NCBI GenBank assembly: GCA_035578905.1
Contig: JAQJVL010002645.1
Location: forward strand, 1-64,000
From: Stictocephala bisonia
Lineage: Eukaryota > Arthropoda > Insecta > Hemiptera > Membracidae
Reading direction: 5' to 3'
DNA length: 64,000 bases
Shown: one piece after another, positions 1 through 64,000 of the stretch
How the letters are laid out: the number at the start of each line of letters is the position of its first letter
Numbering within the stretch: the first letter of the stretch is position 1
Notes under the pieces: generated by a model
Databases searched by the model: none
The model's input: only the letters and a program-made list of their open reading frames with translations
Told to the model about the DNA's origin: nothing
Made by a program: the position numbers and the translations under genes

Positions 1-2807
1 AATAAAAAAATTTTAATAAAGTTTAGCTATTAATTTTTTAATGTATTTTTTTAATCGTATTTTTTTCGATTTTACACTGTCCATTTTTCCATATTCAATT
101 GGTCTTGTGACTCATTAAGTGGTAGAAACAAAATAGAACCTCATAAATCTATTATAAGTTGGAATTATAGGACTTAGGAATCCACCTGAAACCGAGATAC
201 CGTACAAACGATAAATTTAATAGCTTTATGTAACCAAAACCTAGACTAAGAAGCGAAATTACACAGTAATATTACATAATTAATTGTTGTATATAAAGTT
301 AAATTTCTATATAGCTTTGCATAGAAGAAATGTTATATGCCTTGTATTATACTACATGTATTTTTATGTACATTATTATCTTTAGAATATTAAATGATCG
401 TTTTGGAGGTTTTTAAGTGTTTATTTGTGGTCTACATGTAGGTGGTGGATTTTTCATAACAATCTAAAAGAAATCTTTTTTTAAATCCTTAAAAGAATCT
501 TCTAACAGTTATTTTTGCTATTAATTCTTAATAAATATTTATTATTTTTGATGATAATAATAAATGCTTTCAACTATGTACAATTTAAATATAGCTCAAC
601 ATTTTTAAGTTTATCGAAGGAATGAAACCCATACGTTCCTCCAATATGTTTCTAAAAGAAGGTAGATTTAAACATAATTCGAAGATAAATAGTTTAAATA
701 AATAGTAAATACATTATTAAATAACTACTTACACATATGAATGTTCGTTTTATACAGTTAAACCATATCTCTATAAATAAACCATGTTACAGTCCATCAG
801 AGAGTTGTTTGGAATATAAATGTCTTGTGACAATACAGAGGGATATAGAACAATATGTAAAATTAAAATGTCATTTGGATCAGCGAGCAAATACTATTTA
901 GGCGTCAGTACAATTGATGTATCGATATGTAGCTCTCAAAATGTTATTTTCAACTTCCGACCGAGTATTTAGAATAACTTGTACACATTGTATTTCGTAC
1001 AATATACTTTCTTTTAAAATGAAAAAAATTTACCAGTTGGAAGTTATATGACACAATAATTGTAATTAATAAATAAATAAATATCGTGCTTAATATCTAT
1101 CACTTGTGTAAAATCTATACTTGTGTAACAAGTTACCTGTAGTTAAATACATTTCTACATGGAATACATTATATTTTTGTAAAAATTAGTATTAAAAATA
1201 TCAACATAACAGTAAAATAAGAACAATTTTAGTATATATTATTTCGAGATCTGCAAATATAATCTACATATCATGAACAATCCAATGCTAATAAATATTT
1301 TTCAAACAAACATTTTAACAAATTCTTTTTTAATCAAACTGTTTTTATGATATTAGTTTACGTAGCAAAAAATGTAAACTTGTTTGTGTTCAATTATTTT
1401 CACCCTAACGGTTAAGATGGTTTTAAGTGTGTTTGACTTGTTTTTGTAAAGCAATAAATTAATTGTACATTGCACACCCTATAATAAACAATCGTATTAT
1501 GCAAACATGTTTTTATAATACTTCCAGTAGCAATTTTTTATAAAATATTCCCTTATAATACTTGTTTTTTCTATGAAAATTATCCGCACAAAAAACTAAG
1601 TTAGCGTTTGTTTAGTTTTATATAGAAGAGGTAAATATACTGTTCAAAATATTATTTTATTTGTATTAATGTAAGCTTCTTCTATACACTATTATTTTGG
1701 TGTTATTGTTTCATTTTTTTATTTGTAATGTTATATTTAAGTAAATTTAATTGTTTACGTGCTTGAACAAGTGAATAAAATTTTTATTAAAATCATAAAG
1801 GTACTTATTTATATATAGTTATATTTTTGAATAAATATACTTTTTTTAAATAAGATATCTTTTAAATAGCCAATTTAGAGCTATTTTTTTACATTGTAAC
1901 TATATGCATTATATATTGTAAATTTACCAATAAATAATTGTTCACACTTTATTCCTTATGAAAGCCTCCTTAACTAATTTTTATAAATGACAAATAATAA
2001 GGTAAATGTACCTTTGTCGTCTTCAGCCACAAAATCCTATTGTATTGGATAAGATCACATTCCTTTTATTATTTGTTATATACAATCCTTCAACCTTATT
2101 ATGTGTTACTCACGTTGAGCCTATGAAATCATTGATTCATATTGTAACCCTCCTGGGAAACTTTCCATCTGGCAATAAATCCCACCGAGGACAAAAACCA
2201 AACAAAGGCTTACATATGAGTAGCTTTTGTTCTTACATTGAGTATAAATAATCTCATGAACAAGTCAAAATGGGAATAAACTGGGAAACACTATTAGTTG
2301 TGAGATTGTAAATTAATGATGCTCTCAACAATCACATATATGTATTGAAATTCTGATTTTTTCTTTAATTTAAATATTCCATCTAATACTTTGCGTTTTA
2401 ATTAAAGTAATATACTAAAAGTATAATTATATTTATACTTTTAATTTCTTTCTAAGTAAAAAAAACACTTCATTACGTTTCTACAAATGAAACGCCATCC
2501 TAAAGTAATAAAGAGTACTAACAAAATACGTTGAATATATTTTATCGCAGAAACGTATTTATTCATTTATAAAATTTATTCTCAAAAATCCCCTCATGAG
2601 AAATTGTTTTTGCTCGATTGAAAAATTGTATCTATGAGAAGGTGATATAAGGATAAAAATCCTAAATTTCATATATTAATAAATTTAGTACTGTTTATAT
2701 TTTGTTTGTGCAGAGTGAATCCTTTTATGCATTTATTGTGAGATTTTACAAGGAGAAAACAGGATGGAACACTCACTAAACCCCCAATGGCCGTCGGGAT
2801 TCAGGTT
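1..2807. other. AT-rich DNA, no recognisable gene
   Basis: The sequence is strongly A+T-rich with many short A/T runs. The only open frame of note is 81 codons at 2006-2251; it has no recognisable motif and is not preceded by any promoter-like context. I see no RNA gene or repeat array here. It is probably intergenic DNA or a decayed repeat. Confidence 0.6.
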
Positions 2808-2815
2808 GGAACTCT

Positions 2816-4975
2816 TAAGAATTACTTAAAGCCTGGCTGCGTGTCTTGAATTACTTAAAGCCTAGCTGCGTGTCTTGAATTACTTAAAGCCTAGCTACGT
2901 GTCTTGAATTACTTAAAGCCTAGCTGCGTGTCTTGAATTACTTAAAGCCTAGCTGCGTGTCTTGAATTACATAAAGCCTAGCTGCGTGTCTTGAATTACT
3001 TAAAGCCTAGCTGCGTGTCTTGAATTACTTAAAGCCTAGCTACGTGTCTTGAACTACTTAAAGCCTAGCTGCGTGTCTTGAATTACTTAAAGCCTGCCTG
3101 CGTGTCTTGAATTACTTAAGACCTGGCTGCGTGTCTTGAATTACTTAAAGCCTGGCTGCGTGTCTTGAATCACTTAAAGCCTGGTTGCTTGTCTTGAATT
3201 ACTTAAAGCCTGGCTGCGTGTCTTTAATTACTTAAAGCCTGGCTGCTTGTCTTGAATTACTTAAAGCCTAGCTACGTGTCTGGAATTACTTAAAGCCTAG
3301 CTGCGTGTCTTGAATTACTTAAAGCCTGCCTGCGTGTCTTGAATTACTTAAGGCCTGGCTGCGTGTCTTGAAGTACTTAAAGCCTGGCTGCGTGTCTTGA
3401 ATCACTTAAAGCCTGGCTGCTTGTCTTAAATAACTTAAAGCCTGGCTGCGTGTCTTTAATTACTTAAAGCCTGGCTGCTTGTCTTGAATTACTTAAAGCC
3501 TGGCTGCGTGTCTTGTACTACTTAAAGCCTAGCTGCGTGTCTTGAATTACTTAAAGCCTAGCTGCGTGTCTTGAATTACTTAAAGCCTAGCTGCGTACCT
3601 GTTATTACTTAAAGCCTAGCTGCGTGTCTTAAATTACTTAAAGCCTAGCTGCGTGTCATGAATTACTTAAAGCCTAGCTGTGTGTCTTGAATTACTTAAA
3701 GCCTAGCTGTGTGTCTTGAATTACTTAAAGTCTGGCTGCGTATCTTGAATTACTTAAGGCCTGGCTGCGTGTTTTGAATTACTTAAATCCTGGCTGCGTG
3801 TCTTGAATCACTTAAAGCCTGGCTGCTTGTCTTGAATTAGTTAAAGCTTGGCTGCGTATCTTGAATTACTTAAGGCCTGGCTGCTTGTCTTGAATTACTT
3901 AAAGCCTGGCTGCGTGTCTTGAATTACTTAAAGCCTGGCTGCGTATCTTGAATTACTTAAAGCCTGGCTGCTTGTCTTGAATTACTTAAAGCCTGGCTGC
4001 GTGTCTTAAATTACTTAAAGCCTAGCTGTGTGTCTTGAATTACTTAAAGCCTGGCTGCGTATCTTGAATTACTTAAGACCTGGCTGCGTGTTTTGAATTA
4101 CTTAAAGCCTGGCTGCGTGTCTTGAATCACTTAAAGCCTGGCTGCTTGTCTTGAATTAGTTAAAGCCTGGCTGCGTGTCTTGAATTACTTAAGGCCTGGC
4201 TGCTTGTCTTGAATTACTTAAAGCCTGGCTGCGTGTCTTGAATTACTTAAAGCCTGGCTGCGTGTCTTGAATTACTTAAAGCCTGGCTGCTTGTCTTGAA
4301 TTACTTAAAGCCTGGCTGCGTGTCTTGAATTACTTAAAGCCTGGCTGCGTGTCTTGAATTACTTAAAGCCTGGCTGCGTGTCTTGAATTACTTAAAGCCT
4401 GGCTGCGTGTCTTGAATTACTTAAAGCCTGGCTGCGTGTCTTGAATTACTTAAAGCCTGGCTGCGTGTCTTGAATTACTTAAAGCCTGGCTGCTTGTCTT
4501 GAATTACTTAAAGCCTGGCTGCGTGTCTTGAATTACTTTAAAGCCTGGCTGCGTGTCTTGAATTACTTAAAGCCTGGCTGCGTTTCTTGAATTACTTAAA
4601 GCCTGGCTGCGTGTCTTGAATTAATTAAAGCCTGGCTGCGTGTCTTGAATTACTTAAAGCCTGGCTGTGTGTCTTGGATTACTTAAAGCCTGGCTGCGTG
4701 TCTTGAATTACTTAAAGCCTGGTTGCGTGTCTTGAATTACTTAAAGCCTGGCTGCGTGTCTTGAATTACCTAAAGCCTGGCTGCGTGTTTTGAATTACTT
4801 AAAGCCTGGCTGTGTGTCTTGGATTACTTAAAGCCTGGCTGCGTGTCTTGAATTACTTAAAGCCTGGTTGCGTGTCTTGAATTACTTAAGGCCTGGCTGC
4901 GTGTCTTAAATTACTTAAAGCCTGGCTGCTCGTCTTGAATTACTTAAAGCCTGGCTGCGTGTCTTGAATTGCCTA
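2816..4975. repeat. 29-bp tandem repeat array (minisatellite, about 74 copies)
   Basis: A head-to-tail array of a 29-bp unit that reads as TTGAATTACTTAAAG followed by CCTGGCTGCGTGTC, without spacers. Variants cluster. A CCTAGCTGCGTG form dominates the first 300 bp and reappears at about 3520-3720, CCTGGCTGCTTG forms alternate with CGTG forms in the middle, and the last 700 bp is more homogeneous. Clustering of variants and near-identical recent blocks suggest repeated unequal exchange. Since 29 is not a multiple of three and stops occur, it is non-coding. The array stops within a few bases of the left target duplication of the 17-kb foldback element and does not resume on the other side. Confidence 0.95.
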
Positions 4976-4978
4976 TGT

Positions 4979-4984
4979 GTTAAA
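4979..4984. repeat. Left 6-bp target-site duplication GTTAAA
   Basis: GTTAAA lies immediately before AGTAGTATAG. The identical hexamer follows the mirrored CTATACTACT at the other end (22094-22099). A 6-bp duplication together with AGT...ACT termini is the pattern described for Polinton/Maverick elements. The assignment as a duplication follows from the alignment of both ends, with inverted-repeat identity stopping exactly at the hexamers. Confidence 0.8.
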
Positions 4985-5015
4985 AGTAGTATAGAATGGG
5001 GTGTCTGAAGCAGTG

Positions 5016-5199
5016 TGACGTCACGTCAGACCGCTACCGGGACAGGGTCAAAGGTCACCGCCTATCTGTAATCAGCCACGTGTTGACCTTGAGGTCAAGT
5101 TTACTATTGTTTACAACTGTTATTAGCCACGTGGTGACCTTGAAGGTCAGTTGGGCTAGGTCAGTGTTGTTTTGGTGTGACGTCACGCCGTTTTCGCGC
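5016..5199. promoter_or_regulatory. Terminal array of CRE, E-box, nuclear-receptor and E2F-like sites (left end)
   Basis: Within 200 bp of the tip: TGACGTCA at 5016-5023 and 5178-5185; a DR1-type GGGTCAAAGGTCA at 5045-5057; CACGTG at 5077-5082 and 5128-5133; everted AGGTCA half-sites TGACCTTGAGGTCA (within 5083-5098) and TGACCTTGAAGGTCA (5135-5149, containing an FTZ-F1/ERR-type TCAAGGTCA on the minus strand); and TTTCGCGC at 5192-5199, which matches the E2F consensus. The CACGTG plus TGACCT module is repeated at a spacing of 51 bp. The block is far more GC-rich than its surroundings. Function as enhancer/promoter is inferred from motif density; no protein binding is known here. Confidence 0.6.
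5154..5165 (+). promoter_or_regulatory. 12-mer GGCTAGGTCAGT shared with the second palindromic element
   Basis: The same 12 bases occur at 43380-43391 inside the terminal repeat of the Polinton-like element. It includes an AGGTCA half-site. Shared subterminal words can be binding sites for a common transposase/integrase or a common host factor; this is inference. Confidence 0.5.
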
Positions 5200-6466
5200 T
5201 CTTTCGTCAGCTGAACTGTTTTTTCCAACAACAGTGTTACCAACTCACGCGATGCAGAAAGAAAATATCTCAGTGCTGCCAACTCACACGATTTATTACA
5301 TTATACTATAATAAATACATATACGATTATTAAATTATTTCTATATATTAAATATAAACGCGACGTCGGGTGTTACAGTAATATTAATTTAAATTCGTAA
5401 TCCTTTTTTGTACGTTTAAACTATAATGAATACGATTATTAAAAAAATACAAACGCGTTAATAAATACGTTAAAATATGTTCGTTAAGTATTAGGAGAAC
5501 AGAACTTGGCAAGATCTCTGAACTCGGCCGTTGATATCATGAGCGCGCTATCATATTGCTTGACCCTAGTGTCAGGCGGCGCGCGCTTTATCAGTCCGCT
5601 GGTGCACGACTTTTCTTGGCTACAATCACGGTTCCTCTTCACTTCTGCTAGCCTAATACTCTATTTATTTTAAAACCTCTAAAATCGTTCACCTGAGCTA
5701 AACAAGGTATAATATGTTTAAATAAAATTAATTGAAGGATTGTTCTTAACCAGTCAACGTCTTTTTTCCCCTGATTTAATCCTATAAAGAGTATTTACAT
5801 TATAGTGCCTACATATAGTAGATGATATTCATATAATAATTAATATTTATATTTTCGAAAACTCTATGAAAAAAGACGTGCTTTAATTAAAGTGTATTTT
5901 TTATTGTTACACAGTATTAATTTGAATAATATTTTGTATTTTATATAGTATTAATTTGTTCTGACCGTTAAACAAATGAACCAGAGGTGTTTTTTTCTTC
6001 ATTCGTATTGTACTATAATAAATCCGTGTACTATAATAAGTGCATCGATTCATCAGTATGGTCAACCGAAATTTATTCTTTGTCACGTTATGATATAATA
6101 GTTGTTATTGTGCTAGCCTGATACTTTGTTTTTCATTGCATGTTGTTCGTATTCCATATATATGTGGTTTTTTCCATATATTTAGTAGATGTATAAAAAA
6201 TAAAAAGCATATTATATTTTATTTAATTTAATATTTAAAAATCGTAAGGTAATATACTATTCTATAATTTTTTAATGACATGAGTAATACAATATTTAAA
6301 TTCTGTTATGGAATAAGTTATAGTAATATTTAGTTAATTATTTAAAAATCGTAAGGAGAAGTTGTATTGCAGATATTTTTAAAGTAATAAGTCGCACAAT
6401 ATTTAAATGTTATTTAGGAATAAAGTATAATAATGTAAATTATTAAATACTGAAAACTCTATAAAA

Positions 6467-7630
6467 AATACTGTCCTTTTTAAAAACCAACTGATGTATT
6501 TGTATGGTATGAAATTGTCCAAGTCCAATTTTGCTGATGCTATGTTTCATCTGTACATACATGTATCTCAACAACAACAACCAAAGTTTAATCGATTGGT
6601 AAATATTTGTAAGAATGTTTATTTTTAATATATACTCTATATGTGGTAGTAAGACAGATGATATAAAAATTCATATAATTCAATAAAAATCCGCAAAGAG
6701 TGGAAACTTCATCTGTACATACATGTATCTCAACAACAACCAAAGTTTAATCGATTGGTAAATATTTGTAAGAATGTTTATTTTTAATATATACTCTATA
6801 TGTGGTAGTAAGACAGATGATATAAAAATTCATATAATTCAATAAAAATCCGCAAAGAGTGGAAACTTAAGTAATACAATATTTAAATTCTGTTATGGAA
6901 TAAGTTATAGTAATATTTAGTTAATTATTTAAAAATCGTAAGGAGAAGTTGTATTGCAGAAATACTGTCCTTTTTAAAAACCAACTGATGTATTTGTATG
7001 GTATGAAATTGTCCAAGTCCAATTTTGCTGATGCTATGTTTCATCTGTACATACATGTATCTCAACAACAACAACAACCAAAGTTTAATCGATTGGTAAA
7101 TATTTGTAAGAATGTTTATTTTTAATATATACTCTATATGTGGTAGTAAGACAGATGATATAAAAATTCATATAATTCAATAAAAATCCGCAAAGAGTGG
7201 AAACTTAAGTAATACAATATTTAAATTCTGTTATGGAATAAGTAATAGTAAAATTTTGTTAATTATTTAAAAATCGTAAGGAGAAGTTGTATTGCAGAAA
7301 TACTGTCCTTTTTAAAAACCAACTGATGTATTTGTATGGTATGAAATTGTCCAAGTCCAATTTTGCTGATGCTATGTTTCATCTGTACATACATGTATCT
7401 CAACAACAACAACCAAAGTTTAATCGATTGGTAAATATTTGTAAGAATGTTTATTTTTAATATATACTCTATATGTGGTAGTGAGACAGATAGAATGTTT
7501 ATTTTTAATATATACTCTATATGTGGTAGTGAGACAGATATAAAAATTCATATAATTTAATACAAATCTACAAAGAGATGAAACTTCATTAGTAGACCTA
7601 TCTGTACATGCATTTTCCTCAACAACAACC
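6467..7630 (+). repeat. Tandem repeats of about 330 bp (with partial 160-bp unit)
   Basis: The phrase CATCTGTACATACATGTATC recurs at about 6548, 6709, 7041 and 7379, giving one interval of about 161 bp and two of 332-338 bp. Each long unit contains a CAACAACAAC run, a GATTGGTAAATATTTG segment and a CCGCAAAGAGTGG segment. The mirrored area of the right arm (about 19440-19830) holds only about 2.5 short, diverged units, so copy number has changed since the arms formed. Confidence 0.85.
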
Positions 7631-10600
7631 AAAGTTTCTAGTTGGCTCTGGTAACCTAAATGGTGACATTTTTTCTTTCATAAATGGTTCAATAATACTG
7701 TATTTACAGTATTTATTCAAATAGTAATTTATATTTAATATAGTAGTAATTTGTTGTGATCATTTAATATTCAAACCAGATGCGCCTTCTGCTAATGGAT
7801 AGATGTGTCTGATATTTGTTAGTAAATTTGATATTTAGTTGATATTGGTAATGATTTAAATTATGAGTCAAGTAGTTCAATTATTATTCCCTCACACGTT
7901 AGTTAAAACAATCGAATAATATTGAATTGCGAGCCATATTTAGACTCTATATAATATTACAATAGGTAACATTCACTTTAAGATATCAAATAAAGTCCCT
8001 CTATTTACAAACTATCCCATTATTTTAACCTAATAACATAAATAATTACTTTATAGATGTAAATTGCTGTTATTTATTATAAATTTACTACAAGACTTCA
8101 ATAAGTTATATTCTACTTATGACAAGGGTATCAAAATAAAATTTGATACACATTTCATTTCAGACTTGTTAAACAAAACGTTATTCATCATTTGCATACT
8201 TAAGTCCTTTTGTTGAGAAGATTTTTTTTTATGTGAGTGTATAAATATAGAATTGAAAAATAATAGTTTATTTTCTCTAATATATTACAATAGGCTATAG
8301 ATGTGAAGTTCTCTATACATTTCATTTCAGATTTCCATTAGGATCTTACGCACAAGAGCCTTAAGTAAAATGTTAATCTAATATGTTAAACACATTTTAG
8401 CTTGCAGTTCTGTAAATATTAAATGGATAAAAATGTTTAATTTCTCCAAGAAAGGATCTTCATACATGTCTAAACTATTATAATATACCACGATTAAAAT
8501 AAATGGCACATTAAGTTAAAAATGTGTTTTTTCCTACATTGTAAAGATAATGAATTGAATAATACTTTCTCTTATTAATGAATTGAGTAAATAAAACAAC
8601 AATGAATCCATTAATAACTGTATAGTGAATTAAATGTCGTATATTATGTTGATAATTTATATTAATACGAGCCTTTTCTTATAATTTCAACATAAATATT
8701 ACAAACACGTATTGAAAAAAAACCGAACTTTCAAATAACTTTAAAAAACCTGTGACTGATTCAACACGAATAATTTATTTGATAACTTCTTTATTATAGA
8801 TTTCGGTATTTTTTAAAAATAAGATATATTAAACGTTTATCGCAATTAAAAGTTATACATTGTTACTGATTTACTCATTAAATAAAAACTAAACTCATTG
8901 GCTCAATTTGAACGAAAAAAAACAATATAAAAATGGAATATAATACAATATAGATACATATGCCCTAAGTTTAAGATGAAACGTTTCTTGTATATGAAAA
9001 ATCTATCCAAGTTCAATTTTGTCAGTGTCCGTATGTGTGCAAGGGAGAGAACTAAGTATCAGGCTTGTCAATTAGTTGAAAATCAGGCCAATAATACGTG
9101 TTTTTTATCCAACGTAAAGCTCTATGTTACCTTAGTTTTACTGGTTGCTAGACTTTTTATAATACAGTCAAACTCCGTTAGTAACAAGATTATATGGGTT
9201 ATTCACACTCATCCTACTCATGTTATCATTCATATTCACCTTATAATACGTTCAATCTTGTGTTGCCTTCTCATATCTAAGAATAATACTTTATATTGTT
9301 TTCTCTTAAAATGAGCCGTGAGAGTAAATACTATAATAATTGTTATGTTTAAATAATTTGTATAACACAGGTTATACCAAATCAACCGTTTAAGTTTATA
9401 CTTCTTTTGTATAAACAGACGTATATTCGGTTTAATGATAGAAATAAAGATGGAATAAAAATGATAGTAAAATAAATTAAACTTAGCTAAGTAAATGAAT
9501 TTCGTGTTTTCATAAAGATATTTTTACTAGTATCCGCATTATAGATTTCTAAAGAGATGGTAAATATTAGAGCCTGCAGTTCTGTATATCTGGATAAATA
9601 TTAAATGGATAAAAATGTTTAATTTCTCAAATAAAGGATCTTCATACATGTACAACTATTATAATAAACATGAGAGAAACGTCTAAATATAAATGACACT
9701 TTAAATTAAAAAGCATTATTTTTCCTATTTTGTAAAGATAGTTTCTCTTATCAATGAATTGGGTAAATAAAACAACAATTTTATGAATCCATTAATAACA
9801 TTATAGTTTTGTCAATGTCCGTACGTTGTGCAGGGGAGAGAACTGAGTATCAGGCTTGACAGACTAACGTATTACTGTCGGCTGAGCAGAATGAAAGAAA
9901 AATAAACGAACAAATTAGTTTAATTTCTTATTAGTATAGCGCAAATAAATGCAAATCTATAGCATTAAATGAAAATAAGAGAAATATCGATTAAAAAGTA
10001 AGCTGACTAAATGATTGTAAATTTCTGGTTCAAGTGATGTCAAGTGATATGATAGCGCACTCGAATAGACTCAAATTAAATCACTTACTTATCGAATGAA
10101 AATATAAACTTTGCATTAAAAGATGTATAAAATATGCACACTGTGACTCTATAGTAAAAACCCATTTAGTGGGAAAGCAAAACTGATTCACCACGAGTAG
10201 TTACATTTTAGAACTTACTAAAACCTAGTGTCATAACTATGACCCACCTTTTTGATCACTTTGTTGATGGCAAACAAAGAATCTATATATAGAACATTCC
10301 TTCCATAATACGAGAATATTTGTATAACAATTAGTCTAAACTAAATGTACCAGTTGTATTAACTTTGAAACCTAAGTAAATCGGTCAAAAAATCATATAT
10401 GAGTAACTCAAGTAATAAAATATAAATTTCTTTATAATTACAATGATTTTTAATTACGTTCATTCTAATTTGATGTGATTAAAATTTTAGTTTTTGTCAT
10501 TAACATTTTCTGTGTGATAAACATAGCCAATAAATAAATAAAACACCAATGTTAATTATTCTGAATTTTTACATTTTAGTAAACAAGTACTATGATTAAT

Positions 10601-11750
10601 CGTTTAAGAGCTTTATATCAAAACATCTTCTTTACTATGTATCGTACATATACGTATCATTAATATAAAATACTGGATTTATAAGATATAACATGATTTT
10701 ACACGGTTAATTTTCAGTATTTCCGAGGCTATAAATATCTAATAATCGCGCAAATTGTATAGCGATAACAATTATATGAATAAACATAAAATAATGGATA
10801 TACACACATCTATTACATTTAAAAAAGATAACTAATAATTATCTAGGTGTTACTATAGTTTTAGTTAATTTATACAATCATTCACCTCAATGACCCCATA
10901 AATTTGAACTAATATAAGACATCAAAACCATAAAAATGTATAAATCAAACGATTTATTTTAAATTACCAACTGAATTAGTTTAGGATAAAAAAATAAGGT
11001 ATTATACAAATGATACACTTCTTATATCACCATTAGGATGTTATACATAAGAGCTTCAAATAAAATGTAAGTCTAAAATGCTTCGCATATTAGAGCTTGC
11101 AGTTTTGTAAATCAAACTATACATTAAATGAACGAAATATTTTTTATTTCTCAAAGAGGATATCTTCATACGTATTCAACCACTCTATTAAAACTTAGCG
11201 AAACGATTTAAATGTGAATGACACTATGTTTAAGCAGGTTTTTTTCCTATTTTGTAAAGATAATCAAACGTATAAAACAACAATTTTATAATTCCGTTAA
11301 TAACTACTTAGTGAATTGAATGTTACATAGTATATTACTAGTTCATAAAATGGTCTTTTGCTTATGACTGATTTTAAGTGAATAATTTATTTTGGTAAAC
11401 ATGACAAAACAGATATGACCAACTTCGTTACATAGAACTGGTGTCAGTCCATTTAGAGATATACACTTATGTAAATTTTTTTGTATAATCCTTATTGCTT
11501 GACTTCTTTTAGATTACAAAATAAAACTACTTAGTCTAGAATATACAAGCCTTGAAAATATTAAATATTTTTTAAATGGACAAAAATTTTCATTTGTCAA
11601 ATAACGGATATAAATTCATATACAACAATTATATCATACTTGAGCCAAACTATTAAAATTAAAGTTCATCAACGACTGTAAAGATAATTTATATAGTCAA
11701 ATATTTGGGTAAATAAAACATTATACGAGACGTTCTATGCAAGAAAGATA
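7631..11750. other. AT-rich arm interior with four diverged copies of an internal repeat
   Basis: Related blocks of about 180-250 bp lie at about 8390-8640, 9570-9800, 11090-11350 and 11540-11720. They share a GCAGTTCTGTAAAT-like start, an ATTAAATGGATAAAAATG-like middle and an AATAAAACAACAATTTTATG-like end. A shorter repeat containing GGGAGAGAACTAAGTATCAG occurs at about 9020-9070 and 9815-9865. The mirror images are present in the right arm (about 15330-15540, 15770-15990, 17280-17525, 18460-18700). A 112-codon open frame at 8976-9314 is partly mirrored by a 98-codon frame at 17773-18069 but shows no recognisable domain and is probably fortuitous. Confidence 0.6.
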
Positions 11751-11810
11751 TTATTATTCTTTATTTATTTGCAAATGTTTCACATATTTATTTACAAATA
11801 TTGTCCTTGA

Positions 11811-11986
11811 TCAGAATCTTTGAACTTGTGATTCTTCAACTCCTTTCAGCTCGGCCATTAGTCTGTTGTAGAGTTCTTCCCCACACTCTTTAGGACCGAT
11901 GCTTTCAAATAATTTAATAAATGAGTATTCGTGATTTCTAACTTTGTTGCAAACGTAACAATCAGAACCACAAGTAGCTGTCTCTG
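11811..11986 (-). pseudogene. Unidentified Cys-containing gene fragment, left-arm copy
   Basis: On the minus strand, an open stretch of about 55 codons begins right after a splice-acceptor-like TATATTTCAG and reads CGSDCYVCNKVRNHEYSF followed by a charged helical stretch. It corresponds to the 3' part of the longer copy at 14801-15226. It differs there at three residues (T/A, S/P, Y/G) and ends seven codons later, because a TAA in the other copy is CAA here. The upstream coding part is missing and is replaced by the arm of the nested palindrome. I do not recognise the family. The C-x3-C-x2-C spacing could bind metal, but that is a guess. Confidence 0.5.
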
Positions 11987-13651
11987 AAATATATTTTTCC
12001 ATGCCAAGGAAAATAACACATATGTTTTAATTGTCTATGTTACAATATAAATGTGTTGTTGCGTAATATTTAAAATAATTACTAGCAGTTTAAAACGTTC
12101 AACTGTTTATTATCCTCCAACTAAATTGTTGTACATTACAAGTTATGTGTTCTGAATAAGTAATTTATAGAAAAAGAACATTTATTGAGAAAAGTTTCGT
12201 TGAATCACATAAATATTATTAAGTATAATTTAATACTGATACGTTATATGTTTAAGGCTTGAAGATAAATGAAACATATTACTTATAGTAAAATTTCTTT
12301 ATTCAAAATATTAATATAGTAAAACACAGTTAGTTTGGATACATACTATCTATTAACATAGCTTTATTCATTAAAATTATACGCATATAATACAATTTTA
12401 AAACAATCGTTATAAACTCAATTTGTCCTACTTCAAATCTACGTTTAGTTTGAAATATAATACATAATTACATTACGTTTTAAACTTTAATTTTTACTAT
12501 TTTAATTAAAGAATATCACAAAGACAGATAGAGTAGCTTACGGTAACTTTTTAGTGCAGCTTCATTGAATTCGAACTGTACACATACACATATAAAGGGG
12601 CTTATATTACTAATTGTACTGTATAATTTATAATTTTTATTGTGAATATTTAATGTTAAACACTAATGTGACATGTTACTTTATGTCTCATGCACTGTCT
12701 TATTAGTCAATTCAGAATTTGCAATATTATCCTATAACGTATTAGTTATAGGACAACAAAAATATGAAAATTTAATTACGTTTATGTATGTAAATAAAAT
12801 GTACACAGAAATGAGGCTAACAATATTGTTAATAAAAAACGATTGGTTCTAATAACCAGTGTGAATGTAAATATAGTTAATCTTAGCACGATGACCCGTA
12901 CTAATAAGTCAAGATAACTATAGATAAAGTAAGAGGCCAACGCTGAAATTGATTTGTTGTAGCATGAGTACAAATTAGATTTCCTGTTTAACATTAAATA
13001 TTCACAATAAAAATTATAAATTATACAGTACAATTAGTAATATAAGCCCCTTTATATGTGTAAGTGTACAGTTCGAATTCAATGAAGCTGCACTAAAAAG
13101 TTACCGTAAGCTACTCTATCTGTCTTTGTGATATTCTTTAATTAAAATAGTAAAAATTAAAGTTTAAAACGTAATGTAATTATGCATTATATTTCAAACT
13201 AAACGTAGATTTGAAGTAGGACAAATTGAGTTTATAACGATTGTTTTAAAATTGTATTATATGCGTATCATTTTAATGAATAAAGCTATGTTAATAGATA
13301 GTATGTGTGTCCAAACTAACTGTGTTTTACTATATTAATATTTTGAATAAAGAAATTTTACTATAAGTAATATGTTTCATTTATCTTCAAGCCTTAAACA
13401 TATAACGTATCAGTATTAAATTATACTTAATAATATTTATGTGATTCAACGAAACTTTTCTCAATAAATTATTTATTCAGAACACATAACTTGTAATGTA
13501 CAACAATTTAGTTGGAGGAGAATAAACAGTTGAACGTTTTAAACTGCTAGTAATTATTTTAAATATTACGCAACAACACATTTCTATTATAACATAGACA
13601 TTTAAAACATATGTGTTATTTTCCTTGACATGGAAAAATATATTTCAGAGA
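11981..13651. repeat. Nested off-centre palindrome inside the foldback
   Basis: A second inverted repeat pairs 11981-12662 with 12987-13651 (position sums about 25,632-25,649, centre about 12,824), with a 324-bp loop at 12663-12986. Its axis is about 700 bp to the left of the axis of the outer palindrome (about 13,525-13,540), so it is a separate folding event. Its left end meets the inner end of the outer left arm within a few bases, at the CAGAGA of the splice-acceptor-like site. The loop contains an 83-codon frame (12782-13033, minus) with no recognisable feature. Confidence 0.85.
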
Positions 13652-15065
13652 AAACAATGAAGTGCAAAATTACCATTCTCATTTATTTAACGCAACAACA
13701 AACATTATATTTAACAATTGTGGTTTTGCTTACTTTATTTGTAATACATTACTACAATAAGTGTGCTCTATTTGTCTTTGAACGGCATTTGGGTTACTTT
13801 GTTCTTTCCTCATTTTGACTTAATCATCTGGCCTGGCTAGTTTAAAATAGACATATGGTTTTATTTATACAAACGTCATATGAATTATTTTGAATGCCTC
13901 TTAATATCAATTCTAATCAGACAAAGTGAATGAGAATTAGCTTTGAAAGTAATTTATAGTTTGCATTCCATATTATTATTTGAGTGTTACTTAATATCAA
14001 TGCTAATAATTCACTGTGTTTGAGAAATAAATTATTATCTAAATTACAGTTTCCATTCCACATTAAATGCATAAATAACATGAATACAACGTAAATAGGT
14101 ATCGTAAAATAAAATAAATACCCTATACCTAAGTTCATTATGTTAATCCTACATACTTAAATGTATTATACGAATATAAAGTTTAGTTATGTACATTTGT
14201 ATTTATATAGCTAGACAAAGTATAGTTTTGTTCGTACAGTATATGGTTTTTTAGTGCTACCTTAAGTATAAAGTTCATTATTTGGATGAAAGGGAAAGTA
14301 TTGAATGTTCAACTGCACTTCACATTCAAATTCATTTATTGGACTTCACAATGTATAGTTTTACAATGGCTGTCAACTAAAAGTAACCACGTTACAAACA
14401 AATCATATCAAGTTTTTTGGGAAAAAATAAATAAAAATATATGCTAACTAAAGACAAAAAATAATACAACTGTAAAATGGCTGAGATTCGTTTTAATAGC
14501 ATCATGGCAGTTGATTTAGTTTCATATTCTTTAATTTTTATTATACTAAAAATAACTAAAATATCACAAGACTTTTTTATATGTGTTATGGGTATTGAAA
14601 TTTAACGTAAGTTATTTTCATTCGTATGTGTATTTTTAGCTTCAAAAACCGGTATTATTAATTTATTGAAAATTGTCTGTACTATAGTAAACATATGTGA
14701 CTTATAAATATTATCACACTTGTTAAGAGTGAACTGTTTGTATGAAACAGTATCTTTAAGATAAAATAACAACTTCTGGATCCTATTTAAGCATAACCGT
14801 TTGATTTTGAAAACATTTTATATAAATCTGTTACTATTCACCCACCACTTTTTCAACACAGTTTTCAGGTTACATAAAGGTATTGTTCAGACACTATATC
14901 ACACTCCGGGTAACAACATAGGTACAATGTATACAAACTTGCTGATGGTCATGTTTGAGCTGAGATTTGCAAAACCTAGCTGGAGTCTAGAAGCTGAAGA
15001 AAAACTTCAAAGAATGGCTGAAATGGTCGAGGATGTAGAAAATATAAAATGTAAGAGGGACCGTA
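13652..15065. other. Single-copy spacer between the nested palindrome and the right arm
   Basis: This is the only substantial part of the 17-kb element, besides the loop at 12663-12986, without a mirror partner. Most is A+T-rich and featureless. Its right end (about 14,870-15,065) carries the upstream part of the gene fragment described at 14801-15226. It may preserve sequence whose left-side counterpart was lost when the nested palindrome formed. Confidence 0.6.
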
Positions 15066-15226
15066 CAGAAACAGCTGCTTGTGGTCCTGATTGTGGCGTT
15101 TGCAACAAAGTTAGAAATCACGAATACTCATTTATTAAATTATTTGAAAGCATCGGTCCTAAAGAGTGTGGGGAAGAACTCTACAACAGACTAATGGCCG
15201 AGCTGAAAGGAGTTGAAGAATCATAA
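14801..15226 (+). pseudogene. Unidentified gene fragment (longest copy, possibly spliced)
   Basis: A 141-codon open frame whose last 110 or so codons look like real protein. They contain an amphipathic acidic segment (about residues 75-100), then C-x3-C-x2-C, then a conserved block ending in LKGVEES. The first 25 residues are probably not coding: a pyrimidine-rich tract and acceptor-like CACAGTTTTCAG lie at about 14,850-14,868. A donor-like GTAAGAG sits at about 15,051 and a CAG at 15,066, where the mirrored copy has an acceptor-like CAG. An AATAAA polyadenylation-like signal follows the stop at about 15,259. I do not recognise the product. It may be a captured host gene fragment or a remnant of the element's own gene. 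Confidence 0.45.
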
Positions 15227-18200
15227 GTTCAAAGATTCTGATCAAGGACAATATTTGTAAATAAAGATATGAAAAATTTTTAAATTATTAAAGAATAAGA
15301 ATATCTTTCTTAACAGAACAATCTCGTATAATGTTTTATTTACCCAAATATTTGGCTCAAGTATGATATAATTGTTGTATATGAATTTATATCCGTTATT
15401 TGACATTTACGGATGTACAATACGGATGTACAATAATGTACAACATTTAATGTACAAATGTCATTTGTACATTATTTAAATGTACAAATGACATTTTTTG
15501 TACATTTAAAAAATATTTAATATTTTCAAGGCTTGTATATTCTAGACTAAGCCGTTTTATTTTTGTAATCTAAAAGAAGTCAACCAATAAGGATTATACA
15601 AAAAAAATTTACATAAGTGTATATCTCTAAATGGACTGACACCAGTTCTATGTAACGAAGTTGGTCATATCTGTTTTGTCATGTTTACCAAAATAAATTA
15701 TACTCTTAAAATCAGTCATAAGCAAAAGACCATTTTTATGAACTAGTAAAATACTATGTAACATTCAATTCACTATGTAGTTATTAACGGAATTATAAAA
15801 TTGTTGTTTTATCCGTTTGATTATCTTTACAAAATAGGAAAAAACCTGCTTAAACATAGTGTCATTCACATTTAAATCGTTTCGCTAAGTTTTAATAGAG
15901 TAGTTGAATACGTATGAAAATCCCCTCTTTGAGAAATAAAAAAATGTTTCGTTCATTTAATGTATAATTATATTTACAGAACTCTAAGCTCTAATATGTA
16001 AAGCATTTTAGACTTATTTGAAGCTCTTATGTATAACATCCTAATGGTGATATAAGAAGTGTATCATTTGTATAATACCTTATTTTTTTATCCTAAACTA
16101 ATTCAGTTGGTAATTTTAAATAAATCGTTTGATTTTTACATTTTTGTGGTTTTGATGTCTTATATTAGTTCAAATTTATGGGTTCATTGAGGTGAATGAT
16201 TGTATAAACTAACTACAGTAAAAATATAGAAACACCTAGATACTTATTAGTTATCTTTTTTAAATTTAATAGATGTGTGTATATCCATTATTTTATGTTT
16301 ATTCATATAATTGTTATCGCTATACAATTTGCGCGTTTATTAGATATTTATAGCCTCGGAAAAACTGAAATTTAACCGTGTAAAATCATGTTATATCTTA
16401 TAAATCCAGTATTTTATATTAATGATACGTATATATGTACGATACATAGTAAAGAAGATGTTTTGATATAAAGCTCTGAAACGAATAATCATAGTACTTG
16501 TTTACTAAAATGTAAAAATTCAGAATAATTAACATTGGTGTTTTAGTTATTTATTGGCTATGTTTATCACACAGAAAATGTTCATGACAAAAACTAAAAT
16601 TTTAATCACATCAAATTAGAATGAACGTAATTAAAAATCATTGTAATTATAAAGAAATTTATATTTTATTACTTGAGTTACTCATATATGATTTTTTGAC
16701 CGATTTACTTAGGTTTCAAAGTTAATACAACTGGTACATTTAGTTTAGACTAATTGTTATACAAATATTCTCGTATTATGGAAGGAATGTTCTATATATA
16801 TATAGATTCTTTGTTTGCTATCAACAAAGTGATCAAAAAGGTGGGTCATTGTTATGACACTAGGTTTTAGTAAGTTCTAAAATGTAACTACTCGTGGTGA
16901 ATCAGTTTTGCTTTCCCACTAAATGGGTTTTTACTATAGAGTCACAGTGTGCATATTTTATACATCTTTTAATGCAAAGTTTATATTTTCATTCGATAAG
17001 TAAGTGATTTAATCTGAGTCTATTCGAGTGCGCTATCATATCACTTGACATCACTTGAACCAGAAATTTACAATCATTTAGTCAGCTTACTTTTTAATCG
17101 ATATTTCTCTTATTTTCATTTAATGCTATAGATTTGCATTTATTTGCGCTATACTAATAAGAAATTAAACTAATTTGTTCGTTTATTTTTCTTTCATTCT
17201 GCTCAGCCGACAGTAATACGTTAGTCTGTCAAGCCTGATACTCAGTTCTCTCCCCTGCACAACGTACGGACATTGACAAAACTATAATGTTATTAATGGA
17301 TTCATAAAATTGTTGTTTTATTTACCCAATTCATTGATAAGAGAAACTATCTTTACAAAATAGGAAAAATAATGCTTTTTAATTTAAAGTGTCATTTATA
17401 TTTAGACGTTTCTCTCATGTTGATTATAATAGTTGTACATGTATGAAGATCCTTTATTTGAGAAATTAAACATTTTTATCCATTTAATATTTATCCAGAT
17501 ATACAGAACTGCAGACTCTAATGTTTACCATCTCTTTAGAAATCTATAATGCGGATACTAGTAAAAATATCTTTATGAAAACACGAAATTAATTTACTTA
17601 GCTAAGTTTAATTTATTTTACTATCATTTTTATTCCATCTTTATTTCTATCATTAAACCGAATATACGTCTGTTAGACAAAAGAAGTATAAACTTAAACG
17701 GTTGATTTGGTATAACCTGTGTTATACAAATTATTTAAACATAACAATTATTATAGTATTTACTCTCACGGCTCATTTTAAGAGAAAACAATATAAAGTA
17801 TTATTCTTAGATATGAGAAGGCAACACAAGATTGAACGTATTATAAGGTGAATATGAATGATAACATGAGTAGGATGAGTGTGAATAACCCATATAATCT
17901 TGTTACTAACGGAGTTTGACTGTATTATAAAAAGTCTAGCAACCAGTAAAACTAAGGTAACATAGAGCTTTACGTTGGATAAAAAACACGTATTATTGGC
18001 CTGATTTTCAACTAATTGACAAGCCTGATACTTAGTTCTCTCCCTTGCACAACATACGGACACTGACAAAATTGAACTTGGATAGATTTTTCATATACAA
18101 GAAACGTTTCATCTTAAACTTAGGGCATATGTATCTATATTGTATAATATTCCATTTTTATATTGTTTTTTCCGTTCAAATTGAGCCAATGAGTTTAGTT

Positions 18201-21200
18201 TTTATTTAATGAGTAAATCAGTAACAATGTATAACTTTTAATTGCGATAAACGTTTAATATATCTTATTTTTAAAAAATACCGAAATCTATAATAAAGAA
18301 GTTATCAAATAAATTATTCGTGTTGAATCAGTCACAAGTTTTTTAAAGTTATTTGAAAGTTCGGTTTTTTTCAATACGTGTTTGTAATATTTATGTTGAA
18401 ATTATAAGAAAAGGCTCGTATTAATATAAATTATCAACATAATATACGACATTTAATACACTATACAGTTATTAATGGATTCATTGTTGTTTTATTTACT
18501 CAATTCATTAATAAGAGAAAGTATTATTCAATTCATTATCTTTACAAAGTAGGAAAAAACATATTTTTAACTTAAAGTATCATTTATGTTTAATCGTGGT
18601 ATATTATAATAGTTTAGACATGTATGAAGATCCTTTCTTGGAGAAATTAAACATTTTTATCCATTTAATATTTACAGAACTGCAAGCTAAAATGTGTTTA
18701 ACATATTAGATTAAAATTTTACTTAAGGCTCTTGTGCGTAAGATCCTAATGGAAATCTGAAATGAAATGTATAGAGAACTTCACATCTATAGCCTAATTG
18801 TAATATATTAGAGAAAATAAACTATTATTTTTCAATTCTATATTTATACACTCACATAAAAAAAATCTTCTCAACAAAAGGACTTAAGTATGCAAATGAT
18901 GAATAACGTTTTGTTTAACAAGTCTGAAATGAAATGTGTATCAAATTTTATTTTGATACCCTCGTCATAAGTAGAATATAACTTATTGAAGTCTTGTAGT
19001 AAATTTATAATAAATAACAGCAATTTACATCTATAAAGTAATTATTTATGTTATTAGGTTAAAATAATGGGATAGTTTGTAAATAGAGGGACTTTATTTG
19101 ATATCTTAAAGCGAATGTTACCTATTGTAATATTATATAGAGTCTAAATATGGCTCGCAATTCAATATTATTCGATTGTTTTAACTAACGTGTGAGGGAA
19201 TAATAATTGAACTACTTGACTCATAATTTAAATCATTACCAATATCAACTAAATATCAAATTTACTAACAAATTTCAGACACATCTATCCTTTAGCAGAA
19301 GGCGCATCTGGTTTGAATATTAAATGATCACAACAAATTATTACTATATTAAATATAAATTATTATTTGAATAAATACTGTAAATACAGTATTATTGAAC
19401 CATTTCTGAAAGAAAAAAGTCACCATTTAGGTTACCAGAGCCAACTAGAAACTTTGGTTGTTGTTGAGGAAAATGCATGTACAGATAGGTCTACTAATGA
19501 TGTTTCCTCTCTTTGTAGATTTGTATTAAATTATATGAATTTTTATATCATCTGTCTTACTACTACATATAGAGTATATATTAAAAATAAACATTCTTAT
19601 AAATATTTACTAAACTTTTAGTTGTTGATGAGATACATGCATATACAGATGAAGTTGTCGCTCTTTGCAGATTTTTACTAAACTATATGAATTTTTATAT
19701 CTGTCTCACTACCACATATATTAAAAAATAAACATTCTTACAAATATTTACCAATTGATTAAACTTTGGATGTTGTTGAGATACAGATGAAGTTGCCGCT
19801 CTTTGCAGATTTTTATTGAATATTACTTAAAACTACCTGTGTAAGCTGTTTCAAAGATATTCTAACTGATTTGTATATAAAAATTAATTACATTTACTAT
19901 AGTACAACGAAAATAATGATTTAGTATGAACAATGTACTTCATATAGTATAAATACATGCAATATTGAAATAAAATATGCAAACAGAAAAACCAGAATCC
20001 TTTTTAATCTGTTTAAATTTACAGCCATAACAATTATTGTATTATAACGTGACAAAGAATAAATATCGATGCACTTATTATAGTATACTACGAATGAAAG
20101 CATAAGTTGTCTACACTGACAACAAGAAAAAATACTACTTTACACTTTATATTTATTATAGTAAAATTTAATAATCATATATGTATTTTATATAGTATTA
20201 TGCAAATAATCGTGTGAGTTAGCAGCACTGTGAAAAAACAGTTGGTACATTTGATATAATATAAAGAAAAACCGATTTTGTTTGAACAAATTAATAATAT
20301 ATTAAATAGGAATTATTGGAAAAATACATTTTATATAGTATTAATACATCATATAAAATACAAAATATTACTATTATTATTCAAATTAATACTGAATACT
20401 GTGTAACAAGGAAAATACACTAGTTAATTGAAGCACAACCTGTCCTTTTTCATAGAGTTTTCAAAAATATAAATATTAATTATTATATGAATATCATCTA
20501 CTATATGTAGGTACTATAATGTAAATACTCTTTATAGGATTAAATCAGGGAAAAAAAGACGTTGACTGGTTAAGAACAATCCTTCAATTAATTTTATTGA
20601 AACATATGATACCTTGTTTAGCTCAGGTGAACGATTTTAGAAGTGTTCTCCTTACGATTTTTAAATAATTAATTAAATATTACTATAACTTATTCCATAA
20701 CATAATTTAAATATTGTGTTACTTATGTCATTACAAAAATATAGAATAGTATATTACCTTAGGATTTTTAAATACTAAATTAATTATTAAATAAAATATA
20801 ATATGCTTTTTATTTTCTATACATCTACTAAATATATGGAAAAAAACCACTTAAATATGGAATACGAACAACATGCAATGAAAAACAAAGTATCAGGCTA
20901 GCACAATAACAACTATTATATCATAACGTGACAAAGAATAAATATCGGTTGACCATACTGATGAATCGATGCACTTATTATAGTACACGAATTTATTATA
21001 GTACAATACGAATGAAGAAAAAAAAAACTCTGGTTCATTTGTTAAACGGTCAGAACAAATTAATACTATATAAAATATAAAATATTATTCAAATTACTAC
21101 TGTGTAACAAGAAAAAATACACTTTAATTAAAGCACGTCTTTTTCATAGAGTTTTCGAAAATATAAATATTAATTATTATATGAATATCATTTACTATAT

Positions 21201-22093
21201 GTATGAACTATAATTTAAATATTCTTTGTAGGATTAAATCAGGGAAAAAAAAAAGACGTTGACTGGTTAAGAACAATCCTTCAATTAATTTTATTTAAAC
21301 ATATTATACCTTGTTTAGCTCAGGTGAACGATTTTAGAGGTTTTAAAATAAATAGAGTATTAGGCTAGCAGAAGTGAAGAGAAACCGTAATTGTTGCCAA
21401 GAAAAGTCGGCTGATAAAGCGCGCCGCCTGACACTAGGGTCAAGCAATATGATAGCGCGCTCATGATATCAACGGCCGAGTTCAGAGATCTTGCCAAGTT
21501 CTGTTCTCCTAATACTTAACGAACATATTTTAACGTATTTATTAACGCGTTTGTATTTTTTTAATAATCGTATTCATTATAGTTTAAACGTACAAAAAAG
21601 GATTACGAATTTAAATTAATATTACTGTAACACCCGACGTCGCGTTTGTATTTAATATATAGAAATAATTTAATGATCGTATATGTATTTATTATAGTAT
21701 AATGTAATAAATCGTGTGAGTTGGCAGCACTGAAATATATTTTTTTCTACAATTAATCGTGTGAGTTGGTAACACTGTTGTGGAAAAAACACAGTTAGTA
21801 CATTTTAAGAAAAACAGATTTTTTTTTGTGCATCTTTCACATATGGCACCACATCAGCTGATACTAGCAGACGAAAGAGCGCGAAAACTGCGTGACGTCA
21901 CACCAAAACAACACTGACCTAGCCCAATTGACCTTCAAGGTCACCACGTGGCTGATAACAGTTGTAAACAATAGTAAACTTGACCTCAAGGTCAACACGT
22001 GGCTGATAACAGATAGGTGGTGACCTTTGACCCTGTCCCGGTAGCGGTCTGACGTGACGTCACACTGCTTCAGACACCCCATTCTATACTACT
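15066..22093 (-). repeat. Right arm of the giant inverted repeat
   Basis: Reverse-complement partner of 4985-11986. Right-arm-specific differences include a duplicated segment. About 120 bp containing a GACGTTGACTGGTTAAG motif occurs at about 20520-20640 and again at about 21220-21340, next to a private stretch at about 19850-20450. There is also a local expansion of TGTACAAATGACATTT-like hairpin units at about 15410-15505. These private changes argue that the two arms have evolved separately and are not one sequence assembled twice. Confidence 0.9.
21880..22070. promoter_or_regulatory. Terminal CRE/E-box/nuclear-receptor site array (right end)
   Basis: Mirror image of the array at 5016-5199. 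It contains the same two TGACGTCA sites, two CACGTG boxes next to TGACCT/AGGTCA pairs, and the DR1-type site (now TGACCTTTGACCC) near 22,020. The E2F-like octamer is changed: this arm reads GAGCGCGAAAACTG. Retention of most sites in both arms shows the array belongs to the terminal repeats. Confidence 0.6.
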
Positions 22094-22099
22094 GTTAAA
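22094..22099. repeat. Right 6-bp target-site duplication GTTAAA
   Basis: Direct copy of the hexamer at 4979-4984, immediately after the terminal CTACT. Confidence 0.8.
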
Positions 22100-25000
22100 C
22101 TACTTTATTCTGGGTTATTCAGGTATATCTCTTTTTGCAGCAAATTATAGCTGTCACTATACGAGATATCTTAATACTTTTATCTCTAAAATTGGTAAGA
22201 ATTTAATTCATGTACGTGAACTAAAGAGTTAAGAGGTCTTTGCTTCTATTGTATAATAGATTAAGATAACTTTTAGTCAATTGTAAACTTAAAGGGAAAG
22301 TATTTTAATTAAATAAGTAAAACTAAAGAAAATGAATGACATATACACCGTTGGTTTATTCAAAAAATAATCTGGCCAAGAGCATATTATTGCCTTAAAA
22401 TTTCAGCAATGTTATTATTAAACGTTAAAAAATGAAAATCCGTTCAGTGATTTATACAATAGTATAAACTAGTAGTAAATACTTTTCGAATAACTGACTG
22501 GCGCTTCTAGTTGATTAAATTTTTGGGATTGTTGTTGTTACTTTGAAATACCTATTTATTAGATTGGCTTTAAGTGGTAGTATTAGACGAATTTTTTTCT
22601 CAATGTTTCTGAAAGAAAGCTAGTATTTAATATTAAAAAATTACAACAACAAACGTATAAAAATAAATGTACTCAAAATACAAATAATTATGGATAAAAT
22701 AAGGACATTAACTTTTTTATAAAGGATCTAAAAATGTATTTTACCTAAATAATATTGTAGAAGCATGACATCTTCTTGTGATTTTATAAATAATTACAGT
22801 ATTTATTAAAAACAGACAATTTTGTTTTGAATTTATATTAGTAACCAGTTTCCAACGGTATATTTGGTTATTTATGATAATGATTCAGAATTTGACACTA
22901 ATGCGTCGCTAATTGTATGGGAGAATCACAGATGATTCCATAAATATATTTTTGGCATCGTTCAGTAACTACAGCTGTGCACTTTGCTAACGAGAAATGG
23001 TTTTCCATTACGGGGTGATTGTGTGTTAAACATCTGCTCAACAACCAGCTTTCACAAATAGGTTTTATTAACAATTTTACGAAGAAGAAAATTACATATT
23101 TTTATGTATATGTGGTCTAAATGAAATAACACTTTCTTATGTCCTTAAATATTTTATATCCATATGTCTGTCTGTTTGTAGTTTAAATACATTTATATAT
23201 CAAAAGTATAACTTAGGTAAGGATGGTCAGATTAGGAGTATATATAGTAATTTTACAGAATTGTTTTTAGTAATAATGATTTAGCTATTTATTTAATGTT
23301 TTAAAAATTGGTATTTTAAAAATTTGAGCGATTGTTATTATTTAGTTATATGGCCGACCTTTACTCTTTTTTTAGACTTTTACTAATAATGTTTACAAAA
23401 TAGAAATAAGGTAGCAGTTTCGTACGTCCCACGTTTATTTCATCTAATTATATAAATCGGTTTAGTTTAAATTTTAGGTTTAGCATTTAATTACGTAAAC
23501 TACAAATTGAAATAAAGCACTTTGATTTAACACCCTTTGAAGGTGACACGGAAACTGCTACTCCAGAGATTCAAGGATCAAACAGAATGAACTGTTTACG
23601 GCAAAGTAAACTCAACATTCGCAATCGTTTTTATCCGATCCCCAAACACACAATTGACTCCTTTGAGGCCTCTTTTTAAAACACCACCCATTTTATATTA
23701 ATGATTCCATACAAATTATGCCATTATGTAATATAAATAAGAGATTTCTTAGTGTAATGATTAGGGAAAACCAATAAAGCAAATAACGGAATAAAGTTTG
23801 TTTTAGCTTCGATAAATGTTAAAAATATTTCTATCGAAAATGGAAATTAAATCAAGTATTCATCTAAAATTTGTACTCAAAAGTAATATTAAAAGCAATA
23901 TACATTAGTTGATAATTACAATACTATAAATTACTAAAATGATGTTATTAAAATATACTTTACTAGTTTGGCATTCAATTAGTAAAGATAAATAATTACT
24001 TTACTTATTCATTCATAAGTTTTTATTGACAATATATCAATGGACATATTGACAATGGACATCTGTCGAATATTTAAGTTGACTGTTCAAAATGTTTTTC
24101 TCCTAATTTAAACGATAAATGGTATATCGTCACAGTGTTGTATATTTTCAATCAACACTGATTATATAGAATGTTTTTACAGTAATTAAATGGTGTACAA
24201 AAACGAATAAATTACTAGACTTTTACGTTGATAAACACACGATACAATACACGATACACGATCAAATACACGATCAAAGCTCAATATTAATAATATAAGT
24301 ATCATTTGAAAGGTGGAATAAAGGTCTATTCTAGTGAACTGTGAGTTCCTTTTTAAATAAATTGAGTACTTTTCCATGTTTATGTGCAACTTTAAATGTC
24401 ATTCTTCATGATTGTATTTTCAAAAACTCACAATATCAATTTATATTTTTCTAGATTGTACCTTTAATAATAATAAAGTGCTTACTACAACTCATTATAA
24501 TACTAAATATGAACTGTACTGTTGAAATTGTTAAGCATGTTTTGGCCCACTGATGGTAAAACTGCATTACGTCTTTAGGGCTGCCAGGGGCTGTCGACAT
24601 CCCAGCAGTGACTTAGTGGTTTGGGGAAACGGTCAACGAATGTAGTAACTAATTATGGTTTGTTTTATAATTACTTCTGAACAAATTCTAATATTTTAAA
24701 AACAATGTATATACCCTAAACAGATGAAATATTGTCAACCTTATAATTTATAGGTAAATTCATAAAATCTTAACTCATCCTCTGTCCTGAAGATGTCTTT
24801 GAGACCTACGTGACTATTATAAATAATAGTTTGTTTTAGTTAAACATATTTATTATTATTATTATAAAAAACTAGATGTGCTTACAACAATATGATAATA
24901 ATTATTCTTATCATTATAAAAGTAATAAAATCATTTAGTAATTTAAAAATTGAGAATACCATAAGACAAAAAGCCAAATAAATGTTAATTAAGCTATTAA

Positions 25001-28000
25001 TTTTTACCCAAGTAATTAATAATAATAATAATTAATAAAATACAGCTCGAGAAATGTGTAGCCCCTAAATGTTTATTTATAAGTGGGAGTTTACGAGTTT
25101 CCAATGGTAAGTTAGTAGTCATTATATGATAAATTAAATAAATTTCGCATAGTACCATGTACTATGATCTAAAATTACAAAAAAATACAAAAATATTGTC
25201 AAGTATATTTACTTGGCCTTAAGCATATATGAATAGACAGTATAAGCAGTTCTCAACAACTTCTAATGTAGAATAGTTATTAATGATGTTGTACAGAATT
25301 GATTTAAGTTAGGGTACTAAAAATATACATGATACATCTATTAATATATAATATTGACTTCTTACCAAGCTTGTATATAAGTTTTTAACAAACATCGGTT
25401 CTTGGTAAAGGTCTATTCCCAATACATTTAAATAAATGGTAACAGTATATAAAACAGATGATTATATTATTTTTGTTATTAATGTAATTTACGACTGTCA
25501 CGCGGTAATATTTTAATAACTGTCAAGAATATTGTAGTTAAATTTTTACAGTGATGTGTATAATAAATACGTTATTACAACAAACGTTAATAAATATTCC
25601 AATCGTTGTTGTCGATGTTGTTTTTTTCTCGTAGTTAGTAAATAGGTTACGTAAAAAGTCTTCCGATTTTTAAATAATGCTTAAGGTTTAAAGGTCTTTC
25701 ATTTGAATAAAAAAAACTGCAATATAGTGGCAAAGGGAAACACCTGTTCATTGAAGCTTCCTAAATATGTGATTGACCTATGGGGTTGCTTCCTAAAAAA
25801 ATTTGTTACTTATTAAAAACTATGTTAAATATATAATAAATTATCGTATTACATTTCCTTGATACAACTATTTGCAATTGCAATAACCTTAGTAACAAAG
25901 ACTACATTCGTAGGCCTACATCTAGGCTTACACTCATCCTTCTCATTCGCCTCTTATATTTACCCATATATCTATGATTGACATCTTAGTAACGAATAAT
26001 GAATATACAATAATATGTATTCCAGAAATTCTATATTAGACTGCATAATTTTGTGATAAAGCAAGCAGCCTCGCTATAAAAAAAATAATGTATTAACTCA
26101 GCAAAAGATAGTTCATACACGTACAGTGTTACTGAATTGGCAATTGCAGTTTTGCCAAGGATGGGAAAAATTATTATTGCCAACATTGTGTAAATATTTT
26201 TACGTCTAATCAATTTTCCAAATATTAATACCACACTTCCTACTGTACATATACGAATGAATTGAACCTATAAATTTAATAAAATGTATTCTTTTTATTT
26301 TATGTAAATTAAACATGTGTTAATTAAGATACATAAAAAACCCTCTACAAATAAAGTGTTCATAAAAATACATCAATAGCTTAGTTTAATTTAATGTAAA
26401 ATAATAATGCATATTTTATATAAAATCAGTAATGTATGAAATTAGGTATGCGTTTATTGCCAACTTCAGTCTAGGTCATGAGTCGTATGTGATTGTGAAA
26501 GTATAACAACTGGAGACGAGAAAGACTTGACACTAAAGAAAGACGATTGAAAGGTTTCCCTTCATTGTGAATCGGTACTTTGTACAAGTAAGATAAAACG
26601 GCAGAGAGGATTCAATTACATCTAGAACTGAACTTGTCATTGTATTCAGTTCAACTACATATGTTAGTGTATTTATACTATTGTAATTTTGAAAACAATG
26701 TTACCAAAGTATTTTATTTTACTAAATCGTTAATTATATAAATGAAATTAAAGAGTAATTTGAATTTTAAAGCAGAGTTTAAATGTTAAATATATAACAT
26801 AATTAAATTAGTCATAATTTTAAACATTTACTTTAAGAATAAGCCTCTTGAATTGTGACCTACTGATAGCACTGATGCGAGAGAGATGCTCTGAGTTGTG
26901 ACATTGAGAGATAATTATTAATCATCCATTATGTCACTCCATTTATTCATTGTCATGGCTACTAGTGAAAACGGTAGACTACGGCTGGCTGTTTTGTCAG
27001 CAGATCCCAACCACTACGTCAAAGTTAGCAGTGACTATTAGTTGGTTTTGTCAACCCTAATTAATCAAGCTTAGAACGATAAAATAACGTATTCAAATAA
27101 CAACTAATAGTAATAGTAAAGCAAATGATAATGATGGAATAAATAGATTAATAATTAACAAAATTTAAAAAATTACATAAAAAAACTGTTGTGGAAGTAG
27201 ATCAAAGACGGGAGCTTGAAGCCTAGCGTTATTTAACCTAGTCTTTTACGGTGGCAAAAATCCCCTACGCTGCTCAACCCATGTATTCGTTAAATACTGG
27301 ATGCAAGTCAACATTTTCCCGGCGTAGTTTGAATTGAGAAATTAAAAAATTGTATAGTCGTTGTAGCGATATACGATAGAATTGTATATCGTATAGCGGG
27401 TTTCTTGAAACACAAGACTTTCAGTCAGAGACAAGACATAAACATTATTAGTAATGTTATATTAGTATAAAAATACAATACAATATATGGGATATAATAT
27501 TTTTATAAAGTATTTATTATTTAAGTAGACCAATTCCAAAATATAAAGTTAAGATAATACTCAAACTATAAAAATATTTATATGTTTTTACTCCAAAGTT
27601 GTATATATTATTAGTCTTATATCTTATAGAGATTATATTTCATCTCTGAATACGTCTAGAAACATTTACAAGATACTAACTGTCTATCTAAATGAAAACA
27701 ATACATAACATTTTGTGAATCTACAGTACATTTATATAAAAACACACTTACCACCTCAATTCCTAGCATACAACAAATCTTAGGCGGAAATGGTCATCCC
27801 ATTTACATTGTATGTCAACAATTACTAATACACTGATGGTTTGTATCGTGATAAATATTGACACGTCGTAATTAAAACTTACAATATTACGGTAATAAAG
27901 TCATATCACATAAATATTCAAGAAAAGACGCCTCTCAAGCTATAAGTAAATATACACACGAAGGAATGCAAACAGGTTTACATATCAGATGAATATTGGT

Positions 28001-30795
28001 TATATAACATAAATTTATGAAAAAAATTAACAGTATTTAAATGACAATAGGTTTTTAAAGCAAATGGAAATTTTCAGGTGTGAAAAGGCAACTGAAAGAC
28101 AAAAATACTTCATGCTTAGATTTATATATAAAATATTTATCATTTATTAAGAACCCTTGTGATAATCATTGAGTCATTACACGATCGTAGTGTGTACTGA
28201 GGGGTTGGTGGTAATGTAGAGCAGACCACTTGAGAGGGAACAATTACGGAACTCTTCAGCCAGAACGGTTAACAAAGGGTGGCTCTGACACACTGGAGTC
28301 GGTGTAAGCTCTCTCTACTGAAATAATGGCCAAACTTCGAAAGGCTTCAGTTATGTTAGATGCTTCTATTTAATGTATCTTAATTATTATATAAGGAAAT
28401 ATATTTCATAGAAGTACACACATTACATAAGGACATATTTTCTAATGTAAACATCATATATTCATAACAGTGTTTAATTTATTATTATATTATATTAAAA
28501 CCACCCAACCTCAGGAATGCCACTTCAAAATTTGTTAATGAGAGATAAGTAAGAAATTTTTGGAAAAACTTAACGAAAAACGTTTTTAAAAGTTCATATT
28601 TACATAAAAATCTTTTTCATTATTTATTAAATGGCATGTAATTTTTAAGATACAGTTTGTTCACAAAGGAAATCAGAGATTCGTTAAAAATCAATAAAAG
28701 TAAACGTCCGAACCAATAAGAACCCTCTATTAATATCTTATATCAAGCCAAGTAGAACGGTTTTGATGTTCATTGAAGCGTTAACGGCACAAACAATATT
28801 GCCTCCCTGAGGCTTATCACCGTATATTATTTATATAATAAATAATATATTCAATAACTTACTTAAAATATTAAAACCAGTTGCGTTTATAGTGTGAGCA
28901 AAACCATTAAGAATAGTTTATTAAATAAAGATTCAAAGTTGCATAAGAAACTCAGCTAGTAGATGGACTAGCACCATTCTCTCTCAGGTAATGAAAACTC
29001 AAAATTCCGCTCTAAGTGCTCAAAATTCAACCCTATTATTTTATTGAGATACTAACACGTGTATTTGAAAATACTCATTTTATCAGTAAAATACACATTA
29101 GAGGAATATATTTATAGTTTATCATTTTGTTATAAATTTCTGGAAAATATTTCATTTAAAAGGCTCTCCTTTTACACTATATTTCCTATTTATAATAATA
29201 ATTTGTATAGGGATTATTTGTCCTGGATTATAAATAAAAGAAAATAAAAGGTCTTATTTTAACATACTTAAGTTAGGATAAGAAGCATTCTCTAACCCTT
29301 AACCTTGGAAACAAAGGCTTAAGGGTGACTACTGAACCACCACCAGTGATTTGGAAAGAAGAGCTGCGTGCAAGGACAACAACACTCAGCAATACTATAT
29401 AGGACAACAATACTATATAAAAAAAACAATCGTTCTAACATAGTATATAAATTACTTTAATAAAATGTTAAATGTCATATAAGATAAGTATAAATTAGTG
29501 ATAAACATAATATCAGTAAATGTGCTCCCTTTGCTTAGTATTGGAAAAATTACAACTCCTAATGAGTTTTGGAGTTAAGGCCTATACATTCTTCTACAAT
29601 TTAAATTCATAGCTTAAAATAGTCACAAATTACATCATTAAAACATGTATTTCTTATTACGTTAAATTTTATAATAAAGGCAATTCAAAAATTATATTGT
29701 TTCTTTACATATACTTTTAAAATGTGTTTTATTTTTAAAGTTTTTGTTCTTACACAGTTTTTAAATACACTTTAAATATTCATCGAATAGTTAATGATGA
29801 ATGTTATCCCCTCAGAGTTACAGTATTCACAATGCACTGTGCCCCCTATAGCTGCTCGGGAATATTTCATAACTACAAGTAAATATATTTAGATCATAAT
29901 GTGTTGGCGAATCCAGCTCTGTACTATGCAATGTGGGATAAATACACCAATTATATTTTTACTGTAAAAAATATATTAATCCACCGTGCATATTGAATGA
30001 AAATCGAGTACACAATTTGCATTTGAGAGGAAAATAACTGGTTGGCTCAATTTATTTTTGAATAGTTAATAATAATAATATAAACAACAATTTAGAGACT
30101 ATACACATGAAATCTATATATTTAAGTTTTATGAGTATGTACGAAATAGTATATTTTAAGTTTCAAACTAGATGGAATGGATCAAGCTATTTACATATAT
30201 AATTATTTTGTCTGTTACATTATTAAACTAAACTCCATCTAAGCCAAAGTATTAAGTTAAAAATCCTAGGTGAAAATAACGATATTGTTTAGTAATACCA
30301 ATATTTATACTTACTCTGATTATGTTAACTATTTTAATTAGTGTATCACATATTACAAAACAAAACAGAGTCTAGTTGTTTGACACATATATAAAAACTA
30401 GAAAGGCTCAATCAACTCACAGGTACATGTAATTGTAGTTTAATCACACATGAGAATTGTAGGTTTTTTATTATTCTTGGAAAGAAATGTTGGTTGCTAC
30501 AGGTAGTACAAGATAAACATTTGTAATATTACTTACAGAATAGTCATTATTTATCAATAAGTTGATTATTTTTTTAAATAAAAAACAAACAAGTAACCTT
30601 TTTCGAAAGAATCTATAAGTTACCAAATGACACCAATGATCAATAATGGAACCCAATGACAAGTAACGACATATTTATGAAGAGAACACAACGAATTATT
30701 TGAGCATAGATTCCTCTAAATTGGCAAGAGTTTTTTCTTTTTTCTACGCCTTTACTCTGATTTACGTTGTCTTGTTTTGTTCTCAAAACTTCTAT
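22100..30795. other. AT-rich DNA, no recognisable gene
   Basis: A long A+T-rich stretch with open frames of at most about 67 codons, none with recognisable motifs. Short GC-richer islands stand out at about 23,520-23,690, 24,540-24,640, 26,860-27,040, 27,190-27,310 and 28,150-28,350. They have no consistent reading frame and may be decayed repeats. A small hairpin (CGATATAC / GTATATCG) lies at about 27,366-27,398. Confidence 0.55.
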
Positions 30796-30851
30796 GGAAT
30801 ATATATATATATATATATATATATTCCATTTATATATATATATATATATAT
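30796..30851. repeat. (AT)n microsatellite
   Basis: Two runs of alternating AT separated by a short ATTCCATTT-type interruption. It directly abuts the left end of the 856-bp foldback and may have replaced or captured the outermost bases of that element. Confidence 0.9.
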
Positions 30852-31707
30852 AATAACCATTTACAACTTCCGAATGTCAGAACCAACAAACAACTTCCTT
30901 GCTTCCAGGTCAGGAAGTCGGTTGTTATTGGATCTACAGAAGTGAACGTAAAGTTAATTACAGAAATATCTTCAATAACCTTGTAGGATATACGTAAGCC
31001 ATATGTGCTAAATCTAGGGTCTAGACAGTTACGAAACTGTTTTGAGTGAGACTTGTACTATTTGCTTCCGTATAAATTTCAAACTAAATAAAATAAACTT
31101 ATTAGAAATATTCATTATAAGTAATATTTTGCATGAATAAACAGGAGGGATAAAATAAAACATATAGTTTCATGAAAATGCTGGAAGCAGATATATATAT
31201 AGATAAAATAACTATATGTTTTATTTTATCCCTCCTGTTTATTCATGCAAAATATTACTTATTATAAATCATTATAAGTAATATTTTGCATGAATAAACA
31301 GGAGGGATAAAATAAAACATATAGTTTCATGAAAATGCTGGAAGCAGATATATATCTGATATATATATCTGCTTCCAGCATTTTCATGAAACTAAATGTT
31401 TTATTTTATCCCTCCTGTTTATTCATGCAAAATATTACTTATAATGAATATTTCTAATAAGTTTATTTTATTTAGTTTGAAATTTATACGGAAGCAAATA
31501 GTACAAGTCTCACTCAAAACAGTTTCGTAACTGTCTAGACCCTAGATTTAGCACATATGGCTTACGTATATCCTACAAGGTTATTGAAGATATTTCTGTA
31601 ATTAACTTTACGTTCACTTTTGTAGATCCAATAACAACCGACTTCCTGACCTGGAAGCAAGGAAGTTGTTTGTTGGTTCTGACATTCGGAAGTTGTAAAT
31701 GGTTATT
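30852..31707. mobile_element. 856-bp foldback element with three-way-junction fold
   Basis: The outer stem pairs 30852-31118 with 31441-31707 (sums 62,559) and carries only a few mismatches. Inside it sit two further hairpins, 31117-31262 and 31269-31447, which share the same roughly 60-bp core (containing CAGGAGGGATAAAATAAAAC). The DNA can therefore be drawn as one stem opening into two arms. The second hairpin is a near-perfect palindrome with AGATATATATCTG at its tip. There is no open frame of interest. The right border may extend to about 31,735, because a diverged relative at about 33,006-33,135 is similar past 31,707. Confidence 0.8.
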
Positions 31708-31735
31708 TCTTGTACAGTATTGTCTTTATTTCATC

Positions 31736-33005
31736 TAAAATATAATTAAAAACAACTCAATTTATTACTCTTAATAGCATATCTAAACATTTTTGGGAGC
31801 AAGTAAAAAGAAAACTGTAAACCAAATGTACTAGATACTAAAAGACTTATATCCTTTAGTAATATAGTAATGTCTTTAATATTTTTAAAGTAATTGAACA
31901 ATAAGTTTTGATAACATAGTATAAATTTAAATAATTTTATAGTTATTATTTTTTATTATTATTCTGCCAAGATGCTATTATCAATTAACTATTAAGGTAA
32001 ATACACAACAGCCATGACTTTTATTTCTGCCATTAGTTCAAATACGAGTACCCATTTCGTATACTGGCCAGTTGTATTAATTTTGTTCCTGTATAAATAT
32101 TATTTTGTTTTAGTGTACTGTATATATTGTTATACTAATGACGACTTTTACTACGCGAAAGAAATAAGAAGGATGCGCCTTGATATAAGAATAATGTTAC
32201 CCTCATTTTCGAGACCGTTGGTTATTCCAATCGATAGTGTCCACGTGGTAATCGTAAACATTTTATTATTACAAATAATATGACTCTTAAGGTTTCTTAA
32301 TTCACCAATTCTTTCACTACATTGTTACCTCAAAAACTACATTGCTCTGATGGGTTTTTACTACTCGTTGTAAACTAGAGTATATACAATATATAGCCAG
32401 TGGCTTTGAAAATAGGGTTTTGATGTTATCGTAAGATATTAGTGTGAAGGAAAATAGATTGTGGCTGTTCCTTGGATGGTTGGATGGGTGACATAGGAGG
32501 GATACAGTCCTTTCACATATCCCGTCTGCCAAGTCACTAATCGTGATTTGGTACTCATCTTTAAGCCGTTGGTATTATTTTACCTAGTATAGTAAGATAT
32601 CTTTTATTTTCCTTTGTTAAAAAATTATCTTTTATAAATGGTGTTTTATACACCTACTTTCTTCAACTTAAAACAGTCCATCACTATCATAATATGAGTG
32701 GTAAAACAGGTCTTATTTCTTACATCCTACCTAATTTAAACACATTTATATTTTATTAAGTATATTATTTATTAATAATGATATTCGTCGTACAATATTT
32801 ATAGAAACAAACCTGAAAAGAACATCCTGTGATATAAACAGTTATGAAGCATTCTAATATATAATGGTTCAGTATAAAATGGAAAATTAAAATCATAACA
32901 ATTGCAATTTGTTTTGTTTATACAAAGCAAATATTGTATGAGAAGTTCATATATTGTTTAAATAAATCCAAGAAGAATACTAAGGACCCTTCTAAATCTA
33001 TGTTT
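31736..33005. other. AT-rich DNA, no recognisable gene
   Basis: Open frames up to 89 codons (32014-32283, plus) have no recognisable domain; one hydrophobic stretch is likely fortuitous. No repeats apart from the foldback-related copy that follows. Confidence 0.5.
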
Positions 33006-33135
33006 ACGTTCAATACTGAACATTCAATAACAATCTATGTATTGACCTGGAAGCAAGGAAGTAGTGTATTGCTTTCGATGTTAGGAAGTTTGTCCACAAG
33101 ACGGTCCACTTATACGTTATTGTCTTTACTTTAAT
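33006..33135 (+). repeat. Diverged partial copy of the 856-bp foldback's right arm
   Basis: Shares ACGTTCA..., the GACCTGGAAGCAAGGAAG block and the ATTGTCTTTA tail with 31,608-31,735, in the same order. It is a solitary arm without its inverted partner. It indicates that the foldback belongs to a repeat family. Confidence 0.65.
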
Positions 33136-34190
33136 TACTAAACACACGTTTCAATGTGTACTATAATTGTACTGCAATAATTATTAAAAATTTAGGGTTA
33201 AAATTAAAAATGTTTTTTTAATTTAAAAGAATTATATATTTTTCATTTTCATATAAATTAAAAAAATAATTATTATGAGGTACACAATTTTTAAATGTAA
33301 TTCAATAATAACAAAATAAATTCACATCTATATCACATTGCATAAAAGGTTACCATAAATATGCAGTAGAAAAAAATATTGACTACAAAAAAATTGTTTT
33401 ATCAAATAAACTATAGTTAGAAAAAAAGAAATGTATATAGGCTTTTATGATTCAAATTAGTAGTTTTCTTAAAAATTATTAGTTTGTTACAGTTTGAAAA
33501 GAACGATGAATTAATGTAAAAAGGCTTTGTGTTTTATAATTTAATTCCAAATAAATAAGGTTTGTGATACAAATAACGAAATATCTCTTGGAATTAAACA
33601 GGAAAGTATAATAAAACAGATATGAACATCCATTGTAACTTGTAAAATAAAAGTAATAAAAGTTGCCTTTCAATTATTCAGTAGGATTTACGTATATTAT
33701 GTTGCAGTTTAGTTAAAATTTATCTATCAGTAATTTAACTACTAAATTCATAACAACGATTAAATATATTGCTTACTTAATGCTAGTATTTCTTACTAAT
33801 GCTTTTGCTAAGATAGAACTGAGATAGCGTGTTCTTTATTATTTATTTGCAATATATTTTAATATTATAATGGAGTCTAGTATTTTATAGGCCACTGGAT
33901 ATTTGCCTCCAAGGCTGGAATGCAAAAGAGGCAGCTGGCTAAATTGAACTTCTCCCCCTCCCCCCGAGGTGTCCGTTGTTGACTTAGTGAAGCAATTGGC
34001 AAGCAACAACTTCAGAGGCAAGTGGTGAAACCAACGGTGTCAGGATCCGATGTAGTTTTATCAGCCATGATTTAAAGTTGTATATACCTAAGAATGTTTA
34101 TAGAATGTCAGATCAACGCTAACATAGATAGAGACAGCATTGATAAATATCTACATACATCAGCTGTCTATGCAACATCTATTTTATACC
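33136..34190. other. AT-rich DNA with a GC-richer patch, no gene
   Basis: Mostly A/T. A patch at about 33,880-34,050 has a pyrimidine-rich CTCCCCCTCCCCCC tract and higher GC but no sustained reading frame. Confidence 0.5.
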
Positions 34191-34197
34191 CTGTGGG

Positions 34198-34450
34198 TAA
34201 TAAAATCAAAATTTTAGTGTATGCTTATTTCGTAAACTAAAATAATACTATACAGATCGATATTGCTAATAAACAGTAAACTTAATGATTTATTATAAAT
34301 ATTTATTCAGAACGACGCTTACATCAGCTGAAGTACGCTTGGAACCAACAACAATGGCCCGCATTAACATACATTCCACTAGAGTGCGTTCAGTGACAAT
34401 AGATTGCAAATTACAATCTCCCATAATACTGGTGGGTTTAAAATAGATAT
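34198..34450 (+). repeat. Dispersed repeat, copy 1
   Basis: About 250 bp with a conserved core around CATTCCACTAGAGTGCGTTC and ACAATCTCCCATAATAC. Relatives lie at about 41,985-42,215 (reverse orientation) and about 57,500-57,670. The copies share an outer A+T-rich part ending TTCAGAA...CTTACATC and a GC-richer core. There is no open frame, so it is a short interspersed element or MITE; the class is not clear. Confidence 0.7.
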
Positions 34451-35216
34451 TTATAATATTAATTGTTTTTAATTTATAAATGTTTAACCCCTTTTTTAAC
34501 TTTAACCTCTATAATTTCAGATCTATTTGTATGAAACTAACAGTTTTAATATAAAAACTCCTGTCCCAACCACCTAAGGCACCTTGGTGTTGGTTAGGTA
34601 TTATAAAAAAATACTTTTTAAATATAACTTTCTCGTTTTATGTCATATGACATATAATAGAATAAACTAAATATTTCAGTTCAATCAACAACAACGAATT
34701 GAGTTAACACGTTGAATATTGCATTCCTCATCCTTTATTAAAAACGAATTCATATATAAGTGTTTATACACGATCGGTATGGTCACTTAATAAACAATAT
34801 ATTATTTTTATTATGTAATTAAAATAAATAGTAAAATTAATTAAAGTGGAAATAAATTACCACCAGCACAATTTCCACATGTTTCTAGTCATAACGTGTA
34901 TAAACGTTTATTATATTCATGAAAATTTTTTCTAGTAGATATTGATTACGGAAAATTGCAGTGCTAGCATTATGTAGAATCCATTATATACATTAATTTA
35001 AAATATCATGTTTTAAACTACCATGCAGATTATGAAAGAAAAGTTAATTGTTTTATGTTTTCAAAACTAAATGTTATTCAATGCCATAGTAACAGAGATC
35101 GACTAACAGTCCTTCCTTTGAACCAAATGGCCGTTTAAGGAGCATAAATAAAATGCCTCGTGACATTATTGTGCCGAGTATTTTATACGTGTGTTGTACA
35201 ATATTAAATTGTACAC
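34451..35216. other. AT-rich DNA, no recognisable gene
   Basis: No open frame above 60 codons and no repeat identified between the dispersed repeat and the mariner-type element. Confidence 0.5.
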
Positions 35217-35218
35217 TA

Positions 35219-35741
35219 CTATCCGTAACAAAACTTTGGAGACTCGAGTTTGGATGACTATAACAACGAAACTAATAAAGCTATGGTGATGGGACTTCTA
35301 CCAAAATTTTCAAAATTTCATTGTGCGTTTATTACTGTAAACCAAAAATTTTTCATGCAACATTTGCATATTTTTAATGCGTGCCGAAAAAAAAATACAC
35401 GATTTTACACGCCTTTCAACCAAATCTCGACTTTAAAAAATCGCTGAATAAAACCCTGTGCATGAATCGTTTTGAACCTTTAATACGTGATTGGTTATAG
35501 TGTTGATAACGTAATACTAAAATATAAAAATTGTTCGTCCATTAGAAAAAAAGTTGTTGTAGATTTTGTACAACAACTTTTTCTCAGCAATGACTGATCG
35601 GAATAAGTTCAACTTTACACTGTTATACAAAGCTAATTTTACATATTCAACTACAAATTGTGATAATCGTTTATAGTCCATCATGTATTTTGTAGCGATT
35701 TTTATTTGATAGCGTAGCGATATGCACTCAGCCGTGAGTAA
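35219..35741 (+). repeat. Left long terminal inverted repeat
   Basis: Pairs with 38003-38526. It includes an internal hairpin GTTGTTGTAGATTTTGTACAACAAC (shown here only by its ends, GTTGTTGTAG and GTACAACAAC) at about 35,552-35,580. Homology stops just after CAGCCGTGAGTAAC. Confidence 0.85.
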
Positions 35742-35936
35742 CCGACCCCACCGATGCACCTGGTCCGCCGGTATTCGTCCGGAATGCGGGGTTGCCCGGT
35801 CGAACTGTCGAACACGGTGAGTCACAGCGGTATGTCCACCACCCTCTACCCTCCGCAGTAAAAGAATGTCTTGAAACTATGACTGTTGTTTGTGTGTAAC
35901 CCCCATGACTCATAACCTATACCTCTACATAAGGAC

Positions 35937-37436
35937 ATGGTGACACTAATTTTCTCCATTCGTTGTGAGCTACTATCGAGTAAACATCGTGCCATGCCTC
36001 CCAGAGAAATGTTTTCGGAGCGAGAAATCGCTATGATTTTAAGTGCGATTTGTTTTTTCAAGAGTGAGGGTGAGAGATTGGGTGACAAACATTTCCCAGT
36101 TTATGAAAAAACCAGGACGTGTCTAGGAATTTCCTTATCATCGGTGAAGAGGATTGGTGCAGCGTCCAAGGAAAATGAAAATTTTTCTCCGCCTTCAAGG
36201 AAGAGGCAGTGTGTACAACAGGGACGGCCGAAGATCTGGTTGGATGACTTCACTCTTGGTGTCATAAGAAGAACGATATATGATTTCTATTTGAAGAAGA
36301 TGTACCCGACATTAGAAACATTACTGCATCAGCTGAATGAAAACATGTCTGAGTTCCCTTCAATGTCAAAAATGACGCTTCACAGAATAGTAACACGACT
36401 CGGCTTCAAATTTAGAAAGTTTAGTAGGAAACCAGTTCTAATGGAGTCAACAACGATCGCTGCTTCGAGACATACGTTTTTAAGAAAAATTGAAAGTCTA
36501 CGTTCTGCTGGATACAAGCTATTCTTTACCGATGAGACTTGGTGTGGGCAGAATCACACTTTGAAGAGCGGATGGCAGGAACAGTTGATCGACTCAATGA
36601 TCAGGGATTTCACCAATTACGACCAGTACAGGATGCACATTCAGCAAGTGTATGGATGGCGTGGAGGCTTTAAGACACCTTCAGGAGCTGGAAAACGTGT
36701 CATCATACTGCACATTGGAAGTGAAGACGGTTTTCTACAAGGTGCAGAACTGTGTTTCATTGGAAAGAAGGGGACTAACGATTATCACAATGAAATGAAC
36801 TCGACGCACTTCATAGAATGGTTTAGGAAAGTATTAGGACTACTGCCTCCAAGATCGGCGATCATCATTGATCAAGCCCCTTACCATACAATGTTGGACC
36901 CTTCTACTAGAAATCCCACGATGACATGGAGGAAAGAAGAAATTATTTTTTGGTTGCAGACGAATAATATTCAACTACTACCCACTGTAAATGAATACAA
37001 CAAGTTGACTAAGGCTGAACTAATTATACTTGGTAGGCCGTATTTCAAGAAGACGGAAAAATTACTTGAAGTGATTACGAAAGATATGAGACCTGATGTA
37101 CAGCTCCTTTGGCTTCCTGTCGCACATTGCGAACTCAACCCTATTGAGCTGATATGGGCATATGTGAAGGGGAAAATTGCCAGAGTAAATTTGGCAAATG
37201 CCAATGAGAAAGGTCGAAGCATGGAGGTTTTGGTACAATTGTGCAAGGAAAGTCTACGCTCAGTAACACCTGAACTATGGAAAAAATGCATCAAGCACAC
37301 CGAAACAATTGAGAAAAACTACTGGGAAAGTGACCAACTCAACCTAGACCTCCCTGAAGTAGAGCAAATTGTAGTATCAATTACAAATGACTCTGAATCA
37401 TCTGAGGAGAGTGATTATTCTGGAGAGGACGAGTGA
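35937..37436 (+). CDS. DDE transposase, IS630-Tc1-mariner superfamily (DD91E-type spacing)
   Basis: A 499-residue protein that cuts and rejoins element ends in the nucleus. The N-terminal part (about residues 20-165) has helix-rich DNA-binding features: residues 26-75, then a GRP-type basic hook at 96-98, then a second helix-turn-helix-like block to 160 ending in the RLGFKFRK segment typical of the superfamily. The catalytic core has D199 in FFTDETWCG, D312 in IIIDQAPYH and E404 in CELNPIELIW. Between D312 and E404 lie 91 residues, much more than the 34-41 of classical Tc1/mariner. The acidic serine-rich tail (485-499) is unusual. The first ATG is at 35937; a downstream ATG at 35994 (residue 20, MPPREMF) may be the true start. 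No frameshift or stop is present, so it may be active. Confidence 0.9.
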   Translation: MVTLIFSIRCELLSSKHRAMPPREMFSEREIAMILSAICFFKSEGERLGDKHFPVYEKTRTCLGISLSSVKRIGAASKENENFSPPSRKRQCVQQGRPKIWLDDFTLGVIRRTIYDFYLKKMYPTLETLLHQLNENMSEFPSMSKMTLHRIVTRLGFKFRKFSRKPVLMESTTIAASRHTFLRKIESLRSAGYKLFFTDETWCGQNHTLKSGWQEQLIDSMIRDFTNYDQYRMHIQQVYGWRGGFKTPSGAGKRVIILHIGSEDGFLQGAELCFIGKKGTNDYHNEMNSTHFIEWFRKVLGLLPPRSAIIIDQAPYHTMLDPSTRNPTMTWRKEEIIFWLQTNNIQLLPTVNEYNKLTKAELIILGRPYFKKTEKLLEVITKDMRPDVQLLWLPVAHCELNPIELIWAYVKGKIARVNLANANEKGRSMEVLVQLCKESLRSVTPELWKKCIKHTETIEKNYWESDQLNLDLPEVEQIVVSITNDSESSEESDYSGEDE

Positions 37437-38002
37437 ATTTACTCTGTGGATTGAGTAGCAGAGTACCTTCGTATTATGACGTGGCCTTACTCGGGCCTAG
37501 GATTAATTGTAAATATTGTAAATAATGTATATTTAAAGAAAATGACAGTTCCTTTTATTATAGGAAGAAAACCATTTTTAAACTTGCCATTGGAGGTCCA
37601 AAGCCCTCATGAGAAAAAGTGATGGGAAATGGTATAAAAATTAACAAAATACGTACAGTCAGAGAAGAAACAATACCGCCTACATTAACTATTTTAACAA
37701 TAAATTTGACTTTAATGTTTGACCAAAACATATGTATGAATATATATCTTAGGCGATTAAAAATATCAAAAATATTACTGTTAAAACACAGAGCATTTAT
37801 TTGTATGTGTATGGTTATCTTCTGTAAAAACTAAACAGTTTTTCGTCTCTCCTGTAAAATTTTCGATTTTTCTGATAGGCGGTATTGTTTCTCCACTGGT
37901 GATTTGGAAAATTAACGCAAGCTTGAGAGCTTCTCTTGTACGAGCCAGGATGACGGCAGGATTGGCAGCGACTCGGCAACGTCGCAATCCCGCCGAGCTT
38001 GT

Positions 38003-38526
38003 TACTCACGGCTGAGTGCACATCGCTACGCTATCAAATAAAAATCGCTACAAAATACATGATGGACTATAAACGATTATCACAATTTGTAGTTGAATAT
38101 GTAAAATTAGCTTTGTATAACAGTGTAAAGTTGAACTTATTCCGATCAGTCATTGCTGAGAAAAAGTTGTTGTACAAAATCTACAACAACTTTTTTTCTA
38201 ATAGACAAACAATTTTTATATTTTAGTATTACGTTATCAACACTATAACCAATCACGGATTAAAGTTTCAAAACGATTCATGTACGGGTTTTTATTCAGC
38301 GATTTTTTAAAGTCGAGATTTGGTTGAAAGGCGTGTAAAATCGTGTATATTTTTTGTTCGGCACGCATTAAAAATATGCAAATGTTGCATGAAAAATTTT
38401 TGGTTTACATCAATAAACGCACAATGACATTGTGAAAGTTTTGGTACAAGTTTCATCACCATAGCTTTATTAGTTTCGTTGTTATAGTCATCCAAACTCG
38501 AGTCTCCAAAGTTTTGTTACGGATAG
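38003..38526 (-). repeat. Right long terminal inverted repeat
   Basis: Reverse complement of 35219-35741 with few differences. The stretch between the transposase stop (37436) and this repeat is non-coding, with an AT-rich 3' untranslated-like region. Confidence 0.85.
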
Positions 38527-38528
38527 TA

Positions 38529-41500
38529 ATTGTTCGTTATTTGATACACCTTTACTATAAAATAATTCATATGTGATGATTTTTATTTAAATTAAACGTA
38601 AAATATTTGATTAAATTAAGAAGAATTTTCACATTTTGCAATAAATAATTTATCAGCAACAGTCTCCTGTACTTGGGTGTTTTAAGGCCTTGTAAATATA
38701 ATGGACGTGCAAATTATGATATTTAGTACTCGCTTTATTGGTTTTCCTAAATAAAAACTATATCGGCTCTTAATATATTCCACTTATTAATAGTACCCTT
38801 GTTAGTTAATTACCGAATAGGTAATTCAACCTTATGAAACATGGTTGAGATTTTTGTGAATGTAGCAAAGTTCTCTTACCCACTATCACTAATGTCTCAT
38901 AATGCAGGTTTGATGAGTCATCAGAGACAACAATGTTAAGCTGACACTGTATATTCCAACTACCTACATCACCAGTCTAATGCGATTGATCCCAACTATG
39001 CTGATTGGATATTAATTTTGTAAATTTATTAGAGTAGTGACTAACTGATTTCCTTAAGTTAGTTATATTTACTATACACATTTCAGAAAACCAATCCTTA
39101 AAATGTAATTTGTTTATCGTTTGATGCCATTTTTATTTATATCAGGACGTATGACAAATAATATGTCTACGATTTATTTTTAGAAGAAAAACCATTTAAC
39201 CTGTTCAATTATATAATTAATTCTGAAATGTTAAGATAAGCTGTAGAATACAACCAAATGGATAAAGAATTAGATAAATAGGATAAATAGAATCACTCAT
39301 GATTGCTAGACTTAATTTTGCTATGAATAAATAAATGACAATTAGTACTTGCAACTTTTAATGTTCAGTTCATTTAGGAAAATAATATACTTTAATTTAA
39401 TATGGGAAATATCCCAACTACATAAACGAATTTATGTATATTATAATGGTGTTCTCACAAATTGAATAGTTTGTGATATAATTTAAAATTTAATATCTTA
39501 ATTTGTGTTTTTTGTCTTCTTATAAACTGTGAGTTACACGATTATCTTAGATATCGAAAATTTATTTTACATAAAATGAAGGCAAATAAAAGTTTTTATA
39601 CTTTGGCGTGTGGTACATCATAAAAATAAAAGTAGCTTATTTATAAATGATCATGTATTCAAATCTAAAGATGTTTGGTTTAGTTTGATTTGATAGTAAA
39701 ACACATTTTTTAACACGATTAATTTAGAAATATGACCTATCATCAAACTCTCTCTAGACACAAAATATTTAAATTAAGTTCTAGAAACGAAAAGCAGAAT
39801 GGAATTAGTTTATGGATATTTCATGTGTTAGTTTACTTTTATCAGTATAAACTGGAATTATTAGTAGTGTATTTAATATTTTGTATAACATATGTCAGCG
39901 ATTAACTTTTTACCGGTATGACTTTTTGTTTTTGAATTGGTTTCGTATTTTATATGTTGATTTATTGTTAATAGTTTATAAACGTGGTATTCAACATTAT
40001 TACTACTTTTATTTTTCTGATGTTATATATTAAATAATAGTCAACTTAAATATATGCCTATATAAATGTTATAAATAAACCCAAAACCCAGAAGTCTTAA
40101 AACAAGAGTCCTAACTTATGTGGTAGTGTAATGCTAAAAACACATATTCACAAAGAGAATATCAGACTTACTTATTCAATATTGAAATAAGAACGTCTTT
40201 ATGCCAACAGCCTTGTTTTTTGTAACTCGATAAAACAGATATTTTTCGCTGACCTGGAGAAAATAACCTTTAATTACATTTTGTGTCAAATGTCTTTAAC
40301 AGTTTGTTGAATATAATTTCATTTTAGTTTTATTCATTGGAAGGTTTAATAATAAGTTGTGTGCGCTATCAAAGCGTATGTAATTTTATTTAATACTAAT
40401 TGTTTAATTATTATTTATTACACCTTTATATCAAATAATGTATAATTCTAACACCCGATTATTTTATATTTTTAAGCTAGATTTCCCTTTCTTTTTGTTT
40501 AGTTTCAATCCTGTTTCAAGTTAGTGACACCCATCAGACTTATATTCCTTACAACATTACTATATTATACATACAACATTACTCGTATATATATTAATTA
40601 TGTATCAAAGTATATTTTATTAATGAAAGCAATATGGCCATAAAGGTAGACATTAAATAAAAAACTTCATATTATACAATTCACAATAATCTTATAACAT
40701 TTATTAGTGACAAAAGAAACAAAAGTAGGCTATGTGGTTTTTGATTTCTTAATATTATTTTTGGTTTACTTGATAATGATTTCAACACTGAATTGAAATA
40801 TGTTTACATAAACAGATGAATAAGACATACAATAGTAAATTTTATGATAATAGGATGCTAAGGGTGTAATTTTGCTAGAACTAAGTAGGTTTTAGGAAGA
40901 TCTCGTCTGACCATGCTACTCTTGCAGTATGCCAACCTTTAATGTCTCAACAACCTCCAAAAAGTTTCTATTTACTACATTTCAAGTTATATAAGCCAAT
41001 TAATAACAGTAGTTTCTTCAAACATTTTTTGAAAAAACTTCATTTTAATTGTTGATAATATTTATGAACAGTGAAATATATCTAAACGAATATATAACTA
41101 CTACTGTATATAGTTAGCAATTAAAATTAAAAAAAAAATAATTAACTACCAAAAATAGGCATATTCTAGCATTCAGTACAATAAATCTTCAGTTCGACAT
41201 GTTTAAAAAAAACATTTCAGGAACCTGGATCTTTATTAGTCTTGCAATACCGTATATTATACAACGTTAAAACGTGCAAGTATGAATCATACAATTATAT
41301 AATTTGAAATTGGTAGTTTATCATAGTAATACAACAAGAGCATACATTATTTGGTGTTGCGAAATTTATCTTCCGAGGGATTCACTATTCTAAAAATATT
41401 AAGCTAAAATAAAAATTCTCGTAATTTTATCTTCTCCTATTTAGTATTTTTTCAATGTAAAACATATTCAATCCATAGTTATGGTATAAGGCAAAATGCT

Positions 41501-41984
41501 CTGAAAAGTAACAATTTGTACTGAAAACATTGGAAATGAATAAATATTTCATTCGTTAGGAATGAGGTTTACAACAATTATAATTTAATTAATGTGTTTG
41601 AATTATAAACATAAATATTTGGGATTATACTACAGTAAATATCGTTAAATAATAGATAAACAATACATTTATTTATATATTAAAAAGGAGATAGTAAGTC
41701 AAAATAATAAACTAACAACTATTAAATATAATGTAACAATAAATATATTTCCCTTAATAGTATTAAAAATTTAAATGTATTTTATCTGAAGATTATTTTA
41801 GGAAAAAATTTCTAACGTAACAGTGTTTATTGATGTACAAGAATTACTAATTTTTAGTCTAAGAGTTATATAGTAAATGTAACATTTAAACTAAATTTTA
41901 TAAATACATATATAAAAATAAATAAAATTAGTAAATGAAACATTTGTAAATTAACACAACTAACAATGTAAATGTCAATTGTAA
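38529..41984. other. AT-rich DNA, no recognisable gene
   Basis: No open frame of 60 codons or more and no array. Two GC-richer patches at about 38,870-39,000 and 40,880-40,980 show no frame or structure I can name. Confidence 0.55.
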
Positions 41985-42215
41985 TCCAACCAGTATTGTG
42001 GGAGATCGTCATTTGCAATCTATTGTCACGAAACGCAGTCTAGCAGAACGTATGGTAATGTGGGCCATTATTGTTGGTTATAAACGTACTTAAGCCTGAT
42101 GTAAGCTTTGTTCAGAATATATATTTATAATCATTATATTTACTGTTTTATTAAAATCGATGATCCAAATAACATTCTTTTGTGTTAGAAAATAAGTATT
42201 CACTGAATTTTTGAT
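41985..42215 (-). repeat. Dispersed repeat, copy 2 (reverse orientation)
   Basis: The reverse complement aligns with 34198-34450, including the GATTGCAAAT...CAATCTCCCA core and the outer part with CAGTAAA...ATTC(A/T)GAAC. It is more diverged at its outer end. Confidence 0.65.
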
Positions 42216-42849
42216 TTTAATATCTATTATAAATTTAATAATAAAAATAAATCCGCTATTCAATGTTCAATTAAATGTGAAGCATTTGAAAGGAAATGTA
42301 ATCCTATATAACCATTGCACTATCTAAAATAAGAAACGACAATCATTTCCAAATAAATTTAACATATATTAAGATAAATTAGTAGAATATAACATATAAA
42401 TTAAAATGCTATTGAAAAGATTAAAAAAATAAATCAAATTTAAAATATAGATACTGTTTATTAAAACAAAAACATCCTTAAGGTTTCATATTCCCTAATA
42501 AAACTACTATACTCGCAAAGAAATAGTAAACTATTTTTTTTACTATTAATAATATAATATTGAAAGAGTCTTTTCAGTTTATTTGCTTGAATTGTATTTA
42601 ATTATTATAACTGAATGTCTTTCGATTCCTTTTAAACATGGTTTTCTGTTACTGTAATGAGTGTTCATGCACAAAGAATGTATCAAGAATGTAACAATTA
42701 GTTTTTAAGGTTACAAAAAATTAAATAAATATATCTTATGTTTTAGTTATTTTTTTAGTAAAGACCTTAATTAAAAAAAAAACATAAGCTTAAAACTTAT
42801 GCTTATGAGAACATATCTTATATTTAACACGTAAGCTTATATTTAACAA

Positions 42850-43075
42850 CTAACCCTAGTAGGACCCAGGGGGCCTGTAAGGGCCACCACTTTAGTTTTT
42901 TGTAATTATTTTTACTTAAAGGTGGTTGGAAAATTAAAAAAAAAATTTATATTGTCATTTTGTAGTTGTACAGCTGTTTCAAATGTAAAATATATATCCA
43001 AAGTTATTTCATATATATCAATAAAAAGTCATGGGGCCTTGACAGGCTCTCACTTTGGTCCTTTGTGTGACCTAC
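42850..43075. repeat. Possible short inverted-repeat element
   Basis: AGGACC...GCCTGT...AGGGCC at about 42,862-42,888 is partly mirrored by GGCCTTGACAGGCTCTC...GGTCCT at about 43,035-43,063. Similar CCTTGGTCCTGCTAGGG wording recurs at about 55,450. This could be a decayed MITE; the support is weak. Confidence 0.3.
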
Positions 43076-43312
43076 TTAATGTCAGTCTTGTTAGACTTTT
43101 TTTTCTTTTTCGAATTTTGTTGTTTAAATATGTTTTTTGAGTGGTTTTATACATTATAACATTACATCTTATGAGCTGTTAAGTTACGTACACTTTGTAC
43201 GTTGTAAACTTTCTAGAGAGAAAACAAGGGTACGAACCGCATAGTATTGTTTCTTCGCCAGTTTTCACTGGAACTGATCACGCCACAAGCAAATTAGCGT
43301 GCCAATTGCATC

Positions 43313-43318
43313 ACTGGT
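43313..43318. repeat. Left 6-bp target-site duplication ACTGGT
   Basis: Precedes AGTAGAGGGG. The same hexamer follows the mirrored CCCCTCTACT at 55003-55008. Confidence 0.85.
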
Positions 43319-43398
43319 AGTAGAGGGGAAACGGGGGTTTCACGACGCCCCATGATGAGTTTTCGCCAAATGATGATTCGGCTAGGTCAGTTTTTTTT

Positions 43399-43555
43399 AA
43401 TGAGGTTCTAATGACCTTAACGAGTTTTTAATGAGGTTCTAATGACCTTAATGAGGTTCTAATGACCTTAACGAGTTTTTAATGAGGTTCTAATTGACCT
43501 TAACGAGTTTTTAATGAGGTTCTAATTGACCTTAACGAGTATTTAATTGACGCTA
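43399..43555 (+). repeat. Subterminal tandem repeat (TTAATGAGGTTCTAATGACC-type)
   Basis: Five or so units mixing TAATGAGGTTCTAATGACC and TTAACGAGTTTT, about 30 bp each with a shorter variant. They are mirrored at about 54,765-54,925. They sit between the tip and the GGTCACGTGACC palindrome and may be transposase or replication-protein binding repeats; function is inferred from position only. Confidence 0.8.
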
Positions 43556-43574
43556 ATGGGATTGGGTGGGGTAA

Positions 43575-43824
43575 GGTCACGTGACCGGATCCAAGATGGC
43601 GGTCCCGGATCCAAGATGGCTGCCCCCATTCCCTCCCAAAATGTCCCTCAAATTCCCAAATTTCCCTCAAATTCCCTTTTTGTACTATATAAAATACACT
43701 ATTAGCCTTGTTATACTATATAAAATGCATTATTTTCTCTTATACTCTATAGTAAATCTATACTCTGATTGGTCCATTTTTTGTGACGTCATCCAAGATG
43801 GCGGCGCCCATGTTTCCCGCCAAA
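43575..43824. promoter_or_regulatory. E-box palindrome, YY1-like, CRE, CCAAT and E2F-like sites
   Basis: GGTCACGTGACC at 43575-43586 is a perfect palindrome around CACGTG. CCAAGATGGC occurs at 43591 and 43611 and CCAAGATGGCGGC at 43793-43805 (YY1-like core). An inverted CCAAT box (GATTGG) lies near 43,767, TGACGTCA at 43784-43791 and TTTCCCGCCAAA at 43813-43824, an E2F consensus match. The density and the contrast with A+T-rich surroundings suggest a promoter/enhancer. The same E-box and YY1-like sites are readable at the right end near 54,690-54,745. Confidence 0.6.
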
Positions 43825-44115
43825 TTTTCTAACCTCAGTTCTCCTAACCTCACATTTCCCTCCAAATTCCCTTGTTATACTATATAAAATACACTCTTAA
43901 CCTAACATTTACCACGTCATACTATATAAAATACACTCTTAACCTAACTTTTACCATGTTATACTATATAAAATGCACTCTTAGCCTAGCTATACTATAT
44001 AAAATAAACTTTTTTTTTTGTCCAAGACAGCGGCCGGAAACAGTGCTACCACCCTCCCCTCCCAAATTTCCCTCAAATTCCCTCGTTATACTATATAAAA
44101 TGTACTCTTAGCCAA
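43680..44115 (+). repeat. Repeated TATA-like units (ACTATATAAAAT)
   Basis: ACTATATAAAATACACT-like units occur about seven times (near 43,684, 43,712, 43,880, 43,920, 43,963, 43,996 and 44,090), alternating with TCCCTCAAATTCCC-type pyrimidine-rich blocks. Each unit resembles a TATA box. They may be a repeat-generated promoter cluster or merely a minisatellite; no adjacent gene is read from them. Confidence 0.65.
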
Positions 44116-44123
44116 AATGCACT

Positions 44124-44310
44124 CTATTTACAGTCTGGGTTGGGCTAACCCGGGTTAACACAACGTGGGTTAATAAAACCCGGGTTAACACAACGTGGGT
44201 TAACTCTGGTTAAATCAACGTGGGTTAATAAAACCCGGGTTAACACAACGTGGGTTATTAAAGCCCGGGTTAAATCAACGTGGGTTAATAAAACCCGGGT
44301 TTTATGGGAC
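44124..44310. repeat. 30-bp minisatellite (copy A), CCCGGGTTAA/CGTGGGTTAATA units
   Basis: About five to six units with a CCCGGGTTAACACAACGTGG core, preceded by CTCTATTTACAG and CTGGGTTGGGC. The same leader plus array recurs at 46,094-46,345, upstream of the DUF8207-like gene. Open frames across the array (10-residue periodic on the minus strand) are by-products of the 30-bp period. Confidence 0.85.
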
Positions 44311-45011
44311 CTTGACCCAAGTTTCCACTCCACCCAAGGGGTATAGGGTTATTGCACTCTGTGCAAAGGCGCGTTTTTTATTATAGTGGGTGTCCCCAGT
44401 AGGCATAATCCCACTTACTTTAATGTAACTTGCCCCAACCATCGCAAGCTACGGTGATAGCCACTCCATAACAAAATTGCTACCTCCCAGTATTATTTTT
44501 GTGTTTTTTTTTATTTTTGTTTTTTTTTTTGGATCCCATATAAGTCTAGCCGCCACTTTACTTGGAGAAGCCTTTCAATGTGACGCACAAACTTACAAAG
44601 GGCTTTTATTTTTTATTTTTTTTTATTTTTCTTGTTACTAAAAATATCCCTTACTCACACCCTGGACTTACAGAGTTTAAGCCAGCCATAGAGTGTTACA
44701 CACATCCAGATACACGTACCGTACGAGGGCCCATTGCATACTAGATGCATCTGCGACTCAAGGTCTTACGGGGATTAGTCCAGCCCCAAGCTGCAGGACC
44801 GCCTCAGGACTTATGCGTTTTACGGCTGCCTTAGAGAACAGTCGGGCGATTTTTTTATTGAATTTGGGCCGCCCTCACCTTGACGTTACGGTTATTGCAC
44901 TTACACACACACATACACACTGGGTTACGGACCGTTAGACCACCCCAGAGCCCACACACCATGGAACTACAGATTACAAGTTTTAAAACTTAAGTCTCTA
45001 AATGCTTCTTT
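44311..45011. other. Arm region between minisatellite and DUF8207-like gene
   Basis: Contains T-rich runs, a GGATCCCATATAAG patch and short open frames of 60-81 codons with no recognisable features. It is downstream of the minus-strand gene, so probably its 3' untranslated/terminal region. Its degraded mirror is at about 53,220-53,960. Confidence 0.5.
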
Positions 45012-46064
45012 CTACAATTGGAAGTTATTATAGTCTTTAATAATCCGTGCTCCTTTAAGTTCTTCTAATATTGTAATAATCTCACTGTCATGGTCAGTGT
45101 TTCCCGCCTTTTTTGAGGCAATCAACAAACGCAACCTGTCTACTAATTGATTAGGATCGTCCCAGCTCGAGTAATTAACCTTTGAAAATTTTAAAACATC
45201 CTTGTATACTTGTCTCCTTACTTCATCCATTTCATTTCCATCGTCTGAACTACTATCAAAGTAATCTTGCTCATTTGAACTATACGTCTCCCCACCCTTA
45301 TCTGCATCAAGTGAATTGTTTTCAATCTCATCCACGTGATACCTACCTAATTTTTCCATTTCATTTTCATCGTCTGAACTACTATCAAAGTAATCTTGCT
45401 CATTTGAACTATACGTCTCCCCACCCTTATCTGCATCAAGTGAATTGTTTTCAATCTCATCCACGTGATACCTACCTAATTTTACAGGTAACCTATCTGG
45501 AGTTTTTGAACGTTTCCTAGGATGAAAAGTACTGTCTATTGGATTATTTACATACATTGTACTACTTTCCTCACTTATTGGTGTTAAACCGTTAATTAAA
45601 GGTTTAATAATGTTTTTATATTTAAGACCCCTGCTTCCTTTCACCATTCCATTATTAGGATTTATATAGGATTTTGTTTGCAGCAACATTTTCCTGTACG
45701 AATCCAAATCTCCATCTCTATAGTCTTTAATTGATGTTTTTATGGGTTTCCTCATAAAAACTAACTCGAATAGATCAGATGACCCAGGATATACCTTACC
45801 GTCAATCAAGATGTTATTTCCTTCAAATTTAACTGACTGTGTACCCATTTTAAATTGTTCACTTCCTTTATCGAAAGTGATCCCATAAGTATGGTCAGCT
45901 GCATTATTCAAGTTTTTTATACTAAACTGTAACCATGACATTAGATCACTCCCAACCTCACTATGTGCATCGTTACCTTGAATTGAGGACACTTTTAAAG
46001 CTTGAGCTTTCTCAGGTTCAGTGGAAGCCGAAGCTGATACAAGATCTTGTTCATTCGAATTCAT
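45012..46064 (-). CDS. DUF8207-like protein of a Polinton/adintovirus-type element
   Basis: A 350-residue soluble protein. Residues about 55-165 resemble, from memory, the DUF8207 family found in arthropod genomes with Polinton-like DNA polymerase genes: FKMGTQSVKFEGNN, a VYPGS-SDLFELVF turn, and GLKYKNIIKPL. Function is unknown, possibly structural. A basic KR-rich stretch at about 181-191 could be a nuclear localisation signal. An acidic 43-residue segment (starts at residues 195 and 238, KLGRYHVDEIENN...) is tandemly duplicated almost exactly. The tail (285-350) is helical. The start is the first ATG and a TATA box lies 35-42 bases upstream. The frame is complete and uninterrupted, unlike the polymerase next door. 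A degraded mirrored copy lies in the right arm. Confidence 0.65.
   Translation of the reverse strand: MNSNEQDLVSASASTEPEKAQALKVSSIQGNDAHSEVGSDLMSWLQFSIKNLNNAADHTYGITFDKGSEQFKMGTQSVKFEGNNILIDGKVYPGSSDLFELVFMRKPIKTSIKDYRDGDLDSYRKMLLQTKSYINPNNGMVKGSRGLKYKNIIKPLINGLTPISEESSTMYVNNPIDSTFHPRKRSKTPDRLPVKLGRYHVDEIENNSLDADKGGETYSSNEQDYFDSSSDDENEMEKLGRYHVDEIENNSLDADKGGETYSSNEQDYFDSSSDDGNEMDEVRRQVYKDVLKFSKVNYSSWDDPNQLVDRLRLLIASKKAGNTDHDSEIITILEELKGARIIKDYNNFQL
45225..45482 (-). repeat. 129-bp in-frame tandem duplication
   Basis: Two nearly identical 129-bp units (about 45,225-45,353 and 45,354-45,482) inside the DUF8207-like gene, encoding 43 residues each. Near identity at DNA level means a recent duplication, and the frame is kept. 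Confidence 0.9.
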
Positions 46065-46098
46065 GTTTAATAATAATAAAGAATTTAGAAAACAACTC

Positions 46099-46106
46099 TA
46101 TTTATA
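46099..46106 (-). promoter_or_regulatory. TATA box of the DUF8207-like gene
   Basis: Minus-strand TATAAATA located 35-42 bases before the ATG at 46064. The short distance implies a leader of only about 5-10 bases if transcription starts about 30 bases downstream. The leader-plus-minisatellite context is duplicated at 44,122, where the equivalent base pattern (CTCTATTTACAG) has lost the TATA match. Confidence 0.55.
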
Positions 46107-46107
46107 G

Positions 46108-46345
46108 CCTGGGTTGGGCTAACTCGGGTTAAATCAACGTGGGTTAATAAAACCCGGGTTAAATCAACGTGGGTTAATAAAACCCGGGTTAACACAACGT
46201 GGGTTAATAAAGCCTGGGTTAAATCAACGTGGGTTAATAAAACCCGGGTTAACACAACGTGGGTTAATAAAACCCGGGTTAACACAACGTGGGTTAATAA
46301 AACCCGGGTTAACACAACGTGGGTTAATAACACCCGGGTTTACAG
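46108..46345. repeat. 30-bp minisatellite (copy B)
   Basis: About eight 30-bp units of the same type as copy A, alternating AAATCAACGTGGG and AACACAACGTGGG forms. It lies directly upstream of the TATA box of the minus-strand gene, so it may act as an upstream promoter array. The degraded mirror is at about 51,775-52,050. Confidence 0.85.
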
Positions 46346-46413
46346 GTCTGGTGGGAAATGTTCTTCTGGCTGGAGCGACACTCACTTTTCTGACCTCTGA
46401 TTGGTCGAGAGCG

Positions 46414-46553
46414 GCCACCTGCCGGATCCAAACGTTATTGATTGTTTCGGAGAGTGGGGAAGCCACCTGCCGGATCCAAACGTTATGGATTGTTTCGGAG
46501 AGTGGGGAAGCCACCTGCCGGATCCAAGCGTTATTGATTGTTTCGGAGAATAC
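46414..46553 (+). repeat. 48-bp direct repeat, 2.9 copies
   Basis: Units start at 46414, 46462 and 46510 with GCCACCTGCCGGATCC and end with TTTCGGAGAGTGGGGAA. They lie between the minisatellite and the polymerase remnant, in a GC-rich block with two inverted CCAAT boxes (GATTGG near 46,398 and 46,641). Probably part of a divergent promoter region for the two genes. Confidence 0.9.
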
Positions 46554-47090
46554 CTTCGGGGGTTTCCGGCGACTGTCGGCTACCTTCGTACGCTCTTCAC
46601 CTGTCGGCTACTGGTCTGGCGCGCACCTAAATGCTACGCTCTGATTGGTTGCCTCCCTCACACGTAATCTTTCTCACTTCTGCTCTTGCGCTCGCGCCGA
46701 TCAGACGTACCTTCACTTTGCTCCCACTCGATATCAGTAATACTTTAACTCTTTATTATATTTTGGATGCCGTTCTCTGTACGGTATTTCGAAAGTGATA
46801 TACCAAGAGTAAGTCCCGTATACAGTATAATTAGTCCTTACGTTTGATTGACTAAAGTTTGAATACCCTTGCTTTTGAGCTTTTAATTCGATTTGAATTA
46901 CTATTAATATCATTTAATTTTGTTTCAATATTATCACAGATGGAATCCGTACGCCATAAACCGCAATATTGTGACCATTTCCCGTCGGTTCGACACTACA
47001 GGAACTGACCTCCTTACCGTTCTGACCGTACATAAAAATAAAAATTATGTCCGAAATAAATAACCACCTAAACAGGCTCGGGGGAGTTAA
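46554..47090. promoter_or_regulatory. Candidate promoter region upstream of the DNA polymerase remnant
   Basis: About 540 bp without open frames; it is GC-rich for the first 150 bp and then A+T-rich. It lies between two divergently oriented genes. No clear TATA box on the plus strand; the assignment rests on position only. Confidence 0.3.
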
Positions 47091-48530
47091 ATGGTACCTT
47101 TGCGGTACAAATTAAATTTTCCCAAATTGTTAACAACGAAGAAATCACAACAACACCATTCTTTCACGGCAAAACTCGTCCCTTTGTTACCTTCCGATTC
47201 TCTAGATGTACAATACTCTGAAGCTACAGACAAAATTTTAGAAAGCATGGCTAAGTGGATAAGTCAAGGTAGTGGGTGGGTAATAGAAAATGTTTTACGA
47301 CTCGATTTGTTTTATTGTAAAATTTCAACCTCTCTACGCCTCTTCTTTCATACCCACCCCCGAAAAAAAATCTCAAACTCTATGCATGGAATTATAAATG
47401 TTAAAAATGACGACAATAAATGTTTCCTATACTCTGTACTTGCCCAATTGTTCCCTGACCGAAATAGACGAGTAAGTTTATTATAAATCCTTGGAGACAT
47501 AATATAAACATGTCCGGGATTAGCTATCCTCTCAAAATCAGCTATGTTTCTACTGTGACTACTGCCTACACAGATTTGGACTAAAGACTTACTTACTAAC
47601 CACTTTACCTTCGTGTTCACCACACGGTGCACAAACCAGTGAGCGTACATTTCAGTCACCCTTGAATCTTTTACGATTTTTGGACTCACTTTTCAATTCC
47701 TTAAAACGCTTCTTTGGACACACTCGTAATCCAACTTAGTTTCTGACGGAGCATCAAAATTAAAAATTTTAGGGCAGTGTATGACCAACACTGGACTTAC
47801 ATCTACGCAAAGGTGTCCTTTCCCTATACGTACATGACAGACGAATCAAAATTTAACGATACTGAACTGCCTCCCAAGGAGGCGTTCTACAACGACCTGA
47901 CCAAAACACATATCACTTACGAAGACTACTTACACGCACAGACTGTGTGGTCAAACCTTTGGTATGACCACTTTGAAACAGTACCACGACCTGTACCTAC
48001 TTACAGACGTACTATTACTGGCAGACGTGGTTTGAAAATTTTAGAACCACTAGTATGACTTACTACGGGATTGACCCCTGTAACGACTACTCTGCCCCCG
48101 GACTGGCATGGAATTCCATGTTAAAAATGACAGACGTACATCTTGAACTACTCACTGACATAGACCAACACCTCTTTGTCGAGTCTGGGATCCGGGGCGG
48201 TGTCTCCATGATACCCAACCAGTAACGCCCAGGCCAACAAACCCTTACTTACCCAACTTTAAACAAGACAAAACCCCAAATAAATTTCCCTTTATTTTTT
48301 TCTTGATTTAAATAATTTTTTCAAAACCAGGGGTCTGATAGATCCCAGAGTTGGTTTTAAAGGAAATACCCTCAAAAAATTGACTTTACAAAATTTAACC
48401 CGAGGGACTTTTGACTTTGGATTATTTTAGAAGTCACTCCCATTTCCCAAACCAAATTTAAAACAAATTACTTTCTGACTTTCCATGGCCCCCCGAACAA
48501 AAATTTGTGAAAGATTTTTTTTGTTTTGTC
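47091..48530 (+). pseudogene. Family B DNA polymerase (protein-primed/viral type) remnant of a Polinton-like element
   Basis: Conceptual segments in several frames match, by family knowledge, the N-terminal part of DNA_pol_B_2-type polymerases. The first is an open frame at 47091-47486 with GSGWVIENVLRLD and INVKNDDNKCF. After a frame change comes NPWRHNINMSGISYPL. The next, at 47777-48058, has DESKFNDTELPPKEAFYNDL and DYLHAQTVW, followed by a frame-shifted DLYLLTDVLLLADV (exonuclease III motif). Near 48,190 is RGGVSMIPN and then NNPYL-type wording. These span the pre-exonuclease region, the exonuclease motif and the start of the palm. The catalytic palm motifs (SLYP-type and DTD) are not seen; homology ends near the palindrome centre. 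Several stops and frameshifts mean it is not functional as written. Confidence 0.75.
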
Positions 48531-48559
48531 ACTTTAAGTATTTGTAGTTTTTCGGTTTG

Positions 48560-48780
48560 GCGGGTTTTTTATTATTTCATGAAGCAAGTCCTTTTAGTAA
48601 AAAAGGGCATGCCCCGGTCCGCACCTACTTTGTTCAAATTTTTTAAATTTACAACCCCTTGGGCAGGTTGAGCAAGACTTTTTAGGTGTTGGTATGTATT
48701 TAAATCTAAAATTTCCCCCCAGGAGCCCCAGCTCGAGTAATTAACCTTGGAAAAACCCCGCACCCGGGGCACCTAAAGGG
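48560..48780 (-). pseudogene. Fragment related to the C-terminus of the DUF8207-like protein
   Basis: On the minus strand near 48,735-48,760 the sequence encodes FSKVNYSSW, identical to residues 293-301 of the complete gene at 45012-46064. The rest of the 66-codon frame is not similar. The fragment abuts the polymerase remnant close to the palindrome axis and lies where sequence quality falls, so it may be a genuine rearranged fragment or an assembly chimera. Confidence 0.45.
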
Positions 48781-49479
48781 AAGTGTACCCCCGTTTCCCT
48801 CAAGGGGAAAGAAAGGACGACCCAAGCCCCCCTCCATTTCCCAAAAGGTTGCTCGCTTTGAGGTGACCCCCAACAGTCAAACCCACATTCCCAAATCTTG
48901 AAACCGGCCCCGCTCAACCATCGTTTCGGCTTAAAATTTACGGAAAGGTAGCAGTAGACATCTGTTTGGGGGGGAAAGCAGCCCCGGGTATCGAAAAAGA
49001 TCGAAAAGGGGGCGGTTTCCGGGGGGGGGGGACGCCCCCCCTTTCCCCCCCCTCCCCTTTTTTCTCGCCCCTTCCCCGGGACGGTATAAATAAATGGAAG
49101 GGGCGGTTAAATTTTTGGGGGTCGCCCCCTCAAAGCAAAAAAAACCTTGGAAGGGGAAAAGGGGGGCTGGCTCGTCTGCTTTTCCTTTTGGGGGGGTTTT
49201 TGGAGGGGGGGGGGGGTTTTTACATTTGTTTTTTTGAGGTGCCGGCTGGGGTTTTTCAACGGGAAAAATTTTAAATGGCTGGACTCCTGGGGAAATTTTT
49301 GTAGTTCAAACAACATAAAACACCTAAAAGTTTTGCTCTTTCCTTTGAAAAGGGAGTTGTAAATTTTAAAAATTTTAATGACAAAATTTTGTGACGGCGA
49401 CATGCTTTCCCTTTACTTTTGGACTTTGTTAAATAAAATCAACTTTTAAACCCCCCAAAAAAAAATTCTAATTTCTCTA

Positions 49480-50995
49480 GTACAAAAAAAAAATTTCGTC
49501 GTACATTTTCTTTTGTTGGGGGCCCCCATGGAAAGTCAAAAAAATGTAAGTTGTAAAGGGTTCGGGGTTAGGGGTTTCGACTTTTTAAAAATTTACCCAA
49601 ATTGTCAGGTCGTGGGGGTATTTTTTGTAAAGCAATGTTTTGGGGGTTCTTTTCCATTTAAAAAAAACCCCCTCGGGGAAAGTCTATCAGAATACGGGTT
49701 TCGTACTTTTTTTTACAGTCAAATTTTAAAGTGGGGTAGTTGAGGGGTTTTTTTTCTTTCAAAGGGTTGGGGAAAAAGTAAGGGTTTTTTGGGCCCCGGG
49801 GCCGAAACCGGTTGGGTATCAGGGGAGACACCCCCCGGATCCAGACCAAAAAGAGGTTTTTGGTCTATGTCGTGAGTTTTTTCAAGTTTGTACGTCTGCC
49901 TTTTTTTAACAGGGGAAATTCCATGCCAGCCCGGGGGGCGGGAAGTGGGGTTTCTTTTACGGGGGTAAAACCCCCGTAGAAGTCATATTTGTGGTTCAAA
50001 ATTTTTAAAAAAACTCGGCCAGTAAAAAAGTACGTCTGAAGTAGGTAAGGTCGGGGGTCCGGGTTTCAAATTTGGTCTTACCAAAGGTTGCCCCACACAG
50101 TTGTGGTTTTTAAGTACCCCTTCAAAGTAAATATGTTTTTTGGTCAGTCGTTGTGGGAACCCTCCTTGGGGGGGGGCAGTTCAGTATCTTTTAAAATTTT
50201 TGATTCGCCCGTCAGTACGTTTTGGGAAAAGGAAAACCTTTGCTTTGTTTTTTGGGTCGTGTTGGGCCCATACACTCCCTTTTAAATTTTTTTAAATTTT
50301 TGATGCTCCGTCAAAAACTTTTGGGAAATACGAGTGTGCCCAAAAAGAAGCTTTTAAGGAATTGAAGTGAGCCCAAAAATTTCTTTAAAAAATTTAAAGG
50401 GGACTGAAATGAAACCGTTTCACTGGTTTTGGGCACCGTGTGGTAAACACAAGGGTTAAGGGGTTATTTTAAGTAAGCCCTTTAGCCCAAAAATTCTGTT
50501 TTGGCAGTACCCACAGTAGAACATAGCTGATTTTGAGAGGATGTAACCCCGGACTTGTTTTTTTTTTATTTTCCCAAAGGGGATTTTTTAATAATTTTAC
50601 TCTCTATTTCGGTCAGGGTTTAAATTTGGGGGCAAGAACCCGGGGAGAGGAAACATTTTATGCCCGCCCTTTTTTTAAACATTTATAATTTTTGGGGCCA
50701 TTAGTGTTTGAGATTTTTTTTGGGGTTTTGGGGTTTAAAAAAAGGGGGCGTAGAGAGGTTAAAATTTTTTCCCAATTTTAAACAAATCGAGTCGAAAAAA
50801 CATTTTTATTACCCACCCCTACCTTGACTTATCCATTTAGCCATGCTTTCTAAAATTTTGTTGTAGCTTCAAGTATTGTACATCTAAAAATTTCGGAAAA
50901 TAAAAAAAGGGACGAGTTTTCCCCTTTGAAAAAATTGGTGTTTTTTGTGTTTTCTTCTTTGTTAACAATTTTGGAAAATTTAATTTGTACCGCAA
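49480..50995 (-). pseudogene. Degraded mirror copy of the polymerase remnant
   Basis: The reverse complement of 49,480-50,995 follows 47,091-48,530 segment by segment, for example the initiation region near 50,995 and the RGGVS region near 49,830. So many run-length errors are present that no frame is kept. Whether it exists in the genome in this form is doubtful. Confidence 0.5.
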
Positions 50996-52104
50996 TTTTA
51001 CCATTTAACTCCCCCGACCTGTTTAGGGGGGTTATTTTTTTTTGGGACAAAATTTTTTATTTTTATGTACGGTCAGAAGGGAAAGGGAGGCCCAGTTCCT
51101 TAGTTCAAACCGGGGGGGAAATGGTCACAAATTCGGTTTTATGGCGTAGGATTCCATTTTTGGGAAAATTAGGGAAAAAAAAATTAAATGATTTTAATAT
51201 TTTTTTTAAATCTTTTTAAAAACTCAAAAGAAAAGGGAAATTCAAACTTTATAAATTAAAAACGTAAGGATAATTATTTGAAAACCGGGACAAAATTTTT
51301 TGGGGTATATCACTTCCGAAAAAAAACCTTTCGGGGAAAAACGGACCCAAAAATTTTTTTTAAAGGGAAAAAAGTTTTACGGGTTTATCGAGGGGGGAGC
51401 AAAGTAAAGGGGTTTTCTGATGGGCCCCGAGCGCGGCGGGAAGTGAGAAAGTTTTAAGTTGAGGGGGGGCAACCAATCGGGGCGTAGCTTTAGGGGGGCG
51501 CGCCGCCAGTAGCCGCGGGTGAAAAGCGTACAAAGGGTTTCCCCGACGTCCCCGGGAAACCCCGAAGGTATTCTCCGAAATATAATAACGCTTTTTCCGC
51601 AGGTGGCCCTTCCCCACCCCTCCGAAACATTTAAAATTTTTTTTGGTTCCGGCGGGGGGCCCCCCAATTCCGAAACAATTTTTTTTTAATTTTTGCCCCC
51701 GGCGGTGGGCTCTCGCCCAAATCGGGGGGGTCGAAAGTGAGTGTCCTCCAGCCAGAAGCTTTTCCCCAACCTGACCTGAAAACCCCGGGTTATTAACCCA
51801 TTTTTGGTTTTAAACCCCGGGTTTTTTTAACCCACGTTGTTTTTTAACCCCGGGGTTTTATTAACCCGTTGTTTTTTAACCCGGGTTTTTATTAACCCAT
51901 TTTTTTTTTAAACCCCCAGGCTTTTTTAAAAACCCCACGTTTTTTTTGGTTAACCCGGGGTTTTTAAAAAAAACCCGTTGTTTTAAAACCCGGGTTTTTT
52001 TTAAACCCCACTTTTTTTTTAAACCCGAGTTACCCCAACCCCGGTTTTAAAAATTTGGTTTTTGTTTTTTTTAAAATTCTTTTTTATTTTTAAAACCCAT
52101 AAAT

Positions 52105-53205
52105 TTAAAATTTAAAACAAGATTTTGGTTTCGGGCCTTCGTTCCATTTAAACCCTTTAAAGCTCATGCTTTAAAAGTGTCCTCAATTAAAGGTAACGAG
52201 GCCCATAGTGGGTTTGGGTTGATCTTTTGTCAGGGTTTTCCGTTTAGTAAAAAAAATTTTGGAAAATGCAGTTTACCTTTTTTTATGGGTTTTCACTTTC
52301 GTTTAAAGGAAGGGGAAAAATTTTTAAAAGGGGTAAAAAGTCATTTTAAATTTAAAGGAAATAACCCATTTGTTTTGAGGGAAAGGTATATCCTGGGTAA
52401 AGGGACCCTTTTCGATTTTATTTTTATGGGGAAAACCCATAAAAATACAATTAAAACTATAGAGTTGGAGATTTGGTTTTCGAAAGGGGAAAATTTTGCT
52501 GAAACAAAAAAAAAAAAAATTTTTCCAAATTTAATGGAATGGAAAAAGGGAAAAGCGGGGGTCTTAAATATAAAAACATTTTTAAAACCCTTTTAAAAAT
52601 TAACGGTTTTAAACACCAAAAAGGGGGGGGAAAGTAGTACAATGTAGTAAATAATCCAATAAAACCAGTACTTTTCACCCTAGGAAACGTTAAAAAAATC
52701 CAGATGGGTTTACCTTTTAAAATTAGGTAGGTATCACGTGGATGAGATTAAAAACAATTCATTTTGTTTGCAGTTTTGGGTTGGGGGAGACTATAGTTCA
52801 AAGGGCAAGATTACTTTGATGAAATTTCAGACGATAAAAATGAAATGGAAAAATTGGTGGGGGTATCCTTTGGAAAATGAGATTGAAAACAACCCCTTGA
52901 TGCAGAAAAGGGTGGGGGGACGATTTCAAATAAAGCAAGATTACTTTGAAAAGTAGTTCAGACGGGGGAAATGAAAGGATAAAGGGAAGGGAAAGACAAA
53001 TTTAACAAGGATGTTTTAAAAATTTTAAAAGGTTAATTATCGGTGGGAATCCTAACCCTTTTTAGTAGCAGGTTTTCTTTTGTTGTTTTGCCCAAAAAAA
53101 GGGGGGGGAAACACTGACCAGACATTTGGGGAATTTTTTCTTTTATAAAAGAATTTAAAAGGGCGGGGGTTTTTTAAAGATATATTAATTTTCCAATTTT
53201 TTGAA
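52105..53205 (+). pseudogene. Degraded mirror copy of the DUF8207-like gene
   Basis: Broken frames at 52177-52596 and 52738-52956 retain FKFKGNN, a LF-F-FMGK block and MDEIKNNS wording corresponding to the intact gene at 45012-46064. The order is collinear with the mirror axis. Base-smearing destroys the rest. Confidence 0.5.
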
Positions 53206-53959
53206 AGAAGCTTTTAGGACTTAAGTTTTAAAACTTGTAATCTTATTTTCCTTGGGGTGTGGGCCTCGGGGGTTTGGGTTTTTAACGGTCCGAAACCCCG
53301 GGGGTTGGGGTTGGGTTGGGGTTAAGTGCAAAAACCCGAAACGCCCCCGGGGGGGGAGGGGGCCTAAATTAAATAAAAAAATCCCCCCCCGCTGTTCTCA
53401 AAGGCAGCCAAAAAACCGCAAACCCTGAGGGGGGTCCGCAGCTTGGGGGGGGACTAATCCCCTTTAAGCCCTTTGGTCGCAAAATTATTTTGTATGCAAG
53501 GGGCCCTCGTACGGTAACCGTTGTATTTGGATGTGTTTTCACTCTATGGCGGGTTTAAAACTCTTTTAAAAGTCCAGGGTGTAAAGGAAAAGGGGATATT
53601 TTTAGAAACAGGAAAAATAAAAAAAAAAAAAAAAATTAAAAGCCCTTTGTAATTTTTGTGCGTCACTTTAAAAAAGGTTTTCTCCAAGTAAAGGGGCGGC
53701 AAAGACTTATATGGGATCAAACAAAAAAAAATAAATTTAAAAAAAAAAACACAAAAATAATATGGGAGGGTAGCAATTTTTTTTATGGAGTGGCTTTTCC
53801 ACCGTAGCTTGGATGGTTTGGGGGCAAAGTTAATTAAAGTAAGTGGGATTATGCCTTTTTTGGGGATACCCCTAAAAATTAAAAAACGGCCCTTTGCCAG
53901 AGGGGGCCTTTCCCCCTATACCCCGGGGTGGTGGGGGAAATTTGGGGTCAAGGCCCCCT

Positions 53960-54165
53960 CATAAAACCCCCGGGGTTTTTTTAAAACCCACGTTGTTTTA
54001 AACCCCGGGCTTTAATAACCCACGTTGTTTTAAAACCCCGGGGTTTTTTTAACCCCAAACCGTTGTTTTAAACCCAAAAGGGTTAACCCACGTTTTTTGG
54101 TTAACCCGGGTTTTTTTTAAAACCCACGTTGTTTTAAAACCCGGGGTTAGCCCAACCCCGACGGA
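53960..54165. repeat. Degraded mirror of minisatellite copy A
   Basis: CCCGGG/TTAACCCACGTTG-like units with inflated T and C runs. Mirror partner of 44,124-44,310. Confidence 0.6.
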
Positions 54166-55002
54166 AAATTTGAGTGCTTTTGGGTTTAAAAATACTTTTT
54201 ATATAGTAAACGGGGAAATTTTGAGGGGAAATTGGGGGGGGAGGGGGGGGTTAGCACTTTTTCCCGGGCCGCTTTTTCTTGGAAAAAAAAAAAAGTTTAA
54301 TTTTTTTAAAATATAGCTAGGTTTAAGAGTGCATTTTATAAGTATAAAAAGGTAAAAATTTTGGTTAAGAGTGTATTTTATTTAGTATGAGTGGAAAAAT
54401 TTTAGGTTTTGGTTTTAAATTTTAAATAGTAAAAACAAGGGTTTTTGGGAAAGGGAAAATGTGGGGTTTTGGGAACTGGGGGTTAAAAAATTTGGGGGGA
54501 AACAGGGGCGCCGCCATTTTGGATGAGGGTCACAAAAAATGGCCCAAATCAGAGTATAGATTTACTATAGAGTAAAAGGGGAAAAAAAATGCATTTAAAA
54601 TATTTATAAAAAAAGGCTAATAGGTTTTTTATTATACAAAAGGGAATTTGGGGGAAAATTTGGGGGAATTTGAGGGACATTTTGGGGGGGAAAATGGGGC
54701 AGCCATCTTGATCCGGGACCGCCATCTTGGATCCGGTCACGTGACCTTACCCCACCCAATCCCATTAGCGTCAATTAAATACTCGTTAAGGTCAATTAGA
54801 ACCTCATTAAAAACTCGTTAAGGTCAATTAGAACCTCATTAAAAACTCGTTAAGGTCATTAGAACCTCATTAAGGTCATTAGAACCTCATTAAAAACTCG
54901 TTAAGGTCATTAGAACCTCATTAAAAAAAACTGACCTAGCCGAATCATCATTTGGCGAAAACTCATCATGGGGCGTCGTGAGACCCCCGTTTCCCCTCTA
55001 CT

Positions 55003-55008
55003 ACTGGT
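55003..55008. repeat. Right 6-bp target-site duplication ACTGGT
   Basis: Direct copy of 43313-43318, immediately after the terminal CTACT. Confidence 0.85.
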
Positions 55009-57495
55009 CTCTGTAAAACATGTATCAGTGAAATGGAAACACTAATAGGGTGGTAACATGTACACCGAGACGCTGCTGCAAGACCATTTGGAGGGAAAAC
55101 GCAGAATGTATTACGTGTGTTTCAGAGAAGCAACCTCCAAGAAAATGAAGTATATTCATTTATGAAAATCTAAAACAATCTGTTCCCAATATCAGAAAAA
55201 TATATATAGTGCTCACAGCCCTAAAATTAGTTGTATGAAGCAAGTGCATGGTAGAAACATACGAATCCGAACTAGATTAAGTGTTTTCTATTTCTTACCT
55301 GTAATGATGTGTGTATTTTTTTATTTCATGAGTAAATGGTTTTATTGCTAAATAGTGTGTATTTAAATGTATTTTCCCCTTTAAAAAACAACAGTATCAC
55401 AGCACAAGTATAAATAGGTGTTGTCATGGGACGCCTACGAGCCCCTTTCCTTGGTCCTGCTAGGGCTAAATATTACTAATAAATATATATTATCCTAAAA
55501 TAATACTTAGGTACATATAATGTAAAAATAAAATATAAATGCCATCATTACGACTTACAGTAACATTATTGTAATTGTTTAATATAACAAACATTTTCTT
55601 AATATACATATATCTAGTAATTATAAAAATTAATTGTAATATAAAAAATGTCTTTTGAGGACAATACATTTTATTAGCATGCACTATATTGATATTGAAC
55701 AGATCATATACGTATAAATTATCAAAAATAAATGTCTTAAACCTTGATATGATTAATATACATTAAAAATTTCAACCTTATACTTATGCTAGATATTTTG
55801 AGTTGTAAACACAGTGCGTTGCATTTATAAATGCGCTTAATGCAAATAAACTTTAACTAATAATAAAGAGATACATAGAATAATTTATTTTTGTTATAAA
55901 TATCAAAGTAATTGTTACCTACCTTCACCTTGATACTTAAAAAATATATTCATTATATTTAACAATTTTAGTCAAACCGTATCGTAACATACTATTTGTT
56001 TAAGCTAATCAATCAAATTTTAAAGCTGGAGGTCCAAGGTTCAAACCTACAACCTACCTCCTGACGTTAACTGTTAGTTTTTATCAGTAAAATTCGTCCT
56101 GTTCTACTATACTGGTTATCTCCCTTATTCTATTTAATAACTACCGCGTACAAAACAGTAGACTGTGGGAATTGGGAGAAAAAAACTTTAAGAGATATCG
56201 GTCTCTCCTTAAAAAGGTTTAGAAAAAAGTCTAGAAGTGATTCTTGGTTATTCTGAACGATTATTAATATGCTTACTTCAAGCCCCGTAACAAAATTGTT
56301 ATATTTTAAATAACTTTAAGGTTAGTAGGTGATTTAGTATTGGTGCTTTTAAAAATTTCTCTATACAGTATTTAAGGAACGAAATATATAAAAAGTATCT
56401 TATAACAAGGTAAGCAGAACTGTTTCACTTCACTTTCTATATTATTACTAGTAAAATATGTGTTTTATTAATGCTTTTAAATCAACCCTAGGCAACATAA
56501 ATCTAAAATATTTCTTTGTAAATAATTGTTTATTTTCAAAATTTTAACACAAACATATATTTGTATTATTCATTAAGAGCTAAAATTTCATACAAAATTT
56601 CAAAAATGTATTGAATCGACAAGAATAAAATCAAGATTTACATTTAGGAAAAGTAATAACCGTTTGATTGTGACATGATTTACACAGGTACTACTCCTAT
56701 GCATATAAAAATCATTTTGGTGTACCTTCAGTGGTTTATGATGATTCGTCCCTATTTACTAATTACGTAATGGCATAGCTTAAGTTATATATTTTATTTT
56801 AAAAATATATTTAGAGTACAATGTAAAGTAAAAACATTAATAATCATATTATTAATCAAACTACAAAAATATATTATTAAATGTCAAAGGTTAAAGCTAG
56901 AGGATGTCTTGTTTTACTAAGTGAACTTAGAGCTTATAAGTCCTATCTTACTTTAACATGGACACTAAAGGCTTGAAGGTGACTTACAAACTACAATAGA
57001 AACCAAATAAGCTTTTTCAAACTTTGGGACACAAACAATAATTGTAATAGCTATATGTAACTACTTATATATTTCAGTAACATTTTGGAAGTCAACGATG
57101 TTTCATAAGAAGGAATTTCTAAATTTTAGCAAGTGAAAAAAACTGCATTTTATGAAAATACGAAAAAAGTTTAGTTTTGGGGTCAATGGTATCTATTGTA
57201 AATACAAGATAATATTTTTTTACATATTATTAATCACTTTTACATATTAAGTATATCATAATTTTTCTTATTTTATTTAAAAAAAGGCATTTATTTGGGG
57301 AAAGATTTATAATTAACCGAAATAAATGGTCAATATATTATGTATATTTGATACTATCAAATCTTGTAGGGGAATTGCTATTTCATAAATAGCTTAATGA
57401 ATTACATTATTCCATAGAACAAAGTGCATGATTATTTAATTTATTAAAATATTTTTTGCTACGATATCACTAAATTTAATACTAGATTTATAACG
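55009..57495. other. AT-rich flank, no recognisable gene
   Basis: Open frames up to 64 codons without motifs. A B-box-like GGTTCAAACCT at about 56,039 has no convincing partner A box or cloverleaf. No arrays. Confidence 0.5.
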
Positions 57496-57499
57496 TTAT

Positions 57500-57670
57500 A
57501 TGTATACTAGTTGTTTGGTTTTGAAAGCCGTTTACATCAGTTACCATACAGCCTACACGCCTGTAACTAAAACAATAGCTGCATTAACAAACATTCCACT
57601 AGAGTGCGTTCCGAGACAATGTATTACAAATGACAATCTCGAACAATACGGGCCGGGTTGCAATTGACAC
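57500..57670 (+). repeat. Dispersed repeat, copy 3
   Basis: Contains AACATTCCACTAGAGTGCGTTC and GACAATCTC...CAATACGGG wording shared with copies 1 and 2. The upstream outer part is more diverged. Confidence 0.6.
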
Positions 57671-59520
57671 TGATATCATACTGTTTGTGTTTATACAATG
57701 TTAACTTTAAATTGTAATATGTAACGTGTTGTAAAATAAATATGTAAAATAGGTTTTATTTTGTTACTTCTTAAGGGTTTATTATTCAGATTAGTGAATT
57801 TTTGCTTTTTATTAAATTGTATTAATTTTTTTTATTTATTAAATATTTGCTCTTTTGATAGTAAAAGTATTAGCAAATACTCAATGCTGACTGATTACGG
57901 TTTTATCCATTAAGAAGCAAATATTAATTGTTTTAAAAAAAGTATTTAAAATATATTATATTGTATCTTATTCAATTCCTAAATAATATTTTAAAAAATG
58001 AAAGTAAATTATACAAATGACATTTTATTAAAAATATTGTAAAAAAAAAAAATATCGCACATACCTATGTATATTGTTACTTGCAAGGAAATTTAATAGC
58101 TTGTATACACGTTTTTACTTCAGCAATACGTAATATATTTTCTGTGACTGTACTAAGAGATACATTTTTTTCAAAGCACACTAAATTTAAAAAAAAATTA
58201 TAACTATTCTAATGAATATATACCCCCGAGAAACCAGGTAATGAGTAATAAAGGTAGATCTAGCGTTATTAAAGTGAAGCCCTGCATTACTCTTATCACC
58301 CCTATTAAAGTATTTAATTTGATTTAAACTGTAAAATTTACTTTAAGATATTTTATTCAGGAATTCGATCATGTCAAAGAACAAACAACCTGAGATGTAT
58401 TCTGTACAAAGTCGTAAACAGCATGCGTTATATATTTAAGTTTTTCAAATTATAGTTGTGTCAAGTAGGAGGAATAAAATGCTATTAATCCAGGATATTC
58501 TGATTATTCAGAGGTTTGTATGTAGATAAATGACTATTTTAAACGTAATTCACAATACATTTTTTTTATTAATTATTTTTTCCTTTGTAAATTTAAAATT
58601 TTCCAAACAAACTATTTCCAAATAATCGATCAAATAATATCGAAAATCATTGTATGTTTAGGTGATATCAGCCCTACTAAGTACTACATTTGTAATTTGT
58701 TGTGTTTATGGTTCCTGAGATAGTAGTTTTTTTTATAAAATCAGAACTATGCGGAAAGATAGTTAACGAAGCGAGTTAGATCCAACTGTTATATATAATT
58801 TTAACTTTTTTCGTGTCCAGGACCAAATGCGAGGTTTGCCTAAATATTTCCCAAACACCCTGTTTAGATAACTGCTAAAACATACTTTAATATTTCACAT
58901 TGGTACTGTGCTAAAATTATCTTTCTAATCTACCTTAGTTAACGTTTTTAAGATTTATTTCCGTACCGTTTTTGTAATAAAACATTTCACAATAATGTTT
59001 TAATATAAAAACGTTTACTTTGCTTCAAACAATAAATGATAATATTTTCTGTTACCCTTTTTTCTAAGTTGGACAGATATATTTAACCAATTAATTATCT
59101 AATTAAATATTTGTTTGTTGGAAATATTTAGCCTGCTTATTAGAATTTAATAATCATACCATGTAAACATTAACATGTATTTGAAGTTATATAACGATTC
59201 ACAAATATACCTCACTAATTACACCTCTTTTATAACTATTTATTAATTTAAATTACATTATTGTATTACCTATTTGAAAGTGTAGTGCAAGAACTTCCTT
59301 AAATTATTAAGACACAAGAGAAAAGGTATGGTGGATTACACCTGCTGAGAAAGACAAGAATTAAACAGCTGACTCTGATACTTTTCAGGATAATATATCA
59401 GGACTTCATTAAAAACACATTACCAACACAGTTTTTAAACGTAGAAAAATATGTAAATCATTTTAATTGAAAAATGAATTGTAGTTAAGTTTTTTAACAT
59501 TTTAATCAAAATTTTTAATA
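57671..59520. other. AT-rich DNA, no recognisable gene
   Basis: No open frame above 60 codons; several A and T runs. No structure found. Confidence 0.5.
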
Positions 59521-60290
59521 TTTATTATATCTATACATATAAAAGCCAAAACCCACTTACTCACTGATCACGGTTTCTAAAAAGCCACAAGACCTAGAAC
59601 CATAAAAATTGGTACAAATGTTCTTCATGTGCCCTAGACGCGTACTAAGAAAGGATTTTTCAAAAATAGAATATTTAGGGTGGTTTGGGGGGGGTGGAAA
59701 TTTGACAAAAAGCTGTGCGTATCCCTTGCACAATTTGGATTATTGCATGAAAACTAATGGGTGGATATTCAATCTGACAAAAATCGTTAGTGTGGAATGA
59801 AATAATCTACAACTTTTGTATTTAACATTTCTTTCTATCTCATTTAGTTTACGAGTTATATTGCAAAACGTGAGTAACGCGAGGTTGCAAGCGCTACACG
59901 AGAGCGCATTGCTTGAAAAATAACGGTTGGATTTTCAATTTGACAACATAGTAAGTGAGGAATTAAATAATCTACAACTTTTGTATTTAACATGTTTTTC
60001 AATATATTTAGTTTATGAGATGTTTTACAAAATACTTAGAACCATTTCTGAGCACACTTACTGACGGCTACCCGATTAGAGTTTACAGCGCCACAGCGGA
60101 TATTGCCGGAACTAATATTGGTTGACGCATGCGCAATCTTACGGGTTTAGCTACTGCTGCTGTTAATACTGTAGTTGTAGTCTGCACATAATCGTAGCCT
60201 ACTGTTAGCGTACCTCAGCTTATTGTACTACTCACTCTGCAGTCCGTACTTAGTATCACTCCCTCTGCAGTCTGTACTTGTTAATAATAC

Positions 60291-60625
60291 TACTGATATC
60301 CTTACAATTGATTTATTTTTGGTTTACTGTTACCCTAATCGCCCTTTGTTACTCATAGCCTACTTATCCATCCAACTATTTTATTTTTGGTTTACCATTA
60401 TACAAATCGCCCTACAATACTCATAGCCTACTGTTATCCTTCCAACTGTTTTATTTTTGGTTTACCGTTATACAAATCGCCCTACAATACTCATAGCCTA
60501 CTGTTATCCTTCCAACTGTTTTATTTTTGGTTTACCGTTATAAAAATCGCCCTACAATACTCATAGCCTACTGTTATCCGTCCAACTGTTTTATTTTTGG
60601 TTTACCGTTACACCAATCGCTCTAT
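60291..60625 (+). repeat. 70-bp tandem repeat in the Helitron leader
   Basis: Units with CTGTTATCCTTCCAACTG and GGTTTACCGTTATACAAATC start at about 60,431, 60,501 and 60,571, with a more diverged unit before them. The period is exactly 70 bp. It is the immediate upstream region of the OTU ORF. Confidence 0.85.
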
Positions 60626-60713
60626 AAAACATATTTAACGAGTTTAGTTACTGCAGTTGTAACTACTAGGCTGTTTATTTTTACTTTTGGCGTTACATTA
60701 GTACACATTTGCA

Positions 60714-61178
60714 ATGGAAATAATAAACGTCAATGGAGTCCCTACCCCTCACAGAATAATACATACCAGGCCTGATGGCCAACTTTTTTTTTATTCTCTA
60801 TCGTATGTAGTTCATGGCACTGAGTCACGGGGTTTTGAGGTACGAAAAAGAGTCGTTAACCACGTAGCTAATAACTGGAGCAGATTCCAACCTTACACTT
60901 TAAAGCCATTGGGGGATATATACAGCACCAAAGAGGAATATGTGGCTGAAATGAGCCAATTTACAACTTTTGGCACCACATGTGAAATTCAAGCCGCATC
61001 TGAAATATTCCCTTATGAGCTGCAGGTGTTTAGGGAAGGAAAATTACTTGGCGAGAGTTTTGGGGAGCCTGTTAAGGAATCGGAAGGTTGCGGTTCACTG
61101 GTTGAACTAATAAAAGGACACTTTGATGTGCTCATTCCTGTCACTTCTTTACCTAATAGTCCGTTCCCACTTCTATAA
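60714..61178 (+). CDS. OTU-like cysteine protease domain ORF of a Helitron, catalytic Cys apparently lost
   Basis: A 154-residue frame whose layout matches the OTU domain carried by many animal Helitrons: RPDGQLFFYSLSYVVHG at residues 19-35, an NW-F-Y block at 54-61, EEYVAEM at 74-80, FGTTCEIQAASEIF at 86-99 and GHFDVLIP at 135-142 with the likely catalytic His136. In the family the first motif is DG-N-C; here positions 23-24 are Q and L, so the nucleophilic Cys is missing. The DNA fits a compensated insertion and deletion (GGCCAACTTT where GGCAACTGTT-like would be expected). I therefore expect it to be inactive as a deubiquitinase-type protease. It starts at the first ATG. Confidence 0.7.
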   Translation: MEIINVNGVPTPHRIIHTRPDGQLFFYSLSYVVHGTESRGFEVRKRVVNHVANNWSRFQPYTLKPLGDIYSTKEEYVAEMSQFTTFGTTCEIQAASEIFPYELQVFREGKLLGESFGEPVKESEGCGSLVELIKGHFDVLIPVTSLPNSPFPLL

Positions 61179-61296
61179 TGGATTGTCCACGAAGTTGACC
61201 AGCTTTCAGATAATGTTGTCTCTATTTAGTGTTTGTCATCTGACACTGTTGAGTCAGATCATTGTTCTGAAGTAACCTCTCAAACCAACCAAAAAC

Positions 61297-64000
61297 ATGG
61301 AAAAAAAACGGCGAAAACGTATTTCCAATACTAAACGCACTAAAGCACATAGGGAAGCAGCTAAACGATATAGTCAAAAAATCCTACCGTGAACCGCGAG
61401 GCAGTAAAAAAATACAATAAAATAAATCCCGATGTGCACCGTGAGGCTTCCAAAAAGTACAGCCAACATAATCCTGAGATTAACAAGGCTGCCGTTCAAA
61501 ATTACAGTTTAGAAAGAAATCGTATAAATATGCTTCCGTGGTCTAAAAAATTGATGTCAGAGTTCCAATACAACTGCAACACCGATTATAACAAAGGTAA
61601 GGCAGTTGAGGTTGGCCCCATGACTCCATGTAAATGGTGTGGAGCCATGAAATGGAAATATGAGTCACCGGGTCTCTGCTGTGGCAATGGAAAAGTTCAC
61701 CTACCCTCCCTTCAGCCACCTCCGGAGCCCCTTTTCAGTCTTCGGAACATTTTTTATCAAATATCAGGCAATACAACAACTGTTTTCAAATGACTTCTTT
61801 CGGCGCAAAGGAGATAAAAGAAGGCAACTTCATGCCAACGTTTAAAGTTCAGGGACAGGTGTACCACCTGATAGGAAGTTTGTTACCATCTTCAGAGCGT
61901 GAGCCTTCGTTCTTACAAATTTACTTTGTTGCTGACGAAGAGAGAGAGTGTAACCTTAGGTGTAATAATGCTCCAGCTGTAAAGCCGATGTTGGTAGGCC
62001 AATTGCAACAAATGCTCCATGAAACAAATCCATACATTAAGGACCTCAAAACTGCTATTGAGAATGCACCGGGGGAACCGATTTTCACATAGTTATAAAT
62101 GCAGATAGAAAACCCGTAGGTGCACATAAAGGCCGATACAACAAACCTACAACATCTGAAGTCGCTTTGGTGATTGTAGGACAAACGTTTGAGAAACGAG
62201 ACATCATTCTTCGTGGCAGAGGACACACGATCTTGACCCGTATAAGTGAGACGCATCGTTCTTATGATGCGCTGCAGTACCCACTTATGTTCTGCCATGG
62301 AGAGGATGGTTACTCCATCAACATATCTCAGATCGATCAAAACACTAAAGCTGTCTTAAGAAAAACTGTATCGGCCTCTTCCTTTTATTCGTATATGCTC
62401 ATGAACAGAGAGGGCCAAGAAAATTTAATTTTCTGTTACCGTAGTCTTCTTAAACAGTTTTTGACTGACATGTTTGCCAAAATTTAAACGGAAAGGTTGA
62501 ATTTTCTAAGACACAACCAGAGTAAGTTACGAGTGGATGAGTATGTGCATCTGCGGGATGCAATCAACGAACGTGACGGCCAGGCGTCTGAGCTGGGGAA
62601 AGTTGTGGTGTTGCCTTCCAGTTTTACAGGGGGGCCTCGCTATATGCATGAAGGACACAAGACGCCATGACCTATGTACGCCATATCGGTCGCCCCGATT
62701 TATTTATAACCTTCACATGTAAACCCTAAATGGCCCGAAATACAGGAACAACTACTTGATGGGCAGGCACCTCACTGCAGACATGACATTATCGCGAAGG
62801 TGTGTCACCTGAAAGTAAAACAAATTATGAATATATTTAATATATTTAAAAAAGGATGTATTTTCGGGCAAGTTAGGTGCTTCATGTACACTGTAAAGTT
62901 ACAGAAGCGTGGACTTCCTCACGTTCACATTCTACTGTGGCTTAACGATAAAATACACCTAACCAAATTGACAGTGTTATTAGCGCTGAAATACCAGACC
63001 CTGATCTTGATCCAAAGCTCCATGAAATTGTTATAACCACCATGAATCCATGGACCATGTGGAGGTTTGAACCCAAACTCTCCCTGTATGGTTAACGGCT
63101 CTTGCAGTAAACGTTACCCTCGCCCATTCACTAAGGACACTCAGACTGCAGATGATGGGTATCCACAATACCGACGACGCTCTCCAAGTGACGGAGGCTT
63201 TAGTGTACAGATAAGAAATATAGACGTAGACAACAGGTGGGTCGTGCCATACAATCCTGTCCTGTTACGAACGTTTGATGGTCACATCAACGTAGAAATT
63301 TGCAACTCAATCAAGTCTATCAAGTACATTTGCAAGTACGTAAACAAGGGCAGTGATCAGGCATCGTTTGGTCTCCAGAATGAGTTCGATGAGGTTTCGC
63401 GGTACGAGTCCGGTCGCCGTACATCAGTAGTTCCGAGGCTGCATGCAAATATTGGCTTTCCAATCCATGAGAGGTAATCCACCAGTAATGCATCTTTCGG
63501 TTCACCTTGAAAATGGTCAAAGAGTCTACTTTAACCCTAACAATATTGAAGACAAGTTAAAAACCCTCCAAAAACTACGTTATTAGGGTTCTTTGATCTA
63601 TGTAAAGTAGATTCTTTTGCTCAGACACTACTGTACAGTGAAGTTTCTTCTTATTACGTGTGGAAAAAACAAACAAAATTTGTAGAAAGAAAGCAGGGAA
63701 AAAGTGTCCAAGGATGCCCTGGAGTAAAAGAGGATGATGTTTTAGGTCGAGTTTACACTGTTCACCCTATGAATACTGAGTTCTACCATCTTCATCTTTT
63801 ACTTCGTGAGAAACGAGGCCCTAAATCCTACAATGATCTAAAAAAGGTGGATGGTGTGGTTCATCCCACGTTTCAATCAGCGTGCAGAGCTCTGGGATTA
63901 CTGGAGGATGATAACCACTGGTGCATGGACTCTCGAAGAAGCTGCCACTTTCAAAATCTTCTGACAAAATTCGTGGATTGTTTGCAGTAATGCTGGTGTT
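61297..64000 (+). pseudogene. Helitron Rep/helicase (HUH) gene, multiply frameshifted, truncated by window end
   Basis: The rolling-circle initiator of a Helitron in at least eight pieces. In order: a basic N-terminus with NREAVKKYNK-type repeats (from 61297, frame change near 61,375); CKWCGAMKWK and CCGNGKVHLP zinc-binding block (61,610-61,710); FQMTSFGAKEI (61,775 on); ADRKP-GAHKGRY (62,100); ISETHRSYDALQYPLMF (62,245-62,300); a stop near 62,486; LPSSFTGGPRYMHE (62,608-62,655); RGLPHVHILLWL with the HUH histidines at 62,920-62,928; WVVPYNPVLL and YICKYVNKG with candidate catalytic tyrosines at 63,325 and 63,337; and finally ERKQGKS...DDVLGRVYTVHP (63,680-63,770). Frame changes also lie near 61,740, 62,080, 62,660, 63,050, 63,470 and 63,585. 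It is clearly a dead copy. Helicase motifs lie beyond the window. Confidence 0.85.

Follow-up and report, generated by a model that had tools for sequence, protein, structure and literature searches.

A mobile whole-element palindrome with Polinton-type ends in the genome of Stictocephala bisonia

In a 64,000-nt stretch of Stictocephala bisonia DNA (hereafter the window), we find an element that is an inverted repeat over its entire length (element 1), and we show that this palindrome is itself mobile: it has moved and multiplied, integrating as one unit with a 6-bp target duplication. That Polintons replicate by protein priming is deduced from the genes they carry. Multiplied whole-length inverted repeats are a record of such replication erring and nevertheless persisting. 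Within each copy, a comparison of the two arms offers a built-in clock and a probe of strand folding, by which the form of Polinton replication becomes testable in genomes. The family further shows that palindromes of 16–19 kb are able to spread in an animal-type genome.

Results

Element 1 is a palindrome throughout

Comparison of element 1 against itself by BLAST confirmed the palindrome (Table 1). An earlier note, made from the letters of the window, had described arms at 4985–11986 and 15066–22093. These outer arms do pair, their outer 228 bp without gaps at 97.4% (E 2.8e-108), and further alignments between the arms cover 1,161 columns at 94.1% and 4,549 columns at 95.9%. Pairing continues further in, where 11981–12662 matches 12985–13651 at 95.8%, which carries the palindrome inward as far as the axis spacer. 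The termini read AGTAGTATAG...CTATACTACT, and the AGT ends and direct GTTAAA duplication reported before were recovered as well, the latter as a perfect repeat on both sides of the element.

The two arms are not uniform copies of each other. Their divergence ranges from 0.9% to 12.6% by stretch, and a minisatellite-like region differs from arm to arm (about 6388–7637 and 19600–20645). An open frame at 14765–15226 spans the outer junction of the stretch found in the right arm only, so that this stretch may equally well have been lost from the left arm as inserted into the right.

Table 1 Features of the two palindromic elements in the window
Feature	Position	Strand	Details
Element 1, whole-element palindrome	4985..22093	.	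17,109 bp; AGTAGT/ACTACT ends
Left target duplication GTTAAA, element 1	4979..4984	+	
Right target duplication GTTAAA, element 1	22094..22099	+	
Left arm, element 1	4985..12662	+	BLAST self-comparison
Right arm, element 1	12985..22093	-	with 1,414 extra bases; BLAST self-comparison
Axis spacer, element 1	12663..12984	.	322 bp; BLAST self-comparison
Right-arm-only stretch, element 1	13652..15065	.	1,414 bp
Minisatellite-like stretch (159/338-bp), element 1 left arm	6388..7637	+	rearranged relative to right arm
Element 2, palindrome unrelated to element 1	43319..55002	.	11,684 bp; AGTAGA/TCTACT ends
Left target duplication ACTGGT, element 2	43313..43318	+	
Right target duplication ACTGGT, element 2	55003..55008	+	
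350-aa open frame, element 2 left arm	45012..46064	-	PF26634 in 25 of 27 database relatives
Broken DNA_pol_B_2-type polymerase pieces, element 2	47091..48222	+	47091–47483, 47705–47953, 48031–48222

The palindrome has multiplied as a unit

We searched the 1.68-Gb source genome for relatives of element 1. The end query gave at least 41 matches at 40 scored places, out of 992 first-look candidates. Thirty of these 40 places were fetched with their flanks, and in all 30, the left tip in the window included, the tip begins AGTAGT. Opposed ends were paired in the window copy and in seven other cases, which gives a set of eight end pairs. Six of the seven others, with ends 16–19 kb apart, are bracketed by perfect 6-bp duplications, each of them different (TATTTT, AATGTA, CCTATC, ACCAAG, CCTTTA and ATTGAA); the search for copies with independent duplications that the earlier note had proposed therefore succeeded. 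The C210 end pair has no matching duplication and was rejected as a single element, its two flanks being different. C8421 has a perfect duplication, yet its end-to-end agreement spans about 418 bp only.

The axis is conserved together with the ends. Among 153 candidates, 40 places were scored, and at 37 of them the axis is two-sided, that is, the inner arm is present on both strands. The spacer measures 322 bp at nine of these 37 places, including the window, and 325–569 bp at the other 28. Three of the six other pairs with duplications (C5982, C4200 and C1121) all have a two-sided axis in mid-element, offset from the element middle by 1.5, 10 and 52.5 bp, respectively. The axis is one-sided for C2089, C173 and C1900 among the matches listed, and for C85 and C8421 it lies outside the 40 scored places. 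C1121 is the one other copy sampled at (i) the outer end, (ii) mid-arm and (iii) the axis, and it is palindromic at all three: the outer ends match over 1,816 bp at 99.67%, and the mid-arm pieces mirror each other over 1,200 bp at 99.58% without gaps.

Since axis and spacer are conserved from copy to copy in a multiplied family, the palindrome was inherited rather than formed at the window locus, and it is not rebuilt anew with every cycle. Genomes commonly contain head-to-head repeats, and the window palindrome could in principle have formed in situ, from two insertions placed head to head or from one insertion that was later duplicated in inverted orientation. Such an origin is contradicted by the single duplication that brackets the whole palindrome here and the element in six of the seven other end pairs, and by the two-sided axes at 37 of 40 scored places, and we consider it highly improbable. 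The palindromic, non-autonomous derivative with Polinton ends that the earlier note envisaged holds as a description, supported by the duplications of the other end pairs and by the two-sided axes; the existence of a multiplied family with a conserved axis goes beyond it. The birth from a head-to-head or hairpin-ended intermediate that the note proposed is a hypothesis, and the attribution of element 1 to Polintons extends to ends and duplication only.

Element 1 carries Polinton-type ends and no detectable Polinton gene

When the right arm of element 1 (12985–22093) was translated in all six frames, with stops replaced by X, a Pfam scan returned no family at E ≤ 0.1 and hence none of the Polinton genes (protein-primed DNA polymerase, integrase, ATPase, protease, capsid), in agreement with the earlier note. 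Likewise, Pfam, NCBIfam and PHROGs scans of open pieces of elements 1 and 2 gave nothing above cut-off or convincing, and a 152-aa frame of element 1 had no confirmed match among viral contigs. DDE_3 and OTU frames appeared in the window in these scans, both outside the two elements.

According to PMC8097293, the commonest type of vertebrate Maverick has (AGT)2//(ACT)2 ends and perfect 6-bp duplications; intact vertebrate Mavericks there measure 12.7–24.6 kb, with terminal repeats of 46–1,447 bp and two gene modules. Element 1 shares with these Polinton/Maverick (adintovirus-like) elements the size range, the 6-bp duplication and the end motif, for which the same text admits (AGT)2//(ACT)2 or (AG)3. 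It differs in that the inverted repeat is the entire element rather than a terminal repeat of the quoted length, and in that a detectable gene is lacking. Because no Polinton gene was detected in element 1, its membership is judged from ends and duplication only; we call it a gene-less Polinton-type element and stop short of naming it a Polinton. The Polinton/Maverick literature on palindromes, inverted duplication and foldback that we covered, mostly outside subscription journals, describes no Polinton that is palindromic.

Other systems resemble the family in part. Foldback/Galileo-type elements, like element 1, consist chiefly of long inverted repeats with internal repetition, but they are not known to have Polinton ends and are far shorter. 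Palindromes of the Y-chromosome type undergo arm-to-arm conversion that leaves their arms more alike than their age predicts, a likeness shared by the element 1 family; in contrast to the latter, they are not known to move or to have target duplications. Defective adenovirus genomes are protein-primed linear DNA in which one end has been duplicated in inverted orientation, with an origin at each end. These arise transiently during infection, whereas the element 1 family is a genomic resident that has target duplications and whose axes are conserved. As for Galileo, PMC3573991 groups it with the P elements.

Arm likeness and a proposed origin

Over the outer 1.45 kb, the two arms of the same copy are 99.65–100% identical in five of the eight end pairs; the window copy stands at 96.2%. 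For these five pairs and the window copy, median identity to the ends on other contigs is 72–83%. In C2089, and at the left end in the window, identity is higher to the best-matching end on some other contig than to the opposite end of the same copy. The pattern of like arms is seen in several copies over the outer 1.45 kb and in one copy at mid-arm. In an ordinary Polinton, the outer 1.45 kb would be terminal repeat as well, which counts against the origin that we favour.

According to this favoured origin, which we consider likely, the family consists of non-autonomous, mirror-image elements of Polinton type that were born when protein-primed replication underwent snap-back and that helper proteins integrated. 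A displaced single strand would snap back, fold on itself and be extended, and the product would be a linear duplex with an identical replication origin at both ends. The mobile unit comprises two arms of 7–9 kb, both with the same (AGT)2 tip, and a spacer of 0.3–0.6 kb between them. Since element 1 has no gene detectable by Pfam, polymerase and integrase would have to be supplied in trans, probably by Polintons of the same genome. The displaced strand of a palindromic element may form one long hairpin, in which arm-to-arm mismatch repair could preserve the likeness of the two arms within a copy even as different copies diverge.

The patchy divergence of the window arms is not predicted by simple snap-back unless conversion or recombination followed. 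It is quite possible that the same family integrates in the same way and that its arms are homogenised by chromosomal gene conversion, with no hairpin form and with the first palindrome arising by recombination between inverted Polintons. The divergence occurs in blocks, as conversion tracts give, and a conserved axis then requires no repeated snap-back; however, the near-identity of the outer 1.45 kb in five of eight pairs would be expected only if conversion were very frequent or the insertions very recent. Snap-back could also be taken further than in the origin we favour: more tentatively, mirror-image Polinton satellites may be stable, the palindrome being a heritable replicon whose arms are homogenised by repair of a 7–9-kb hairpin, and which helper Polintons copy, perhaps package at genome length, and integrate, in the manner of adenovirus defective-interfering genomes.

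A second mirror-image element contains polymerase remnants

The window holds a second palindrome (element 2), which also has a 6-bp duplication and an AGT end; its second triplet is AGA, and the exact (AGT)2 motif is absent. With 11.7 kb it is smaller than the intact vertebrate Mavericks of PMC8097293. Candidate end pairs of further copies of element 2 exist in the source genome. A type B DNA polymerase gene is present as broken pieces only, which read inwards, as does the first gene module described in PMC8097293, towards an axis at about 48994, some 770 bp past the last strong polymerase match. A search for integrase, capsid and ATPase genes that covered a few short pieces of element 2 gave nothing convincing; the second Polinton gene module would fall beyond the mirrored half. 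The pieces are collinear on their relatives, several of which carry PF03175. For the 65-aa piece, 37 of 41 candidates match, 13 of these 37 with a precomputed PF03175 assignment, and three of six rescanned relatives passed this model. Scanned directly, none of the pieces passes a Pfam model. The 131-aa piece searched alone yielded no relative. Since elements 1 and 2 have no detectable sequence in common, mirror-image elements would have arisen at least twice.

Superfamilies other than Polinton with 6-bp duplications exist, and element 1 might belong to one of these, perhaps an undescribed one with AGT ends and very long fold-back arms, as its want of a Pfam-detectable gene would allow. We regard this as unlikely: its neighbour, element 2, whose tips (AGTAG) are similar and which also has a 6-bp duplication, contains DNA_pol_B_2-type polymerase pieces, and the exact (AGT)2//(ACT)2 ends combined with a 6-bp duplication form the Maverick signature of PMC8097293.

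The right arm of element 2 is mostly poor-quality consensus with inflated homopolymers. Nanopore reads can fail in this way past an inverted-duplicate junction, according to PMC7229812, and an artefact of assembly or of fold-back reads was therefore considered. This is barely credible for element 1, in which both arms are clean: the window flanks differ, with no joining inverted match of at least 309 bp among the 80 longest matches listed, and the other copies lie on separate contigs with different flanks and duplications of their own.

Neither two of the polymerase pieces nor the 350-aa protein family had a confirmed match among viral contigs, and two back-translated motif scans returned two contigs and none, the former without convincing similarity (best 16 residues, E 0.023). 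A single PDB match of one piece (E 1.3) was set aside, and a polymerase-like match on the plus strand at about 49396–49509, in the mirrored arm, was rejected as chance (it contains a stop; best E 0.007). Element 2 was missed by the automatic scan for end pairs because its duplication, ACTGGT (AC...GT), extends the inverted repeat by chance.

Element 1 is a mirrored insertion with many relatives

We compared element 1 with itself and recovered the arms proposed in the earlier note, with pairing that runs from the tips (the outermost ends) to 11986/15066, resumes at 11981/13651 and continues to 12662/12985, where a 322-bp spacer occupies the axis, the mirror centre. Among the matches listed, no inverted match of at least 309 bp joins the flanks; therefore, the palindrome ends at the duplication. 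The longest stop-to-stop frame is 153 codons, Pfam reports no family above cut-off for 10 open pieces (7 from element 1), and a whole-frame scan confined to the right arm (12985–22093, six frames, X at stops) yields 0 families at E ≤ 0.1. Outside the minisatellite, arm divergence is patchy: the 6,199 columns compared contain 178 differences, and their spread over 300-column blocks gives a chi-square p of ~1e-48.

The first 316 bp of element 1 were searched against the whole assembly (1.683 Gb, 11,105 contigs), giving 992 first-look candidates, of which the 40 scored contain 41 matches at 85–100% identity; the right end of the window copy, that is, of element 1 as a family member, is absent from these 40 places. 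Thirty places were fetched with flanks. All 30 tips start with AGTAGT, and, not counting the window copy, seven opposed pairs have both of their ends among these places. The earlier note had looked to copies with independent duplications, and these exist: six of the seven pairs carry perfect 6-bp duplications, all different (table), where a hexamer would be expected to match by chance in 1 of 4,096 trials per pair. The remaining pair, on C210, was ruled out as a single element by its unrelated flanks. In many fetched copies, including C85, likeness to the window copy is limited to the first ~409 bp, so several interiors stand behind one tip.

Features of the window, C2645:1–64000, and of other contigs of the same assembly (C numbers)
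Feature	Position	Length	Flanking sequence	Remarks
Element 1	4985–22093	17,109 bp	GTTAAA	AGTAGT/ACTACT ends
Family copy	C2089	16,373 bp	TATTTT
Family copy	C1121	18,478 bp	AATGTA
Family copy	C5982	18,748 bp	CCTATC
Family copy	C85	17,600 bp	ACCAAG
Family copy	C8421:581–19783	19,203 bp	CCTTTA	fetched as L046 and L041; tips shared with the other copies
Family copy	C4200	18,298 bp	ATTGAA
Satellite	2819–4970		 	29-bp unit, 74 copies; last base 14 bases short of element 1 left tip
Palindrome	30852–31707	856 bp		nearly perfect, 93.5% against itself
Transposon	35219–38526		TA	~528-bp inverted repeats; 499-aa frame with DDE_3
Element 2	43319–55002	11,684 bp	ACTGGT	AGTAGA...TCTACT
Poor consensus	48200–54750			recovers sharply at the last 250 bp of element 2
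Element 2 tip pair	C1699:137983–139609	1.6 kb		opposed tips; perhaps a miniature derivative
Tandem repeat	60290–60624			70-bp unit
Frame	60714–61178	154 aa		OTU-like protease match; adjoins the tandem repeat

Palindromy of the other copies

An axis query (12560–13080) gave 153 candidates in the assembly, and at 37 of the 40 scored places the 103-bp inner arm is present on both strands, with spacers of 322–569 bp; at C173, C1900 and C2089 it is listed on one strand. In copies with both ends and a two-sided axis known, the axis is offset from the element middle by 1.5 bp in C5982, 10 bp in C4200 and 52.5 bp in C1121. The offset is 715.5 bp in the window copy, which carries 1,414 additional bases in its right arm. 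The outer ends of C1121 agree at 99.67% over 1,816 bp, its mid-arm pieces are ungapped mirror copies (99.58% over 1,200 bp) and its two-sided axis is close to the middle. C1121, sampled at these three depths, is therefore a whole-element palindrome, and the data strongly suggest the same for C5982 and C4200. The outer part of C8421 runs counter to this pattern, since its ends match over ~418 bp only; this pair is perhaps a relative of ordinary architecture. The axes of C85 and C8421 fall outside the 40 scored places.

Because duplications flank the palindromes, the palindrome integrates as a unit, and because the axis is conserved between copies, the family has multiplied as a palindrome.

Arm likeness within and between copies

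We compared the first 1,450 bp of the ends, leaving out 4 of the 30 loci as too short and adding the window right end (27 rows in total). Within a pair, the two ends are 99.93% (C1121), 99.65% (C2089 and C4200), 100% (C5982 and C85) and 96.2% (window copy) identical, with median identities of 72–83% to ends on other contigs; identity between the two ends is 72.7% in C210 and, over 712 columns, 73.2% in C8421. For C2089 and for the window left end, an end on a different contig gives a better match (99.79% and 96.89%, respectively) than the opposite end of the copy itself. This comparison supports homogenisation of ends, since the compared part would be terminal repeat in an ordinary Polinton too; the C1121 mid-arm extends arm likeness past the ends in one copy. 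The main rival explanation for this likeness is chromosomal gene conversion. Extrapolating from what is known of Polinton and adenovirus replication, the palindrome probably originated by snap-back during protein-primed replication, helper proteins would act in trans, and repair at a hairpin stage could keep the arms alike.

In vertebrate Mavericks, which span 12,723–24,620 bp with terminal repeats of 46–1,447 bp, (AGT)2//(ACT)2 is the commonest end motif and the 6-bp duplications are perfect (PMC8097293). As these features are known, and no description of a palindromic Polinton was found in the accessible parts of the literature searched, we class element 1 as Polinton-type but gene-less.

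Element 2 carries remnants of a polymerase gene

Element 1 has a single match in the rest of the window, outside element 2, and the two palindromes show no likeness. The outer 250 columns of element 2 contain one disagreement, and relaxed alignment extends its palindrome to 48883/49105. Its centre and most of its right arm (~48.2–54.75 kb) read as a consensus of poor quality in which homopolymers are inflated (42–55% identical neighbours per kb vs 27–36% elsewhere), a warning for gene calls there; Spealman et al. describe failures of this type in nanopore reads past an inverted-duplicate junction (PMC7229812).

In the left arm, a 350-aa frame has 27 relatives among 1,887 candidates (PF26634 in 25), and a 65-aa polymerase piece matches 37 of 41 candidates at 51–80% identity (PF03175 in 13 of the 37), the two animal names among these relatives being the bivalves Mya arenaria and Mizuhopecten yessoensis. 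Polymerase pieces are collinear on one relative, P0028 (58–178, 704–781 and 807–870 of 1,360 residues), and a further weak piece matches 945–967 (E 0.047). On Pfam rescan P0028 passes no model, and three of five other relatives pass PF03175. A deletion and frame changes interrupt the DNA_pol_B_2-type gene, which reads towards the axis, ~770 bp past the last strong polymerase match.

Within 201 kb sampled from the assembly, an element 2 relative lies at 12–2600 of the fetched stretch L018 (C1:1280001–1290000), with 67–92% DNA identity by piece (longest pieces 83–90%) and a longer polymerase match. Neither the PF26634 gene of element 2 nor its outermost 250 bp were found in this stretch. The fetched 10 kb hold no inverted repeat over 60 bp; therefore, a relative that is unmirrored within the stretch read exists.

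The element 2 tip gave 680 first-look candidates in the assembly, and the 40 scored include several opposed pairs 9–15 kb apart. Elsewhere in the window, the 856-bp palindrome has no clear target duplication by eye, and the DDE_3 transposon is presumably Tc1/mariner-like.
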